From the NCBI RefSeq assembly GCF_012524075.1, contig NZ_JAAZUI010000003.1, positions 62,001 to 126,000 of the forward strand: a DNA stretch of 64,000 bases, read 5' to 3'. The DNA comes from Lutibacter sp. B1. Its GTDB lineage: Bacteria > Bacteroidota > Bacteroidia > Flavobacteriales > Flavobacteriaceae. Under the pieces are notes generated by a model, which was not told the origin of the DNA, ran no database searches, and worked only from the letters and a program-made list of their open reading frames with translations. A program made the position numbers and the translations under genes. Shown here piece by piece: positions 1-64,000 of the stretch (position 1 is its first letter; each line of letters begins with the position of its first letter).

Positions 1-432
1 TTTTAAGGTATTTCTGTTTAGTTCAGCCTTTGTAACAACTTGTTCAAAAAGTGCTTCAGGATAGGTAACAATAATAGCCGGTTTTTTTCGCGAATTTATT
101 CGATTTAAAACTTCCGATCGCAATAAAACATTCGCATTATCGGTTTTTTCAATCTGATAAGGTCTTCGGTACGAACCCGGATAAAAAAGTACATCGTTAT
201 CATTTAAAAGTTGTTCTAAATCATTTAAATAATAAGCGGCTTCTTCTTTATCATTAAAAATTAATAAGAAAGGTTTTTCGGCCTTTTTAAAAGTTTCAGA
301 AATAACAAAAGACAATGACGATCCAACCAAATTCGAAATTTGAAAATGGTGATTGCCTTTTGAAAGGAGTTGAACTATCTGTTTTTGCTGAACAGCTTGC
401 TCAAAAGTTTTAATAATATGTTGTTTGCTCAA
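1..432 (-). CDS. mfd: Transcription-repair coupling factor Mfd, N-terminal part (cut by window edge)
   Basis: Reading the minus strand from a TTG at 432 gives 144 uninterrupted codons running off the left edge. The translation has the UvrB-homology N-terminus of Mfd, including a stretch like FYPGSYRRPY followed by NVLLRSEVLNRI, typical of Bacteroidota Mfd. Mfd removes RNA polymerase stalled at lesions and recruits UvrA. The helicase motifs lie outside the window. The TTG start is chosen because no in-frame ATG is seen and a -7 box (449-456) sits just upstream. The upstream gene is divergent. Family call strong; exact start moderate. Confidence 0.85.
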   Translation of the reverse strand, partial: MSKQHIIKTFEQAVQQKQIVQLLSKGNHHFQISNLVGSSLSFVISETFKKAEKPFLLIFNDKEEAAYYLNDLEQLLNDNDVLFYPGSYRRPYQIEKTDNANVLLRSEVLNRINSRKKPAIIVTYPEALFEQVVTKAELNRNTLK

Positions 433-448
433 AAGTTGCAAATTTTGC

Positions 449-456
449 CAAAGGTA
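449..456 (-). promoter_or_regulatory. Candidate -7 box for mfd
   Basis: On the minus strand the sequence is TACCTTTG, an exact match to the Bacteroidota -7 consensus TAnnTTTG. It ends 16 nt before the TTG start at 432, so the leader would be very short. I see no TTG at the usual -33 spacing. Confidence 0.45.
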
Positions 457-534
457 GTATTTTATGAAAAATGAAAAAAAAATCGTTAAAATTTCTTAAA
501 TTTATAAGAGCGAAATTTTTAAAAACAATGTATT

Positions 535-975
535 ATGACTATTTCAGATTTGTATCCAACGGGTTTGCATGAAGAAAATATTGGACATTTTGCTACTATT
601 GTTAGACTAGCTCTTATGGATGGTAAAATAGATTCTGATGAATTTATACTATTAAAAAGATTAGCTTTAAGATTAGATATTAGCAAAACTGAATTTAAAG
701 ATATTTTAAAAAATCCAACTAATTATCCTGAAAACCCTCCGGTAAGTTATGAGGACAGACTTGAACGATTATACGACTTAACTAAAATGTTATTTGTTGA
801 TAGAAATCCTACGATTGATAAAATGTCTACAATGGACAGAATTGCTATAGGTTTGGGATTTCCTGTAGAACACGCAAGAGATGTGGTAAAAGAAGCGGTA
901 AAGTTCTTTTTTAAAGAACCTGATTTAGAAGATTTTAAAAATAAAATTAAAAAAGTAAATCCTATGAAACATTAA
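535..975 (+). CDS. TerB-like conserved flavobacterial protein
   Basis: 146 aa, no signal peptide or membrane segment, mostly alpha-helical. Residues about 18-60 (HFATIVRLALMDGKIDSDE) carry the acidic-helix pattern of TerB/DjlA-like domains: a hydrophobic helix followed by a DGxID/E turn. A second half-repeat follows at about 78-130 (YDLTKMLFVDRNPTID). This flavobacterial family is often annotated as 'TerB family tellurite resistance', but nothing here ties it to tellurite. The next gene is a clear paralogue, so the pair is a local duplication. Cytoplasmic; function unknown. Confidence 0.7.
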   Translation: MTISDLYPTGLHEENIGHFATIVRLALMDGKIDSDEFILLKRLALRLDISKTEFKDILKNPTNYPENPPVSYEDRLERLYDLTKMLFVDRNPTIDKMSTMDRIAIGLGFPVEHARDVVKEAVKFFFKEPDLEDFKNKIKKVNPMKH

Positions 976-1015
976 CCTTCGGGATTAAGCATGATGTAAA
1001 TTTGGTTAGTTTATT

Positions 1016-1023
1016 TATATTTG
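1016..1023 (+). promoter_or_regulatory. Candidate -7 box for second TerB-like gene
   Basis: TATATTTG is an exact TAnnTTTG match, 19 nt before the ATG at 1043. No -33 TTG at 17-23 nt spacing was found, so this rests on the -7 box alone. If real, the frameshifted gene downstream is still transcribed from its own promoter. Confidence 0.4.
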
Positions 1024-1042
1024 TTCACAAAAAATCAAAAAC

Positions 1043-1476
1043 ATGAAAATATCTGACCATAATCTAAACGGAGAGCAAAAAAGAAATTTTGATCATTTTG
1101 CAAGTTTAGTGAAATTAGCTTTAGCTGATAATGTTATTACTGAAGGAGAAGAAAAGTTTTTAAAAAAATAGCAACCAAGTTTCATATTTTAGATGAAAAA
1201 TATGACGAAATTCTAGCAAATCCAGAAAAATTTTGTGCGCACAGTTTGCATAATTACGATGAACGTATTGAACATTTATACGATTTAACCAAAATGATTT
1301 TTGCTGATAATGAAGTTACAGGAATTGAAGCCAAAGTGTTAAGAAAAATTTGTTACGGATTGGGTTTTCCAACAGATAATGTTGAAAAAGTAGTTGACGA
1401 AGCTATACATTTGGTTTTGAATGATAATGATTTGGAGGAGTTCACAAAAGCTGTAAAATATGTGAATAGAATCTAA
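1043..1476 (+). pseudogene. TerB-like paralogue interrupted by a -1 frame change at an A7 run
   Basis: From the ATG at 1043 the frame reads 42 codons and stops at TAG 1169-1171. The rest of the protein continues without interruption in the -1 frame to 1476 (LYDLTKMIFADNEVTG...ICYGLGFP). Joined, the two parts align over their whole length with the 146-aa protein at 535-975. The switch point is 1162-1168, seven A's laid out as tta aaa aaa tag. That is the in-frame layout A AAA AAA of a classical -1 slippery heptamer directly before the stop. It may be a homopolymer assembly error, a fresh pseudogene, or programmed -1 frameshifting. An ATG at 1246 could restart the C-terminal half (76 aa). Confidence 0.75.
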
Positions 1477-1498
1477 TTAAGTTTAATGTTTATATTGA

Positions 1499-1527
1499 AA
1501 AAAGCCGAACAATTTGTTCGGCTTTTT
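1499..1527 (+). terminator. Rho-independent terminator after the TerB-like pair
   Basis: A perfect 12-bp stem (AAAAAGCCGAAC / GTTCGGCTTTTT) with a short AT loop and a T-run. It lies inside the longest possible reading frame of the next gene (from 1486), which argues for the downstream GTG start at 1564. Confidence 0.85.
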
Positions 1528-1563
1528 GTGTTTAAAATAGTATTTTGCAGTAAAATTAAACAA

Positions 1564-4500
1564 GTGCCAAACGCAACTTCATTTCAAGTATATAACGCAT
1601 CTGCAGGGAGCGGAAAAACTTTCACATTGGTAAAAGAATATTTAAAAATTCTTTTACAAAGCACCAATACTTTTAAATTTCAGCAAATTTTAGCTGTTAC
1701 CTTCACTAATAAAGCTGCTGGTGAAATGAAAGAGCGTATTATTGAGAATTTAAATGTATTTTCAAAAAACACAACAAATAGCATGTTATCGGTAATTTGT
1801 AACGAAACAGGCTTAACAGAAGAAACGGTTTTTATAAGATCTAAAGTAATTTTAAATGCAATTTTGCAAAACTATTCGGCATTTAATATTACAACAATTG
1901 ATGCTTTTACACATAAATTAATCAGAACTTTTGCGTACGATTTAAAACTTCCATTAAATTTTGAGGTAGAAATGGATTCTAAAAGTTTGTTAAATGAAGC
2001 GGTTGATATTGTGATTTCTAAAATTGGAGATACTAAAGAGCTAACCGATTTGCTGGTAGCTTTTTCACTCCAAAAATTAGACGATGATAAATCTTGGGAT
2101 ATTTCTTTAGAACTCAAAACGTTTGCCGAAATTATTTTGAACGAAAATCATGCAAAGCATTTAAAAATACTTTCTAAAGTTTCGGTTGACGAGTTCAAAA
2201 AACTAAAAGAAAAACTTCAAAAAGAAAATAAAGAAATTGAGAGTGAGTTTAAAAGAATTGGAAACGAAGGCTTACATATTATCAATGGCATTGGTGTTGA
2301 TTTTAAGGATTTTTATTACTCAATGATTCCAAATCATTTTCAAAATTTGGCAACTTCATTTCAAAAAGCAAGTTTTTTTGATCAAAGTAAGCTTAAAGAG
2401 AGAATTGATGAGCAAACATTTTATTCAAAATCGAAACCGGAAAATGTAAAAAGCGCAATAGATAGTTGTATTCCTCAATTATTGAATTTGTACAATCAAT
2501 CAGAAGTTTTGTTTCAAAAGAAAACTTTGAACGATTTAATTTTAAACAGCTTGATTCCTTTGGCAGTTTTAAATTATATCAACAATGCATTACAAGAAAT
2601 TAAAAATGAAAATAATGTTTTGTTGAATGCCGAATTCAATCAAATTATAAGCGACACCATTAAAAACGAACCTGCACCATTTATTTATGAACGGATTGGA
2701 GAAAAATACCGTTATTATTTTATTGATGAAATGCAAGATACATCGGAAATGCAATGGCAAAATTTAATTCCGTTAATTGACAATGCAATTTCATCAGAAA
2801 ATGAAGCTGGTGAAAAAGGGCAGTTATTATTGGTTGGCGATGCCAAACAATCAATTTATCGTTGGAGAGGAGGTAAAGCAGAGCAATTTATTTCGCTATC
2901 AGCAACCGATGCAGGAAAAGCGAATAACCCTTTTTATGTAGAAAAAGAATTACAAAATTTAGAAACAAACTACAGAAGTTATTCAGAGATAATAGACTTT
3001 AATAATTCCTTTTTCAAACACATTTCACAATATTTAGCTAACAGCAGTTACGGTAAGTTGTATTTTGAAGGAAACAACCAACACACAAATGAAAATAAAG
3101 GTGGTTATGTTCAACTGTCGTTTGTAGAAAAACAAAATGATGATGAAGAAAAGGATTTAGTTTTCCCTAAAAAAGTATACGAAATAATTGAAAATTTAGA
3201 CAGCTCTTTTCAAAAAAGTGAAGTTTGCGTATTGGTGCGTACTCGAAAACAAGGAGTTAACGTTGCTGAATATTTATCGGAAAATGGTATTGAGATTATT
3301 TCATCAGAAACTTTGTTGTTAAAAAATAACGCAAAAGTTGATTTTATAATAGATTTATTGAATGTATTACAAAATCCCTCAACCAAAGAATACAAAATAA
3401 AATTACTCTATTTTTTGTACGAATACTTGCAATTAAAAGAAGATAAACATTTGTTTTTAAATAGATTTATAAACTACTCGAATGTTCAATTTTTTGAAGA
3501 ATTGAAGCAATACAACGTGTATTTTAGCTACAATGAGTTTGTTCAAAATCCGTTTTATGAAAGTATTGAATATATCATCAGAAATTTCAATCTGGCTCAG
3601 GAGTCAGATTCTAATATTCAGTTCTTTTTAGATGTGGTTTTTGAATTTCAGCAAAAGAAAAAAGCATCAATTGGTGATTTTTTAGAATATTGGGAGTTAA
3701 AAAAAGACGCGTTAAGCATTGTTGCTCCTGAAGCAAAAAATGCCGTGCGAATTATGACGATTCACAAAGCAAAAGGTTTGGAATTTCCGGTAGTTATTTT
3801 TCCTTATGATATTGATATTTACAGACAAATAAACCCTAAAGTTTGGTATAATTACACACAATCAAACACTATAAAATCTATATTGTTAAATTATAGTGCC
3901 AAATTAAAGTATATAGACGAGCAAGGAATACAATTATTTGACCAACAAAAAGAAGAATTGGAGTTGGATAATTTTAATATTTTATATGTTGCTTTAACAA
4001 GAGCAGTTGAACAATTGTATATAATATCAGGTAAAAAGACATCAAATAAAAAAGAAGAAAAGCTTAGCTCAACAGCCGATTTCTTTATCAATTATTTAAA
4101 GAAAATTGAACAGTGGAACGAAAAACAAAACGAGTATTGTTTTGGAACTTCAACTCGAACAGATGTTATTTCCAAAAGAGATGAAGAAACAATTTTTCAA
4201 CAGAGCTTTATTAATAATTCATGGAAAAATCACAATATTTCAATTGTTGCAAATTCTTCTTTATTATGGGATACGGAAAAAGGAAAATCAATTGTTTATG
4301 GTAATTTGATACACGAAATTTTATCAAAAATAAAAACTAAAAATGATATTTTAGAAACGGTTCAACAATATCTTTATAAAGGCATAATCACTATAAGCGA
4401 ACAGGAAGAAATAACAGAAATCTTATATAAAATAGTGAATCATAAGCAGCTTTCAATTTATTTTGAACAAAATAACAAGGTTTTTAATGAGCAAGAGATT

Positions 4501-4710
4501 GTAACTAAAGAAAAGAACATTATTATACCTGACAGATTGGTAGTTAGAGAAGAAAAACTAACAATTATTGATTATAAAACGGGAAAATATGATAAAAAAT
4601 ATCATGATCAAATTAAAAATTACGCCAAAACGTTAGAGAATTTAGATTTTGAAATCGAAAAAAAATTACTGGTATATATTAACAATCAAATTTTGGTGGA
4701 AGAAGTTTAA
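1564..4710 (+). CDS. addA: UvrD/Rep-family helicase-nuclease, AddA/RecB-like
   Basis: A 1048-aa superfamily 1 DNA helicase fused to a RecB-type nuclease, the motor subunit of an AddAB-like double-strand-break resection enzyme. Visible motifs: Walker A near residues 12-19 (ASAGSGKT), Walker B with DEMQDTS, motif III (GDAKQSIYRWRGG), motif V (MTIHKAKGLEFP), motif VI (YVALTRA), and a C-terminal nuclease with GNLIHEIL and IIDYKTG as metal and catalytic residues. The GTG start is preferred because the frame upstream runs through a terminator. The partner AddB-like gene is at 9026-11764, separated by kbl and two ompA genes. Family certain; the gene symbol is by analogy. Confidence 0.88.
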   Translation: MPNATSFQVYNASAGSGKTFTLVKEYLKILLQSTNTFKFQQILAVTFTNKAAGEMKERIIENLNVFSKNTTNSMLSVICNETGLTEETVFIRSKVILNAILQNYSAFNITTIDAFTHKLIRTFAYDLKLPLNFEVEMDSKSLLNEAVDIVISKIGDTKELTDLLVAFSLQKLDDDKSWDISLELKTFAEIILNENHAKHLKILSKVSVDEFKKLKEKLQKENKEIESEFKRIGNEGLHIINGIGVDFKDFYYSMIPNHFQNLATSFQKASFFDQSKLKERIDEQTFYSKSKPENVKSAIDSCIPQLLNLYNQSEVLFQKKTLNDLILNSLIPLAVLNYINNALQEIKNENNVLLNAEFNQIISDTIKNEPAPFIYERIGEKYRYYFIDEMQDTSEMQWQNLIPLIDNAISSENEAGEKGQLLLVGDAKQSIYRWRGGKAEQFISLSATDAGKANNPFYVEKELQNLETNYRSYSEIIDFNNSFFKHISQYLANSSYGKLYFEGNNQHTNENKGGYVQLSFVEKQNDDEEKDLVFPKKVYEIIENLDSSFQKSEVCVLVRTRKQGVNVAEYLSENGIEIISSETLLLKNNAKVDFIIDLLNVLQNPSTKEYKIKLLYFLYEYLQLKEDKHLFLNRFINYSNVQFFEELKQYNVYFSYNEFVQNPFYESIEYIIRNFNLAQESDSNIQFFLDVVFEFQQKKKASIGDFLEYWELKKDALSIVAPEAKNAVRIMTIHKAKGLEFPVVIFPYDIDIYRQINPKVWYNYTQSNTIKSILLNYSAKLKYIDEQGIQLFDQQKEELELDNFNILYVALTRAVEQLYIISGKKTSNKKEEKLSSTADFFINYLKKIEQWNEKQNEYCFGTSTRTDVISKRDEETIFQQSFINNSWKNHNISIVANSSLLWDTEKGKSIVYGNLIHEILSKIKTKNDILETVQQYLYKGIITISEQEEITEILYKIVNHKQLSIYFEQNNKVFNEQEIVTKEKNIIIPDRLVVREEKLTIIDYKTGKYDKKYHDQIKNYAKTLENLDFEIEKKLLVYINNQILVEEV

Positions 4711-4725
4711 ATTGAATTAAATTTG
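4693..4725 (+). promoter_or_regulatory. Bacteroidota-type promoter of kbl
   Basis: TTG at 4693-4695, a 22-nt spacer and TAAATTTG at 4718-4725, matching TTG-N17-23-TAnnTTTG. The box ends 16 nt before the kbl ATG. The -33 element lies inside the last codons of the helicase gene. Confidence 0.65.
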
Positions 4726-4741
4726 TAAAAAAACAATAACA

Positions 4742-5935
4742 ATGTACGGTACAATTCAAAAATATTTGCAAAACGAACTGCAAGAAATTAAAGATGCAGG
4801 ACTTTATAAAACTGAACGGATAATAACCTCGTCGCAAGATGCAGTGATTAAAATTAGCACAGGTGAAGAGGTGATTAATTTTTGTGCTAATAATTATTTA
4901 GGATTGTCAAATAATCCGGAAGTTATCCAAGCTGCAAAAGAAGCAATGGATTCTCATGGCTTTGGAATGTCGTCGGTTAGATTTATTTGTGGCACACAAG
5001 ATATTCATAAACAATTAGAGCAAAAAATCGCCGATTTTTATCAAACTGAAGACACAATTTTATACGCTGCGGCTTTTGATGCAAATGGAGGCGTTTTCGA
5101 ACCGCTTTTATCTCAAGAAGATGCTATTATTTCAGATTCTTTAAACCACGCTTCCATAATTGATGGTGTACGCTTGTGTAAAGCGGCTCGCTACAGATAT
5201 GAAAATAACGATATGGCATCGTTAGAAGAACAACTTATTGAAGCCAACAAAAACAAGCATCGATTTAAAATTATTGTTACAGACGGGGTATTCTCTATGG
5301 ATGGAATTGTAGCAAGCTTAGATAAAATTTGTGACTTGGCTGATAAATACGATGCTTTAGTTATGGTAGATGAATGTCATGCTGCCGGATTTATAGGGAA
5401 AACAGGTAGAGGAACACTTGAGTTAAAAAATGTGATGGGTAGAGTAGATATTATTACCGGAACATTAGGAAAAGCATTAGGAGGAGCAATGGGAGGTTAT
5501 ACAACAGGTAAAAAAGAAATTATTGAAATGCTGCGTCAACGTTCCAGACCTTATTTATTTTCAAATTCTTTAACACCTGCAATTGTTGGAGCTTCATTAA
5601 AAGTTTTCGAAATGATATCTAACGACACTTCACTAAGAGATAAATTGGAATGGAACACAAATTATTTTAAAAATGCTATGAATGAAGCCGGATTTGATAT
5701 AATTAAAGGAGATTCGGCTATAGTACCTGTGATGTTATACGATGCTAAACTTTCTCAAGATATGGCAAATATGCTGTTAGAAGAAGGAATATATGTGATT
5801 GGTTTCTTCTATCCTGTGGTACCAAAGGGTAAAGCAAGAATTAGAGTACAATTGTCAGCAGCTCATACTGAAGAACATTTAAAAAAGGCCGTAAAATCTT
5901 TTATTAAGGTTGGAAAAAAACTCGGAGTAGTATAA
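4742..5935 (+). CDS. kbl: Glycine C-acetyltransferase (2-amino-3-ketobutyrate CoA ligase)
   Basis: 397 aa, the normal length for Kbl. This PLP enzyme of the alpha-oxoamine synthase family cleaves 2-amino-3-oxobutyrate with CoA into glycine and acetyl-CoA, the second step of threonine catabolism. The PLP lysine is K244 in [10 protein letters not shown], the same number as in E. coli Kbl. The fold-type I aspartate is in [11 protein letters not shown], and [12 protein letters not shown] is at the N-terminus. No threonine dehydrogenase lies next to it. It has its own promoter and is probably monocistronic. Confidence 0.93.
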
Positions 5936-5972
5936 AAATCACAAAAAAACTATAGATTTTAATATAATTTTG

Positions 5973-6013
5973 TATTTTTGTCGTTATAATTGAGCTTTTA
6001 TGGCTTATATTTG
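5973..6013 (+). promoter_or_regulatory. Two candidate -7 boxes before the first ompA gene
   Basis: TATTTTTG at 5973-5980 and TATATTTG at 6006-6013 both match TAnnTTTG exactly. They lie 70 and 37 nt before the ATG at 6051. Neither has a TTG at ideal -33 spacing. The second box lies in codons 3-5 of the longer frame beginning at 6000, which supports the start at 6051. Confidence 0.45.
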
Positions 6014-6050
6014 TGAAAAAAGAAAGAACATTAAATTTAAATTTTTGAAA

Positions 6051-7412
6051 ATGAAACATTTAAAAGTAGCCTTATTGGCTTTATTATTGATTACTGGTTT
6101 CAGCAATGTAAATGCACAAGATGAAAACAATCCTTGGGCAATTGGTTTTGGTGTAAACGCAGTGGATTTCTATCCTACAAATTCAGGAGATCTTCCTGGA
6201 AAATGGTATGATGAATTTGCAAACGCAGACGATCATTACAACATTTTACCTGCAATTTCAAAACTTACAGTTGGCAGATACTTAGCTGCAGGTTTTAGTT
6301 TAGAAGTAGGAGGTACTTTAAACAAAATTGAAAAAATCGGTGATTTTGAAGCTGATGATTTATCATTTTTTGCTGTTGATGGTACTGTAAAGTACGATTT
6401 AAACAAACTTATCGGTGAAACTGCTTGGTTCGATCCTTATGCTTCTGTTGGTGGAGGTTATACTTGGATGGACGATTGGGATACTGGTACATTTAATGGT
6501 GGAGCAGGTTTCAATGTTTGGTTTACAGATAACTTAGGTTTAAATTTAGAAACAAAATATAAACACACTTTCGAAAGTAATATTATTCAACATTGGCAAC
6601 ACTCTGCTGGTATAGTTGTTAAATTTGGTGGTACTGACACTGATGGTGACGGTATTTTTGACAAAGATGACGCTTGTCCAGAAGTATTCGGTTTAGCTGA
6701 ATTTAAAGGTTGTCCAGATTCTGATAATGATGGTATTATCGATTCAGAAGATGCATGTCCTAATACTGCAGGTTTAGCTGCATTAAACGGATGTCCAGAT
6801 GCTGACGGTGATGGTATTGCTGATAAAAGCGATGCTTGTCCAAACGAAAAAGGAACAAAAGCAAACAATGGTTGCCCTGATACTGACGGTGACGGTGTAA
6901 TTGATTCTAAAGACGAATGTCCTTCAGTTGCTGGTCCTGTTGCTAACAATGGTTGTCCTTGGCCAGATGTTGATGGTGACGGTGTTTTAGATAAAGATGA
7001 TGATTGTCCAAAAGTAGCTGGTACTGTAGCTAACAAAGGTTGTCCTGAAATTACTGCTGTTGAAGTAGCTAAATTAGATGAGTTATTTAAAACAGTATAT
7101 TTTGATACAGGAAAAGATACTTTTAAAGCTGATACTTATTCTAAATTAGATACAGCTGCTGAGATAATGGCTAAATATTCTACTGCTAAATTCGCAATCG
7201 GTGGTCACACAGATAGCGTAGGTAGTGCTACTTTAAACCAACAATTATCTGAAAAAAGAGCTAATGCTGTTAAAAAATATTTAGTTTCTAAAGGAGTATC
7301 AGAAAGTAACTTAACTGCAACAGGTTATGGTGAAGATATGCCAATAGCATCTAATAACACTAGAGCTGGTAGAGCTGAAAACAGAAGAGTTGAAGTAAAA
7401 TTGATCAAATAA
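6051..7412 (+). CDS. OmpA-family outer-membrane protein with TSP3 calcium repeats
   Basis: 453 aa from the ATG at 6051, chosen because it gives a clean signal peptide ending at about residue 23 (VNAQ). Residues about 24-190 are an OmpA-like eight-strand barrel region. About 194-332 are five thrombospondin type-3 repeats (DxDGDGIxDxxDxCP). The last 110 residues are an OmpA_C peptidoglycan-binding domain ([11 protein letters not shown] and the NRRVEV motif). It probably links the outer membrane to the cell wall and is likely a major porin-like protein. A diverged copy follows directly. A strong terminator lies at 7435-7468. Confidence 0.9.
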
Positions 7413-7434
7413 TTGATTTTATAAAACATAAATT

Positions 7435-7468
7435 AAAAAGCCATTCATTTTTGAATGGCTTTTTTTTT
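7435..7468 (+). terminator. Rho-independent terminator between the two ompA genes
   Basis: A 13-bp stem (AAAAAGCCATTCA / TGAATGGCTTTTT) with a four-T loop and a run of T's. The ATG at 7455 lies inside its 3' arm and is therefore not used as the start of the next gene. Confidence 0.88.
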
Positions 7469-7483
7469 GAAAAAATATTTTTG
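7451..7483 (+). promoter_or_regulatory. Promoter of second ompA gene overlapping the terminator
   Basis: TTG at 7451-7453 lies at the loop and 3' arm of the terminator. A 22-nt spacer is followed by TATTTTTG at 7476-7483, a full match to TTG-N17-23-TAnnTTTG. The start codon is 41 nt further on. Confidence 0.6.
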
Positions 7484-7523
7484 TGTTCTGATTTTTACAG
7501 CTAAATTAGTAAAAATTAAAAGT

Positions 7524-8948
7524 ATGAAAATGAATATATTATCTAAAAAAATTACGCTAATAATCTTTTTCTTAATATTCATATCAGATTTAAGAAGTCA
7601 AGATAAAGACAATCCTTGGGTTATCGGGTTTGGAGTAAATGCAGTAGATTTTTATCCAACGAATATTCATGGCATGAAATCCGAAGCTGGAAATTCAACT
7701 AAATGGTTTGATCAATTTTTTAATTTAAATGATCATTATAATTATATATCAGCTCCAAGTAAATTAAGTATCGGAAGATACTTAAATGAAAGTTTTAGTG
7801 TAGAATTAGCAGGTAGTATTAATAAAATTAAGAAACTAGGTAGTATTAAGTTAGACAAAAGTATTTCATACTATGCAATTGATGCTAATATAAATTATAA
7901 TATAAATAAGATTATAGGAAAAACATCTTGGTTCGACCCTTATGCAATTATGGGAGGAGGTTTTAATGCTAAAACAGGAAATAGTAATGGTTTGCCATTT
8001 AAAAATTATGGGTCATTTAATAGCGGAGTAGGAAGCAAAATATGGCTGTATAAAAAACTAGGAGTTAAAATACAAACTATATATAAACATTTTTTTAATG
8101 ACGGATCTTACCCGCATTTTCAACATTCAGCAAGTATAATATACAAATTTGGAGGTTACGATGAAGATAATGATGGTGTTTTTGATAAAGATGATGTATG
8201 TCCGGATGTTTTTGGATTGGTTGAGTTTAAGGGGTGTCCAGATTCTGATGAAGACGGAGTGCCTGACTCTGAAGATAATTGTCTCAATGTTTATGGTTCA
8301 GTTAAATTAAATGGGTGTCCAGATTCTGATGAAGATGGCGTAACTGATGAACTGGATAACTGTCCTTATATCAAAGGAGAAATAAAACACAATGGTTGTC
8401 CTGATACTGATGGTGATGGAATTATTGATCAGCGCGATGGCTGTCCAACCGTAGCAGGTCCTCTTTCTAATAATGGCTGCCCTGAACCAGATACTGATGG
8501 TGATGGTGTGATAGATAGATTAGATAAATGTAAATTTGAAACTGGTCCAGCCGATAATAATGGCTGCCCGGTTGTAATTGATAATAATTATGAAGAATTA
8601 GAAGCAAAATTGGTTGAATTAGCACGTGGTATATTATTTGTTTCAGGGTCTGATAAATTTTATACCAAAAATGAGGATCAACTAAATCAAATAGCTGGCT
8701 TAATGAATGATCATAATGATTTAAAATTTCAAATCCAAGGGCATACAGATAGTGTAGGATCTGAAGAGACTAATCTTCAGTTATCTATAAAAAGGATAAA
8801 TAAAGTTGTAAATTATTTGGTTTCACAAGGAGTAGATAAATCTAATTTAAGTACAAAAGGTTTTGGAGAATCTATGCCTATAGCAACAAATGACACTGCT
8901 GAAGGAAGAACAAAAAACCGTAGAATTGAAATTAAAATTGTGAATTAA
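7524..8948 (+). CDS. Second OmpA-family protein with TSP3 repeats (diverged tandem copy)
   Basis: 474 aa from the ATG at 7524; a start at 7455 would translate through the terminator. The layout is as in the neighbour: signal peptide to about residue 26, barrel region, five TSP3-type repeats (DxDEDGVxDxxDNC), then OmpA_C (FQIQGHTDSVG and NRRIEIKI). Barrel openings are nearly the same in both proteins ([16 protein letters not shown]), so this is a tandem duplication. The copy has more lysine and AT-rich codons, and two repeats lack the usual CP spacing, which suggests weaker expression or relaxed constraint. Outer membrane and periplasm. Confidence 0.87.
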   Translation: MKMNILSKKITLIIFFLIFISDLRSQDKDNPWVIGFGVNAVDFYPTNIHGMKSEAGNSTKWFDQFFNLNDHYNYISAPSKLSIGRYLNESFSVELAGSINKIKKLGSIKLDKSISYYAIDANINYNINKIIGKTSWFDPYAIMGGGFNAKTGNSNGLPFKNYGSFNSGVGSKIWLYKKLGVKIQTIYKHFFNDGSYPHFQHSASIIYKFGGYDEDNDGVFDKDDVCPDVFGLVEFKGCPDSDEDGVPDSEDNCLNVYGSVKLNGCPDSDEDGVTDELDNCPYIKGEIKHNGCPDTDGDGIIDQRDGCPTVAGPLSNNGCPEPDTDGDGVIDRLDKCKFETGPADNNGCPVVIDNNYEELEAKLVELARGILFVSGSDKFYTKNEDQLNQIAGLMNDHNDLKFQIQGHTDSVGSEETNLQLSIKRINKVVNYLVSQGVDKSNLSTKGFGESMPIATNDTAEGRTKNRRIEIKIVN

Positions 8949-8970
8949 AATATTTTAAAAAAATAGTAAT

Positions 8971-8999
8971 AAAGTCATTTCTTTTGAGATGGCTTTTTT
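8971..8999 (+). terminator. Rho-independent terminator after second ompA gene
   Basis: An 11-bp stem with two G-T wobbles (AAAGTCATTTC / GAGATGGCTTT), a four-T loop and a T-run. Confidence 0.75.
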
Positions 9000-9025
9000 A
9001 TTTTTATAAAATATAAAAAGGCTAT

Positions 9026-11764
9026 ATGAAATCATTTATTTCTAATGTTGTTGAGGATGTTTTAAACAAAAACAAAAATTATAATAACTTAATATGTGTA
9101 CTTCCAAGTCAAAGGGCATGTGTTTTTTTAAAAGAAGAACTAATAAATAGCATACCTAAAACTTCATTTTTGCCTAAAATTATTAGTATTGAAAACTATA
9201 TACAGGAGTTAGCTGATATCAGTTTAATTGACAATACTCAGTTGCTTTTCGAGTTTTATAGCATATATAAACAAAAAATCAAAGAAGAAAATATAGACAG
9301 TTTTGACTCATTTTCACAATGGGCTACCATTGCTTTGCAAGATTTTAATGAAATTGACAGTTATTTGATAGATACTGAGGTGTTTTTTTCTAACCTAAAG
9401 GATATTAAAAAGTTAAACAATTGGTTTCAAAATAAAAAACCAACAAAACTGGCAATAGATTATTTACAATTTTTTGAATATTTAGATGAATTATATACTG
9501 AACTTTATAAAAAACTTAAAGATAATAAAGTTGGTTATCAAGGTTTAATTTACAGAGAAGCCAAAGACAATTTAGAGTTTTATATTAATTCGCATTCAAA
9601 AGAGCATACTGTTTTTATAGGTTTTAATGCTTTAAACAATGCCGAAGAATTAATAATTCAAGAGTTGTTGTTGGCAAATATGGCATCAATTTATTGGGAT
9701 GCTAATGAGGCAATGTTAAAAAGTACTAATGGAGCAGGAGTTTTTTTAAGAAAGTACAAAAACGAATGGAGTTATTATAAAAACAATCCTTTTTTGTGGA
9801 TTGAAGATTTTACTGCTTTCAAAAAAAACATCCACATAATTTCTGTACCCAAAAATATAACTCAAATAAAATATGTAGGAGAGTTGTTGTCAAACTTTAC
9901 AGACTTCTCTAAAACAGCATTGGTTTTAGCAGATGAAAGTTTACTTACACTAGCGTTAAATTCTCTTCCAAACAATGTTAAAAATATAAATATTACTATG
10001 GGATATCCTTTAAAAGATATTCCGATAGCAAGTTTATTCGAAAAGTTTTTTAAACTTCATTTAAATCAAGAAAAATTCAATAAGGTATCTGAAGGTGAAT
10101 TTTATTATAAAGATGTTCTAAACCTTTTAAATGATCCTTTTTTAAATAAATTTGAGAGTGATTTACTTCAAAAAACAATACGTAAAATTAAAAGTGAAAA
10201 CAGTATATTTTTATCGGTGGCGTCACTTCAAAAAAATCTTTCTGAAATAGAAAAAACGAATATTGTTTTTTCATTATTTTACATTTCTTCAAACATAAAC
10301 AATGTAATAAATAGTTGTATTAAGTTTATAAATCAATTAAAAGATGTTGTTACGGGTATTGAAAAAGAATATTTGTACAGGTTTTATAATACGTTTAAAC
10401 AATTACAAAGCCTTAATACAGAATACAATCATATTGACAATTTAAAAACCTTGTATTTATTTTTCAATCAACTTTTAAGTAATGAAAAACTATCTTTTCA
10501 AGGGGAACCTTTACAAGGACTTCAACTTATGGGAATGTTGGAAACAAGAGCTTTGGATTTTGATACAGTTATAATTACCTCAGTTAATGAAGGAGTTTTA
10601 CCCGGCGGTAAAAGTGAAAATTCATTCCTTCCTTTTGATATTAAAAAGCATTTTAATTTACCAACTTATCAAGAAAAAGATGCTATTTTCTCATACCATT
10701 TTCAGAGGTTGTTACAAAGAGCAAAAAATGTTTATTTAGTGTATAATACGGAAACAGATGGTTATGGAGCGGGTGAAAAAAGCCGTTTTATCACTCAGCT
10801 TGAAATTGAAAACCTTAACTTAATTAAAACAGCTGTAAGTCCTAAAGTTCAACCATTAGAACTACCTGAAAATACTATTAAAAAAACACCGGAAGTATTA
10901 ATTAAATTAAAAGAAGTTTTTGAAAAAGGCATTTCGCCTTCAGCTTTGGCAACATACATATACAACCCAATGAGTTTTTACGAGCAAAAAGTACTAGATA
11001 TTAGCGAAGACAGCGAGGTTGAAGAAACAATAGAAGCAAATACAATGGGCTCGGTTATTCACGATGTTTTAGAAGAGCTTTATTTTCCTTTTTTAAATAA
11101 GTTTTTAAAAGAAGAAAATATTGTTGAAATGAGAGGGAAAATAGATGAATTACTCAATAAATATTTTGATAAACATTATGTAAAAGGTAATATTTTAACG
11201 GGTAAGAATAAACTTATTTTTGAAGTTTCTAAAACCTACATACATAAATTTTTAAAGCAGGAATTACAGTTGTTAAAACAAAATAAACAACTAAAAATAC
11301 TTGCTTTAGAAGAAAAACTAGAAACTGAAATAATTATAGACGGAATTGATTTTCCTATAAAATTAAAAGGAATTGTTGATAGAGTTGATGAGTTGGATGG
11401 AATTACTAGAATTATTGATTATAAAACCGGAAAAGTAGAAGCAAGTCAATTAAAAATACCGGATTTTAGTGTAATTTCAACCGATTATAAATACACAAAG
11501 GCGCTACAGGTAATGATGTATTCTTTAATGTATTCAAAAGAAAAATCAACTCAAATTATAAATCCTATTGAAGCAGGAATCATTTCCTTTAAAAGTTTAA
11601 ACAGTGGTTTTTTAAAAATGAATTTTTCCGATAAAAGAGGAGTTTCCGAAAGCTTAATTTCTTTAGAAAAAATTGAAGAGTTTTCTGTCGAATTAAACAC
11701 AATAATAAAAGAAATCTTAAATCCTGAAATACCTTTTATTCCAAATAAAGATTTACCATTTTAA
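9026..11764 (+). CDS. addB: PD-(D/E)XK nuclease, AddB-like partner of the AddA-type helicase
   Basis: 912 aa. The N-terminus (LICVLPSQRACVFLKEEL) resembles an inactivated AddB helicase fold: it lacks a Walker A GKT. The middle has a MLETRALDFDTVIITSVNEG segment typical of AddB, and the C-terminus is a RecB-family nuclease (GSVIHDVLEELY, then GIVDRVD and IIDYKTG). I see no Cys cluster of the AddB iron-sulfur type. It should act with the protein at 1564-4710 in end resection. The two genes are 4.3 kb apart on the same strand. A close homologue is common in Flavobacteriaceae. Confidence 0.8.
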   Translation: MKSFISNVVEDVLNKNKNYNNLICVLPSQRACVFLKEELINSIPKTSFLPKIISIENYIQELADISLIDNTQLLFEFYSIYKQKIKEENIDSFDSFSQWATIALQDFNEIDSYLIDTEVFFSNLKDIKKLNNWFQNKKPTKLAIDYLQFFEYLDELYTELYKKLKDNKVGYQGLIYREAKDNLEFYINSHSKEHTVFIGFNALNNAEELIIQELLLANMASIYWDANEAMLKSTNGAGVFLRKYKNEWSYYKNNPFLWIEDFTAFKKNIHIISVPKNITQIKYVGELLSNFTDFSKTALVLADESLLTLALNSLPNNVKNINITMGYPLKDIPIASLFEKFFKLHLNQEKFNKVSEGEFYYKDVLNLLNDPFLNKFESDLLQKTIRKIKSENSIFLSVASLQKNLSEIEKTNIVFSLFYISSNINNVINSCIKFINQLKDVVTGIEKEYLYRFYNTFKQLQSLNTEYNHIDNLKTLYLFFNQLLSNEKLSFQGEPLQGLQLMGMLETRALDFDTVIITSVNEGVLPGGKSENSFLPFDIKKHFNLPTYQEKDAIFSYHFQRLLQRAKNVYLVYNTETDGYGAGEKSRFITQLEIENLNLIKTAVSPKVQPLELPENTIKKTPEVLIKLKEVFEKGISPSALATYIYNPMSFYEQKVLDISEDSEVEETIEANTMGSVIHDVLEELYFPFLNKFLKEENIVEMRGKIDELLNKYFDKHYVKGNILTGKNKLIFEVSKTYIHKFLKQELQLLKQNKQLKILALEEKLETEIIIDGIDFPIKLKGIVDRVDELDGITRIIDYKTGKVEASQLKIPDFSVISTDYKYTKALQVMMYSLMYSKEKSTQIINPIEAGIISFKSLNSGFLKMNFSDKRGVSESLISLEKIEEFSVELNTIIKEILNPEIPFIPNKDLPF

Positions 11765-11774
11765 AATTAAAAGC

Positions 11775-12623
11775 ATGAAAGATCTACGCAATTTAACAGT
11801 ACAAAGTTCTCATCACAACAAACCAATTTTAACCGATATTTTTTATAACGATGATAAAATAAAAAAGCCAATTGTTATATTTTGTCATGGATATAAAGGT
11901 TATAAAGATTGGGGTGCGTGGAATTTAGTTGTAAATGAATTTACAAACAACAAATTATTTTTTGTAAAGTTTAATTTTTCTCATAATGGTGGAACTATTG
12001 AAAACCCGATTGATTTTCCTGATTTAGAGGCTTTTGGAGAAAATAATTTTATAATTGAGTTAAACGATTTGGAAGATGTTATTAATTATGTAGTGGAGAA
12101 TCAAGATTTTAAAGATGAAATTGACCCAACTAATATCACTTTAATTGGCCATTCTCGCGGAGGTGGTACGGTGGTTATAAAAGCATCAGAAAACAATAAA
12201 ATATCGAGAGTAATTACGTGGAACGGTATTTCCGATTTTGGTTCAAGATTTCCAAAAGGCAAAGAATTGGAATACTGGAAAGCTAATAAAATTGGCTACA
12301 TTTTAAATGCACGAACCAACCAAAAAATGCCACATTTGTATAAATTCTACGAAAATTTTAAAGAAAATGAAGAGCGTTTAACTATTAAAAATGCAGTTCA
12401 AAAACTAACAATTCCTCATTTAATTATTTATGGTGAAATAGATGATGTTGTACCTCCGGTTGAAGCTGAAAATTTACATTCGTGGAATCCGAAAAGTGAA
12501 TTGATTTGTATTGAAGAAATGAATCATGCTTTAGGATGTGTGCAGCCTTGGAAAGAATCAAAAATGCCTTTTCATTTAGAAAAAGTTGTTAAATTAACTA
12601 TAGATTTTATTCATAAAAAGTAA
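11775..12623 (+). CDS. Alpha/beta hydrolase
   Basis: 282 aa, no signal peptide, so cytoplasmic. Motifs: oxyanion loop IFCHGYKGYKDWG, nucleophile elbow GHSRGG, acidic residue near YGEIDDVVPP, and catalytic His in EEMNHALG. This is the serine hydrolase family often labelled as acyl-CoA or dienelactone-type hydrolases; the substrate is unknown. It begins 10 nt after the AddB-like stop, so it is probably cotranscribed with it, followed by the GNAT and MATE genes. Confidence 0.8.
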   Translation: MKDLRNLTVQSSHHNKPILTDIFYNDDKIKKPIVIFCHGYKGYKDWGAWNLVVNEFTNNKLFFVKFNFSHNGGTIENPIDFPDLEAFGENNFIIELNDLEDVINYVVENQDFKDEIDPTNITLIGHSRGGGTVVIKASENNKISRVITWNGISDFGSRFPKGKELEYWKANKIGYILNARTNQKMPHLYKFYENFKENEERLTIKNAVQKLTIPHLIIYGEIDDVVPPVEAENLHSWNPKSELICIEEMNHALGCVQPWKESKMPFHLEKVVKLTIDFIHKK

Positions 12624-12639
12624 AAGCTGTTTAAGGTAA

Positions 12640-13149
12640 ATGAAAATTGAAAAAGCTTCAAACAATGATTTAGTGCAATTATTTGAAATCACAAAGAGTT
12701 GTGCGTTAGATTTAACTGAAAAAGGTATTTTTCAGTGGAATGAGCATTATCCTTCTATTGAAGTTTTGCAAAACGATATTGATTTACATCAAATTTGGAA
12801 ATTAAGAGATGAAACTACTATTTTTGGAATAATTGTACTTACTGAAATTGAAGACAAAGAGTATAAAAACGTAAAATGGCTCACAAAAAACAGTAAAAAT
12901 TTATACATTCATAGGTTAGCTGTGCATCCAAAATTTCAAGGAAAAGGGTATGCGCAAAAACTAATGGATTTTGCCGAAAATTATGCTGAACAAAACAATT
13001 ACAGTTCAATTAGGTTAGATACCTTCAGCCAAAATAAAAGAAATCAAAAATTTTATGAGAAGCGTAACTATAAAAGACTCGAGAATATTTATTTTTCCAA
13101 ACAAAGCGAATACCCATTTTATTGTTATGAAAAAGTTTTAGATGTATAA
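12640..13149 (+). CDS. GNAT-family N-acetyltransferase
   Basis: 169 aa. The acetyl-CoA loop is visible in LAVHPKFQGKGYAQKLMDFAE (motif A, Q/RxxGxG/A), followed by IRLDTFSQNKRNQKFYEKRNY typical of GNAT motif B. It transfers an acetyl group to an unknown small molecule or protein amine. The stop overlaps the MATE start by 8 nt, so the two are translationally coupled. The overlap with an exporter could mean a shared detoxification role; this is inference only. Confidence 0.82.
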   Translation: MKIEKASNNDLVQLFEITKSCALDLTEKGIFQWNEHYPSIEVLQNDIDLHQIWKLRDETTIFGIIVLTEIEDKEYKNVKWLTKNSKNLYIHRLAVHPKFQGKGYAQKLMDFAENYAEQNNYSSIRLDTFSQNKRNQKFYEKRNYKRLENIYFSKQSEYPFYCYEKVLDV

Positions 13150-14476
13150 AGAATCCAATATAACTTTTAAAGGAATTAATAAGTTGGCAATTCCCGCTAT
13201 TATTTCAGGTATTGCCGAGCCTTTATTGTCTATAACAGATACTGCCATTGTTGGTAATATTCAAGTAAATCCAACAGAAGCATTGGCTGCAGTTGGTATA
13301 GCAGGCTCATTTATTTCGGCTTTGGTGTGGATATTGGCACAAACACGTTCAGCAATTTCTGCAACAATATCCAAGTATTTAGGAGCAAAAAAATTAAATG
13401 AGATTGAAACCTTACCGGCACAAATTATAGCCATAAACTTTTTGTTAAGTACTCTAATTTATATTGTAACACTCTTTTTTGTACAGCAAATTTTTATGTT
13501 GTACAATGCACAAGGTTTAATTTTAAATTATGCTGTAGAATATTATAAAATTAGGGCTCTTGGATTTCCTCTAACTCTTTTCGTATTTTCAGTATTTGGA
13601 GTTTTTAGAGGTTTGCAAAATACTTTTTGGCCTATGGTAATAAGCATTGTAGGAATGGTTTTAAACATTGTTTTGGATTTTGTTTTGGTATACGGAATTG
13701 ATGGTTTATTAAACCCCATGAATGTAAAAGGAGCTGCTTGGGCAAGTGTTATAGCTCAGGGAGTAATGGCAATGCTTTCTTTGGTTTTGTTGCTTAAAAA
13801 AACGCCTTTCAACTTAAAATTTGTGTTACCTTTTAATAAAGAAATTAAAAATTTACTTTCTATAAGTTTAAATTTAATAATTAGGGCATCTGCCTTAAAT
13901 GTGGCATTATATTTGGCAAATTCTTTTGCTACAAAATATGGTAACAATTACATTGCTGCTCAAACAATTGCTTTCCAAATTTGGTTGTTTTTTGCTTTTT
14001 TTATTGATGGGTATGCCAGTGTTGGCAATATAGTTTCGGGGAAGTTATTGGGTGAAGAAAATTATGAAAAACTATGGAAATTAAGCGTAAAACTAAGTCG
14101 CTATTCCGTTGTAATAGCAGTTTTATTATCGCTTTTTTGTGTAATGTTTTATTTTCCAATAGGGCGAATGTTTTCTCAAGATGCGTTGGTACTGCAATCG
14201 TTTTACAGTATTTTTTGGATTGTACTTGTAATGCAACCTTTAAATGCTGTAGCATTTGTTTTTGATGGTATTTTTAAAGGACTGGCTGAAGCTGTAACAC
14301 TTCGGAATTTACTATTAATTGCAACATTTTTAGGGTTTACACCGGCACTTTTAATAGGAGATTATTTTAATTTGAAACTCTATGGTGTTTGGATTGCTTT
14401 TACAGTTTGGATGCTTTTAAGAGGAGGTATTTTAGTAATTAAATTTAGGAGAAAATATTTGTTTAAAAACGCGTAA
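13142..14476 (+). CDS. MATE-family multidrug/metabolite efflux transporter (DinF-like)
   Basis: 444 aa with about twelve hydrophobic segments in two halves. The N-terminal pattern (LAIPAIISGIAEPLLSITDTAIVG) is that of DinF-type MATE proteins. It would expel cationic compounds using Na+ or H+ across the inner membrane. The start at 13142 overlaps the GNAT gene (ATG inside the last codons). Full length, no breaks. Confidence 0.88.
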   Translation: MYKESNITFKGINKLAIPAIISGIAEPLLSITDTAIVGNIQVNPTEALAAVGIAGSFISALVWILAQTRSAISATISKYLGAKKLNEIETLPAQIIAINFLLSTLIYIVTLFFVQQIFMLYNAQGLILNYAVEYYKIRALGFPLTLFVFSVFGVFRGLQNTFWPMVISIVGMVLNIVLDFVLVYGIDGLLNPMNVKGAAWASVIAQGVMAMLSLVLLLKKTPFNLKFVLPFNKEIKNLLSISLNLIIRASALNVALYLANSFATKYGNNYIAAQTIAFQIWLFFAFFIDGYASVGNIVSGKLLGEENYEKLWKLSVKLSRYSVVIAVLLSLFCVMFYFPIGRMFSQDALVLQSFYSIFWIVLVMQPLNAVAFVFDGIFKGLAEAVTLRNLLLIATFLGFTPALLIGDYFNLKLYGVWIAFTVWMLLRGGILVIKFRRKYLFKNA

Positions 14477-14486
14477 CTTTGAAATT

Positions 14487-15242
14487 ATGAGCAACGGAAG
14501 TTTATACACACACATTCAAAACAATATAGCAACAGTTGAGTTTTCTCATCCTGCAAGTAATTCTTTTCCCGGGGAATTGTTAGAAAGATTAACCAAGGTT
14601 TTTAATGAGCTAAGCATTAATAAAGATGTTTATGTAATTATTTTAAAAAGCGAAGGGGATACTACATTTTGTGCAGGAGCTTCATTTAATGAATTAGTTA
14701 CAATTTCTAATTTTGAAGAAGGAAAACGATTTTTTTCAGGTTTTGCCAATGTAATTAATGCGATGCGAAAATGCTCAAAATTAATCATCGGGCGTGTACA
14801 AGGCAAAGCCGTTGGCGGAGGCGTTGGTTTGGCTGCAGCCTGCGATTACTGTTTTGCTACCGAGCAATCTTCTGTCAAATTATCAGAGTTTACCATAGGT
14901 ATTGGTCCGTTTGTAATTGGACCTGCAGTTGAACGTAAAATTGGCTTGTCCGGCTTATCAGAATTAACCTTAGATGCCACAAGTTGGCAAAGTGCTTATT
15001 GGGCAAAAGAGAAAGGCTTGTATGCGAAAGTTTTTGAGACAATTAAGGAAATGGATACCGAAGTTGATAATTTGGCTTTAAAACTCTCTAAATACAATCC
15101 TGAGGCATTAAGTGAAATGAAAAATGTTTTTTGGGAGAGTACTGAAAATTGGGACGAGTTGTTGGAAAACAGAGCGGAAATTAGCGGAAAGCTGGTTTTA
15201 TCAGAATTTACTAAAAACGCATTGCAAAAATTTAAAAAATAA
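14487..15242 (+). CDS. Enoyl-CoA hydratase/isomerase family protein
   Basis: 251 aa crotonase fold. The oxyanion-hole regions are CAGASFNEL (about residues 62-70) and VQGKAVGGGVGLAAACDYCFA (about 105-125). The Glu pair of true enoyl-CoA hydratases is not obvious: positions after GGG read AAACDY, and the second site has IGIGPFVIGPAV. It may therefore be an isomerase- or PaaG-like member. Acts on an acyl-CoA in the cytoplasm. A TAACTTTG box at 14474-14481 ends 5 nt before the ATG, which would give a near-leaderless transcript if used. Confidence 0.8.
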   Translation: MSNGSLYTHIQNNIATVEFSHPASNSFPGELLERLTKVFNELSINKDVYVIILKSEGDTTFCAGASFNELVTISNFEEGKRFFSGFANVINAMRKCSKLIIGRVQGKAVGGGVGLAAACDYCFATEQSSVKLSEFTIGIGPFVIGPAVERKIGLSGLSELTLDATSWQSAYWAKEKGLYAKVFETIKEMDTEVDNLALKLSKYNPEALSEMKNVFWESTENWDELLENRAEISGKLVLSEFTKNALQKFKK

Positions 15243-15255
15243 TCTCTTTTTATTA

Positions 15256-15280
15256 GTTGATTTAGAAAATGTAAATCAAC
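15256..15280 (+). terminator. Possible weak terminator after the enoyl-CoA hydratase gene
   Basis: An 8-bp stem (GTTGATTT / AAATCAAC) with a 9-nt loop followed by ACTTTT. It is AT-rich with a short T-tract, so only moderately convincing. Confidence 0.4.
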
Positions 15281-15386
15281 ACTTTTCAGCAACATTAAAA
15301 TTTTATTTCAAAAAACAATTGCCTACATAATTTATTGATTTAAGAATGTGGATTTGTTTTGTATACACTTAAATAAAAAATAAGTT

Positions 15387-15424
15387 AAATATCGTGGTAT
15401 TTACCTTATTAATTCGTAAATTAA
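15387..15424 (+). promoter_or_regulatory. Two small palindromes upstream of a hydrolase gene
   Basis: The 292-bp gap 15243-15534 has no gene. It holds AAATATCGTGGTATTT (15387-15402) and TTAATTCGTAAATTAA (15409-15424), each a short inverted repeat. They are spaced about two helical turns centre to centre, 110-150 nt before the next start. Candidate operator sites; no known regulator matched. Confidence 0.3.
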
Positions 15425-15534
15425 CGTGAAAATACAGAACCTGTTTTTTTATTTAAAAAAACATAATTCTTCCCAAAGGCATTATACCGATGTAAACTGA
15501 ACATAATAACAAAAAATTCTAAAATAATAAAGTT

Positions 15535-16188
15535 ATGATTGCAAAAGTAACCTACCGAAAAATAGAAGTTCCTTTAGGCGATATTAGTTTGAAAGGACGT
15601 TTAAAATTAGTTGATGATAGCAAAGGAATTGTGCTATTTTCACACGGGAAAGGAAGCAATCGACTAAGTGTTAGAAATAATTACGTAGCCGAATTGTTAG
15701 TTGAACATGGTTTTTCCAGTTTGTTATTTGATTTATTAACTCCGTTAGAAGCTGAAATTCAGCAAAACAGGGTAAATCTTGAACTTCTTACTAAACGACT
15801 TTTAAAAGTTACTGAATGGGTTAGATCTTACCATGAAACAAAACATCTGCCTATTGCATATTTTGGCTCTAGCTCTTATGGTGCCGCTTCGGCTTTAAAG
15901 GCTGTTAGTAAATTAGGAGATAAGGTAAAAGCAGTGGTATCAAGAGGTGGCAGACCGGATCTTGTAATGGATGTTTTGAAAGATATAAAAACACCTACGC
16001 TTTTCTTAGTGGGAAGTAATGATGAAGAAGATATAGTAGAATCAAATAAAAAGATACTCTCAGAAATGAATTGTATTCACGAATTAAGCATCATTGGAGG
16101 TGCATCTCATCTATTTGAAGAATCAGGAAAAATGGAAGATGTTACCGAGCATACGGTAAATTGGTTCGATAAATATTTACATCTATAA
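15535..16188 (+). CDS. Dienelactone hydrolase-like alpha/beta hydrolase
   Basis: 217 aa, cytoplasmic. It has FSHGKGSNRLS (oxyanion loop), nucleophile elbow GSSSYGAASA, and late GSNDEED and GGASHLFEE for the acid and His. This family is often found fused to or beside phosphoribosyltransferase domains in other bacteria; that domain is absent here. Substrate unknown. It sits alone between a palindrome-bearing upstream region and a long hairpin, so it is probably monocistronic. Confidence 0.78.
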   Translation: MIAKVTYRKIEVPLGDISLKGRLKLVDDSKGIVLFSHGKGSNRLSVRNNYVAELLVEHGFSSLLFDLLTPLEAEIQQNRVNLELLTKRLLKVTEWVRSYHETKHLPIAYFGSSSYGAASALKAVSKLGDKVKAVVSRGGRPDLVMDVLKDIKTPTLFLVGSNDEEDIVESNKKILSEMNCIHELSIIGGASHLFEESGKMEDVTEHTVNWFDKYLHL

Positions 16189-16369
16189 AAAAGGAAAAAA
16201 GAAATAATGCTTTAGTTACTTAACTATTTGGAAGTTGCTTCTAATTTTGCTGAAATAATTAAAATGTGTTTGCAATACTTATTTCAATCAAAAGATATGT
16301 TAAAAGTTACCTTCAGTAGAAAGATATGGTTTGAAACAAACTATAAAAAAGACTACTTTAGCCAAAAAT

Positions 16370-16408
16370 AAAATCAAGAAATCTATTCAAAATAGATTTC
16401 TTGATTTT
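16370..16408 (+). terminator. Long perfect hairpin, probable terminator
   Basis: An 18-bp perfect stem (16370-16387 and 16391-16408; 19 bp counting 16369/16409) with a 3-nt loop CAA. Arms begin AAAATC and end GATTTT, so T's follow on either strand. It separates the hydrolase from the small membrane protein. A TTG at 16401 within it would extend the next gene but is unlikely to be used. Confidence 0.7.
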
Positions 16409-16424
16409 AAGAGATATATTAAAC

Positions 16425-16607
16425 ATGTTTAGTGGTTTGCTGTTACTTGTACAACAAGTAAATATTGAAGAAAAAATAAAAAATGCCCCTGATAAAAGTT
16501 ATGAAATTGGTGTTGTAATTGGCACGTATTTACCTTTTGTTTTGTTGGTAATATTGGCATATATTATTTACAATAGAGCTAAAAACAGGAAAGATCTAGA
16601 CGATTAA
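16425..16607 (+). CDS. Small single-span membrane protein, unknown function
   Basis: 60 aa from the ATG at 16425; the frame also opens at a TTG at 16401 inside the hairpin, which I reject. It has a hydrophobic start, an acidic/basic middle, one clear transmembrane helix at about residues 29-48 (VVIGTYLPFVLLVILAYIIY) and a charged tail (NRAKNRKDLDD). It begins 16 nt after the hairpin and ends 22 nt before queD, so it may share a transcript with queD. I do not recognise the family. Confidence 0.55.
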   Translation: MFSGLLLLVQQVNIEEKIKNAPDKSYEIGVVIGTYLPFVLLVILAYIIYNRAKNRKDLDD

Positions 16608-16629
16608 TATGATTAAATTAAAGTGAAAA

Positions 16630-17091
16630 ATGAGCAATATTAGAATTACCAAACAATTTTATTTTGAAACCGGACACGCATTGTATGGGTACGACGGAAA
16701 ATGTAAAAACGTTCATGGACATAGCTACAAACTTTCAGTTACCGTTATAGGTGAGCCAATAAGTGATAAAACGAATGTTAAATACGGAATGGTGATAGAT
16801 TTTGGTGATTTAAAAAAAATTGTTGCTTCTGAAATTGTTGATGTATTTGATCATGCTACAGTTTTTAATAAAAATACACCACATTTAGAATTGGCTAAAG
16901 AGCTTGAAATAAGAGGGCATAACGTAATTTTAGTAGACTATCAGCCTACAAGTGAAATGATGTTGGTAGATTTTGCTCAAAAAATTAAAAATAAATTACC
17001 CACCACTATTCAACTTCATTCTTTAAAATTACAGGAAACCGGCACGTCGCATGCCGAATGGTATGCGAGTGATAATGCTCCTCATCCTTAG
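16630..17091 (+). CDS. queD: 6-carboxytetrahydropterin synthase
   Basis: 153 aa. The zinc histidines are in FETGHALYG and NVHGHSY, the catalytic Cys is in the intervening GKCKNVHG, and the substrate Glu is in LQETGTSHAEW. QueD converts dihydroneopterin triphosphate to 6-carboxytetrahydropterin in queuosine (preQ0) synthesis. No other que genes are in the window. The final codons run into a CCTTAGTCCTTCTC-type sequence resembling dispersed flavobacterial intergenic repeats, so the last few residues (APHP) may be recently acquired. Confidence 0.9.
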   Translation: MSNIRITKQFYFETGHALYGYDGKCKNVHGHSYKLSVTVIGEPISDKTNVKYGMVIDFGDLKKIVASEIVDVFDHATVFNKNTPHLELAKELEIRGHNVILVDYQPTSEMMLVDFAQKIKNKLPTTIQLHSLKLQETGTSHAEWYASDNAPHP

Positions 17092-17173
17092 TCCTTCTCA
17101 AAGGAAAGGAAACTTGTTGCCTTTGTTTTATTTCATTATAGAAGTCTTTCACTTAGGAAGATTTAGAAGAGCT

Positions 17174-17806
17174 TTATTTTCCGTTAAAAGTATTCATGGT
17201 TAAATTTAAACCTGCGGTACCAAACGATTTTATAACTTGGGCTGATTTATCCATACGTTCCGGTAATAATTTAAGTTCGTCATCATTCCATTTTCCCAAA
17301 ACATAATCAACTTGTTTGCCTTTTGAAAACTCAGAACCTACACCAAATCTAAATCGGGCATATTGTTGTGTTTGTAAAACAGCGTTGATGTCTTTTAAGC
17401 CATTGTGGCCACCATCACTTCCTTTAGCTTTTACTCTAATACTTCCAAAATCCAAATTTAGATCGTCACAAATTACCAATAAATTTTCGAGCGGAATTTT
17501 TTCTTTCGTAAGCCAATAGTTAACAGCTTTTCCACTTAAATTCATATAAGTAGAAGGTTTTAGTAAAATAAAAGTTCTCCCTTTAAATCTGAATTTGGCT
17601 ATGGCACCTAGTTTTTCATTTTCAAAAGTTATTTCTTCTTTTGAGGCAATTTCATCTAAAATTTTAAAACCAATGTTGTGTCTTGTATCAACATATTTTT
17701 CGCCAATATTTCCTAAGCCAACAATTAAGAATTTTTTCATATAATCTGTTGTTACTTCTTCTTTTTTAGAGCCAAATATTAATTTAAGTAATTTTTTTAT
17801 TTGCAT
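17174..17806 (-). CDS. pth: Peptidyl-tRNA hydrolase
   Basis: 210 aa from the ATG at 17806, or 188 aa from an internal ATG at 17740. The core begins MKKFLIVGLGNIG. Catalytic residues: Asn in GLGN, His in DTRHNIG (His43 of the long form), Asp in CDDLNL, Asn in GGHNGLKDI. It frees tRNA from prematurely released peptidyl-tRNA. The 22-residue basic N-terminal extension is, to my knowledge, seen in other flavobacteria. It lies downstream of rplY on the same strand, the common rplY-pth pairing, but a terminator (17849-17877) stands between them. Confidence 0.94.
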   Translation of the reverse strand: MQIKKLLKLIFGSKKEEVTTDYMKKFLIVGLGNIGEKYVDTRHNIGFKILDEIASKEEITFENEKLGAIAKFRFKGRTFILLKPSTYMNLSGKAVNYWLTKEKIPLENLLVICDDLNLDFGSIRVKAKGSDGGHNGLKDINAVLQTQQYARFRFGVGSEFSKGKQVDYVLGKWNDDELKLLPERMDKSAQVIKSFGTAGLNLTMNTFNGK

Positions 17807-17848
17807 AGAGCAAAAATAGTAAAAAAGAAAAAAGGTTTAGTTAAAATA

Positions 17849-17877
17849 AAAAAGCGTTACAATTTGCAACGCTTTTT
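17849..17877 (-). terminator. Terminator between rplY and pth
   Basis: A 10-bp stem (AAAAAGCGTT / AACGCTTTTT) with a small inner CAA/TTG extension. On the minus strand a T-run follows. pth would need read-through or its own promoter. Confidence 0.78.
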
Positions 17878-17901
17878 AGAATTTTAAAATACAAGTATAT
17901 T

Positions 17902-18498
17902 TTATTCAGCAGTTTCTTCAGTTTCTTCTTCAGATTCTTCTGCACCTGCAACAACATTACGAGAAGTTCTAACTTGAGCAACAACTGTGTTATCCGGGTG
18001 TAAAATGCTAAATTTATCGTTAGCTAATTCAGTAACATATAATTTACTGCCAATTTTTAATTTTGATATGTCGGCGTTAATAAAGTCCGGTAAATCAGCA
18101 GGTAAAGCTCTTACACTTAATTTACGCATTGCAAAGCGTAAAGAACCACCGTTTAAAACACCGGGAGAAGTACCAACTAATTTTACTGGAATATTCATAG
18201 TTACCAATTTATCGTCAAATAATTGATAAAAATCTACGTGTTGAATTTTATCAGTTACCGGATGAAATTGGATGTCTTGTAAAATAGCATTGTAAGTAAC
18301 ACCTTCTAATTCAATCTTAGCAGTATAAACGTTAGGAGTATACACTAATTTTTTGAATGAAATTTCATCAGCTGAAAAATGTAGTGGTTTGTCTCCTCCG
18401 TATAATACGCAAGGTACCTTTTCAGCATTACGTAAGGCTTTAGTTGAAACTTTGCCTACGCTTTCTCTTTTAGATCCTTTGATTGTAATCGATTTCAT
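17902..18498 (-). CDS. rplY: 50S ribosomal protein L25 / general stress protein Ctc
   Basis: 198 aa, the long Ctc form: an N-terminal 5S rRNA-binding L25 domain (about residues 1-90, with [11 protein letters not shown]) plus a C-terminal TL5-like beta domain, ending in an acidic tail of Glu and Thr. It binds 5S rRNA in the large subunit. It lies 22 nt downstream of prs, so is probably cotranscribed with it, an arrangement common in bacteria. Confidence 0.93.
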
Positions 18499-18520
18499 TT
18501 ATCTATTGTTTATTAATTAT

Positions 18521-19462
18521 TTACATTAAAAATTGCCCACTTATTGATGTATTGTCTTGAACTTTATGCATTACATCAGCAAATAAGGCGGCGCAAGATA
18601 CAACTTTTATTTTAGAACTAGCTCTTTTTAAAGGAATTGTATCAGAAACTATTAATTCTTGTAGTTTAGATTTTTCAATTTTATCGTATGCATCACCCGA
18701 TAAAATAGGATGCGTACACACGGCTCTAACACTTATAGCGCCTTTTTCCATCATTAAATCGGCAGCCTTGGTAAGTGTTCCTCCGGTATCAATCATATCA
18801 TCAACCAATATTACGTTTTTATCTTTTACTTCTCCAATAAGCTCTATTGTGTCAATTACATTTGCTTTTAAACGTTGTTTGTAGCAAATAACAACTTCGC
18901 TTTCTAAATATTTTGAATAGGCATAAGCGCGTTTAGAACCTCCCATATCTGGTGAAGCAATGGTTATGTTTTTTAAGTTCAGTTGCCTTATGTAAGGTAA
19001 AAATATGGTTGAAGCATATAAATGATCTACAGGTTTTTCAAAAAAACCTTGAATTTGATCGGCATGTAAATCCATAGTCATAATTCGGGTAGCACCTGCC
19101 GTTTGCAATAAATTTGCCACCAATTTTGCTCCAATAGCAACACGTGGCTGATCTTTACGATCTTGACGAGCCCATCCAAAATATGGCATAACAGCCGTTA
19201 TGTGACGTGCCGATGCTCTTTTGGCTGCATCTAACATTAAGAGCATTTCCATTAAATTGTCGGAATTTGGAAACGTGGAGCCGATAATAAAAATACGACG
19301 ACCTCTAACCGATTCTACAAATGCAGGTTGAAATTCACCATCGCTAAATCTTGAAATTTTAACATTACCAAGCTTTACGCCATAGTGTTTGGCAATTTCT
19401 TCGGCTAACGATATGCTTTGGGTACAAGCAAAAAGTTTTGGCTCAAGTTGATAGTTTCCCAT
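18521..19462 (-). CDS. prs: Ribose-phosphate pyrophosphokinase
   Basis: 313 aa from the ATG at 19462; the frame extends 44 codons upstream but that part is low-complexity and covers the promoter. PRPP synthase makes 5-phosphoribosyl diphosphate from ribose 5-phosphate and ATP for nucleotide, His and Trp synthesis. Motifs: SRFSDGEF, the ATP and catalytic loop YFGWARQDRKDQPR, and the PRPP-binding signature VILVDDMIDTGGTL. First gene of a prs-rplY unit. Confidence 0.95.
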   Translation of the reverse strand: MGNYQLEPKLFACTQSISLAEEIAKHYGVKLGNVKISRFSDGEFQPAFVESVRGRRIFIIGSTFPNSDNLMEMLLMLDAAKRASARHITAVMPYFGWARQDRKDQPRVAIGAKLVANLLQTAGATRIMTMDLHADQIQGFFEKPVDHLYASTIFLPYIRQLNLKNITIASPDMGGSKRAYAYSKYLESEVVICYKQRLKANVIDTIELIGEVKDKNVILVDDMIDTGGTLTKAADLMMEKGAISVRAVCTHPILSGDAYDKIEKSKLQELIVSDTIPLKRASSKIKVVSCAALFADVMHKVQDNTSISGQFLM

Positions 19463-19506
19463 TTTTTTAGCTGTGTTATTATTATGTGTTGTTGTTTTGT
19501 TGTGTG

Positions 19507-19514
19507 CAAATTTA
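19507..19514 (-). promoter_or_regulatory. Candidate -7 box for prs
   Basis: On the minus strand TAAATTTG, an exact TAnnTTTG match, 44 nt before the prs ATG at 19462. This supports the shorter start. No TTG at ideal -33 distance. Confidence 0.5.
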
Positions 19515-19578
19515 AAATTATTTAAAGAGTAATTGAATAACAAACTAAAGTTTTTATGTTTTAGATTAAAAATATTTA

Positions 19579-19586
19579 TAAATTTG
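19579..19586 (+). promoter_or_regulatory. Candidate -7 box for tRNA-Leu
   Basis: TAAATTTG at 19579-19586 (exact TAnnTTTG) ends 19 nt before the first base of the tRNA, a normal distance for a tRNA promoter with a short 5' leader. It diverges from the prs promoter. Confidence 0.55.
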
Positions 19587-19605
19587 CAGTCCAATACTTA
19601 AAAAA

Positions 19606-19687
19606 GCCTCGATGGCGGAATTGGTAGACGCGCTGGATTCAAAATCCAGTTCTTTCGGGAGTGTGGGTTCGATTCCCACTCGAGGTA
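19606..19687 (+). tRNA. tRNA-Leu, anticodon CAA
   Basis: An 82-nt cloverleaf. Acceptor arms GCCTCGA (19606-19612) and TCGAGGT (19680-19686) pair with a G-T at the first position; A at 19687 is the discriminator. The anticodon stem CTGGA/TCCAG encloses loop TTCAAAA, giving anticodon CAA (codon UUG). It has a long class II variable arm and a T arm GTGGGTTCGATTCCCAC. CCA is not encoded. Stands alone. Confidence 0.95.
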
Positions 19688-20260
19688 CAGTTTTAGATAA
19701 AAAAGGAAAACAAAAGAAAGTTAAACACTGTGAATTAGTAAAAATTTAAAAAATTAGCTTTTATTGCTTTCCTTTTTTATATCTTAATTTTGAGCTTTTT
19801 TATTGTAAATAGGATCAATTTCTTCGATTTTATTTCATTTATCTATAACTACAATAATAAATTAGTTGAATTTAAAACAATTTGATTGAAGTTTTATATT
19901 TAATAGTGTTAATTTAAAAATATTATTCTTCTCAGTATAATAATATTCTTTTTGTGAAATAATTAGGATATATATTTTAAAGTAAACAAATAATAATGTT
20001 GAAAAACGAGACACTTAAAACTAAAAAATCAATTGATCTAGAATTTTTATCCAAAACCAAATCATGTTATAAAGTTGATTTTAAATAATAAAAAAGTGTT
20101 AAATTATTTAGCCAAAAATAAACTTTAATAACAATTCTCTAACCCTTTCTAAAGAATATAATAATTATATGATAATATAAAAAAGTTTACTATTAGTAAA
20201 TAATTAATGATTTTAGCTTACTAAATTTTAATAATTGTAAAAAAATTAATTATTTAAAAA
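19688..20260 (+). other. 573-bp AT-rich intergenic region before the first susC
   Basis: No supported gene. Contents: an imperfect stem around 19700-19778 (AAAAAGGAAA ... TTTCCTTTTT) that could end the tRNA transcript; an AT-only 9-bp hairpin at 19919-19927 / 19939-19947; a 30-codon frame at 19996-20088 with no recognisable similarity; and a 15-bp palindrome at 20186-20200. A 16-mer (TTTAGCCAAAAATAAA) near 20109 also occurs near 16357. No TAnnTTTG box close to susC, so its promoter is not identified. Confidence 0.5.
20186..20200 (+). promoter_or_regulatory. 15-bp palindrome upstream of the phosphonate-locus susC
   Basis: TTTACTATTAGTAAA is a perfect inverted repeat (TTTACT-ATT-AGTAAA), 60 nt before the susC ATG. 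Size and position suit an operator for a dimeric HTH protein such as the XRE-cupin regulator at the far end of this locus. A partly similar ACTATTA occurs just upstream of that regulator gene on its own strand. Confidence 0.4.
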
Positions 20261-23200
20261 ATGAAAAAACTAACCAACTTCATTATTTTGTTACTATTAT
20301 TTTTAGTTTCAAATGTTATCGCTCAAAACACACCTGCTAGTATAAAGGGTGTTATTTATGAAGGAGAAACAGAAACTCCATTACCTGGGGCAACTATATT
20401 TATTAGAGGTACTGAAAAAGGAGTAACTTCTGATTTTGATGGAAATTTTAAAATTTCAGGTATTGAACCAGGAAACTACCAATTACTTATAACTTTTATG
20501 GGTTATACGGATAAGATGATTCCAGTAAAATTAATTGCTGATCAAGAATTAGATTTAGGGGTTATAAAACTTGAAACTTCATCACAGCTTTTAAATGAAG
20601 TTGTGGTAACAGCTCTTAACATTACTCGAGATGAAAAATCTCTTGGGTACTCACTTCAAAAAGTTGATGGAGAAGAGGTCTCTCAATCAACAAGTACCAA
20701 CATGGTAAGTACATTATCCGGTAGAACAGCAGGTGTACAGGTTGTTACCAATGGTACAGGTCCAGGGCAATCTTCATCTGTAGTAATAAGAGGGTATTCT
20801 TCTATGAATGGAGATAACCAACCTTTGTTTGTTGTAGATGGTATTCCGATTAATAATACTACAGACACTAGAACTAATACTTTAGGAGGAGCTAGTAATA
20901 TGAATTTAGATTATGGAAACGGAGCAGCTGAAGTTAATCCGGATGATATTCAATCTATATCAGTATTAAAAGGAGCAAATGCAACAGCTTTGTATGGTTC
21001 AAGAGCAGCTAATGGAGCTATAGTTATTACTACTAAATCAGGAAAAGGACAAAAAGGATTGGGTGTATCAATTAGTTCAAAAACCACTTTTGAAAGTATG
21101 CTTGAAGGACCTAAATACCAAAGGGTTTACGGACAAGGCAAGAACTTTGATTTTCAATTTTTAGATGGATATGGTAATGGAACTTATGATGGTGTAGATG
21201 AATCTTGGGGACCTAGATTAGATGGGACACTTAGAGCACAATTTGATTCTCCAACTTCTACAGGTCTTAGAGGAGGTGATGTTCACGGACTAGATTATAT
21301 TTTAGGTCCATCAGGTGTTGATTTAAATAGAAGAGGAATAATAAACCCAACACCTTTTGTTGATCATGGAGATCCTGTTGAAAATTTTTTACAAACAGGA
21401 AGAACTTTAACAAATAATGTTTCTTTTTATGGAGGAAATGAATTAGGAAACTATCGTGTTAGTTATACAAATCTTGATAATGAAGGAATATTACCTAATA
21501 CAGATATTAAAAGAAATACCATTTCGTTTTCAGGAGATTACAACCTTTCAGATAAATTAAAGGTATCTTCTAAAGTAAATTATATAAGAACGGATTCTGA
21601 TAACAGACACGTAAATGGATATGGAACAGAATCTGTGATGTATCTTTTTATATGGTGGGGGCAAAGTGTTAATGTAAAAAGCCTCAAAGATTATTGGCAA
21701 AACGGATTAGAAGGTTTTCAACAATTTAATTACAACTATAATTACCATGACAACCCTTATTTTACAATGTATGAAAATACAAATGGTCTTGCTAAAGATA
21801 GAATTATTGGAAATTTGTCTGCAACATATGATGTAACTGATAATTTTAAAGTTATGGTAAGAGGAGGAAGAGATTTTTTCTCTGAATATCGTTTTATAAA
21901 AAGAGCTTATTCAACTCAACGTTTTCCTAACGGCCAATATAGAGAGGATAAAATTAATTTTCAGGAAACCAATTTAGATTTCTTATTAACGTATGATAAA
22001 CAAATTAATGAGGATTGGTATCTAAATGCAAATTTTGGAGGAAATAGAATGGTTCAAAAAAATCATTTCAATTCATTAATGGCTAATAAACTGTTATTAC
22101 CTGGCGTTTATTCTTTTAATAATGCAGATGGAGCTTTAGTGCAAAGAACTAGCAGACCGGAAAAGCAAATAAATTCATTATATGCTTTTACGCAACTAGC
22201 TTGGAAAAATAAAGTTTATTTAGATTTAACTGCAAGAAACGATTGGTCTTCAACACTTCCTGAGAAAAATAATTCATACTTCTATCCTTCAGCTTCTTTA
22301 AGTGTAATACTTTCTGATTTATTTGAAGTTAATAAAGAGAAACTTTCCTTTGCTAAAATTAGAGCAGGATGGGCACAAGTAGGTAGTGATACAGACCCGT
22401 TTAGATTGTCTGATTCATATTTGTTAGGAACTCCTGTTGGAAGCAATCCAACAGCAAGCCCTTCTAATTCACTACCTAATTACGATTTAAAACCGGAAAT
22501 ACAAACTTCTTTTGAAGTAGGAACAGATTTAAGGTTTTTAAATGATAAAATTTCATTAGACCTAACCTATTATAATACTATTTCAAAAAATCAAATTTTA
22601 GATATTGAACTTCCTGTAACTTCAGGAAAAACATCAAGGGTAATTAACGCAGGTAAAATTAAAAACTATGGTTTAGAGTTATTATTAGATGTAATTCCTC
22701 TAGATAATGAAAATGGTTTTAAATGGAATTCAACTTTTAATTTTGGTCTTAATAAAAATGAAGTAATGGAACTTTCAGGGGGTGTTGACAAATACGTATA
22801 TGGAGGAAATGGAATTACTTTAGTTGCTGAAAAAGGAGGTTCTTTGGGTGATATGTGGGGAACAGGATTAAAAAGAGTTGAAGATAAAGATAGTCCCTAT
22901 TATGGAGAAGTAATTTTTAATAATGGTTTAGTTCAACAAGATAATACACTTAGAAAACTTGGAAATTTTAACCCAGATTTTAATTTGGGATGGAACAATA
23001 AAATAAGTTATAAAAACTTTGCTTTAAACTTTTTGTTTGATTGGAGACAAGGAGGTGAATTACTTTCTAGAACTCGTCTTATAGCAGCTACATCAGGTAA
23101 TGTTGTTGAAACACTTTGGGGGCGAGATCCTGAATTTGGAGGTCCTCATCCTGGAATTAGTGATTCGGGGTTGTCATATACTGATAATAATGGGGTAGCA

Positions 23201-23602
23201 CAAACCGATGGTATAATTGGTAATGGTGTAATTGAACTTACAGACATCGATGGAAATGTAACAGGATATAAAGAAAATGATGTTATAGTTGCTGCAAATG
23301 CATACCATAATAATAGATATAGAAGACAAAATGTATCTGAAGGAATTTATGATGCCACATTTATTAAACTAAGAGAGGTTAAGTTAACATATTCATTTCC
23401 AGATGAAATAATTAATAAGTTGGGAGTTCAAAACATGTCTTTGTCATTAATTGGAACTAACGTATGGTTATGGGCTAAAGAATTTAAACATGGAGATCCG
23501 GAACTACTTTCTTTTGGTGGAGGATCATATGTGCCAGGAGTAGAAAATGCAACTGTACCAAGCACAAAAAGTTTTGGTTTTGCCTTGGATTTAAAATTTT
23601 AA
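20261..23602 (+). CDS. SusC/RagA-family TonB-dependent outer-membrane transporter (phosphonate locus)
   Basis: 1113 aa. A signal peptide (to about VIAQ, residue 22) is followed by a CarboxypepD-reg beta-sandwich (about 27-110), a TonB plug (about 115-240, with PLFVVDGIPINN), and a 22-strand barrel to the C-terminal aromatic residue (ALDLKF). It imports ligands captured by its SusD partner, driven by TonB. Eight enzyme genes and a carrier follow on the same strand with tiny gaps; the enzymes handle phosphoesters and amino-phosphonates, not sugars. That suggests an organophosphorus substrate rather than a polysaccharide. Ligand inferred from context only. Confidence 0.92.
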   Translation: MKKLTNFIILLLLFLVSNVIAQNTPASIKGVIYEGETETPLPGATIFIRGTEKGVTSDFDGNFKISGIEPGNYQLLITFMGYTDKMIPVKLIADQELDLGVIKLETSSQLLNEVVVTALNITRDEKSLGYSLQKVDGEEVSQSTSTNMVSTLSGRTAGVQVVTNGTGPGQSSSVVIRGYSSMNGDNQPLFVVDGIPINNTTDTRTNTLGGASNMNLDYGNGAAEVNPDDIQSISVLKGANATALYGSRAANGAIVITTKSGKGQKGLGVSISSKTTFESMLEGPKYQRVYGQGKNFDFQFLDGYGNGTYDGVDESWGPRLDGTLRAQFDSPTSTGLRGGDVHGLDYILGPSGVDLNRRGIINPTPFVDHGDPVENFLQTGRTLTNNVSFYGGNELGNYRVSYTNLDNEGILPNTDIKRNTISFSGDYNLSDKLKVSSKVNYIRTDSDNRHVNGYGTESVMYLFIWWGQSVNVKSLKDYWQNGLEGFQQFNYNYNYHDNPYFTMYENTNGLAKDRIIGNLSATYDVTDNFKVMVRGGRDFFSEYRFIKRAYSTQRFPNGQYREDKINFQETNLDFLLTYDKQINEDWYLNANFGGNRMVQKNHFNSLMANKLLLPGVYSFNNADGALVQRTSRPEKQINSLYAFTQLAWKNKVYLDLTARNDWSSTLPEKNNSYFYPSASLSVILSDLFEVNKEKLSFAKIRAGWAQVGSDTDPFRLSDSYLLGTPVGSNPTASPSNSLPNYDLKPEIQTSFEVGTDLRFLNDKISLDLTYYNTISKNQILDIELPVTSGKTSRVINAGKIKNYGLELLLDVIPLDNENGFKWNSTFNFGLNKNEVMELSGGVDKYVYGGNGITLVAEKGGSLGDMWGTGLKRVEDKDSPYYGEVIFNNGLVQQDNTLRKLGNFNPDFNLGWNNKISYKNFALNFLFDWRQGGELLSRTRLIAATSGNVVETLWGRDPEFGGPHPGISDSGLSYTDNNGVAQTDGIIGNGVIELTDIDGNVTGYKENDVIVAANAYHNNRYRRQNVSEGIYDATFIKLREVKLTYSFPDEIINKLGVQNMSLSLIGTNVWLWAKEFKHGDPELLSFGGGSYVPGVENATVPSTKSFGFALDLKF

Positions 23603-23657
23603 CAATTTGAATCCAATTAGTAATAAGTATAATAATGCAGATTAAAAACATAAAAAA

Positions 23658-25115
23658 ATGAAAAAAATAATTTTTACTGCGATCATCATATTTACAGGTT
23701 TATTTATTTCTTGTGAAGATTTTGATGTTTCAAATGATAATCCTGATGTAGCTTTAAATATCAGTAACAACCCAGAGTTATTGTTAACTCAATTTCAAAG
23801 AAATTCTATCAGAGGGGCTGTATCGTACTCTTGGAGTGAAGGAAATTTAATGGGGCAATATGGGGCCAGAATTGTATTTACCGAATTTGACTTATTTGAA
23901 TGGGGAGATCAATCGGGAGCATGGAATAATTTTTTTATTAGTATAAGAGATGCTAAAGCCTTAGAACAAATTGCTGTTGAAGAATCTATACCAAGTTATG
24001 AAGCAGTTTCTAAAATAATGCAAGTGTGGATGTTTAATATACTAACAGATATGTGGGGAGATATACCTTATACAGAAGTAGCTAAAGCAAATGAAGAAAA
24101 TTATTTTCCGGTTTATGATGAACAACAGTTTATTTACTCAGATATGATTGATAAATTGAAAGAGGCAAATGATATTTTAAGCGGAACTAACGCTACTTTA
24201 AAAGGAGATTTATTATTTGATGGGAATCTTTCTAAATGGAGAAAATTCGCTAATTCATTAAGGTTACGTTTAGCTTTGAGACTAAGTAAGGTTGATGCGT
24301 CAAAAGCTCAATCTATTATTAGTGAAATTTACGGAAATCCTTCTCAATATCCAGTAATGGAATCTAATATTGATAATGTAATACTTCAGTTTTTATCTTC
24401 AAATCCTGATGCACACCCTGTAACCGAAGAATCTGTTTATAGAGTAGGATCTTACAATGAATATAGAATTTCTGAGAATTTTGTAGGAATCCTTAAAAGT
24501 TTTAATGATCCAAGACTTGAGTTTTTAGCAGATCCAACTGCAAATTCTGTAGAAAATGGAACTCCGGAAATTCAAGGTATGCAAAACGGTATTGTTGATG
24601 GGCCGGCATACGAATATAAAGGTGGAGACGCATTTTTATCCAAATTTAATATAGACTACTTTTATTTACAACCAAATGCAAATGATGCCAGATTAATGCT
24701 ATCTTCTGAGGTAGACTTTATTTTTGCTGAAGCCGCGCAAAGAGGTTGGATTAATGCTGATGCTAAAACTTTTTATGAAAAAGGGATTCAATCTAATTTT
24801 GAATATTGGGACGTTGAAATGCCTACAGATTATCTTTCACGTACAGGTGTTATATACAATGGAGCATTAGAAACCATTATTAATCAAAAATATATATCAT
24901 TGTTTTATACCGATTATCAGGGTTTTATAGAATTTAAAAGAACTGGTTTTCCAAGCACAATAAAACCTGGCCCTGATGCTTTTTATAGTACATACCCAAG
25001 TAGATTTGAGTATCCTAGCGAGGAGCAATCTTTAAATGCTGATAATTATAATGAAGCAGTAAATCGTATGAATGGTGGGGATGAAATAACTACCAAAGTG
25101 TGGTGGGAAAATTAA
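23658..25115 (+). CDS. SusD/RagB-like nutrient-binding lipoprotein (SusD-like_2 type)
   Basis: 485 aa. Lipoprotein signal with lipobox ending at Cys (LFISCED), so it is anchored in the outer membrane and faces outward. Helical TPR-type SusD fold; the early segment with RNSIRGAVSYSW and QYGARIVF fits the SusD-like_2 subgroup, which often accompanies non-glycan SusC transporters. It starts 55 nt after susC and should form the lid of that transporter. Ligand unknown; context suggests a phosphonate or phosphodiester compound. Confidence 0.88.
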   Translation: MKKIIFTAIIIFTGLFISCEDFDVSNDNPDVALNISNNPELLLTQFQRNSIRGAVSYSWSEGNLMGQYGARIVFTEFDLFEWGDQSGAWNNFFISIRDAKALEQIAVEESIPSYEAVSKIMQVWMFNILTDMWGDIPYTEVAKANEENYFPVYDEQQFIYSDMIDKLKEANDILSGTNATLKGDLLFDGNLSKWRKFANSLRLRLALRLSKVDASKAQSIISEIYGNPSQYPVMESNIDNVILQFLSSNPDAHPVTEESVYRVGSYNEYRISENFVGILKSFNDPRLEFLADPTANSVENGTPEIQGMQNGIVDGPAYEYKGGDAFLSKFNIDYFYLQPNANDARLMLSSEVDFIFAEAAQRGWINADAKTFYEKGIQSNFEYWDVEMPTDYLSRTGVIYNGALETIINQKYISLFYTDYQGFIEFKRTGFPSTIKPGPDAFYSTYPSRFEYPSEEQSLNADNYNEAVNRMNGGDEITTKVWWEN

Positions 25116-25138
25116 GAATCTATTCAAAATAGTTTAAA

Positions 25139-26785
25139 ATGAAATTTACTAAATTAATAGTAGTAACCATAGGGGTTTTGTCCCTATGGTCTTGTAATAC
25201 AAAAGAAAAAACAAAACCATTAGGTATTCAACATGTTGTAGTTATTGGTTTTGATGGTTTAAGTCCGAATGGACTTAAAAATGCAAAAACTCCTAATTTT
25301 GATAGTATTATAAAAGAAGGAGCTTATACACTTCATGCTAGAGCTGTTTTGCCTACAAGTTCAAGTTCAAATTGGGCGTCAATGATTATGGGATCGGGGC
25401 CGGAACAGCATGGTATTACTTCTAATCAATGGGAAAGGAATAATTTAATTTTACCAACTGTTATCGAAGATGAGCATTTCTTGTTCCCTACAATTTTTGG
25501 CTTAATTGATAATCAAGTTGAAAATGCTGAAATAGGAGCTATTTATCATTGGGAAGGTTTTGGAAGACTTTTTGAAAAAAAAGCTGTGGATTATGATGTA
25601 AATGGCAAAACCGAGGATGAAACTGCAAACTTGGCCATTGAATATATCAAAACTAAAAAACCAACATTTACATTTATTCATTTTGATCATGTTGACCATG
25701 CTGGTCATGAATTTGGACATGGAACGGAAGAGTATTATAAATCTGTAGAAAAAGCAGATAATTTTTTAGGTGAAATAATCAATGCTATTAAAGAAACTGG
25801 CATTGAAGATAATACTTTAGTAATAATTAGTGCAGATCATGGAGGGATTGGTAAAGGACATGGTGGCGAAACCTTAGAAGAAATTGAAATTCCATTCATT
25901 CTTTGGGGAAAGTCTGTAAAAAATGATTTTAAAATTAAATATCCAGTATATCAATACGACAATGCTGCTACTGTAGCCTTTGCGTTAAATATTAAAATGC
26001 CTTATGCGTGTATTGGAAAGCCTGTAAAATTTGCTTTTGAAGGTTACGAAGTTTCTGATAACTATCCACTTTTAGAAATGATGGAAAAACCAATAATATT
26101 TCCAAACTCAAACTCAAATAAACGCAATGGAGGTTTGTTTAATGAGGAAACAATTGTAAAAATAGAAAACCCTAATAATTTAGGTGAAATCCATTATACA
26201 TTAGATGGTTCGATGCCTACAATAGATTCAGAAAAATATACAGAAACTATTAAAGTTAATAAAAATATAATTGTAAAAGCAGCTATTTTTAATGAAGGAA
26301 AAATTAGAAGTTCAGTGGCAGAAGCTTTTTATCGTATAAAACCTGCTAATTACTTAGCACCTGTTTCTTATGAGCTTTATTATCTTGAAAATTTAACAAA
26401 TATCCCAAATTTAGAAAATAAAATACCTGACGTTAAAGGAAATTGTTTTGAAATTACTTCTGATGAAATAAATGAAGAAATAAAGGAAAATACAGCGGTT
26501 AAATTCAAAACTAAAATTGAGGTTAAAGAAAATGATACCTATACTTTTTTTACCCGATCAGATGATGGAAGTAAACTATGGGTAAATAGTGAAGAAGTGG
26601 TTAATAATGACGGTGATCATGGAGTAATAGAAAAGGGTGGAAAAATTGAATTAAAAAAAGGAATATATCCTTTAGAAGTAATATGGTTTAATGCTGCTGG
26701 TGGCAGTTGGTTAGATGTATATTATAAAAGTAATTCCATTTCTAAACAAATTATATCCACAACTATTTTAAAAAGAAATGATTAA
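25139..26785 (+). CDS. Type I phosphodiesterase (alkaline phosphatase superfamily) with CHB_HEX-like and PA14-like domains, lipoprotein
   Basis: 548 aa. Lipobox at LSLWSC, so surface- or periplasm-anchored. Residues about 30-320 are an ENPP-type metal phosphodiesterase: GFDGLSPN, a Ser/Thr-rich nucleophile loop PTSSSSNWASM, FDHVDHAGHEFGHG and SADHGG as zinc ligands. About 333-400 resemble a chitobiase C-terminal beta-sandwich (HYTLDGSMPTID); about 435-547 look like PA14 (FFTRSDDGSKLWVN), both usually glycan-binding. It probably cleaves phosphodiester or phosphonate monoester links on a larger molecule before uptake. It begins 23 nt after susD and overlaps the next gene by 8 nt. Confidence 0.85.
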   Translation: MKFTKLIVVTIGVLSLWSCNTKEKTKPLGIQHVVVIGFDGLSPNGLKNAKTPNFDSIIKEGAYTLHARAVLPTSSSSNWASMIMGSGPEQHGITSNQWERNNLILPTVIEDEHFLFPTIFGLIDNQVENAEIGAIYHWEGFGRLFEKKAVDYDVNGKTEDETANLAIEYIKTKKPTFTFIHFDHVDHAGHEFGHGTEEYYKSVEKADNFLGEIINAIKETGIEDNTLVIISADHGGIGKGHGGETLEEIEIPFILWGKSVKNDFKIKYPVYQYDNAATVAFALNIKMPYACIGKPVKFAFEGYEVSDNYPLLEMMEKPIIFPNSNSNKRNGGLFNEETIVKIENPNNLGEIHYTLDGSMPTIDSEKYTETIKVNKNIIVKAAIFNEGKIRSSVAEAFYRIKPANYLAPVSYELYYLENLTNIPNLENKIPDVKGNCFEITSDEINEEIKENTAVKFKTKIEVKENDTYTFFTRSDDGSKLWVNSEEVVNNDGDHGVIEKGGKIELKKGIYPLEVIWFNAAGGSWLDVYYKSNSISKQIISTTILKRND

Positions 26786-28049
26786 AATTTTAAGTATAAT
26801 AAGTCTCTACATTTGTTTAATTTCAGAGTCACTTCTTTTTTCCCAAGAGGTAGAATATCCTGCTTGGGAAATTGGAGTGATGGAGTTACACCATATAAGC
26901 ACCGGAAGAGGTGATGCGGCTTTTTATATTTTTCCTGACGGAACAACTCTCTTAGTTGATGCAGGGGATACTTCTGAAACGCATCCAAGAACAATGACCA
27001 ATCGTAATGTTCCTTTGTTGCCAAACAGATCTAAAACAGCACCAGAATGGATTGTAGATTATATTACTCAATTTTTTCCAAAAAATAAACCTTTACAATT
27101 AGATTATGCTTTGATGACTCATTATCACGATGATCATTTTGGAGAAATAGATAGTACAAGAGTATTATTCAATAAAGGGAATTATGCTTTAACGGGTATT
27201 ACAGAAGTAGGGCATTTGTTACCCATCAAAACTTTACTGGATCGCGGTTCTGATTTTCCGTTAAATTTAAAAAATTCACTTGTTCAAGAAAGTTTGAGTA
27301 AAAATGATACATATAAAATGATTTCAACGTTAAAAAACTATTGGAATTTTATTGAATATCATAGTCAACATAATGGTTTAAAGCATGAAATTTTAGAAGT
27401 AGGATCTAAAAATCAAATTAGTTTAAAAAATGAAGCTAAAAAATATTCTAATTTTTCAGTTCAAAATATTGCGGTTAATGGTAAAATTTGGACAGGTGAA
27501 AAGCAAGAATATTTTAATCTATTTAAAGAAGGAGAATATCCAGGCGAAAATTCATTAAGCACTTGTATAAAAATAACCTATGGTAAGTTCGATTATTTTA
27601 CAGGAGGGGATATTAGTGGAGTTAATGAGTTTGGTGAATCAGATTTTGACAGAGTTGAATCACATATCGCACCAGTTGTTGGTCCGGTAGATGTAGCTAC
27701 ATTAAATCATCATGGTAACAGAGATTCACAAAACAGCTATTATGTTAGAACTATAAGACCCAGAGTTTGGATTGGGCAAACTTGGTCATCGGATCATCCG
27801 GGAAATAATGTACTAAGAAGGTTACTTTCTAAAAAATTATATCCTAGGAAAAGAGATCTTTTTTCAACGGCAATGTTACAAGCAAATAAAGATGTAATTG
27901 GAGAATTAATGGATAAATATAAAAGCTTAAGTGGGCATATTGTAGTTAGAGTTTATGCTAATGGAGACAAATATGATGTTTATGTGTTGAATGAAAATTC
28001 AGAAAAAAGAGAGGTAAAGGCTAAATACGGACCTTATGAGTCAAGATAA
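26778..28049 (+). CDS. Exported metallo-beta-lactamase-fold hydrolase
   Basis: 423 aa. N-terminal signal peptide (about residues 1-22, ending LLFSQ). The MBL metal motif HxHxDH is at H115, H117, D119 and H120 (THYHDDHFGEID), preceded by LLVDAGDTSE. Later metal ligands are in TGGDISG and LNHHGN. The overall shape is the ComEC/Rec2-type MBL branch without its membrane part. This family includes phosphodiesterases, and the neighbours are phosphoesterases, so a phosphodiester or phosphonate ester substrate is plausible but unproven. Overlaps both neighbours (8 and 14 nt), so translation is coupled. Confidence 0.8.
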   Translation: MIKILSIISLYICLISESLLFSQEVEYPAWEIGVMELHHISTGRGDAAFYIFPDGTTLLVDAGDTSETHPRTMTNRNVPLLPNRSKTAPEWIVDYITQFFPKNKPLQLDYALMTHYHDDHFGEIDSTRVLFNKGNYALTGITEVGHLLPIKTLLDRGSDFPLNLKNSLVQESLSKNDTYKMISTLKNYWNFIEYHSQHNGLKHEILEVGSKNQISLKNEAKKYSNFSVQNIAVNGKIWTGEKQEYFNLFKEGEYPGENSLSTCIKITYGKFDYFTGGDISGVNEFGESDFDRVESHIAPVVGPVDVATLNHHGNRDSQNSYYVRTIRPRVWIGQTWSSDHPGNNVLRRLLSKKLYPRKRDLFSTAMLQANKDVIGELMDKYKSLSGHIVVRVYANGDKYDVYVLNENSEKREVKAKYGPYESR

Positions 28050-29382
28050 ACATAGTAAAGTTACTGAAGGAGATATAAATTACTCTTTAGAACGTGATTT
28101 GTGGAACACAAATCACACAGATAAGGAAACAATTAGCTTATTAGAAAAAGATGCGCGTTATTTTTTACATCAATCTATGTCAACACCATGTTTGGATGTT
28201 TTACAAAATTGTGAAGGAGTTTTTATAGAGAACATTGAAGGTAAAAAATATTTAGATTTTCATGGTAACAATGTGCATCAAATAGGATTTTCTAATCCTT
28301 TGTTAGTTGAAAGACTTACAGAACAATTAAAAAAACTCACCTTCTCAACACGTAGATATACAAATGAAGCCGCCATTAATTTTGCTGAAAAACTGGCATC
28401 TTTAACACCATCAGATTTAAACAAAGTTTTATTAACACCAAACGGAAGTTCAGCAGTTGGTATGGCATTAAAACTTGCAAGAGCCGTTACCAAGAAGTTT
28501 AAAGTAGTCTCTTTTTGGGATTCATTTCACGGAGCTTCGTTAGATACAATTAGTGTTGGTGGCGAAGCAAATTTCAGAGAATATATGGGACCTTTAATGC
28601 CTGGTGTAGAACGTATTCCTCCACCTGTAAGTTATCGAGGTATTTTTGAAGGAAATGAAGATAAATGCTTGGAATATTTAGAATATGTTTTTAAAAAAGA
28701 AGGAGAAATAGGAGCTTTTATAGCAGAAACTATTAGAAATACAGATGTGCAGATTCCATCTCTACATTTTTGGAAAGAAGCTAGGGAATTATGCAATAAG
28801 TATGGCGTATTACTTATTCTGGATGAAATACCTATTGCATTAGGTAGAACCGGTAAAATGTTTGCTTTTGAAAATTATGATATTGAACCAGATATTTTAT
28901 GTTTAGGAAAAGGATTAGGAGGAGGAATTTTTCCTCAAGCTGCAATTATCACAAGAGATCAATTTAATAATTTTGGTGATATTTCTTTAGGACATTATAC
29001 GCACGAGAAAAGTCCGTTAGGGGCAATTGCCGGGCTTACCACAATTGAAATTATTGAAAATGAAGGCTTATTAAAAAAAGTATTGGATGATGAAATTTAT
29101 GTGAAAAATGCTTTGGAAAAACTTAAAGATAAGTATGAAATTATAGGAGGTGTAAGAGGAATAGGTTTATTGTGGGGTATAGAATTGGTAAAAGATAGAA
29201 AAACCAAGGAAAAAGCTTTAAGTGAAGCAGAAAAATTGATGTATGAATGCTTAAAAAAGGGACTAAGTTTTAAGGTTTCAGCAGGAAATGTAATACAATT
29301 ATCACCCGCGTTAACTATTTCAAAAGATGAATTAGATATTGCATTAACTATTTTAGATAAAAGTTTATCCATAATTCACTAA
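28036..29382 (+). CDS. pbfA: Class III PLP enzyme, probable (R)-1-hydroxy-2-aminoethylphosphonate ammonia-lyase (PbfA-like)
   Basis: 448 aa, fold-type I, no signal peptide. PLP lysine is K292 in CLGKGLGGG; the cofactor Asp is in LILDEIPIALGRTG. The N-terminal stretch (FLHQSMSTPCLDVL, then FHGNNVHQIGF and TRRYTNEAA) matches from memory the clade described as PbfA, which eliminates ammonia from R-HAEP to give phosphonoacetaldehyde, rather than ordinary omega-transaminases. The PhnX-like hydrolase 5 kb downstream would use that product. The main alternative is an O-phosphoethanolamine phospho-lyase, a close relative. No PhnW transaminase is in the window. Confidence 0.75.
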   Translation: MSQDKHSKVTEGDINYSLERDLWNTNHTDKETISLLEKDARYFLHQSMSTPCLDVLQNCEGVFIENIEGKKYLDFHGNNVHQIGFSNPLLVERLTEQLKKLTFSTRRYTNEAAINFAEKLASLTPSDLNKVLLTPNGSSAVGMALKLARAVTKKFKVVSFWDSFHGASLDTISVGGEANFREYMGPLMPGVERIPPPVSYRGIFEGNEDKCLEYLEYVFKKEGEIGAFIAETIRNTDVQIPSLHFWKEARELCNKYGVLLILDEIPIALGRTGKMFAFENYDIEPDILCLGKGLGGGIFPQAAIITRDQFNNFGDISLGHYTHEKSPLGAIAGLTTIEIIENEGLLKKVLDDEIYVKNALEKLKDKYEIIGGVRGIGLLWGIELVKDRKTKEKALSEAEKLMYECLKKGLSFKVSAGNVIQLSPALTISKDELDIALTILDKSLSIIH

Positions 29383-29408
29383 AGTGAATTCAATCAAAAT
29401 ATAAGTAA

Positions 29409-31001
29409 ATGAGAACAATTATACTAGTATTTCTTTCGGTTTTAGTATTTCCTTTTTTTGGAAATTCACAAAACAATGAAATTGAAATTTTGATACAACC
29501 GTATCTTCAAGATGCAACACCTAATTCTATTAAAATACTTTGGGAAACAACTGAAGAAGATGAAAGTATTGTAGAATATGGACTTACTCCAAAATTAGGA
29601 AAGAAAGCTACAGGAATATCTTTTGATGTTAATTTTACCGCATCCAGAATTCATGAAGTTAAAATTGATGGATTAAAAAAGTTCACAGAATACTACTATA
29701 GAGTTAAAACCAAAAATGTTATATCAGATATTTTTCAGTTTAAAACACCACCTTTTGCAAACGATAACGAATCATTTAATATAATTGCAATGAGCGATAT
29801 GCAGTATGATCCTAATAATCCCAATAAGTTTTCGGAAATTGTAAATGAAGGAATATTGACGTACCTAAAAAAAGAATTTAAAGGCTCTCTTCCAAATAAT
29901 TTAGCATTAGTGATGATTCCCGGCGATTTGGTACAAGACGGAACAAAATATTTTCAATGGAAAGAGCACTTTTTTAATCCTTCTGAAAAGTTATTTGGCA
30001 ATGTTCCTGTATATCCGGTTTTGGGAAACCATGAGAAAAATTCAATCTTTTATTTTAAATATTTTAGTCTTCCTGAAAACGGTACACCAGCTTATGCAGA
30101 ACATTGGTGGTTTAAAGACTATGGAAATACAAGAATTATTGGATTAAATTCTAATGATGGATATAGAGATTCAAAAGAGCAGTATGTTTGGTTAGAAAAA
30201 CTTTTAGAAGATACTTCAAAAAACGAAGATATAGATTTTGTTTTTGCTCAATTACATCATCCTTACAAATCAGAATTATGGATTCCGGGAGAAACAGATT
30301 TTACAGGGAAAGTAGTAAAATTATTGGAAAAATTCAGTTCGGAAACAGGTAAACCCAGTATTCATTTTTTTGGTCATACACACGGCTATTCCAGAGGTCA
30401 GTCTAAAGACCACAAACACTTGTGGATAAACGTTGCATCAGCAGGAGGAGCAATTGATAATTGGGGCGAATTTGAAGGAAGAGATTATGATGAGTTTACA
30501 GTAACTCAAGATGAATATGGTTTTGTAATGGTGGAAGTAGATGGCAGTAAAGATGATCCAAAATTTACGATAAAAAGAATTAGTAGAGGTAATGAAGATA
30601 CGTTTAGAAACAATGAAGTTACTGACAGTATTACTATTTGGAAAAAAGAAAGAAAACCTATAGAACCTGAGGCATTAACGCCTAACAATGAAACACTAAA
30701 TATTGAAGGAATTATTTTAAAAGCCGGTACTTTTAAAAGTAATTTTAAAGGTGCTTTTCACGCAGCATCAAACTGGCAAATTGCAGAAACAAAAGATTTT
30801 GTTAATCCGATTTTTGATAGTTGGAAACAACATGAAAATTGGTATTATTTAGAAAACAGACAAAAAGACGATAATCTGTCTGATGTAAATACAAAACGAT
30901 TAAAACCAAATATAACGTATTATTGGAGAGTGCGTTATAGAGACCAAAATCTGAATTGGAGTAATTGGTCAAATATATCATCTTTTAAAACTAAAGAATA
31001 A
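29409..31001 (+). CDS. Purple-acid-phosphatase-like metallophosphoesterase, exported
   Basis: 530 aa. Signal peptide ending near GNSQ (residue 21). N-terminal fibronectin/PAP-N-type domain (about 25-115). Calcineurin-like core with all metal motifs: MSDMQYD, IPGDLVQDG, LGNHEKN, QLHHPYKS and FFGHTHGYSRG. C-terminal beta-sandwich (about 425-530) with YYWRVRYRD. It likely hydrolyses a phospho-monoester or -diester in the periplasm or outside. It is one of three structurally unrelated phosphoesterases in this locus. It begins 26 nt after the pbfA-like gene and its stop overlaps the next start (TAATG). Confidence 0.85.
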   Translation: MRTIILVFLSVLVFPFFGNSQNNEIEILIQPYLQDATPNSIKILWETTEEDESIVEYGLTPKLGKKATGISFDVNFTASRIHEVKIDGLKKFTEYYYRVKTKNVISDIFQFKTPPFANDNESFNIIAMSDMQYDPNNPNKFSEIVNEGILTYLKKEFKGSLPNNLALVMIPGDLVQDGTKYFQWKEHFFNPSEKLFGNVPVYPVLGNHEKNSIFYFKYFSLPENGTPAYAEHWWFKDYGNTRIIGLNSNDGYRDSKEQYVWLEKLLEDTSKNEDIDFVFAQLHHPYKSELWIPGETDFTGKVVKLLEKFSSETGKPSIHFFGHTHGYSRGQSKDHKHLWINVASAGGAIDNWGEFEGRDYDEFTVTQDEYGFVMVEVDGSKDDPKFTIKRISRGNEDTFRNNEVTDSITIWKKERKPIEPEALTPNNETLNIEGIILKAGTFKSNFKGAFHAASNWQIAETKDFVNPIFDSWKQHENWYYLENRQKDDNLSDVNTKRLKPNITYYWRVRYRDQNLNWSNWSNISSFKTKE

Positions 31002-32104
31002 TGAAAAAAATAAGTTTAATAATTAGCATAATTTTATTGCTGTCTTTTATAGGAAATGCACAGCAAAAAACTCAGAAAAGTGAGCCAAATATATTCGTAA
31101 TAACTTTAGATGGAGTTAGGTGGCAAGAAGTTTTTACCGGAATTGATACTGTTTTATTGGAAAACAAAAAATATACACACGACAAAAAGGTTTTATCAGA
31201 AAAATTTATAGGAGAAAGTATAGAGGAAAACCGGAAAAAATTAATGCCATTTTTTTGGAATACAATAGTTAAAGAAGGACAAATATATGGTAACAGAAAT
31301 AAAAATAGCTTTGTTAATCTCACAAATAAAATGGTTTTCTCATATCCTGGATATAACGAGATTTTAACCGGAAAAGCCGATGATGCGACTATTAATAGCA
31401 ACGATAAAATTTATAATAAAAACATTACAGTTTTAGAAAAAATAAATCAAAATCCACAGTATAAAAATAAAGTTGCTGCTTTTGGAAGTTGGGATGTTTT
31501 TCCTTTTATAATTAATGACAAAAGAAGTGGCATACCTGTAAATGCAGGATATATGAAAGCTACCGGAGATGATTTAACGGAAAGAGAAATATTTTTAAAT
31601 GAAATACAATGGCAAGCTCCAATAATTTGGGAATCGGTTAGGTTAGATGTGTTTACGCATCAATATGCAAAAGAATATATTAAAAAGAAACAACCAAAAG
31701 TGGTATATATTGCTTATGGTGAAACTGATGATTTTGCGCATGGAGGTTTGTTTGATTATTATATTAAATCGTTATATACTGCCGATTCTATGATTGAAGA
31801 TTTGTGGAATTATGTTCAAAATAATCCTTTTTATAAAAACAATACTTATTTTATTATCACTACAGATCACGGTAGAGGTGTTGGAGATGATCCCGAATCA
31901 ATGTGGACAAGTCATGGTTCAAAAGTAAAAGATGCAGACCAAACATGGTTAGCTGTTATGGGGCCAACAATTAAAGCAAAAGGAGAAATTAAAGAAATAT
32001 CACAAAATTACACCAACCAAATTGCCGCTACTGTAGCTAAATTGCTTGGTTTAGATAATTTGATAGATGATAAAATTGGAAAACCTTTTATTTCAAACTG
32101 GTAA
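31001..32104 (+). CDS. Alkaline phosphatase superfamily hydrolase (sulfatase/phosphodiesterase-like), exported
   Basis: 367 aa. Signal peptide to about residue 20 (IGNAQQ). LDGVRWQEVF at the start of the fold, a nucleophile region around VFSYPGYNEILTG, metal ligands in YGETDDFAHGG and TTDHGRG, and a final His in WTSHGSK. It is close in architecture to phosphonoacetate hydrolase (PhnA) and ENPP relatives but shorter. In this setting it could remove phosphate, a phosphodiester group or the phosphonate of a derivative. Exact substrate unknown. Overlaps the preceding stop by 1 nt and is followed after 7 nt by the carrier gene. Confidence 0.82.
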   Translation: MKKISLIISIILLLSFIGNAQQKTQKSEPNIFVITLDGVRWQEVFTGIDTVLLENKKYTHDKKVLSEKFIGESIEENRKKLMPFFWNTIVKEGQIYGNRNKNSFVNLTNKMVFSYPGYNEILTGKADDATINSNDKIYNKNITVLEKINQNPQYKNKVAAFGSWDVFPFIINDKRSGIPVNAGYMKATGDDLTEREIFLNEIQWQAPIIWESVRLDVFTHQYAKEYIKKKQPKVVYIAYGETDDFAHGGLFDYYIKSLYTADSMIEDLWNYVQNNPFYKNNTYFIITTDHGRGVGDDPESMWTSHGSKVKDADQTWLAVMGPTIKAKGEIKEISQNYTNQIAATVAKLLGLDNLIDDKIGKPFISNW

Positions 32105-32111
32105 TTGAAAA

Positions 32112-33413
32112 ATGAAATTAAGCAGAAAAACATACATGCCAAAAAGTAAAATATATATTATTATCCAAGCTATTATAGCTTCTTTTGGAACTTATTTTTG
32201 TATGTATGCTTTTCGTAAACCATTTACAGTTGCAACTTTCGAAGGTTTTTCTTACTGGGGAGTAGATTACAAAATTTTGTTGATTATTTCTCAAGTATTG
32301 GGTTATATGCTTTCAAAATTTATTGGAATAAAAGTTATTTCAGAAATGAAGCAAGAACGTCGTGGTATTTTTTTAATAGGATTGATTATTGTAGCAGAAC
32401 TGGCTTTATTGTTATTCGCCTTAACTCCCAAACCATACAATATTGTTTTTATGTTTTTAAACGGCTTACCATTAGGGATGATTTGGGGTATTGTATTCTC
32501 TTATCTTGAAGGCAGGCGTTATACTGAAATTTTTGGTGTAGCTTTAAGTTCAAGTTTTATTGTATCGTCAGGTTTTGTTAAATCTACAGGAAAATTTGTA
32601 ATGGATAGCTGGCATTTTTCAGAATTATGGATGCCTTTTATTACAGGAATTTTATTTATTGTACCCTTACTTTTTTTTACATTTTTATTAGAAAGACTAC
32701 CTAAACCGGATGAAGAAGATGAAAATTTGAAAACAAAAAGGGTTCCTTTATCAAAAAAAGAAAGGAAGAAACTATTTTTAAAATTTGCTTTTCCTATTAT
32801 TATTTTGGTTGTTTTCTATACAGCACTAACGGCTTTTAGAGATTTGAGAGATAATTTTGCCAGAGAACTTTGGGACACTTTAGGTTATCAAGACAGCTCC
32901 AGTATATATACAACAGCAGAAATTCCTATAGCCATAGCTGTATTGGTAATTTTGGGACTGTTAGCTTTTATTAAAAATAATATGAAAGCATTTTTAATTT
33001 ACCATTATTTGATACTTTTTGGAACAATTATTATTGGTATTAACACATGGTTGTTTCAACAACAGGTTATATCTCCTTTAGTTTGGATGGTACTTACTGG
33101 TTTTGGCTTATACATTTGTTACGTTCCTTTTAACTGTATCTTTTTTGATAGAATGATTGCAACTTTTAAAATTAAAGGAAACTCAGGTTTTCTTATATAT
33201 ATTGCAGATTCTTTCGGGTATTTAGGAAGTATGGCAGTGCTACTGTATAAAAATTTTGGTCAGTCTTCTATTTCTTGGTTACAATTTTTCACCTATGGCA
33301 CTTATGTAATTTCTGTAATAGGAATAATTATTACTGTAATTTCTTTATTTTATTTTATAATGAAATATAAAAAAAATGCTGAAGTAAAAGCATATAGTGT
33401 ACAAGCGTTATAA
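32112..33413 (+). CDS. MFS-type membrane carrier (DUF5690 family)
   Basis: 433 aa with about twelve hydrophobic helices and a basic central loop (about 200-220). The first helices carry CMYAFRKPFTVATF, a pattern shared by the DUF5690 group and reminiscent of the GlpT/UhpT organophosphate antiporter branch. It should move a small solute across the inner membrane. Lying between periplasmic phosphoesterases and cytoplasmic phosphonate enzymes, it is the natural candidate for import of the released amino-phosphonate. No ABC phosphonate transporter is present in the window. Family moderately sure; substrate inferred. Confidence 0.75.
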   Translation: MKLSRKTYMPKSKIYIIIQAIIASFGTYFCMYAFRKPFTVATFEGFSYWGVDYKILLIISQVLGYMLSKFIGIKVISEMKQERRGIFLIGLIIVAELALLLFALTPKPYNIVFMFLNGLPLGMIWGIVFSYLEGRRYTEIFGVALSSSFIVSSGFVKSTGKFVMDSWHFSELWMPFITGILFIVPLLFFTFLLERLPKPDEEDENLKTKRVPLSKKERKKLFLKFAFPIIILVVFYTALTAFRDLRDNFARELWDTLGYQDSSSIYTTAEIPIAIAVLVILGLLAFIKNNMKAFLIYHYLILFGTIIIGINTWLFQQQVISPLVWMVLTGFGLYICYVPFNCIFFDRMIATFKIKGNSGFLIYIADSFGYLGSMAVLLYKNFGQSSISWLQFFTYGTYVISVIGIIITVISLFYFIMKYKKNAEVKAYSVQAL

Positions 33414-33484
33414 TTAAATAATTGATATAATATTAAAAAGAAAGCTATTTATAAAAGAAAAAAAATATAAAAATAAACTTGAAA

Positions 33485-34156
33485 ATGATAAAATTAGTAG
33501 TATTTGATATAGCAGGAACCACTGTTAACGAGAATAATGTAGTTTATAAAACTTTAAGAAAAGCAATAAATAAAGCCGGTTATAATTTTTCTTTAGAAAC
33601 GGTTTTAGAACATGGCGCAGGTAAAGAAAAACACCAAGCCATTAAAGATATTATTGCTCTGGAAAACAATAAAAATGGTGATGAGGAATCGTTAAGTATT
33701 TTTAATGTTTTTTCTAATTTATTAAAAATGAAGTATGCAGACTTAAAGGTTAGAACGTATCCAAATACTGAAGAAGTTTTTGAAAAATTAAAGGAAAATG
33801 ATATTAAAATAGTTTTGAATACGGGGTATGATAAAAAAACAGCCCGATCACTACTTTCAAAATTAAAATGGGAAAAAGGCAAACATTACGATGAACTTAT
33901 AACCGCGAGCGATGTTGAAAATAGCAGACCTGCACCTGATATGATAAATTTGGCAATGGATTTTTTTGATATTAAAGATTCTAAGAAAGTGGTTAAAGTT
34001 GGAGATTCAATAATTGATATTGAAGAAGGGAAAGCGGCTAATTGCGGAATTACAATTGGCGTTACAACAGGTGCACACACTAAAGAACAATTACAAAGTG
34101 CACAACCAACTTATATTATTGATAATCTCAGTGAACTAATTCAAAAAATACTTTAA
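33485..34156 (+). CDS. Phosphonatase-like HAD hydrolase (PhnX-like)
   Basis: 223 aa from the ATG at 33485; a TTG two codons earlier is possible. The HAD nucleophile motif is DIAGT (D8), the DxAGT form special to phosphonoacetaldehyde hydrolase and its 'PhnX-like' sister clade. A cap-domain Lys (K47 in HGAGKEKHQ) is where PhnX has its Schiff-base lysine. The C-terminal metal motif is KVGDSIIDIEEG. It would split phosphonoacetaldehyde into acetaldehyde and phosphate. The sister clade's true substrate is not settled, so a related phosphono-aldehyde is possible. It lies 1 nt before the FAD oxidase. Confidence 0.82.
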   Translation: MIKLVVFDIAGTTVNENNVVYKTLRKAINKAGYNFSLETVLEHGAGKEKHQAIKDIIALENNKNGDEESLSIFNVFSNLLKMKYADLKVRTYPNTEEVFEKLKENDIKIVLNTGYDKKTARSLLSKLKWEKGKHYDELITASDVENSRPAPDMINLAMDFFDIKDSKKVVKVGDSIIDIEEGKAANCGITIGVTTGAHTKEQLQSAQPTYIIDNLSELIQKIL

Positions 34157-34157
34157 T

Positions 34158-35399
34158 ATGGAAAATAATGTAATTGACAGTGTTGATGCCATTGTAATTG
34201 GAGCAGGTACAATAGGTTGTGCTACAGCATGGCATTTAGCAAAAAGAAGTGTTAATAAAGTGCTGTTAATTGACAGAAATACTATTGGAAGTGGTAATAC
34301 GTCTAAAGCAGCATCATTAATGACGTTGGTTAGAACTAAAGAAGAGTTGATTCCTCTAATTCAAGAAACCTATAAAAATATTGATGAAATAGAACAAGAA
34401 ACAGGTGAAAAAACAGGTAAAAATAAAGTAGGCACACTTCATATTGCTTCCTCTGAAGAGTCGGTAGTTAATCTTAAAAAAATAGTTGCTATTGCAAATA
34501 AACATCATATTAAAAATAAGGAAATAGGTATTGAAGAGGTAAAAAAGAAAGTTACTTGGTTAGATACTTCATCTATTAAAAAAGTTTCTTTTATGGAAGA
34601 TGATTCTTTTCTAGATGCGTATTTGTTGGCAAATGCATTTGCAAAAGCTGCTAAATTAAAAGGCGCAACAGTAATGCAAAATACTGAAGTTATTGAATTG
34701 CTTTCTGAAAACAACCAAATTACCGGTGTAAAAACAACTAAAGGAATTATTAAATCATCCATAGTTATTGATTCGGCAGGCGCTTGGTCTAACCTATTAT
34801 CTTTACAGCTAAACATACCAATACCAATGGCTCCGGTAAGAAGTATTTATTGGATTACCGAAAAAAATGATAAGTTGTTTCCGCACGATCATCCTATGAT
34901 AGTAATGCCTGATGCTATGGCATATTCCAGACCGGAAAATGGAGCTTTATTGTTTGGGTTAAGAGAAGAAAACAGTCCACATTTTCATCCAAATAAATTA
35001 AATCCAAAACCTAATTCTGATTTTTTAGGGCCTAAAGATGATGAATGGGATATTTTAGAAAATTATGGGAAAGATTTTATCAATTATTTTCCTGAATTTG
35101 AAGAAATTGGAATGAAAAATTGTATTACAGGAATTTCTACGTATACGCCTGATGGATATTATACCGTTGGACCTTTTCCTAATTTTAAAGGATTTTACGC
35201 TGCAACAGGTTGTGCAGGAGCAGGTGTGGCAGGTTCGGGGGGAATAGGAAGATTAATTGCAGAAATGATTTTAAAAATTCCTTTGTTTACAAGTGCTGAA
35301 AAATTTAGAATTGACAGATTTTCTGATTTTGATCCATTATCTGAAAATTTTAGACAAAAATGTGCCGATGCAAGAAGTAAGAAAAAAGATGGCGGATAA
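34158..35399 (+). CDS. DAO-family FAD-dependent oxidoreductase, probable aminophosphonate oxidase
   Basis: 413 aa. The N-terminal dinucleotide fold is IVIGAGTIGCATAWHL, followed by SGNTSKAASL as in sarcosine and glycine oxidases; the C-terminal FAD motif is TGCAGAGVAGSGGIGRL. Related FAD oxidases beside PhnX-type genes oxidise N-methyl-2-aminoethylphosphonate, and some oxidise AEP itself, to phosphonoacetaldehyde, replacing PhnW. Immediate adjacency to the PhnX-like gene fits that role. It could instead act on another secondary amine. Last plus-strand gene of the locus; the regulator converges 25 nt later. Confidence 0.8.
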   Translation: MENNVIDSVDAIVIGAGTIGCATAWHLAKRSVNKVLLIDRNTIGSGNTSKAASLMTLVRTKEELIPLIQETYKNIDEIEQETGEKTGKNKVGTLHIASSEESVVNLKKIVAIANKHHIKNKEIGIEEVKKKVTWLDTSSIKKVSFMEDDSFLDAYLLANAFAKAAKLKGATVMQNTEVIELLSENNQITGVKTTKGIIKSSIVIDSAGAWSNLLSLQLNIPIPMAPVRSIYWITEKNDKLFPHDHPMIVMPDAMAYSRPENGALLFGLREENSPHFHPNKLNPKPNSDFLGPKDDEWDILENYGKDFINYFPEFEEIGMKNCITGISTYTPDGYYTVGPFPNFKGFYAATGCAGAGVAGSGGIGRLIAEMILKIPLFTSAEKFRIDRFSDFDPLSENFRQKCADARSKKKDGG

Positions 35400-35424
35400 A
35401 ATAATGTCGATAAAAAAGGTTTAA

Positions 35425-36006
35425 TTAACTTAATTCAGTTTCATTAAAAAAATACAAAACTAACATTTTAGCAGGTTCTGAATCTTTATTAATAGGAACA
35501 TGAGGGAAACGGCCATCAAAAAATAACGAATCTCCTTCTGTAATTTCAATTTCTTCATTATCAATTATATAAGAAATTTTGCCACTTAACATATATTTAA
35601 ATTCGTAAGCATCGGTAGTTACTTTATCGCGTTTACTATTTGGTAAAACTTCTAATAAAACTGCCTCAAAACCAATTGATGATAAACTTTTATTAAATAT
35701 AAATTTATAAACAAAGCCTTCTGCTTCAACTTCTTTTTCAATTTCAGAATATTCGTTTTTTCTTGTAACAATAAATTTTTTACCATTTATTTTTTCCATT
35801 CCATCAAAAAAAGAACTGAGTTCAATTTCTAAGGCTCCAATAATATTTAATAGTACAGGTAATGAAGGTATTGTACGTCCGTTTTCAATTCTGGAAATTA
35901 ATCCGTTACTAACACCGGCTTTAGTAGCAACTTCACTTATAATTAATTGCTTTTTTTTTCTAATTTTTTTAATTTGCTTTCCAATATCTAGTAAATAATC
36001 GTCCAT
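35425..36006 (-). CDS. XRE-cupin transcriptional regulator (PuuR-like)
   Basis: 193 aa. An N-terminal HTH_3 domain (about residues 6-62, QLIISEVATKAGVSNGLISRIENGRT) is followed by a C-terminal cupin (about 110-185, with GDSLFFDGRFPHVPIN). Regulators of this type sense small amines or amino acids and control the adjacent catabolic genes. It is convergent to the phosphonate locus, so any control of susC would act at a distance; the 15-bp palindrome at 20186-20200 is a candidate site. Codon use is like its neighbours. Confidence 0.85.
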   Translation of the reverse strand: MDDYLLDIGKQIKKIRKKKQLIISEVATKAGVSNGLISRIENGRTIPSLPVLLNIIGALEIELSSFFDGMEKINGKKFIVTRKNEYSEIEKEVEAEGFVYKFIFNKSLSSIGFEAVLLEVLPNSKRDKVTTDAYEFKYMLSGKISYIIDNEEIEITEGDSLFFDGRFPHVPINKDSEPAKMLVLYFFNETELS

Positions 36007-36090
36007 AAGATTTTGTGTGTCTTAATAGTTTTTACAAATATGAATTTTTTGTATGAATTTAAATGTTAAAGTTGTTATAAGTTATTATAG

Positions 36091-36225
36091 CGTGAGTTCG
36101 ATTAATTAAAACTTAATAAGCTTATTATATTTATGTTATTCCTGTGAAGGGAGGAATGACAGTTTCTTAATCAACTTAAAAACATATTTAATTTAATTAT
36201 CAGATACTTTTATATCGAACTCACG
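36091..36225. repeat. 135-bp MITE-like element with 12-bp terminal inverted repeats
   Basis: CGTGAGTTCGAT at 36091-36102 is exactly mirrored by ATCGAACTCACG at 36214-36225. Inside lies a second hairpin, GTTATTCCT (36135-36143) / AGGAATGAC (36152-36160), built from a TTCCTG..AGGAAT sequence of the dispersed-repeat type. No coding capacity. It occupies most of the 319-bp gap 36007-36325 and has no clear target-site duplication. Probably a non-autonomous inverted-repeat element or an old remnant of one. Confidence 0.6.
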
Positions 36226-36325
36226 TTTAAAGATAAAATCAATACTTGTATAAATTAATTGCCGGTTTTAGCTACTTATGAAAATGCTACGAGGATTCTT
36301 TATTCAGTTTTTTTTAGTGGGCGTT

Positions 36326-36919
36326 TCATTTTGCATTTCGAACATCGTTAATACTTAATTGAAGAAATCTAAAAGCTAGATACACAGACCATACTGTCCA
36401 ACCTGCATACAAGAATCGCTGTTTTAATCCAAAATATCCATTCAATACATTTGGGAAAAAAATTGAAAAGCCCAACAACATTATTATAAAACTAATTATT
36501 GCTACTGCTCTTATTTTTAACAAATGTTCTTTCTTTCTCCATAAAATTAGGCTTAAAATTGGAGCCAAAATAATTAACGGAAAAGGAAGTCCTACAATAC
36601 TATGTAATTTCAAAGGCATTGGAAATAAGGCTGGTCCTGCAAGAAAGGAATATAGCAAAATAAAAAGTATAGGAATAACGCTTAATTGCTTCATCTTACA
36701 GTATTTGTATAAACCAATAACAAAAAAAATATTCAATATAGAACTCAAAACTAATCCAGCAGTAAAAAGATACTGTGTTCTTGTTCCTAATGCTCCTAAT
36801 TCGCTAACCAACCATGTAAAATGATTATAATCTTCAAGCATTAATCCGCAAACAATAGTAGTAATCCAAAAAATTATTGGACTTATTATTCCGAGGTATA
36901 ACAAATGCCTTTCTTTCAT
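36326..36919 (-). CDS. DUF998-family membrane protein
   Basis: 197 aa, about six hydrophobic helices spread over the whole length. The opening (LGIISPIIFWITTIVCG) and the VSELGALGTRTQYLF segment are typical of DUF998. Function unknown in the family. It stands alone between the inverted-repeat element and the divergent laminarin regulator and shows no link to either locus. Confidence 0.8.
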   Translation of the reverse strand: MKERHLLYLGIISPIIFWITTIVCGLMLEDYNHFTWLVSELGALGTRTQYLFTAGLVLSSILNIFFVIGLYKYCKMKQLSVIPILFILLYSFLAGPALFPMPLKLHSIVGLPFPLIILAPILSLILWRKKEHLLKIRAVAIISFIIMLLGFSIFFPNVLNGYFGLKQRFLYAGWTVWSVYLAFRFLQLSINDVRNAK

Positions 36920-36992
36920 AATTATTGCAAGTTTTTCTTAAATGCCCGCTAACTACCCACAAACAAACACGTTAAAAATGTAATTTATGAAT

Positions 36993-37018
36993 TTACCTAA
37001 AGCGTTACATAAAGGTAA
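36993..37018. promoter_or_regulatory. TTACCT inverted pair upstream of the laminarin regulator
   Basis: TTACCT (36993-36998) and AGGTAA (37013-37018) form an inverted pair 14 nt apart, 56-81 nt before the regulator start. The same TTACCT core occurs twice in the 11-bp tandem repeat in front of the locus susC (39906-39927). This could be an autoregulatory site. Confidence 0.35.
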
Positions 37019-37073
37019 TTACAACTGCAATAAAAATTGTAATATTGTATATACTTTTTTAATTTTTTGAAAA

Positions 37074-39884
37074 TTGAAATACTTAAAAATTTTAATTTTA
37101 TACGTTTTATGCTTTGTATCTTTTTATACTAAAGCACAAGAATTGCCTCCTTTAGAGAATTTTTCTCCTGATATTTATGAGGCTGAAAATCAAAATTGGG
37201 ACATTTCACAATCAAACGAAAAATATATTTATGTAGCTAACAACAGTGGCTTGTTAGAGTTCAACGGTTCTAAATGGCGTTTGTATCCGTCGCCAAACAA
37301 TACTATTATCAGATCGGTAAATGTTGTAGATCATAGAATTTATACAGGATGTTATATGGAGTTTGGTTATTGGGAAAACGATGAATATGGAAGGTTAAAA
37401 TACAATTCATTATTAAACAAACTCACCGAACCTTTAATTGATGACGAGCAATTTTGGAATATTATAAAATTTGATGATTGGATGCTGTTTCAGTCATTAA
37501 ACCGAATCTATATTTTTAATACAATTACCGAAAAATTTCGTGTTATCAACTCCAAAACTACACTTCCCAAAATTTTTAAGGTTGATGGTGGCATCTATTT
37601 TCAAAAAATGTATGATGGTGTTTATAAAATTGAAAATGGTAAAGAAGTTTTAATTTCTAACGATGCTGTATTGAAAAATAACACCTTGGTAAACATTTTT
37701 TCAGTTGATAAAAAATTGTTGTTTCAAACGCAAATGAGCGGATTCTATTTTTTAGAAAATAAGCAATTACAAAAATGGAATATAAGCGCCAATAAAGTAA
37801 TTTCTTCACTTAGTATTTACAGCAGTATTCAATTAAAAGATGGAAGTTTTTTATTAGGAACCATTTCTAAAGGCCTTTATCAGCTTGATAAAAAAGGAAA
37901 TATAATTTTGAACATAAATCAGGAAAAAGGTTTAAATAACAATACTGTACTTGCTGTTTTTGAAGACTACGAACATAATATTTGGCTCGCTTTAGATAAC
38001 GGAATTAGCGTAGTAAATTTCAATTCGCCATTTAAAGTATACGATGATGTAAATGGAAAATTAGGAACAGTATATGCTTCTGCTATTTATAATAATTACT
38101 TGTATTTAGGAACCAATCAAGGTTTGTATTATAAAAAATTGAATGGAGATTCAGATTTTGAGATTATTCATGGAACAAACGGACAAGTTTGGTGTTTAAA
38201 AATTTATGACAAAACACTGTTTTGCGGACACAATCTAGGCACTTTTACAGTTGTTGATGATGAAGCTGAATTAATTACGGATGTGATGGGTGCCTGGGAC
38301 ATTAAACCAATTAAACAAAAACCAAATTTATTGTTGCAGGGCAATTATAACGGATTGAATGTATTACAAAAAGTAAATGGTAAATGGCAGTTTAAAAATA
38401 AAATTGAAGGGTTCGATATTTCGAGTAAATTTTTTGAATTTGCCCAAGACACAACAATTTTTGTAAGCCACGAGTATAAAGGTGTTTATAAACTTAACAT
38501 TAATAGCGATTTTACAAAAGTAAAAAGTTATGTTACCGAAAAAACTGCTCCAAAAGGCTTTAAATCTAGCCTAGTAAGCTATAATAATAATTTGTTGTAC
38601 ACATCTAAAGATGGAGTTTTTAAATATGACAATAAGCTGCAAAAATTTCAAAAAGACTCAATATTAACAAATGATTTGTTTGATAATGATGAGTATGTGT
38701 CGGGAAAACTAATTGCGAATAATGAAACAAATACCTTGTGGGGATTTACCAATAAAAGCGTAGTATATTTTTCTCCCGGAAAACTGAACAACGAGCCGAA
38801 AGCCGATAAAATTTCGTTTCCAACATCTATAAGAAGAGATTTTGCCGGGTATGAAAGTATAGCACACATGTACGATAAGTCATTTTTATTAGGCAGTTCA
38901 AGAGGGTATGTTATTTTAGACTTGAATAAATTGGAGAGTAAAAGTTATGCAATTAAAATAAATTCAATTGAAAAAAGTATTCTAAACGAAACAAAAACAC
39001 TTATTTCATTAGAAAAGGATACAAATTTTAAGTTTAAAGAAAATAATTTGTACTTCACCTATAGTGTTCCTGAATTTAACAAATACACACAAGTTAATTA
39101 CCAGTACCGGTTAGAAGGTATCTATAATGAATGGAGTAATTGGTCTGCTAAATCTGATGTTTCTTTTAAAAATTTACCTTATAGCGATTATGTTTTTGAA
39201 GTTAGAGCATTAATAGGTAATAAATTGTCTGAAAATACGGCTTCGTATTCATTTAAAATCGAAAGGCCATGGTATTTATCAAATCAATTTTTATTGTTTT
39301 ATTTTTTATTGTTTTTAGTATTGTTATTGGTGGTTCATAATTTATATAAACGCTATTACAACAAACAAAAACAAAAGTTGCTGGAAAAGAAAAAGCGAGA
39401 ACTAACTATGTCTCAATTAGAGAGCGACAAAGTTATTATGAAGTTGAGAAATGAAAAGTTACAAAATGAAATTGAAAGTAAAACTAGAGAATTAGGTGTT
39501 TCTACAATGAATATTATAAAAAAGAATGAACTTTTAACTAAAATAAAAGATGAATTAACGTTGGTTAATGATGCTAAAAAAATCAAACCCGTAATTAATA
39601 TTATTAACAAAAATTTAAATCATACCGGCGATTGGGAAATTTTTCAAGAAGCATTTAACAATGCTGACAGTGATTTTTTGAAAAAAGTAAAAAAAGCACA
39701 TCCAACTTTAACGCCTAACGACCTACGTCTATGTGCTTATTTACGTTTAAACTTATCATCTAAAGAAATAGCACCTTTGCTTAATATTTCTGCCCGTAGT
39801 GTTGAAATAAAACGATACAGGCTTAGAAAAAAAATGGAATTAACCCACGAAAAAGGACTTGTAGAGTATATTCTAGAGATTTAA
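37074..39884 (+). CDS. Membrane-bound sensor-regulator: beta-propeller, Y_Y_Y domain, LuxR-type HTH
   Basis: 936 aa, TTG start giving a proper signal peptide (FYTKAQ, residue about 21). Periplasmic two-component-regulator-type propeller repeats (about 40-640), Y_Y_Y domain (about 655-730, QYRLEGIYNEWSNWS), one transmembrane helix (about 735-757), coiled coil (about 765-842), and a C-terminal HTH (about 878-932, LRLNLSSKEIAPLLNISARSVE). There is no kinase: it is a one-component trans-membrane activator, as in many flavobacterial glycan loci. It sits directly upstream of and codirectional with the GH16/GH3 locus and probably senses beta-1,3-glucan oligomers. Confidence 0.88.
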   Translation: MKYLKILILYVLCFVSFYTKAQELPPLENFSPDIYEAENQNWDISQSNEKYIYVANNSGLLEFNGSKWRLYPSPNNTIIRSVNVVDHRIYTGCYMEFGYWENDEYGRLKYNSLLNKLTEPLIDDEQFWNIIKFDDWMLFQSLNRIYIFNTITEKFRVINSKTTLPKIFKVDGGIYFQKMYDGVYKIENGKEVLISNDAVLKNNTLVNIFSVDKKLLFQTQMSGFYFLENKQLQKWNISANKVISSLSIYSSIQLKDGSFLLGTISKGLYQLDKKGNIILNINQEKGLNNNTVLAVFEDYEHNIWLALDNGISVVNFNSPFKVYDDVNGKLGTVYASAIYNNYLYLGTNQGLYYKKLNGDSDFEIIHGTNGQVWCLKIYDKTLFCGHNLGTFTVVDDEAELITDVMGAWDIKPIKQKPNLLLQGNYNGLNVLQKVNGKWQFKNKIEGFDISSKFFEFAQDTTIFVSHEYKGVYKLNINSDFTKVKSYVTEKTAPKGFKSSLVSYNNNLLYTSKDGVFKYDNKLQKFQKDSILTNDLFDNDEYVSGKLIANNETNTLWGFTNKSVVYFSPGKLNNEPKADKISFPTSIRRDFAGYESIAHMYDKSFLLGSSRGYVILDLNKLESKSYAIKINSIEKSILNETKTLISLEKDTNFKFKENNLYFTYSVPEFNKYTQVNYQYRLEGIYNEWSNWSAKSDVSFKNLPYSDYVFEVRALIGNKLSENTASYSFKIERPWYLSNQFLLFYFLLFLVLLLVVHNLYKRYYNKQKQKLLEKKKRELTMSQLESDKVIMKLRNEKLQNEIESKTRELGVSTMNIIKKNELLTKIKDELTLVNDAKKIKPVINIINKNLNHTGDWEIFQEAFNNADSDFLKKVKKAHPTLTPNDLRLCAYLRLNLSSKEIAPLLNISARSVEIKRYRLRKKMELTHEKGLVEYILEI

Positions 39885-39905
39885 CTCGCCACTACAATTT
39901 TGTAA

Positions 39906-39927
39906 ATTACCTCAACATTACCTCAAC
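39906..39927 (+). repeat. Perfect 11-bp tandem repeat before laminarin-locus susC
   Basis: ATTACCTCAAC twice without a gap. Spacing of 11 bp puts both copies on the same face of the helix, as expected for two regulator subunits. It lies 200 nt before susC and 22 nt after the regulator gene. Candidate activator-binding site. Confidence 0.5.
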
Positions 39928-40126
39928 TAAAAGGTTATAGTTGACTGTATTTTCATTATTTTCAAATTTCAATATACTTACTAAAATGTAGGGTTTACTT
40001 AGTTCTTTCTTTCTTTTTTTAAACTTTTGAATATGTTAAAAATAGTGTATGTTTTTTGTATAGGTTGGTTTTGGTAATCCATGGAATTTTAGGGTTATAT
40101 TTATTAAAACTTAATTTAATCACTAT

Positions 40127-43100
40127 ATGAGACTACATATTTTATCAATTTTATTATTTTTTGCGAGTATAATTGCATATTCTCAAAATTATGAAATAAA
40201 AGGAAATGTATTAGATGCAAGTGGCGCCCCTTTACCAGGTGTTTCCATAATTGTAAAAAATACAACAAAAGGTATCACTACCGATTTTGATGGAAATTTC
40301 AGTTTACCAAACGTTCAAATAGGAGAAACATTGGTTTTCTCGTATGTTGGATTTACTACTAAAGAAGTTGTAGTAAGCGATTCTAATTTTTTGAATATTA
40401 CACTTATTGAGGATTTACAAAGCCTAGATGAAGTTGTAGTAGTTGGGTATGGTACCCAGAAAAAAAGAGAAGTAACAGGAGCGGTATCTGTAGTTGGATC
40501 TGAAACATTGGAAACACTAAAGCCTGTTAAAATGGAACAAGCTTTGCAAGGTACTGTGTCGGGTGTAAATGTTACAACTACTTCAGGTGCACCTGGAGCA
40601 GACATTAGTATTCGTATTAGAGGTATTGCTACAAATGGTGATAACAAACCTCTTACCATTATTGACGGATATATTGGAGAACTGGCTTTACTAAATCCTA
40701 ATGATGTTGAAACCATTACTGTTTTAAAAGATGCTCAAGCAGCCATTTATGGATCTACAGCCGCAAATGGTGTTATTTTAATCACAACTAAAATGGGTAA
40801 AAAGAATGCAAAAGCAAAAATTTCGTACAATACTTATTTTGGTTTGCAAGAAACTTCAAAAAAATTAAATGTTTTAAACGCTACTGAATATGCAGCTTTA
40901 TTGAATGAAAGCTATGTAAGTGGTGGAAAGCAAATTCCTTATCCGGATTTAACGGGAATTGGAAGAGGAACAGACTGGCAAGATGAAGTTCTTGAAGAAA
41001 ATGTTCCTATTATAAGCCACGATTTATCAATTTCCGGTGGTTCTGAAAAAATTACATATTTAGTAAGTGGTTCACATTTAGATCAAGAAGGTATTATTGG
41101 AAAGAAAAAATCAGGATTTTTAAGAAATACAGCCAGAATATCTTTAGGCGCTGAACTTTCTGATAATTTAAAATTAAAAACAAATGTTATTTATACGTAT
41201 TTTAATAGAAAAACATTACCTGAAGGCGGTAATGCATCAGTTTTATTAAATGCGGTTAACAGCCCGTCTACACTAACGCCTTATGATGCTAATGGCGATT
41301 ATACAGTATTCCCGATTGGAAATTTAGGAAACGAAATGATTAATCCGTTGGCGCAAATTGCAAATACTTATAATGACTATAATTTCAAAAAAATTAGTGG
41401 AAATTTTGGTTTGGATTATACCATATTTGAAGGTTTGGTTTTATCAAGTTCAATTGGTTTTAACACTTCAAATAGTGAAGGAAAAAGTTTTGCCAAAATT
41501 GTTGATTACGGAGGAAAAGTTTTTGATGTTGCGAGAAGTTCAGTTAATCAAAATACTGAAAATGCTAATGATTATTCGTTTGATATTTATGCAACCTATA
41601 CAAAAGAAATTAGCGACCATAAAATTGTAGGAACAATTGGTAATACCATTTTTAAAGAATGGGGAAATCATTTAGAAGCAAATGGCTTCGATGTGCCAAA
41701 TAATACTTGGAAAAATGCCGATATTTCTTTAACAACCGGAGCACCTGCTGAAGGTATTATTCCTGTTTCCTCATGGAATTGGGATGAAAGAAAACTTTCA
41801 TATTTTGCAAGACTGCAATACGATTTTAAAGGAAAATATTTGTTGTCTGCAATGATTAGAAGAGATGCTTCAACAAAATTTGGACCAGGAAATAAAGTAG
41901 GTTATTTTCCATCATTTACAGCTGGTTGGATTGTATCTGATGAAAATTTCTTTGGAGAATCTAATATAGTTAGTTTCTTAAAGTTAAGAGGTAGTTATGG
42001 TACTTTAGGGAATGATAGAATTCCAACTAATGGATATATTTCTCAATTATCAGGTGAGGCAACGTATGTTTTTGACGGATCGTTAATTAATGGTGTAGCA
42101 ACAGGTCAAATTCCTAATCCAAACTTAAAATGGGAAGAAGCAAGAAAATTTGATGTTGGTATAGATATGAAATTATTCAATGACAAAGTTAGTATTATAG
42201 CAGATTATTTTATAGATACAAGAGAAGATTTGTTAATACCTTATATACCGGTTTCAGGAATTTTAGGACCTGGAGCTCCGGGAGCTGCTTCTCCTACTAT
42301 TAATGCAGGAACAGTTGAAAATAAAGGGTTTGAATTTTCAGTAGATTATAAAAATAATTTCTCTGACGATTTTTCAATGAATATTGGTTACAATGTAACG
42401 TTTCTTAAAAATGAAGTCACCGAAATTAATGGAACAGACTTTATTGAAGGTGGAGTTTTTGGAATTTCACAACCGGCACCATCCAGAATGGAAGTTGGTG
42501 AGCCAATAGGCTATTTTTATGGTTACAAAACAGATGGAATTTTTCAAAACCAAGATGAAGTTGATGCACATCCTTCACAAATTGCTTTAGGAGCCGAATC
42601 GGCACCGGGTGATTTTAGATATGTTGATACCAATAACGATGGTGTAATAGATGTTAACGATAGAACCAACATTGGTGATCCAATTCCGGATGCAACAATG
42701 GGCTTAAACTTACAATTCAATTATAAAGCGTTAGATTTTTCTATGTACACTTTTGCTTCCGTAGGCAATGATATGGTTAGAAATTATGAAAGTATTTATC
42801 CGGATGCTAATAATTTAAATTATGTTTTAGATAGATGGACAGGTGAAGGAACAAGTAATAAAACACCTAGAGTTACTACAGCAGCATCAGTTAATAATGT
42901 TTTTTCTGAATATTATGTTGAAGACGCATCTTATGTAAGAATACAAAACATACAATTAGGATATACTATAAATCCTGTTTTTCTTGAAAAATCAGGAGTT
43001 GATAAATTAAGGTTATACGCAAGTATAAACAACCTGTATACATTTACAAAATATAAAGGTTTTGATCCGGGAGCTTCTAGTGGAGATCCAATTGGAGGTG

Positions 43101-43165
43101 GAATCGATGATGGTTTTTACCCAATTCCAAGAACTTATATGGTAGGTTTAAACATTAATTTTTAA
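40127..43165 (+). CDS. SusC/RagA-family TonB-dependent transporter (laminarin locus)
   Basis: 1012 aa. Signal peptide (IIAYSQ, about residue 21), CarboxypepD-reg domain (ALDASGAPLPGVSI type, about 24-100), TonB box and plug (EVVVVGYGTQKKREVTGAV, about 105-215), then a 22-strand barrel ending in VGLNINF. Imports oligosaccharides with the SusD partner encoded 12 nt later. The presence of GH16 and GH3 enzymes downstream points to beta-1,3-glucan fragments. Confidence 0.94.
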   Translation: MRLHILSILLFFASIIAYSQNYEIKGNVLDASGAPLPGVSIIVKNTTKGITTDFDGNFSLPNVQIGETLVFSYVGFTTKEVVVSDSNFLNITLIEDLQSLDEVVVVGYGTQKKREVTGAVSVVGSETLETLKPVKMEQALQGTVSGVNVTTTSGAPGADISIRIRGIATNGDNKPLTIIDGYIGELALLNPNDVETITVLKDAQAAIYGSTAANGVILITTKMGKKNAKAKISYNTYFGLQETSKKLNVLNATEYAALLNESYVSGGKQIPYPDLTGIGRGTDWQDEVLEENVPIISHDLSISGGSEKITYLVSGSHLDQEGIIGKKKSGFLRNTARISLGAELSDNLKLKTNVIYTYFNRKTLPEGGNASVLLNAVNSPSTLTPYDANGDYTVFPIGNLGNEMINPLAQIANTYNDYNFKKISGNFGLDYTIFEGLVLSSSIGFNTSNSEGKSFAKIVDYGGKVFDVARSSVNQNTENANDYSFDIYATYTKEISDHKIVGTIGNTIFKEWGNHLEANGFDVPNNTWKNADISLTTGAPAEGIIPVSSWNWDERKLSYFARLQYDFKGKYLLSAMIRRDASTKFGPGNKVGYFPSFTAGWIVSDENFFGESNIVSFLKLRGSYGTLGNDRIPTNGYISQLSGEATYVFDGSLINGVATGQIPNPNLKWEEARKFDVGIDMKLFNDKVSIIADYFIDTREDLLIPYIPVSGILGPGAPGAASPTINAGTVENKGFEFSVDYKNNFSDDFSMNIGYNVTFLKNEVTEINGTDFIEGGVFGISQPAPSRMEVGEPIGYFYGYKTDGIFQNQDEVDAHPSQIALGAESAPGDFRYVDTNNDGVIDVNDRTNIGDPIPDATMGLNLQFNYKALDFSMYTFASVGNDMVRNYESIYPDANNLNYVLDRWTGEGTSNKTPRVTTAASVNNVFSEYYVEDASYVRIQNIQLGYTINPVFLEKSGVDKLRLYASINNLYTFTKYKGFDPGASSGDPIGGGIDDGFYPIPRTYMVGLNINF

Positions 43166-43177
43166 TACGTAATTAAA

Positions 43178-44671
43178 ATGAAAAAATATTTATATAATAC
43201 TATAATTGTAACAGTGTTATTAGCAATTACAATTTCATGTACCGATGATTTTGTTGAACGCCCTGTTGAATATTCTATTGATTCTGAAAATTATTTCAAT
43301 TCAAAAGAAGAATATGAAAGCGCATTAATTGGTGCTTATGACCTTTTACAATCTACTGCAATCAATGTCTTAATGTCAGAAATTGCATCAGATAATTCTT
43401 TATGTGGTGGAAATAGCCCAACAGATGTTCCAGCATATCAACAAATTGATGATATGATTCATACTCCGGTAAATGACATGCTTAAAAAATCATGGGATTT
43501 TATGTTTGCAGGTGTTCAAAGATGTAATTACATTCTTGAATTTAAAGATAAAACTGATTTTGAAGGTAAAGATCAAATAATTGCCGAAACACGTTTTCTT
43601 AGAGCATACTATCATTTTGAATTGGTAAAATGGTTTGGAGGTATTCCAATGAAAGAAAACGCAAGATTTACTCCTGGAGATGAAACTTCAATTCCGCGTT
43701 CATCAGTATCAGAAGTATATGCTTCTATTTATGAAGATTTAAATTATGCTTCCGAACATTTAAGTGCAACTCCATCGCAAGAAGGTAGGGCTACAAAAGG
43801 TGCTGCTTTAGCATTACTAGGAAAAGCTTATTTATATGAAGCCTCTTATACAGATCAATCAGAGAAATACAAATTAGCCGCTTCTGCATTACAAAAAGTA
43901 ATTAATAGTGGAGACTATATGTTAGTATCTGATTTTGGAGAAATTTGGGAAATGGATGGTGAAAACGGTCCTGAGTCTGTATTTGAAGTTCAATATACTG
44001 ATGTTGAAGGTGCAAGTTATGGACAAGAACAATACTTTGAAGGAAATGTAATGGTAGGTTATAGTGGTCCTTATGGATATGAAGGTCCATTGTTTACTTC
44101 AGGAAACAATTTTAACCTACCGGTACAAGAAGTTGTAGATGCTTTTGAAGAGGGTGATTTAAGAAAGGATGTAACCATTTTAGATATGATATCTTGGATG
44201 GCAGAAACAGGAGCAACGTACACTATACAACATGAAAACACTTTCTATTTCAACAGAAAGTACATTCCAAGAAAAAGAAGTGAAAATGCAGCACTCGATT
44301 TAAAATTAACAAACCCGAATAATTATAGAGCTATTCGATATTCAGATGTGTTATTAATGGCTGCAGAGGCTTACAGCAAATCTGGAAATGATGGAAAGGC
44401 AACAGAATATTTAAATCAAGTAAGAGATAGAGCCTTTGGTGATCAAAATCACAGAATAACATACTCTGGATCAAATTTATACAATGCGATATTAGCAGAG
44501 AGAAGAGTTGAGTTTGCAGGAGAAGGGCTTCGTTTCTTTGATTTGGTTAGAACAGGTAGAGCCGTTCAAGAAATAGATGGTTTTATGGCTAATAAAAATG
44601 AATTATTCCCAATTCCATTAGAAGAAATTCAATTCTCAAACGGTAATTGGAGTCAAAATCCAGGGTATTAA
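43178..44671 (+). CDS. SusD/RagB family glycan-binding lipoprotein (laminarin locus)
   Basis: 497 aa. Lipobox in AITISCTD, so outer-membrane-anchored. Classical SusD with N-terminal TPR helices (RFLRAYYHFELVKWFGGIP) and the C-terminal SusD_RagB domain (YSDVLLMAAEAYSKSG, ERRVEFAGEGLRFFDLVRTG). Binds oligosaccharide and forms the lid on SusC. Cotranscribed with susC (12-nt gap). Confidence 0.93.
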   Translation: MKKYLYNTIIVTVLLAITISCTDDFVERPVEYSIDSENYFNSKEEYESALIGAYDLLQSTAINVLMSEIASDNSLCGGNSPTDVPAYQQIDDMIHTPVNDMLKKSWDFMFAGVQRCNYILEFKDKTDFEGKDQIIAETRFLRAYYHFELVKWFGGIPMKENARFTPGDETSIPRSSVSEVYASIYEDLNYASEHLSATPSQEGRATKGAALALLGKAYLYEASYTDQSEKYKLAASALQKVINSGDYMLVSDFGEIWEMDGENGPESVFEVQYTDVEGASYGQEQYFEGNVMVGYSGPYGYEGPLFTSGNNFNLPVQEVVDAFEEGDLRKDVTILDMISWMAETGATYTIQHENTFYFNRKYIPRKRSENAALDLKLTNPNNYRAIRYSDVLLMAAEAYSKSGNDGKATEYLNQVRDRAFGDQNHRITYSGSNLYNAILAERRVEFAGEGLRFFDLVRTGRAVQEIDGFMANKNELFPIPLEEIQFSNGNWSQNPGY

Positions 44672-44685
44672 AATAAATGAATATT

Positions 44686-46764
44686 ATGAAAACATTAAAA
44701 TATTTTTTATCGATTTTTATTCTTATTTCAGCAGTTTTAAGTTGTAATGAGGATGAACTTGGCAGTACTGATTTTGTGGACTCAGTTGTGGCTCCAACAA
44801 ATGTAACGGTTGTATTTGATATTACGCAAGATAATACAGGTTTAGTAACAATAACACCTAATAGTGAAGGAGCAGTTAGTTATGATATTTATTTTGGAGA
44901 CGACACAAGTGATCCTGTAAATGTGAAGCAAGGTAAAAATATAACACATATTTATGCAGAAGGTAATTATGAAGTAAAAGTTATTGCTGCAGGAATTACA
45001 GGATTAAAAACTGAAATTACACAACCATTAACAGTTTCATTCAAAGCTCCTGAAAATTTAGTTGTAACCATTGAAAATGATGCTGCAATTTCAAAACAAG
45101 TAAACGTTACAGCAACTGCTGATTTTGCAACAACATTTGATGTATATTTTGGTGAAGAAGGAAACGATGATCCTGTTGCGGCAAATATTGGTGAAACTGT
45201 AAGTTATATTTATGCAGAACCTGGTATATATACAATTAAAGTTGTAGCTAAAGGTGGAGCAATTGAAACTACCGAATATATTGTTGAAAATTTTGAAGTA
45301 ACCGCAATTTTACAACCACTCATGAAAGCTCCAACACCTCCAACTAGAAATGAGACTGACGTAGTTTCAATATTTAGTGATAAATACACAAATATAACAG
45401 TAAATGAATGGAATCCTGGTTGGGGACAATCTACGGTTTTATCTTCTTTTGATGTTGATGGAGATAACATTTTAAAATATGATTATTTAAATTATACAGG
45501 AATAGTAACTGATTATGATAACCCAACAGATCTTTCAACTATGGAATATATTCATTTTGATTATTGGACAAATGATGCTGAAAGTATTGGATTTAAAATT
45601 GTAAATACAAATCAAGCTGATGGTTCACCGGAAAAAGAATCAGAAATAACTATTTCCGAAATTACAGAAGGAGAATGGGTAAGTGTTGAAATTCCATTAA
45701 CCGATTTTACCACAAACATGTCTGAAATAACACAAATGTTGTTTGTTTCCAATGGAGTAACTGTATTTATTGATAATTTATATTTCTATAAAGCTCCTTC
45801 AGGTGTTATGAAATTAATGATAGAAGATTTTGAAGGAACAGCTCCAACATTTACTGATTTTGGAAATGCCGGCGTACAAGTTATAAGCAATCCGGATATT
45901 TCTGGAAAAAATACCTCAGCTACTGTAGCACAATTTACAAAACCATCAGGAGCTGACACATGGGCAGGTTCATATTTTGAAGTAGCAACTGCACTAGAAT
46001 TAAGCACATATAGTAATATAAGTGTTAAAACATGGTCGCCAAAAGTTGGTGCTGTAGTGAAGCTTAAATTAGAAAATTCTGACGCAAGTATAGTTTATGA
46101 AGTAGACATGAATACAACAGTTGCAAATGAATGGGAAGAATTAGTTTACGATTTTAGTGAAGCTCCTGTTGCAGACTATGTTAGAGTTGTAATTTTCTTT
46201 GATTTTGGAAATTCAGGAGATGATACTGTTTATTATTATGATGAAGTTCAACTAGTAAGTTCAGGAGGAGAAATTACTCCTTTAACAGGGACTTGGAAAC
46301 TTGCACCTGAAGCATATGCTTTTAAAGTAGGGCCTGCACCTGAGTCAGGTGAATGGTGGGCTAGTAGTGCTGATGATGTAACTGCCCGAGCTTGCCTATT
46401 TGATGACACCTATGTTTTTGGTACAGATGGTTCATTTACCAATGTTTTAGGTACTGATACATGGTTAGAAGCCTGGCAAGGTGTTGCAGCTGATGGTTGT
46501 GGTACACCAATAGCTCCTCACGATGGATCTAATCCTGCAACGTATTCATATGATTCAAATGCAGGAACTGTAACTCTTAATGGAATTGGAGCTTATTTAG
46601 TGCTATCAAAAGCAAATAATGAAGGAGAATTACCTAATGTACCTGTGCCGGATTCAATTACATACAATGTTACATTTTCAGATAATGATAATACTATGAC
46701 AGTTGTTATTGAAATTGGTGCAGGTTCAGGAACTTTTTGGACATATAAACTTGTAAAGGCATAA
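44686..46764 (+). CDS. Surface glycan-binding lipoprotein with PKD-type repeats
   Basis: 692 aa from the ATG at 44686; an ATG 9 nt earlier is also possible. Lipobox in SAVLSCNED. Two PKD-like beta domains (about 35-115 and 120-205, each with YIYAEPG or HIYAEGNY), then two carbohydrate-binding-like beta-sandwiches (about 220-365 and 370-525), and a C-terminal domain (about 540-690, LTGTWKLAPEAYAFKVG) also seen beside GH16 enzymes. No catalytic residues seen. It occupies the position of the third 'SusE-like' surface binder of laminarin loci. Not an enzyme as far as I can tell. Confidence 0.8.
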   Translation: MKTLKYFLSIFILISAVLSCNEDELGSTDFVDSVVAPTNVTVVFDITQDNTGLVTITPNSEGAVSYDIYFGDDTSDPVNVKQGKNITHIYAEGNYEVKVIAAGITGLKTEITQPLTVSFKAPENLVVTIENDAAISKQVNVTATADFATTFDVYFGEEGNDDPVAANIGETVSYIYAEPGIYTIKVVAKGGAIETTEYIVENFEVTAILQPLMKAPTPPTRNETDVVSIFSDKYTNITVNEWNPGWGQSTVLSSFDVDGDNILKYDYLNYTGIVTDYDNPTDLSTMEYIHFDYWTNDAESIGFKIVNTNQADGSPEKESEITISEITEGEWVSVEIPLTDFTTNMSEITQMLFVSNGVTVFIDNLYFYKAPSGVMKLMIEDFEGTAPTFTDFGNAGVQVISNPDISGKNTSATVAQFTKPSGADTWAGSYFEVATALELSTYSNISVKTWSPKVGAVVKLKLENSDASIVYEVDMNTTVANEWEELVYDFSEAPVADYVRVVIFFDFGNSGDDTVYYYDEVQLVSSGGEITPLTGTWKLAPEAYAFKVGPAPESGEWWASSADDVTARACLFDDTYVFGTDGSFTNVLGTDTWLEAWQGVAADGCGTPIAPHDGSNPATYSYDSNAGTVTLNGIGAYLVLSKANNEGELPNVPVPDSITYNVTFSDNDNTMTVVIEIGAGSGTFWTYKLVKA

Positions 46765-46808
46765 TGCAGATTGCTTTTAATAATAGGTAGTAATTAAAAT
46801 ATATAAAA

Positions 46809-48473
46809 ATGAAAAATATAAAATATTTAATTGGTCTTTTTCTAACACTTACTTTTATTGTAAGTTGTGAAGATGATGACTACAAATTTGGAGACATTGT
46901 GACTCCCTCAAATGTTCAAGTAACTGCTGAAATTGTTGGGCAGGACCTAAGTGACCCAGAGTTATTATATGGTGATGGGGCTGGTTTTGTTACATTTGAA
47001 GCTACAGCTGATAATGTTATTAGTTACAGTTTTAATTTTGGCGATGGTTATGTTGAAGTTGCACCCTCAGGAAAAATTACCCATAGATATACAAAAGTAG
47101 GGGTTAATACATTCACTGTTATTGTTAGTGCAATTGGTACAGGAGGAGTTTCTTCTACTACTTCAATAGATGTTGAAGTTTATAGTTCTTTTACAGATGT
47201 AGAAGCCGAAGATTTATTAAGTGGAGGTATTATAGGCGAAGGTAAAACTTGGTATTGGGCAGCTGATTTACCATTACATGTAGGTATGGGCCCTGTATCA
47301 GATGATTATGGCTCACTTGATTTTGCTTGGCCAAATTGGTGGAATGCGATTCAACCTTGGGATGATGAAAAAGGATGTATGTATACTAATGAATTTGTAT
47401 TTACCAAAACTGAAAATGGAATTACATTTGAACAAACTACCGGACCAGCATTTATTCCGGGTACTTATGCCGGTATTCTTGGTGTTGACGGCGATACTTG
47501 TCATGATGAAACTGTAGCTACTACGATGTTTGGAGTTAAAAATGTTTCTATGTTCCCTTCTTCATCTAAAGCGGCATTAGAAGGACTTTATTATGATGAA
47601 ACACCATATAGACAAACGGCATTTGAAATATCTGATGGTGGATTTATGGGATGGTATGTGGGCTCAAGTACGTATGATATTATTACAATTACTGAAGATT
47701 ATCTGCAAGTTAGAATTGAAGAAGCTGGAGGTGGAGCTGCTTGGTACCAATTATTTACTTCAACAAAACCAGTACAAGATGAAGGATTTACTGAATTAGC
47801 TTGGGCTGATGAATTTGATACAGATGGAGCTCCTGATGCTACAAAATGGACTTACGATCTTGGTGCCGGTGGCTGGGGAAATAATGAAGCTCAAACATAT
47901 ACAGATGATGCAGCAAATGTAATTATAGCAGATGGAGTTTTAAAAATAACTGCAAAAGCTGAAGGTGATTCTTATACTTCTGCAAGACTAAAAACACAAG
48001 GATTATACAGCTTTACTTACGGTAGAGTTGATGTGAGAGCAAAATTACCATCAGTTGCTGGCACTTGGCCGGCAATTTGGATGTTAGGTGATAGTTTTGA
48101 TTCTGTTGGATGGCCTAAAAGTGGAGAGATTGACATCATGGAACAAACAGGAGCCGATAAAAATACAGTTGGAGCAACATGTCATTGGTTTGATGAAGTG
48201 AATTCAGTTGCTGCAAATTATGGATTAACAACTAGTGTAGCTAATGCATCAACCGAGTTCCACGTATATTCGTTAGAATGGACTGAAGAATCTATCAAAG
48301 TATTTGTTGATGATGTTAAGTATTACGAGATGACAAATAGTGAGGCTTTACCATTTAATGCAGATTTCTTCTTGATTCTTAATGTTGCAATGGGCGGAAG
48401 TTTAGGCGGAGATATTGATCCTGCATTTACAGAAGATTACATGGAAGTAGATTATGTAAGAGTATATCAGTAA
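46809..48473 (+). CDS. GH16 family endo-beta-1,3-glucanase (laminarinase) with PKD domain, lipoprotein
   Basis: 554 aa. Lipobox in FIVSCEDD. PKD domain at about 35-125 (FNFGDGYVEV), a middle domain related to the one ending the previous protein (about 135-315), and GH16 at about 320-554. Catalytic motif GEIDIME: nucleophile E440 and acid/base E445. KLPSVAGTWPAIWMLG and NEAQTYTDD are typical of laminarinases. Probably displayed on the cell surface to cut beta-1,3-glucan for SusC/D. Followed by a strong hairpin (48484-48511). Confidence 0.92.
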   Translation: MKNIKYLIGLFLTLTFIVSCEDDDYKFGDIVTPSNVQVTAEIVGQDLSDPELLYGDGAGFVTFEATADNVISYSFNFGDGYVEVAPSGKITHRYTKVGVNTFTVIVSAIGTGGVSSTTSIDVEVYSSFTDVEAEDLLSGGIIGEGKTWYWAADLPLHVGMGPVSDDYGSLDFAWPNWWNAIQPWDDEKGCMYTNEFVFTKTENGITFEQTTGPAFIPGTYAGILGVDGDTCHDETVATTMFGVKNVSMFPSSSKAALEGLYYDETPYRQTAFEISDGGFMGWYVGSSTYDIITITEDYLQVRIEEAGGGAAWYQLFTSTKPVQDEGFTELAWADEFDTDGAPDATKWTYDLGAGGWGNNEAQTYTDDAANVIIADGVLKITAKAEGDSYTSARLKTQGLYSFTYGRVDVRAKLPSVAGTWPAIWMLGDSFDSVGWPKSGEIDIMEQTGADKNTVGATCHWFDEVNSVAANYGLTTSVANASTEFHVYSLEWTEESIKVFVDDVKYYEMTNSEALPFNADFFLILNVAMGGSLGGDIDPAFTEDYMEVDYVRVYQ

Positions 48474-48483
48474 AAAAAATAAT

Positions 48484-48511
48484 AAAAGCAGTATAATTTT
48501 ATACTGCTTTT
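48484..48511 (+). terminator. Hairpin between GH16 and GH3 genes
   Basis: A 13-bp stem (AAAAGCAGTATAA / TTATACTGCTTTT) with a 2-nt loop and a T-rich 3' arm. It sits inside the locus after four genes, so it may end most transcripts and lower expression of the two distal enzymes, or stabilise the 3' end of the upstream mRNA. Confidence 0.75.
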
Positions 48512-48529
48512 ATTCATAATTAAATATTT

Positions 48530-50812
48530 ATGAAGAAAGTAATTTCAGCATTTTTAATATGCACAGTAGTCTTTTTGGTTAGTTGTAACCAAAATGTAAA
48601 TTTAGAAGGCGCAAAAGAAGTGTCAATTTCAAAAAAAGTTGATTCCATATTAGCTTTAATGACCTTACAAGAAAAAATAGGTCAAATGAACCAGTATAAT
48701 GGTTTTTGGGACGTTACTGGCCCAACACCTAAAGAAGGTGATGCAGCTCATAAATATGAGCATTTAAAAAGCGGTTTGGTGGGGTCTATGCTAAATGTTA
48801 GAGGTGTTGAAGAGGTCACAAAAGTTCAAAAAATCGCAGTAGAAGAAACCAGATTGGGAATTCCTTTAATTATAGGTTTTGATGTGATTCATGGTTATAA
48901 AACATTAAGTCCAATTCCTTTAGCAGAAGCAGCTAGTTGGGATTTGGAAGTTATTAAAAATTCTGCAGCAGTTGCTGCGAAAGAGGCAGCAGCCAATGGT
49001 ATCAATTGGACTTTTGCTCCTATGGTTGATATTTCAAGAGATGCACGTTGGGGAAGAGTTATGGAAGGTGCAGGTGAAGACCCGTTTTTAGGCAGTAAAA
49101 TAGCATACGCCAGAGTTAAAGGTTTTCAAGGAGAAGATCTTTCAGCAGTAAATACAATTGCAGCTTGTTCTAAACATTTTGCAGGGTATGGTTTTGCAGA
49201 AGCAGGTAAAGATTACAACACCGTTGATGTAAGTTTATCAACTTTATACAATACCATTTTACCGCCGTTTAAAGCAACGATTGATGCCGATGTTAAAACG
49301 TTTATGAATTCATTTAACGAGTTAGCGGGAATTCCTGCAACAGGAAATAAATTTTTACAAAGAGATGTGTTAAAAGGAGATTGGAATTATAAAGGCTTTG
49401 TAGTTTCAGATTGGGGCTCAATAGCAGAAATGATTCCTCATGGATATGCCAAAGATGGTAAACAAGCTGCTGAATTAGCTGTAAATGCCGGATCTGATAT
49501 GGATATGGAGTCATATCTATATGTAAATCACATAGAAGCATTGGTTAAAGAAGGAAAAGTTAATGAAAAATTAATTGATGATGCTGTAAAACGCATTTTA
49601 ACAGTTAAGTTTGAATTAGGTTTATTTGATGATCCATACAAATACTGTGATTTAGAAAGAGAGAAACTGGTAACAGGAAGCAAAGAAATTAATGATGCTG
49701 TTTTAGATATGGCTAAAAAGTCTATTGTTTTATTAAAAAATGAAAAACAATTGCTTCCTCTTAAAAAAGAAGGTTTAAAAATTGCTTTAATAGGACCTTT
49801 AGCGAATGATAAAAACAGTCCGCTCGGAAGTTGGCGTATTGGAGCTGATGATAATACGGCAGTTTCGGTTTTAGAAGGTTTACAAGCTTATTCCGGCAAC
49901 AAAATAACATTTAGTAAAGGTGTTGAACTTGTTAACGGAGAAACTATTTTTGGAATGGAAACTTCTATCAATACAACAGACAGAACTGGGTTTAAAGAAG
50001 CGATTGCAACAGCAAAAAATAACGATGTTGTTGTTATGGTTTTAGGTGAATATTCGTACCAAACAGGAGAAGGCAGAAGCAGAGCTTCTTTAGATTTACC
50101 GGGACTTCAGCAAGAGTTGTTAGAAGAGATTTACAAAGTAAATAAAAACATTGTTTTGGTGTTAATGAATGGTCGTCCGTTGGCAATTAATTGGGCAAAT
50201 GATAACCTTCCTTCAATTATTGAAGCGTGGCATTTAGGTACACAAAGTGGTAATGCAATAGCTCAGGTTTTATATGGCGATTACAACCCAAGTGGAAAAT
50301 TACCAATGACTTTCCCAAAAAGTGTAGGACAAGTGCCAATTTATTACAATCATAAAAATACAGGAAGACCAACTATTCCTGGTCCAAATCAGGTTTTTTG
50401 GTCGCATTATATTGATGAAACTAACCAACCTTTATATGAATTTGGCTACGGATTAAGTTACACTACCTTTAAGTACGAAAATTTAAAATTAAGTTCAACA
50501 ACAGTTAATGAAGGTAATTCAATTGAAGTTTCGTTCACCTTAACAAATACAGGTAAATATGAAGGTAAAGAAGTTACTCAATTATATATAAGAGATTTAT
50601 TTGGAAGTATAACTCGCCCTGTAAAAGAATTGAAAGATTTTAATATGGTTACATTAAAGCCTGGAGAATCAAAAACAGTTACGTTTACTATTACTAAAGA
50701 AATGCTTCAATTTTATACTGCAAATAACAAATGGGAGGTAGAGCCGGGAGATTTTAAAGTATATATTGGAGGAAGTTCTAATACTGTTTTAGAAGCAGAT
50801 TTCACATTATAA
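48530..50812 (+). CDS. GH3 family beta-glucosidase, lipoprotein
   Basis: 760 aa. Lipobox in VFLVSCNQN. GH3 N-domain with nucleophile D294 (VVSDWGS) and substrate motif CSKHFAGYG; C-domain with GEYSYQTGEGRSR near the acid/base region; fibronectin III-like C-terminal domain (about 660-760). Splits beta-1,3-gluco-oligosaccharides to glucose, probably in the periplasm. Resembles BglX-type enzymes in length and order. 56 nt after the GH16 stop with a hairpin between. Confidence 0.93.
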   Translation: MKKVISAFLICTVVFLVSCNQNVNLEGAKEVSISKKVDSILALMTLQEKIGQMNQYNGFWDVTGPTPKEGDAAHKYEHLKSGLVGSMLNVRGVEEVTKVQKIAVEETRLGIPLIIGFDVIHGYKTLSPIPLAEAASWDLEVIKNSAAVAAKEAAANGINWTFAPMVDISRDARWGRVMEGAGEDPFLGSKIAYARVKGFQGEDLSAVNTIAACSKHFAGYGFAEAGKDYNTVDVSLSTLYNTILPPFKATIDADVKTFMNSFNELAGIPATGNKFLQRDVLKGDWNYKGFVVSDWGSIAEMIPHGYAKDGKQAAELAVNAGSDMDMESYLYVNHIEALVKEGKVNEKLIDDAVKRILTVKFELGLFDDPYKYCDLEREKLVTGSKEINDAVLDMAKKSIVLLKNEKQLLPLKKEGLKIALIGPLANDKNSPLGSWRIGADDNTAVSVLEGLQAYSGNKITFSKGVELVNGETIFGMETSINTTDRTGFKEAIATAKNNDVVVMVLGEYSYQTGEGRSRASLDLPGLQQELLEEIYKVNKNIVLVLMNGRPLAINWANDNLPSIIEAWHLGTQSGNAIAQVLYGDYNPSGKLPMTFPKSVGQVPIYYNHKNTGRPTIPGPNQVFWSHYIDETNQPLYEFGYGLSYTTFKYENLKLSSTTVNEGNSIEVSFTLTNTGKYEGKEVTQLYIRDLFGSITRPVKELKDFNMVTLKPGESKTVTFTITKEMLQFYTANNKWEVEPGDFKVYIGGSSNTVLEADFTL

Positions 50813-50822
50813 ATAAAGAAAT

Positions 50823-51584
50823 ATGAAAAAAATAGTGAGTATTGGTTTAGTATTGTTTGGTTTAATTTCTTGCAATAAAAATCCTCAACTTATTTGGGAA
50901 GAAAATTTTGACGGTACTACTTTAAATGAAGACGTATGGAATTTTGAACATGGCAACGGTTGCCCTGAAATTTGCGGATGGGGAAACAACGAGTTGCAAT
51001 TTTATACCGAAACCAATCATACCGTAAAGGATGGTTTGTTAACTATTACAGCCAAGTTAGAAGATTCAGTTTATACTTCAACCCGAATTACTACAGCAGG
51101 AAAATTTGAGTTTCAATATGGTAAAATTGAAGTAAGAGCAAAATTACCTGTGGGCAAAGGGATATGGCCTGCATTTTGGATGTTGGGATCTAATATTAAA
51201 GAAGTTGGTTGGCCTAAAAGTGGAGAAATAGATATTTTGGAATATGTAGGAAAAGAACCGGGAATGGTGTTTACATCATTACATACTCAAGATAGTCATG
51301 GAAATACGATCAATACTAAAAAAACAGAATTTAAAAATATTGAAGAAGGTTTTCATTTGTATGCAGCAAATTGGACGAAAGATAAAATTGAGTTTTTTGT
51401 TGACAATCAGTTAGTTTATACGTTTGCTCCGGAAAACAAAACTGAAGCTGTTTGGCCGTTTAATCAACCTTTTTATGTGATAGTTAATATGGCAATTGGA
51501 GGTAATTTTGGAGGACAGGAAGTTGATAATGCTATATTTCCTCAAGAATTTGTATTAGATTATATTAAGGTTTATAGTAATTGA
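50823..51584 (+). CDS. GH16 family beta-glucanase, single-domain lipoprotein
   Basis: 253 aa. Lipobox in GLISCNKN. A GH16 domain only, with catalytic GEIDILE: E135 nucleophile and E140 acid/base; also GWGNNELQFYTE and KLPVGKGIWPAFWMLG as in laminarinases. The second GH16 of the locus, lacking the PKD arm of the first, so it may act on shorter or periplasmic oligomers. It begins 10 nt after the GH3 gene and is followed by a terminator, ending the locus. Confidence 0.93.
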   Translation: MKKIVSIGLVLFGLISCNKNPQLIWEENFDGTTLNEDVWNFEHGNGCPEICGWGNNELQFYTETNHTVKDGLLTITAKLEDSVYTSTRITTAGKFEFQYGKIEVRAKLPVGKGIWPAFWMLGSNIKEVGWPKSGEIDILEYVGKEPGMVFTSLHTQDSHGNTINTKKTEFKNIEEGFHLYAANWTKDKIEFFVDNQLVYTFAPENKTEAVWPFNQPFYVIVNMAIGGNFGGQEVDNAIFPQEFVLDYIKVYSN

Positions 51585-51602
51585 TTTTTTTATTTTTTGC
51601 AT

Positions 51603-51644
51603 AATAAAGCTCTAATTAGATACTCTTTTTAGGGCTTTATTTTT
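51603..51644 (+). terminator. Terminator at the end of the laminarin locus
   Basis: AATAAAGCTCTAA pairs with TTAGGGCTTTATT (12 of 13) across a short AT loop, followed by TTTT. Confidence 0.75.
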
Positions 51645-51727
51645 CCCTTTTTTATACATTAAGAAAAATTTAACACTGAGTTTGGCTGTTAAATCTGTTA
51701 TTCAGAAATAGAATTAGTATTATTGCT

Positions 51728-51735
51728 TAATTTTG
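51728..51735 (+). promoter_or_regulatory. Candidate -7 box for the DsbD-like gene
   Basis: TAATTTTG is an exact TAnnTTTG match, 33 nt before the ATG at 51769. A TTG start at 51733 would fall inside this box, so I prefer the ATG. Confidence 0.5.
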
Positions 51736-51768
51736 ATAAATTCGTTAAAGAACAATCGAAATTTCAAT

Positions 51769-53739
51769 ATGAAAAAACTATTTTTATTTATATCTGCAAT
51801 TCTTTTAACTGCTATAAGTTACTCTCAAATTCACGAGCCGGTAAAATGGTCAACGGATGTTGAAAAGGTTTCAGATACCGAATACAATTTACTTATAAAA
51901 GCTACAATTGAAGATAAATGGCATTTGTATTCTCAACATGTTCCTGAAGATGGGCCAATACCAACCAATTTTACTTTTGAAAAAAATGACGATTTTGATT
52001 TGATTGGAGAAACTTCTGAAGAAGAAGGCCATACAGTTGACGATCCTGTTTTTAATATGAAAATTAAGTATTTTGAAAACAAGGCAATTTTTAAACAACG
52101 TATTAAAGTTTTAAAAGAAGATTCATTTAAAATAAAAGGAGAAGTTGAATTTATGGTGTGTGATGATGCTCAATGTTTACCTCCAACATTTGTAGATTTA
52201 GAATTCCCAATTGGAGAAAAAGGAGCAGCTTCGGTAATTTCAATTATAAATGAAAATAAAACAGAAGTAACTGCAACTCCTGTAAATGACAAAAAACCCG
52301 ATAAAGGTTTGTTAAGTATATTTATTATTGCATTTTTATCAGGTTTTGCGGCTTTGTTAACACCTTGTGTGTTTCCAATGATTCCTATGACGGTAAGTTT
52401 TTTTACCAAACAAAGCAAAACAAAAGCTGCCGGTATTAAAAATGCCATTATTTACGGTCTTTCCATAGTTGTAATTTATGTGGGTTTAGGAATTTTAATC
52501 AGTTTAATTTTTGGACCTAATGCGTTAAACGCACTATCAACCAATGTGTGGTTTAATATTATTTTCTTTTTACTGTTAGTTATTTTTGCTATTTCGTTTT
52601 TAGGAGCTTTTGAAATTGTGTTACCAAGCTCTTGGGGAACAAAAGTTGATAAACAAGCAGATAGAGGCGGATTGATTGGAATCTTTTTTATGGCTTTAGC
52701 TTTAGCGATTGTTTCTTTTTCGTGTACCGGACCAATTGTGGGTACTATTTTAGTTGAAGCGGCTGCAGGTGGCAATCAAATAGGACCTATTGTTGGCATG
52801 TTAGGTTTTTCATTGGCAATTGCAATACCTTTTGCGTTGTTTGCAGCATTTCCGGGTTGGTTAAATTCATTACCAAAATCCGGAGGATGGTTAAATACCG
52901 TAAAAGTGGTTTTAGGCTTTTTAGAATTGGCTTTAGCATTTAAATTTTTATCAAATGCCGATTTGGTTTTACAGTTACATTGGTTAGAACGTGAAGTATT
53001 TATAGCTATTTGGATTGCTATTTTTGGAACCTTAGCCTTTTATTTATTCGGTAAGATACAATTGCCGCACGATTCACCAAACGGACATATTTCAGTTGGC
53101 AGGTTATGTTTAGGTTTAATTTCTTTAACATTTACCATTTATATGATTCCCGGTTTGTGGGGAGCGCCGTTGAATTTAATTAGCGCATTTCCTCCTGCAC
53201 AACATTACAGCGAGTCGCCTTATGGAGTTGGGTTTGCAAAATCCGGTAATGTATTATCTGTGAAAGAACATTCCGAAATTCCTGAAGGAGCACATATAAT
53301 GGCTCCACACAATATTTTAGCTTTTAATGATTACGATAAAGGTTTGGCGTATGCTAAAAAAGTAAACAAACCTGTGCTTATTGATTTTACCGGACACGCG
53401 TGTGTAAATTGTAGAAAAATGGAACAAAATGTGTGGGCTAAAGATAAAGTGCTGAATGTTTTAAAAAACGAAGTTGTGTTAATATCTTTATATGTTGATG
53501 ATAAACGTAAATTACCGGATGATGAAGAAATAGACTCTAAATTGCGTCCCGGGAAAAAACTAAGATACATTGGGCAAAAATGGAGTGAGTTTCAAACTAT
53601 AAAATATGGAGCCAATGCGCAACCGTTTTATGTTTTAATGGATCATAATGAAGAAAATTTAATAAATCCTGTTGCGTACACACCGGATGTTGATGCGTAT
53701 TACAACTGGTTAAAGCAGGGAATAGATAATTTTAAATAA
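51769..53739 (+). CDS. DsbD-like thiol:disulfide interchange protein
   Basis: 656 aa from the ATG at 51769 with signal peptide to about residue 20 (AISYSQ). Periplasmic nDsbD-like domain with a Cys pair in [10 protein letters not shown], a central CcdA/DsbD membrane domain of about eight helices ([16 protein letters not shown] and [10 protein letters not shown] carry the conserved Cys), and a C-terminal thioredoxin domain with [11 protein letters not shown]. It moves electrons from the cytoplasm to periplasmic disulfide partners. All three Cys pairs appear present. Own promoter and terminator; not linked to the glycan locus. Confidence 0.9.
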
Positions 53740-53759
53740 AAGTGATTTTTATTGTTATT

Positions 53760-53799
53760 GATTCACTCTAGTTTTATAAATTGGGGTGAATCTTTTTTT
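53760..53799 (+). terminator. Terminator after the DsbD-like gene
   Basis: GATTCAC (53760-53766) pairs with GTGAATC (53786-53792) across a 19-nt loop, followed by seven T's. The frame of the next gene opens at 53752 through this hairpin, supporting the later start at 53821. Confidence 0.65.
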
Positions 53800-53820
53800 A
53801 GTAATAGAAATGACATTAAA

Positions 53821-55329
53821 ATGAGTTTTTTTTCAGAAAAAAATATAAAAAACACGCTCAATCAATCTTCAGAATTAGAAAATTACTTTCAGCAATTTAG
53901 AAAGCATATAGTTGGTGTAGGACAAGTATTTCAATCGCCATACGGAGAAAAAGAAATAATTTATACTGATTGGACTGCCAGCGGAAGATTGTACCGTCCT
54001 ATTGAAGAAAAAATGCTGAATGCTTTTGGTCCTTTTGTTGCCAATACGCATACCGAAACTTCGATTACAGGATCGGTAATGACTATGGCTTATCATAAAG
54101 CACGAAATATTATTAAAAAGCATGTAAATGCCGGAGAAAATGATGTTTTAATTGCCGAAGGTACAGGAATGACAGGTGTTATAAATAAATTTCAACGTAT
54201 TTTGGGTTTAAAAGTTTCAGAAAATTTAAAGAAGCATACTGTAATTCCTACTGAATTAAAACCTATTGTATTTATCACACACATGGAGCATCATTCTAAC
54301 CAAACATCATGGCTGGAAACTATTGCTAATGTTGAAATTATACCGAATGATGAAACCGGATTGGTATGCTATAAAAGTTTTAAAAATTTACTTAAAAAAT
54401 ACAAGGACAGACCTATTAAAATTGCTTCTGTTACAGCCTGTTCAAATGTAACAGGAATAAAAACGGATTACTATAAAATAGCTAAAATGATTCATCATTT
54501 TGGCGGACTTTGTTTTGTTGATTTTGCCTGTTCGGCACCTTATGTTAAAATTAACATGCATCCAATTGATAAAGATGCTTATTTAGACGCTATATTCTTT
54601 TCTCCTCATAAATTTTTAGGAGGTCCGGGAACTTCAGGAGTATTGATTTTTAATAAGAAGTTGTATAAAAATATGGTTCCGGATAATCCTGGTGGTGGCA
54701 CTGTAAGTTATACAAATCCTTGGGGTAATCACGATTATATTGATGATATTGAAACTCGTGAAGATGGTGGTACTCCCGGATTTTTACAAACTATAAAAGC
54801 AGCACTTTCAATTCAATTAAAAGAAGAAATGGGTGTTGAAAATATATTGGCTCGAGAACACGAAATTAACAACATTGTTTTTAATAAACTTTCTACAGTT
54901 TCTAATGTAAATATATTAGCAAATCAGCATAAAAACAGGTTAGGGATTTTTTCATTTTATATAAATGATGTTCATTATAATTTGGTAGTTAAACTTTTAA
55001 ACGACAGATTTGGCATTCAAACAAGAGGCGGTTGCTCATGTGCGGGTACTTACGGTCATTATTTATTGCATGTAGATCAGCAAACATCAAAAAATATTGA
55101 AGATCAAATAATGGAAGGTTGTTTAATTGAACGTCCGGGATGGATTAGAATGTCTATCCACCCAACGTTAACCAACAAAGAAATTTTATATGTGTGCGAA
55201 AGCATAAAAAGTGTTGCTGAAAATTGGCAAAATTGGAAAGATGATTATAATTATGAACCTGTAAAAAATGAGTTTATACACAAAACAGCAAAACCGATAG
55301 AAAAAGAGATGGTTAATAATTGGTTTTAG
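53821..55329 (+). CDS. Class V aminotransferase, cysteine-desulfurase-like
   Basis: 502 aa from the ATG at 53821. Fold-type I PLP enzyme: ITHMEHHSNQ (PLP-contacting His), VDFACSAPYV, PLP lysine in FSPHKFLGGPGTSG, and a late Cys-rich loop RGGCSCAGTYGHY where SufS/IscS have their catalytic Cys. About 100 residues longer than SufS, with inserts. Likely transfers sulfur from cysteine or acts as a selenocysteine/cysteine lyase; the true substrate is unknown and no suf or isc gene is near. Monocistronic between two terminator/promoter signals. Confidence 0.8.
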   Translation: MSFFSEKNIKNTLNQSSELENYFQQFRKHIVGVGQVFQSPYGEKEIIYTDWTASGRLYRPIEEKMLNAFGPFVANTHTETSITGSVMTMAYHKARNIIKKHVNAGENDVLIAEGTGMTGVINKFQRILGLKVSENLKKHTVIPTELKPIVFITHMEHHSNQTSWLETIANVEIIPNDETGLVCYKSFKNLLKKYKDRPIKIASVTACSNVTGIKTDYYKIAKMIHHFGGLCFVDFACSAPYVKINMHPIDKDAYLDAIFFSPHKFLGGPGTSGVLIFNKKLYKNMVPDNPGGGTVSYTNPWGNHDYIDDIETREDGGTPGFLQTIKAALSIQLKEEMGVENILAREHEINNIVFNKLSTVSNVNILANQHKNRLGIFSFYINDVHYNLVVKLLNDRFGIQTRGGCSCAGTYGHYLLHVDQQTSKNIEDQIMEGCLIERPGWIRMSIHPTLTNKEILYVCESIKSVAENWQNWKDDYNYEPVKNEFIHKTAKPIEKEMVNNWF

Positions 55330-55355
55330 TATAACTTATAAGAAAAAACTTTTTC

Positions 55356-55363
55356 TATATTTG
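55356..55363 (+). promoter_or_regulatory. Candidate -7 box for the HupE/UreJ-like gene
   Basis: TATATTTG, an exact TAnnTTTG match, 23 nt before the ATG at 55387. No TTG at ideal -33 spacing. Confidence 0.5.
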
Positions 55364-55386
55364 GAAATCAAAAAATCAAAAATTTA

Positions 55387-55971
55387 ATGGATAACTTCAT
55401 ATTCTTCCTTAAAGAAGGTCTTTACCATGTATTGGACTGGAATGCGTACGATCATATTTTATTCTTAATAGCATTAGCAGTAGTGTACGATTTTAAAAAT
55501 TGGAAAAAAATATTGTGGCTAATAACTTTGTTTACAATAGGGCATACGCTTACGTTAATTTTATCTGCCTATAAAATAGTTTCAGTTAATTCAAGTTGGG
55601 TAGAATTTTTAATACCGGTAACAATTATTGTTACAGCTATTGTTAATATATTTTATGCAAAAAATGCTACAAAACAAACGAAAACAAATACCAATTTATT
55701 TTTTGCTCTATTTTTTGGATTGATACATGGTTTAGGGTTTTCAAGTTATTTTAAAATGTTGATAGGTAGTTCTAGCACTAAAATTATTCCGCTATTGGAA
55801 TTTGCTTTGGGAATAGAAATAGCTCAAATTGTGATAGTGTTATTAGTATTGATTTTTGGATTTATTTTTCAAACTATATTTCGTTTTTCTAAAAGAGATT
55901 GGATTCTTATAACATCATCAATAGTAATAGGTGTAGTTATACCAATATTAAGAGGAGCAATTTTTTGGTAA
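55387..55971 (+). CDS. HupE/UreJ-family membrane protein
   Basis: 194 aa, about six transmembrane helices. The opening GLYHVLDWNAYDHILFLIAL with its His/Asp pair and GHTLTL in the second helix are typical of the HupE/UreJ_2 family. Members are proposed metal (nickel or cobalt) permeases, but hydrogenase and urease genes are absent here, so the ion is unknown. LIHGLGFSSYF in helix four is also conserved. Confidence 0.8.
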   Translation: MDNFIFFLKEGLYHVLDWNAYDHILFLIALAVVYDFKNWKKILWLITLFTIGHTLTLILSAYKIVSVNSSWVEFLIPVTIIVTAIVNIFYAKNATKQTKTNTNLFFALFFGLIHGLGFSSYFKMLIGSSSTKIIPLLEFALGIEIAQIVIVLLVLIFGFIFQTIFRFSKRDWILITSSIVIGVVIPILRGAIFW

Positions 55972-55976
55972 AAAAT

Positions 55977-55984
55977 TAACTTTG
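55977..55984 (+). promoter_or_regulatory. Candidate -7 box for dCMP deaminase
   Basis: TAACTTTG, an exact TAnnTTTG match, 42 nt before the ATG at 56027. Confidence 0.45.
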
Positions 55985-56026
55985 AATTTATAAGATTCTT
56001 ATTACATTCGTAATTGTTGAAAAACT

Positions 56027-56452
56027 ATGAATAAAAAACAGCTAAAATACGATAGAGCTTATATGAAAATGGCGTTGGAGTGGGCAAAATTGTCGTATTG
56101 TAAAAGAAGACAGGTTGGAGCTTTAATTGTAAAAGACAGAATGATAATTTCTGACGGATATAATGGCACTCCTACAGGTTTTGAAAACTGTTGTGAAGAC
56201 GATAATAACTATACAAAATGGTATGTGTTGCATGCTGAAGCTAATGCAATTTTAAAAGTTGCAAGTTCAACACAATCTTGTAAAGATTCTACGTTATATA
56301 TAACATTATCTCCCTGTAAAGAGTGTAGTAAATTGATACATCAATCCGGAATTAAAAGAGTAGTTTATGCAGACCAATATAAAGATACTGCAGGACTTGA
56401 ATTTTTAGAGAAAGCAGGAGTAGAGTTAACATATCTTAAAAATTTAAAATGA
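56027..56452 (+). CDS. dCMP deaminase family protein
   Basis: 141 aa. Zinc-dependent deaminase: LHAEANAIL (His ligand and catalytic Glu) and LSPCKECSKLI (two Cys ligands); the N-terminal RRQVGALIVKD and SDGYNGTP are typical of dCMP deaminase/ComEB proteins. Converts dCMP to dUMP for thymidylate synthesis. The stop overlaps the protease start by 4 nt (ATGA). Confidence 0.92.
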   Translation: MNKKQLKYDRAYMKMALEWAKLSYCKRRQVGALIVKDRMIISDGYNGTPTGFENCCEDDNNYTKWYVLHAEANAILKVASSTQSCKDSTLYITLSPCKECSKLIHQSGIKRVVYADQYKDTAGLEFLEKAGVELTYLKNLK

Positions 56453-58065
56453 CAGAAAGAAAAACGAATTTACCATTAATTATAGGGATAGCTATTGCTA
56501 TTGGAATTTTTATTGGAAGTACATTCAATTATAAAAATAAGTCTGTACTGTTTTCTTCTAATTCAAGCGAAGCTAAAATAAAACGACTAATTAATTACAT
56601 ACAGTACGATTATGTAGATAAAGTTGATACCGACAGCTTACTTGATGATGCTATTTCTAATATGCTGATAAAGTTAGATCCGCACTCAGTTTACATTCCA
56701 AAAGATGAATTAAAAAGGGTAACTGAGAGTATGGAAGGTAAATTTGTAGGTATTGGTGTTACATTTTTAATGCATGAAGATTCTGTTGCTGTAACAAGTG
56801 TTATTGAAGGAGGTCCAAGTGAAAAGGCCGGATTAAAAGCCGGAGACAGAATTATTGTTGCAAATAATGATACGTTGTTTGGTAAAAGTATCATAAAAAA
56901 AGCAGGAGTTACAGAGAATGAATTAAATACACCATTAGCGAATAGAAAAATAAGCGATGCTGTTATGAATTCATTAAAAGGCGAACCTGATACCGATGTT
57001 ACTGTTTCGGTTTACAGACGCGCTACAAACGAAATTTTGAAATTTCCTATAACGAGAGATGAAGTCCCTATTAAAAGTGTTTCAGCATATTATATGATTA
57101 ATAAATCGTTAGGATATATAAATATAGATCGTTTTGCCAGAACTACTTATGATGAATTTAAATTGGCCTTAGAGAAGCTAATTTCTGAAGGAATGACTTC
57201 TTTAGTACTCGATTTAAGAGGTAATCCGGGAGGTTTTATGGATATAGCCAACAATATAATTGATGAATTTTTAGAAGACGGAAAACTAATTGTTTTTACT
57301 AAAAATAAAAGTGGTGAAGTAGATAAATCTTTTGCTACCGGCAGAGGAGATTTTGAAAACGGAAAAGTGTATGTTTTAATCGACCAAAATTCAGCTTCAG
57401 CCAGTGAAATTGTTGCAGGTGCTTTACAAGATAACGATAAAGGAACTATAGTTGGACGAAGATCTTTTGGTAAAGGATTGGTTCAACAAGAAATGGATTT
57501 AGGTGATGGTTCTGCGGTTAGACTTACAACATCGCGCTATTATACACCTACAGGAAGATCAATTCAAAAACCATATATAGATAAAGACACAAAATCTTAT
57601 AATATTGACAGGTTTCATAACGGAGAACTTATTTCGAAAGATAGTATTAAAGTAAATGACGAACTAAAATATACTACGCCAAAAGGAAAGGTAGTTTATG
57701 GTGGAGGTGGAATTATACCAGATGTTTTTGTGCCAATTGATACTTTAAATACGTATAGTACAAGATTATATGGTAGATTAAACGAGTTTATATTTAATTA
57801 TATTGACGATAACAGAGAAGAAATAAGCAAATGGTCATTGGAAGATTTTGTGGATAATTTTGATACAGATGATAAAATATTCAATCAATATATTGATGAG
57901 TTAGACTTAAATTATCCAATTGCACCAAATTCAAGAAAAAATTTAAAATTATATTTTAACGCTATAATGGCCAGAAATTTGTTTGATGAAACCGGTTATT
58001 TTATGATTACTCAAAAAGAGGATAATATGATTTTAAAAGTGCTCGAATTAGAGAGTGCACAATAG
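56449..58065 (+). CDS. S41-family C-terminal processing peptidase (CtpA-like)
   Basis: 538 aa. An N-terminal membrane anchor or signal (about residues 7-23), a PDZ domain (about 95-185, FVGIGVTFLMHEDSVAV), and an S41 catalytic domain with the Ser in NSASASEIVAGAL and Lys in RSFGKGLVQ. It has a C-terminal helical tail. Acts in the periplasm on exported proteins with exposed C-termini. Translationally coupled to dCMP deaminase. Confidence 0.9.
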   Translation: MTERKTNLPLIIGIAIAIGIFIGSTFNYKNKSVLFSSNSSEAKIKRLINYIQYDYVDKVDTDSLLDDAISNMLIKLDPHSVYIPKDELKRVTESMEGKFVGIGVTFLMHEDSVAVTSVIEGGPSEKAGLKAGDRIIVANNDTLFGKSIIKKAGVTENELNTPLANRKISDAVMNSLKGEPDTDVTVSVYRRATNEILKFPITRDEVPIKSVSAYYMINKSLGYINIDRFARTTYDEFKLALEKLISEGMTSLVLDLRGNPGGFMDIANNIIDEFLEDGKLIVFTKNKSGEVDKSFATGRGDFENGKVYVLIDQNSASASEIVAGALQDNDKGTIVGRRSFGKGLVQQEMDLGDGSAVRLTTSRYYTPTGRSIQKPYIDKDTKSYNIDRFHNGELISKDSIKVNDELKYTTPKGKVVYGGGGIIPDVFVPIDTLNTYSTRLYGRLNEFIFNYIDDNREEISKWSLEDFVDNFDTDDKIFNQYIDELDLNYPIAPNSRKNLKLYFNAIMARNLFDETGYFMITQKEDNMILKVLELESAQ

Positions 58066-58068
58066 CAC

Positions 58069-58099
58069 TTGTAACAAATAATATGTTACACTATCTTTG
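58069..58099 (+). promoter_or_regulatory. Promoter of lpxH with an inverted repeat in the spacer
   Basis: TTG at 58069-58071, a 20-nt spacer and TATCTTTG at 58092-58099, fitting TTG-N17-23-TAnnTTTG, 21 nt before the TTG start. The spacer holds GTAACA-AATAATA-TGTTAC (58071-58089), a 6-bp inverted repeat that could be an operator or a small hairpin. Confidence 0.6.
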
Positions 58100-58120
58100 A
58101 GCATTTAATTAATACCTATT

Positions 58121-58867
58121 TTGATAACCAATAAAAAAATATATTTTGCTTCCGACCAACATTTTGGTGCGCCAACTGTTGAGCAAAGTAAAATTAGAGA
58201 ACAAAAGTTTATAAATTGGTTAGATTCTATTAAAAATGATGCCGATATCATTTTCCTGTTAGGTGATTTATTCGATTTTTGGTTCGAATATAAAACTGCT
58301 GTACCAAAAGGTTATGTACGTATTTTGGGAAAATTGGCCGAACTTAGAGACAGCGGCATTCAAATTCATTTTTTTGTTGGTAATCACGATCTTTGGATGA
58401 ATGGTTATTTTGAGAAAGAACTTAATATTCCGGTGTATCATTCTCCAAAAGAATTTATTTTTGCCAATAAAACCTTTTTAATAGGCCATGGAGATGGTTT
58501 AGGGCCCGGAGATAAAGGGTACAAACGAATGAAAAAAGTATTTACCAATCCTTTTTCAAAATGGCTATATCGTTGGTTGCATCCTGATCTAGGTATAAAA
58601 CTAGCACAACATCTTTCAGTAAAAAACAAATTAATTTCAGGAGAAGAAGATGTAAAATTTTTAGGCGAAGAAAACGAGTGGTTGGCACAATATTGCAGAA
58701 AAAAATTAACAGAAAAACATTACGATTATTTTGTGTTTGGACACAGGCATATGCCTTTAGAAATTGATATTTCAGAAAATGCAAAATATATTAATACAGG
58801 AGATTGGATAACCCATTTTACTTATGGCGTTTTTGATGGTACCGAATTGCTGTTAAAATCTTATTAA
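58121..58867 (+). CDS. lpxH: UDP-2,3-diacylglucosamine diphosphatase
   Basis: 248 aa, TTG start (no in-frame ATG before the first motif). Calcineurin-like metallophosphoesterase with SDQHFGAP, LGDLFDFW, VGNHDLWM, GHGDGLGPGD and FGHRHMP. The order and length fit LpxH of Bacteroidota, which makes lipid X in lipid A synthesis at the inner face of the inner membrane. Stands alone with its own promoter. Confidence 0.88.
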   Translation: MITNKKIYFASDQHFGAPTVEQSKIREQKFINWLDSIKNDADIIFLLGDLFDFWFEYKTAVPKGYVRILGKLAELRDSGIQIHFFVGNHDLWMNGYFEKELNIPVYHSPKEFIFANKTFLIGHGDGLGPGDKGYKRMKKVFTNPFSKWLYRWLHPDLGIKLAQHLSVKNKLISGEEDVKFLGEENEWLAQYCRKKLTEKHYDYFVFGHRHMPLEIDISENAKYINTGDWITHFTYGVFDGTELLLKSY

Positions 58868-58982
58868 ACCTTTCAAAATCCTTATATTTTAACCAATTTT
58901 TAACAAGAATTAAAAAAATAATTCTGCTATTTGCATTGTGTTATAAAGTATGTTAAATTCACGCGGTTTAAAACAAGAAAAA

Positions 58983-59990
58983 ATGATAGAAGAAAACAAT
59001 GTTCCGGTAGATATTAAGGCTATCAATGAAAAAATTGAAAAAGAAAGTGCTTTTGTTGATTTATTGATGATGGAAATGAACAAAGTAATTGTTGGTCAAA
59101 AGCATATGGTTGAACGATTACTTATAGGTTTGTTGGGAAATGGACACATTCTGCTAGAAGGTGTTCCGGGTTTAGCAAAAACATTAGCAATCAATACCTT
59201 ATCAAGAGCAGTTCATGGTGATTTTAGTAGAATTCAGTTTACCCCTGATTTATTACCTGCAGATGTTATAGGTACTATGATTTATAGTGTAAAGGATAAT
59301 GATTTTTCTATTAAAAAAGGACCCATTTTCGCAAACTTTGTATTAGCTGATGAGATTAACCGAGCTCCGGCAAAAGTACAATCTGCTTTGTTAGAGGCCA
59401 TGCAAGAACGCCAAATTACAATTGGAGATACTACATTTAAATTAGACGAACCATTTTTAGTAATGGCAACTCAAAATCCTGTAGAGCAAGAAGGAACCTA
59501 TCCGTTACCGGAAGCACAAGTTGACCGTTTTATGTTAAAAACCGTAATTGACTATCCAAAAATTGACGAAGAACAATTAATTATGCGTCAAAATTTAACT
59601 GGAAGTTATGGAAATGTAAATGCAGTAGCTTCGCTTGAACAAATAAAAAAAGCACGTGAAGCAGCAAAAGAAGTATATATGGATGAAAAAATCGAAAAAT
59701 ATATACTTGATATTGTTTTTGCTACACGTTACCCGGAAAAATACAACTTACCAGATTTAAAAGGATTGATAAGTTTTGGAGCTTCGCCTCGTGGTAGTAT
59801 TAATTTAGCAATGGCTGCCAAATGCTACGCCTTTATTAAACGAAGAGGTTATGTTATTCCAGAAGATGTTAGAGCTGTTGTACACGATGTTTTACGTCAT
59901 AGAATTGGAATTACCTATGAAGCTGAAGCTGAAAATATTACTTCCGAAGAAATTATCAATAAAATTGTAAATGAAGTAGAAGTACCTTAA
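58983..59990 (+). CDS. MoxR-family AAA+ ATPase
   Basis: 335 aa from the ATG at 58983; an ATG at 58950 would add 11 residues, less like the family start. Walker A is EGVPGLAKT, Walker B is LADEINRAP, sensor 1 is ATQNPVEQEGTYPLPEAQ, the MoxR signature. A chaperone-like ATPase that partners with VWA proteins; the DUF58 and BatA/BatB genes follow directly. First gene of the Bat (aerotolerance) operon. Confidence 0.93.
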   Translation: MIEENNVPVDIKAINEKIEKESAFVDLLMMEMNKVIVGQKHMVERLLIGLLGNGHILLEGVPGLAKTLAINTLSRAVHGDFSRIQFTPDLLPADVIGTMIYSVKDNDFSIKKGPIFANFVLADEINRAPAKVQSALLEAMQERQITIGDTTFKLDEPFLVMATQNPVEQEGTYPLPEAQVDRFMLKTVIDYPKIDEEQLIMRQNLTGSYGNVNAVASLEQIKKAREAAKEVYMDEKIEKYILDIVFATRYPEKYNLPDLKGLISFGASPRGSINLAMAAKCYAFIKRRGYVIPEDVRAVVHDVLRHRIGITYEAEAENITSEEIINKIVNEVEVP

Positions 59991-60039
59991 CAGTTCTTAG
60001 TTTTAAGTTTTCAGTGCACAGTTTTTAATATTCCGTGCC

Positions 60040-60072
60040 AACTGCTAACCGTTAACTGCTAACTGCCAACTG
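60040..60072 (+). repeat. Heptad AACTGC repeats between moxR and the DUF58 gene
   Basis: AACTG(C) at 60040, 60054, 60061 and 60068; the last three are 7 bp apart. Inverted CAGTT copies occur upstream at about 59991 and 60019, so the region can fold. This type of degenerate repeat is, to my knowledge, frequent between flavobacterial genes. Confidence 0.55.
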
Positions 60073-60077
60073 AATAT

Positions 60078-60950
60078 ATGGACACTAAAGAAATTCTAAA
60101 AAAAGTTCGAAAAATAGAGATTAAGACACGTCGCTTGTCTGATCATATTTTCTCAGGCGAATATCACAGTTCGTTTAAAGGACGAGGTATGACTTTCTCT
60201 GAAGTGCGACAGTATCAATATGGTGATGATGTAAGAGCAATAGATTGGAATGTTACCGCACGTTATAACGAGCCCTACGTAAAAGTATTTGAAGAAGAAC
60301 GCGAACTTACAATGATGTTAATGGTTGATGTAAGCGGGTCAGAATTTTTTGGAACAACACAGCAGTTTAAACGCGATACAATTACTGAAATAGCAGCAAC
60401 TTTAGCCTTTTCGGCAATTCAAAATAATGATAAAGTGGGCTTATTGTTATTTTCAGATGATGTTGAACTTTTTATTCCTCCAAAAAAAGGAAAAAGTCAT
60501 GTACTTAGAATAATTAGAGAGTTAATTGAATTTCATCCAAAAAGCAGTAAAACTAACATTAATGAAGCGCTTAAATTCTTATCAAGTGTAATGAAGAAAA
60601 AAGCAATTGTTTTTGTGCTGTCAGATTTTATGGATGATCATTATGAGCATACATTAAAAATTGTAGGAAGAAAGCACGATATAACAGGCATAAGAATATA
60701 TGATAAGCACGATACCTCAATTCCAAACTTAGGAATGGTCTCAATGTTAGATGCTGAAACCGGAAAAACAATACTTGTAAACACATCATCAAAAAAAGTT
60801 AGAAATAACTATAAAGCAAATTATTTAAGAATGGTTGATTATTACGAAAAATCGTTTAGTCATAGTGGTGCAGGAACAATTAGTTCTAGAATTGACGAAA
60901 GTTATGTAAAAAAATTATTAGGTTATTTTAAACATAAAGGAGCAAGGTAG
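60078..60950 (+). CDS. DUF58 domain protein of the Bat operon
   Basis: 290 aa, no membrane segment. DUF58 signature FSEVRQYQYGDDVRAIDWNVTAR and a degenerate VWA-type metal site (MVDVSGSEFFG). It usually works with MoxR and VWA proteins in envelope stress tolerance. Cytoplasmic. Confidence 0.92.
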   Translation: MDTKEILKKVRKIEIKTRRLSDHIFSGEYHSSFKGRGMTFSEVRQYQYGDDVRAIDWNVTARYNEPYVKVFEEERELTMMLMVDVSGSEFFGTTQQFKRDTITEIAATLAFSAIQNNDKVGLLLFSDDVELFIPPKKGKSHVLRIIRELIEFHPKSSKTNINEALKFLSSVMKKKAIVFVLSDFMDDHYEHTLKIVGRKHDITGIRIYDKHDTSIPNLGMVSMLDAETGKTILVNTSSKKVRNNYKANYLRMVDYYEKSFSHSGAGTISSRIDESYVKKLLGYFKHKGAR

Positions 60951-60953
60951 TAA

Positions 60954-61865
60954 ATGAAAAAGCAACTTATTTTTATATTATTTTTTGTAAGTGTATTCGG
61001 TTTTGCTCAGGAAAACCCAATTACTGTAGCTATTGATACAGCTACTATAAGAATTGGAGAGCAAATTCAATATAAAATAGTTGTAGATCAAAAAAGAAAT
61101 GTACTATTTTCAAAATTACAATTAGATAGCTTAGGAAAAGTAGAAGTTGTTGAAGATTTACCGATTGATACTATTAAAAATAAACTGGAAAAAAAATACA
61201 TACTTACAAGTTTTGATAGCGGACAGTACGTAATACCAAAACAACAGGTACTTGTAAATAATCGAAAGTTTTTTACAGACTCGTTATTGGTAAATGTAGC
61301 TACTGTAAAAGTAGATACAACCAAACAAAAAATGTTTCCAATAAAAGCCATTAAAAACGAACCAAAAACATTTGATGATTACAAACATTGGTTGTGGTGG
61401 ATTATTCCAATTTTAGTGTTGATAGCAGTTGTTTTGTATTTCATTTTTAGAAAAAAAGAGAAAAAAGAAACTATAAAAATTGCCATACCTCCAATTCAGG
61501 AAGCTTTACAACGCTTAAAAGAATTAGACGAAAAACATTTATTGGAGCAAAAGAAAATTAAAATTTACTATTCAGAACTTACAGATATTGTAAGAACATA
61601 TATAGAAAAAGATATTCATATTCCTGCGTTAGAATCAACAACCAATGAGTTGATTGAAACCATTACAGATTTTAATGAATCGAGTAAATTAGGAATATCA
61701 AAAGAAACCATACAACAATTAAAAGAGGTTTTACAAAATGCCGATTTGGTAAAATTTGCAAAATCTAAACCAATTGTTGAAGAAATTAAAGAACATAGAA
61801 ATATGTCTGAACATATTTTACAAAACTTAAAACCGGTAAAAGAAACAGCAAATGAAGTGGAATAA
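60954..61865 (+). CDS. Membrane protein between DUF58 and BatA (DUF4381-like)
   Basis: 303 aa. Signal peptide (VFGFAQ, about residue 19), a beta-rich periplasmic domain (20-140), one transmembrane helix (about 148-167, HWLWWIIPILVLIAVVLYF) and a cytoplasmic helical tail. The position and layout match the DUF4381-type protein of Bat operons. It starts 3 nt after the DUF58 stop and overlaps BatA by 14 nt. Confidence 0.78.
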   Translation: MKKQLIFILFFVSVFGFAQENPITVAIDTATIRIGEQIQYKIVVDQKRNVLFSKLQLDSLGKVEVVEDLPIDTIKNKLEKKYILTSFDSGQYVIPKQQVLVNNRKFFTDSLLVNVATVKVDTTKQKMFPIKAIKNEPKTFDDYKHWLWWIIPILVLIAVVLYFIFRKKEKKETIKIAIPPIQEALQRLKELDEKHLLEQKKIKIYYSELTDIVRTYIEKDIHIPALESTTNELIETITDFNESSKLGISKETIQQLKEVLQNADLVKFAKSKPIVEEIKEHRNMSEHILQNLKPVKETANEVE

Positions 61866-62859
61866 TTTTGAGTTTTTGCATCCGCAGTTTTTATGGTTAT
61901 TGTTACTTATACCATTATTGGCTGTTTGGTATTTTTTAATGAGAAAAAAGGACAATGCCGCTTTAACGGTATCCAGTACAAAAGGTTTTGAAGCTAATCC
62001 GTCAATACTTTCAAAACTAAAACCTTTATTATATGTATTGCGTTTACTGGCAATAGCACTGTTAATTATAGCTTTGGCCAGACCAAGAAATGTAGAGGTA
62101 AGTAAACGTACAAAAACCAATAAGGGAATTGATATAGTTATGGCTATAGATGTTTCGGCAAGTATGTTGGCTCGCGATTTAAAACCAAACAGATTAGAAG
62201 CTTTAAAAAAAGTAGCTATAGAATTTGTTAATCAACGGCCAAATGATAGAATTGGAATTGTAGTGTATGCCGGAGAAAGTTTTACGCAAACACCAATAAC
62301 AAGTGATAAGCGAATTATTAGAAATACTATTTCTGAAATAAAATGGGGTCAGCTAGAAGGAGGTACAGCAATAGGAATGGGATTAGGTTCTGCAGTAAAC
62401 AGGTTAAAAGAAAGTAAAGCAAAAAGTAAAGTTATTATTTTATTAACCGATGGTGTAAATAATACAGGTTTTGTAGACCCAAAAACAGCAACTGAGTTAG
62501 CTGTTGGATTAGGTATTAAAGTTTATACAATAGGATTAGGAACAAATGGAACAGCGTCATTTCCGTATGCAAAAGATCCTCAATCAGGAAAATTATTATA
62601 CAGAAATTCACCGGTAGAAATAGACGAAGATTTATTAAAATATATAGCAAAAGAAACAGAAGGTAAATACTTTAGAGCAACTGATAATTTGAAGCTAAAA
62701 GCTATTTATGATGAAATTAATAAGTTAGAAAGAACTGAAATAGAAGAATTTAAATACTATAATTATCAGGAAAAATACAGGCTTCTAGTTATTATAGCAG
62801 GTTTATTAATTATTCTGGAAATATTTTTAAAGAACACAGTATTTAAGAGTTTTATTTAG
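61852..62859 (+). CDS. batA: BatA, VWA-domain membrane protein
   Basis: 335 aa. Two N-terminal transmembrane helices (about 10-26 and 57-78), a VWA domain with full MIDAS (DVSASM, then the TGGxA-like EGGTAIGM and LTDGVNN), and a C-terminal helix (about 305-325). Part of the aerotolerance (Bat) system with MoxR. Overlaps the preceding gene by 14 nt. Confidence 0.92.
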   Translation: MKWNNFEFLHPQFLWLLLLIPLLAVWYFLMRKKDNAALTVSSTKGFEANPSILSKLKPLLYVLRLLAIALLIIALARPRNVEVSKRTKTNKGIDIVMAIDVSASMLARDLKPNRLEALKKVAIEFVNQRPNDRIGIVVYAGESFTQTPITSDKRIIRNTISEIKWGQLEGGTAIGMGLGSAVNRLKESKAKSKVIILLTDGVNNTGFVDPKTATELAVGLGIKVYTIGLGTNGTASFPYAKDPQSGKLLYRNSPVEIDEDLLKYIAKETEGKYFRATDNLKLKAIYDEINKLERTEIEEFKYYNYQEKYRLLVIIAGLLIILEIFLKNTVFKSFI

Positions 62860-62879
62860 TAATAGATGTTAAAAGGTGT

Positions 62880-62957
62880 AATTGTTTAAGTGTGTAACTA
62901 TTAACAGGTTATTTAAAATGAAGAAAAACAATTAAACAATTTCATGATTAAACAATT
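62880..62957. repeat. ATTAAACAATT repeats between batA and batB
   Basis: ATTAAACAATT occurs at 62931-62941 and 62947-62957, with an inverted AATTGTTTAA at 62880-62889. It fills most of the 109-bp gap and resembles a common flavobacterial low-complexity intergenic repeat. It can fold as a hairpin between 62880 and 62957. Confidence 0.5.
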
Positions 62958-62968
62958 AAAAAACAATT

Positions 62969-64000
62969 ATGTATCAAATAGAAGAACCAACATATTTTAT
63001 ATACTTAGCAATTATACCTGTTATATTTGTGCTGTTTTTGTTGGTGCTTTGGTGGAAAAAAAGAACACAAAAACAATTTGCAGATAGTGATTTAATTCAA
63101 AAATTAAGTCCGGAAAAATCTACATTTAAATCGTTCTTAAAAATAATAGCAGTATTAATAGCTTTAGCATTTTTAATAGTTTCTTTAACAAATCCAAAAA
63201 TGGGAACTAAGTTAGAAACAGTTAAACGTCAAGGAGTTGATATTGTTTTTGCCTTAGATGTTTCAAAAAGTATGCTCGCTGAAGATATAGCACCCAGCAG
63301 GTTAGATAAGGCGAAACAAATAATTACGCGAATTATCGATCAATTGGGAAGCGACAGAGTTGGAATTATTATTTATGCAGGAAATTCATATCCGTTATTA
63401 CCAATTACAACCGATCATGCAGCCGCAAAAATGTTTTTACAAAATGCAAATCCGGATATGGTTTCAAGCCAAGGAACAGCAATTAATGAGGCTATTGAAA
63501 GGGCAATAACATATTTTGATAATAACGAGCAAACCAACCGATTTTTATTTATAGTTTCTGATGGTGAAGACCATGAAGAAAATACCATTTCTACAGCACA
63601 AGAAGCAACAAAACAAGGAATAAAAATATATACTGTTGGTGTTGGTACCGAAAAAGGAGGTCCAATCCCAATTCAAAGTATTGGCGGAATAACTTATAAA
63701 AAAGATAATGAAGGAGAGGTGGTTATTACCCAAATGAAAGAACAAGTATTAAGAGATATTGCTAATGAAGGTAATGGGAAATATATAAATGGAAATAAAA
63801 CACAAGAAACCATAGATTTTATAGAAAATCTATTAATAAAAGCTGATAAAAGTGAATTTGAAACTAAGCAATTTTCAGATTATAAAGATCAATTTCAATG
63901 GTTTATAGGTTTAGGATTGTTATTTCTAATTATTGATGTATTGTTATTAGAAAAGAAAACGAAGTGGGTACAAAAATTAAATTTATTTAATGAAAAGAAG
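62969..64000 (+). CDS. batB: BatB, VWA-domain membrane protein (3' end at or beyond window edge)
   Basis: 344 codons open to the right edge with no stop. N-terminal transmembrane helices (about 10-27 and 57-75), a VWA domain with MIDAS DVSKSM, SSQGTAINEA and VSDGEDHEE, and a C-terminal helix (about 310-330). The length and order match BatB, so nearly the whole protein is present. Acts with BatA. BatC/D/E would be expected just outside the window. Confidence 0.9.
   Translation, partial: MYQIEEPTYFIYLAIIPVIFVLFLLVLWWKKRTQKQFADSDLIQKLSPEKSTFKSFLKIIAVLIALAFLIVSLTNPKMGTKLETVKRQGVDIVFALDVSKSMLAEDIAPSRLDKAKQIITRIIDQLGSDRVGIIIYAGNSYPLLPITTDHAAAKMFLQNANPDMVSSQGTAINEAIERAITYFDNNEQTNRFLFIVSDGEDHEENTISTAQEATKQGIKIYTVGVGTEKGGPIPIQSIGGITYKKDNEGEVVITQMKEQVLRDIANEGNGKYINGNKTQETIDFIENLLIKADKSEFETKQFSDYKDQFQWFIGLGLLFLIIDVLLLEKKTKWVQKLNLFNEKK

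Follow-up and report, generated by a model that had tools for sequence, protein, structure and literature searches.

A candidate Sus-type aminophosphonate utilisation locus in Lutibacter sp. B1

Within a stretch of 64,000 nucleotides of the Lutibacter sp. B1 genome (the window), positions 20261 to 36006 hold eleven open reading frames, ten on one strand and one convergent regulator gene. The gene list and coordinates of the initial annotation were confirmed for all eleven (11/11), and Pfam and NCBIfam families were assigned as follows.

20261..23602, + strand: SusC-like TonB-dependent outer-membrane transporter, 1113 aa (plug/barrel; PF13715, PF07715 and PF00593 over cut-off)
23658..25115, + strand: SusD-like protein, 485 aa, with a lipobox-like Cys19 (PF12771, 302.6 bits; N-terminus judged by eye)
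25139..26785, + strand: ENPP-type phosphodiesterase, probable lipoprotein, 548 aa (PF01663, 118.4 bits; Fn3_assoc and PA14)
26778..28049, + strand: exported metallo-beta-lactamase-fold (MBL) protein, candidate esterase, 423 aa (invariant His/Asp motif)
28036..29382, + strand: class III PLP enzyme, assigned by homology as PbfA (NF049939, 719.2 bits, cut-off 525; clade)
29409..31001, + strand: exported purple-acid-phosphatase-type (PAP) metallophosphoesterase, 530 aa (PF16656, N-domain, 72.7 bits; PF00149, Metallophos, 54.7 bits)
31001..32104, + strand: exported alkaline-phosphatase-superfamily protein (AP2), 367 aa (PF01676, Metalloenzyme, 27.7 bits, cut-off 24.3)
32112..33413, + strand: DUF5690 membrane protein, presumed inner-membrane carrier, 433 aa (PF18943, 589.4 bits)
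33479..34156, + strand: PhnX-like HAD hydrolase, presumed phosphonoacetaldehyde hydrolase, 225 aa (TIGR03351, 225.4 bits, cut-off 218.9)
34158..35399, + strand: PbfC-type FAD enzyme (DAO family), presumed N-methyl-AEP dehydrogenase, 413 aa (clade with the B510 enzyme)
35425..36006, - strand: convergent XRE-cupin regulator, 193 aa (PF01381, HTH_3; PF07883, cupin)

The genes are packed as closely as had been described, mostly with overlaps or gaps under 75 nt: from SusC to the FAD gene the intergenic distances are 55, 23, -8, -14, 26, -1, 7, 65 and 1 nt (negative values are overlaps), and the convergent regulator gene lies 25 nt from the FAD gene. As judged by eye, ATG 33485 is a likelier start of the HAD gene than TTG 33479, and the preceding gap would then be 71 nt. 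Since the G+C content of the locus (30.7%) matches that of the window (30.8%), a genomic island at the upstream tRNA-Leu was rejected, and the recurrence of parts of the gene order in many genera indicates that this order is more than chance. The regulator is weakly PuuR-like (49.9 bits, under the cut-off of 211) and has relatives in 56 of the 80 named loci of our comparison.

With a SusC-SusD tandem and exported hydrolases, the locus has the make-up of a Sus-type outer-membrane system, export being judged by eye from the lipobox-like surroundings of Cys19 in both SusD and the ENPP-type enzyme and from the Sec-type N-termini of SusC, MBL, PAP and AP2. The Pfam domain search found no glycoside hydrolase or lyase among the locus genes. 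Besides its PF12771 match, SusD scored 21.4 bits with PF14322 (under the cut-off of 27), and PF07980 was absent. The best PDB match of the ENPP-type enzyme was ENPP4 (E 2.7e-15); D39, D183, H234 and H241, which we take to be metal ligands, are among the invariant columns of 27 aligned sequences. The AP2 motif S-[YF]-P-[GA]-Y-x-E was present in 65/65 distinct relatives longer than 250 aa. Three exported phosphoesterases are thus present as initially proposed, but not with three unrelated folds, since the ENPP-type enzyme and AP2 belong to one superfamily, leaving two; the MBL protein adds a further fold beside these. Its domain match was weak (19.8 bits, under the Pfam cut-off of 22.7), and its motif H115-x-H117-D118-D119-H120 was invariant in 25 sequences. 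Its profile matched 1wra, the pneumococcal phosphorylcholine esterase (Pce), at E 2.8e-7, through two pieces of about 15 bits of which neither is significant alone, and the next matches were two ComEC-type chains (E 0.006 and 0.024).

The PLP enzyme is assigned by homology as PbfA, a lyase acting on R-HAEP. It exceeded the cut-off of the curated model NF049939 (719.2 versus 525 bits), was 58% identical to PbfA of a Vibrio phnW-pbfA-phnX cluster (558 bits, BLASTP) and, in a 34-row tree, lay inside a 27-row PbfA group with the Vibrio and B510 proteins (support 100/99). Its place relative to this clade had been set beforehand as a test of the initial assignment, which therefore held. An ordinary transaminase or phospho-lyase was rejected on the model score, the clade and the comparison with phospho-lyase 6tor, also a class III PLP enzyme, which reached 147.5 bits (phmmer, a different program from that behind the 558-bit value).

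The HAD protein, called PhnX-like in the initial annotation with a DxAGT motif and a cap lysine, kept that description by family and motifs: it belongs to TIGR03351, a hypothetical equivalog (225.4 bits versus a cut-off of 218.9), and among distinct HADs longer than 200 aa DxAGT was present in 78/78 and G-x-x-K-x-x-A in 77/78. It fell short of the PhnX model TIGR01422 (110.3 versus 220 bits), so that a canonical PhnX by model was rejected. DxAGT and the cap-lysine stretch align with PhnX (2iof), the matching lysine being ambiguously 49 or 51, and we take both elements to be catalytic. These similarities led us to presume that the protein is a phosphonoacetaldehyde hydrolase.

Identification of the FAD enzyme as PbfD was rejected on its score with TIGR03364 (34.1 versus 285.1 bits) and on its grouping in a 29-row tree, where it joined the FAD enzyme encoded in the phnW-phnX-FAD-pbfA cluster of Azospirillum B510 (support 97/95). 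The two are 37% identical over 412 columns; among the best 40 of 464 plasmid records the B510 enzyme was the top match at 207 bits, the others reaching at most 147, and when it served as query the locus enzyme was its sole match in the Lutibacter genome. The B510 gene (L231:6995-8230), which adjoins PbfA, PhnW and PhnX, was equated with the characterised PbfC (WP_012976454) by organism and cluster rather than by accession. That PbfC, a dehydrogenase, favours N-methyl-AEP over AEP by a factor of about 400 (PMC10590968), so AEP may be a poor substrate of the locus enzyme, which is presumed to be a PbfC-type N-methyl-AEP dehydrogenase. The window-type FAD enzyme is rare (5/299 genomes, its own included).

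Searches of the whole genome agreed with the initial annotation that PhnW and C-P lyase are missing: the best PhnW score was 127.3 bits against a cut-off of 400.8, and PhnJ had no match. PEP mutase had no match either, no TIGR03364 member exceeded the cut-off (best 55.8 versus 285.1 bits), and the absence of an ABC transporter holds for the locus genes. The carrier had been described as an MFS protein; this was not borne out, as it is a PF18943 (DUF5690) protein that matched no MFS model even at E 10 and no PDB entry up to E 1. Its R-K motif close to the first membrane-spanning segment had suggested a recognisable member of the GlpT family (organophosphate:phosphate antiporter), a candidate rejected on the missing PDB match and on an hhalign probability of 2% (thin profiles) with three MFS carriers of relatives. 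The DUF5690 family was present in 23/23 genomes having the HAD, and a GlpT-like carrier (1pw4, E 5.7e-34) is found in a related locus of Kriegella, so that functional replacement between the two is possible.

We then compared the locus with its relatives, the recurrence of SusC/D linkage having been proposed earlier as a check, which the initial interpretation passed. SusC and SusD were near pbfA in 18/22 stretches from the same family versus 6/40 control stretches (p 3e-7), in 63/80 named loci and in 0/13 PbfA stretches from other families; the control count comes from broader profiles including PF07980-type SusD, since SusC/D queries from the case loci had given a too favourable 0/40. SusC identity to the window SusC was below 40% in 14/64 named loci with SusC, which makes one common cargo uncertain. 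PbfA (21 genomes) and the HAD (23) co-occurred in 15 of 299 genomes (Fisher 3e-15, a statistic that ignores relatedness). The HAD was missing from 6/21 PbfA-bearing genomes of the family; two of these (L124, L224) have PhnY/PhnA-like genes, and the fetched stretches of the other four (G018, G121, G212, G240) held no PAA sink. Relatives exchange the cytoplasmic module, which is PbfD with HAD, PbfC-type enzyme with HAD, or PhnW with PhnY and PhnA. Beside the HAD, relatives carry TIGR03364/PbfD (413 bits, cut-off 285), adjacent to TIGR03351 in 71 pairs with a median overlap of 4 nt. The Kriegella locus (L057) combines SusC, SusD, ENPP and PbfA with PhnA (474.1, cut-off 407.55), PhnY (642.3, cut-off 635.65), the window-type FAD enzyme and a PhnW-type enzyme, the last over the cut-off of TIGR03301 (406.8 versus 360.8) and under that of TIGR02326 (352.4 versus 400.8); this combination strengthens the phosphonate assignment. 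By BLAST, L224 combines the FAD type and SusC/D with genes resembling PhnW, PhnY and PhnA.

Taken at the level of sequence, these data make it probable that the locus is a Sus-type system for the import and mineralisation of aminophosphonates, its substrates probably being R-HAEP and N-methyl-AEP. SusD and the ENPP-type diesterase would bind and cut a phosphonate-decorated glycan or lipid, SusC would bring in the pieces, the MBL, purple-acid and alkaline-phosphatase-type enzymes would release the aminophosphonate from its ester in the periplasm, and DUF5690 would move it over the inner membrane. By homology to characterised enzymes, PbfA would convert R-HAEP to phosphonoacetaldehyde (PAA) and ammonia, the PbfC-type enzyme N-methyl-AEP to PAA and methylamine, and the HAD PAA to acetaldehyde and phosphate, a pathway that would work without PhnW and in which the XRE-cupin protein is probably the sensor of a pathway molecule.

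A different source of phosphorus, phosphate esters of phosphoethanolamine- or phosphocholine-bearing glycans and lipids (PUS-type scavenging), would fit the three exported phosphoesterases and the MBL protein, itself faintly like a phosphorylcholine esterase, and Flavobacterium PusCD clusters with esterases are already known (PMC8115612). It would make the PLP enzyme an O-phosphoethanolamine phospho-lyase, and 6tor was indeed retrieved by the same PbfA query, and the HAD an ordinary phosphatase; it is very unlikely, since PbfA exceeds its cut-off by 194 bits and is far closer to Vibrio PbfA than to the phospho-lyase by the scores above (programs differ), and relatives hold PbfD, or PhnW, PhnY and PhnA, in the same cluster. 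It also appears quite improbable that two neighbouring functions are at hand, a cytoplasmic operon for aminophosphonates and a SusC/D-esterase operon with no relation to it. In many relatives an MFS-PbfD-HAD-XRE block precedes SusC, and in the window the counterpart of this block trails the esterases; SusC/D was not found near pbfA in the 13 stretches from other families, and the pair occurs in some control stretches; against this, pbfA itself lies among the exported esterase genes (median distances, from pooled overlapping loci with frames begun at the first possible codon, of -23 nt for 53 MBL-PbfA and -1 nt for 73 PbfA-PAP pairs), SusD directly precedes ENPP on one strand in 16/22 same-family stretches, and ENPP stays near pbfA even where the locus has no SusC/D, as in L122, L145 and L150.

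Use of free dissolved aminophosphonates, with SusC/D importing small molecules and the esterases as auxiliary phosphate scavengers, is unlikely as well. Clusters of the PbfA/PhnX type in other organisms have been linked to free aminophosphonates and include transporter genes (PMC8154272, PMC12366243), B510 has an AEP ABC-transporter binding protein, and the locus is without glycoside hydrolase, but two probable lipoproteins and other exported esterases, one exported enzyme having PA14 and Fn3_assoc, fit bound substrates better. More specifically, and tentatively, the Sus-type aminophosphonate system may be a phosphonoglycan utilisation locus, in which SusC/D would bind and import pieces of glycan or glycolipid that carry R-HAEP and N-methyl-AEP groups, the ENPP-type enzyme and the Pce-like MBL protein would release these groups as phosphonate-ester hydrolases, and DUF5690 would be a new family of phosphonate carriers. 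In favour of the aminophosphonate system as such, invertebrate glycans bear AEP and N-methyl-AEP (PMC6994554), and R-HAEP was first isolated from an amoebal polysaccharide (PMC8154272).

The locus shares PbfA, an FAD enzyme (as in B510), a phosphonatase-type hydrolase and the PAA intermediate with the phnWX-pbfA clusters of Vibrio and Azospirillum (PMC8154272, PMC10590968); unlike them it lacks PhnW and has SusC/D and exported esterases, and it has no ABC genes, where B510 has the AEP binding protein. PhnW-free formation of PAA by an FAD enzyme with PhnX has been described for the PbfD2-PhnX pathway of Mariniblastus fucicola (PMC10590968), whereas the present locus has a PbfC-type FAD enzyme and, in addition, PbfA, an outer-membrane module being unmentioned in the available text of that paper. 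Like polysaccharide utilisation loci it joins a SusC/D tandem to exported hydrolases, but these are phosphoesterases instead of glycoside hydrolases or lyases. It shares the TIGR03351 member of the TIGR03364-TIGR03351 pair (PbfD and PhnX-like HAD), both kept by relatives, but its genome has no TIGR03364 over the cut-off. Flavobacterium PusCD also unites a SusCD-like pair with phosphoesterases (PMC8115612), but PusD1 and PusD2, the PusD forms compared, are pf07980/pf14322 and the window SusD is PF12771. The available text of that paper (figures aside) names no PbfA, PhnX or phosphonate substrate, yet one sentence states that in Flavobacterium such clusters occur next to enzymes of phosphonate degradation, which corrects the initial remark that no description of a Sus-coupled phosphonate locus was known. 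A literature search (supplements and figures aside) returned nothing joining phosphonate, polysaccharide utilization loci and aminoethylphosphonate, and nothing on TIGR03351 or DUF5690.

If the phosphonoglycan reading were true, this would be the first Sus-type system with a cargo defined by phosphonate decoration. The locus offers a defined set of objects for study: four exported hydrolases, the membrane family DUF5690 and, within one locus, the natural interchange of PbfC, PbfD and PhnW/Y/A. Several of these Flavobacteriaceae genomes belong, we assume, to marine genera. In this family, the position of pbfA among exported esterase genes, often by SusC/D, points to bound phosphonates as a natural source.

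The locus at 20261-36006 lies in the 3.42 Mb genome around the window (G000, contig C129), between the following features.

19606-19688, tRNA-Leu (CAA), upstream of the locus
20261-36006, the locus itself, 11 genes: ten on the plus strand and one convergent regulator
37074-51581, second Sus-type locus: Y_Y_Y/GerE regulator, SusC, SusD, PKD protein, GH16, GH3, GH16

Gaps between the plus-strand genes are 65 nt or less, or 71 nt at most with the likelier start of the HAD gene. Since PbfA, HAD and DUF5690 all went unmatched, at the search thresholds applied, in two genomes of the same genus (G047 and G269), the locus looks accessory within the genus. The second Sus-type locus is, in our own reading, most like a laminarin (beta-glucan) locus.

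Consistently with the initial annotation, the PLP enzyme is PbfA-like by sequence: its score of 719 bits clears the 525-bit cut-off of the curated PbfA model, which none of the other five matches to this model in its own genome does. In a 34-row tree it fell within a 27-row group (100/99) together with the PbfA proteins of a Vibrio phnW-pbfA-phnX cluster (58% identity to the window protein) and of Azospirillum B510, and four class III paralogues of its own genome fell outside this group. Relatives at four loci (L139, L141, L143 and L148) branched off as a PbfA group of their own (tree support 100/100), at 41-45% to the window protein; in L143, the gene stands directly after HAD, inside the locus. 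Degradation without PhnW or C-P lyase, as originally suggested, agrees with the gene content of the genome, in which the best PhnW match reached 127.3 bits versus a cut-off of 400.8 (the PhnW-type protein of the Kriegella locus L057 also fails this model, at 352) and neither PhnJ nor PEP mutase gave a match.

PbfA exceeded its cut-off in 21/299 same-family genomes (the family being taken as Flavobacteriaceae) and, phylum-wide, in 15/395; these two samples overlap, and both counts include the own genome. We compared 22 same-family stretches (22 non-own matches giving 21 stretches, because two G018 matches share one, plus one from the phylum sample) with 13 other-family stretches, representing all other-family PbfA matches of the phylum sample, and with 40 control stretches of 19.9 kb out of ten of the PbfA-stretch genomes. 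By BLAST, with queries derived from the case loci, SusC and SusD occurred together in 17/22 same-family versus 0/40 control stretches; these counts are superseded by those from broader profiles that cover PF07980-type SusD, which gave 18/22 versus 6/40 (p 3e-7). Thus, as the controls show, finding SusC/D close to an arbitrary gene of these genomes is not unusual, but the excess near pbfA is clear, and the linkage that had been predicted recurs within the family. In 16/22 same-family stretches, the gene strings place SusD immediately before ENPP, both on one strand. BLAST with the window proteins found ENPP in 18/22 same-family and 6/13 other-family stretches, and DUF5690 in 6/22 and 5/13, the stretches often ending before the carrier; PhnW, in the BLAST survey of the same stretches, was found in 1/22 and 7/13. 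Of 571 relatives, 80 named loci were retained, near relatives by design; 63 of these 80 had SusC, SusD and ENPP, and 56 had HAD and PbfD within the stretch examined. Evidence against the overall reading comes from the divergence of SusC/D among loci, from the absence of a SusC/D pair near pbfA in all 13 other-family stretches (0/13, broader profiles), and from four PbfA-bearing genomes with no HAD or phosphonoacetaldehyde (PAA) sink in the part examined. A PF07980-type pair was present in one (L120) of six Chitinophagaceae/Sphingobacteriales loci (L115-L120). In L216, PbfD-HAD-XRE adjoins SusC, SusD of the PF07980 type and a metallophosphoesterase-propeller protein of 828 aa, with no pbfA in the stretch; L222 and L223 resemble it, proteins being annotated for L216 only, and such loci are perhaps another Sus-coupled version.

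The PhnX-like assignment of the HAD enzyme stood: it passed TIGR03351 by 6.5 bits and its relatives keep DxAGT (78/78 distinct sequences) and the cap-lysine stretch (77/78), but it failed the curated model of PhnX itself. The FAD enzyme was over the cut-off of no curated model. Searched against plasmids, it matched Azospirillum B510 best, at 207 bits, the 39 further matches listed of 464 records reaching 147 or less. The B510 genes run PhnW, PhnX, FAD, PbfA, all except FAD over their own model cut-offs; since PMC10590968 describes PbfC from this organism in a cluster of phnWX, PbfA and PbfC, we infer that the B510 FAD gene is the characterised PbfC. The two FAD enzymes share 37% identity across their full length and group together (97/95) in a 29-row tree, and the window protein was the sole match in its genome to the B510 query, so that it is PbfC-type by sequence. 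PMC10590968 also reports that the characterised PbfC has a roughly 400-fold preference for N-methyl-aminoethylphosphonate over aminoethylphosphonate (AEP) and is poor at using O2. This FAD type occurred in five of the 299 same-family genomes, four with PbfA (about 32 kb from pbfA in G018 and 41 kb in G162) and the fifth (G057) with HAD.

Cytoplasmic modules are exchanged among the loci. A TIGR03364-like FAD enzyme, the annotation carried by A. baumannii PbfD1 (PMC10590968), was present in 57/80 named loci, as a rule directly before HAD (71 adjacent pairs over all loci); the L055 copy scored 413 bits (cut-off 285), and none in the own genome exceeded the cut-off. The PbfC-type enzyme follows HAD in the window and lies between DUF5690 and HAD in G057 (L218). 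In Kriegella L057, it stands beside PhnA, PhnY and a PhnW-type protein, with SusC, SusD, ENPP and PbfA and with no HAD within the locus; L224 (BLAST only) combines it with PhnW-, PhnY- and PhnA-like genes and SusC/D. This pairing of one FAD type with HAD or, elsewhere, with PhnY/PhnA is the best hint here that HAD acts on PAA, its putative substrate. Five Arenibacter loci (L043, L047, L048, L050, L051) and L125 (G212) had SusC/D, ENPP, PbfA and DUF5690, while the stretch covered showed neither HAD nor PhnY/PhnA. A 2025 paper (PMC12366243) limits the pbfA-phnY-phnA combination to Proteobacteria, whereas three Bacteroidota loci hold it: L057 (9995-15208, by model), L145 (6781-13663) and L150 (6839-13561, both by BLAST).

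The chemistry of the pathway is already known, as is PAA formation without PhnW. Searches of a library of open-access papers (main texts) found no published description of DUF5690, of the locus or of the PbfA-esterase core within it. The general link is already in print: one sentence of PMC8115612 connects SusCD-like clusters with phosphonate enzymes.

By eye, SusD and the ENPP protein are lipoprotein-like, and the other three esterase candidates resemble soluble exported proteins. The best PDB match of the ENPP protein was ENPP4; for the MBL profile, three chains of pneumococcal phosphorylcholine esterase ranked first and two ComEC-type chains next. The esterase match is faint, consisting of two segments that score about 15 bits apiece. 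The pneumococcal enzyme takes a zwitterionic group off a glycopolymer. DUF5690, found in 23/23 genomes that have HAD and without detected similarity to known carriers, would be a putative phosphonate carrier; the substrates of the locus, its direction of transport and its regulation are likewise proposals. PMC6994554 places AEP and N-methyl-AEP on marine snail glycans and AEP on O-glycans of jellyfish and others, and PMC8154272 names an amoebal polysaccharide as the first source of isolated R-HAEP. Taken together with the outer proteins, this makes aminophosphonates in bound form a likely candidate cargo of the locus.
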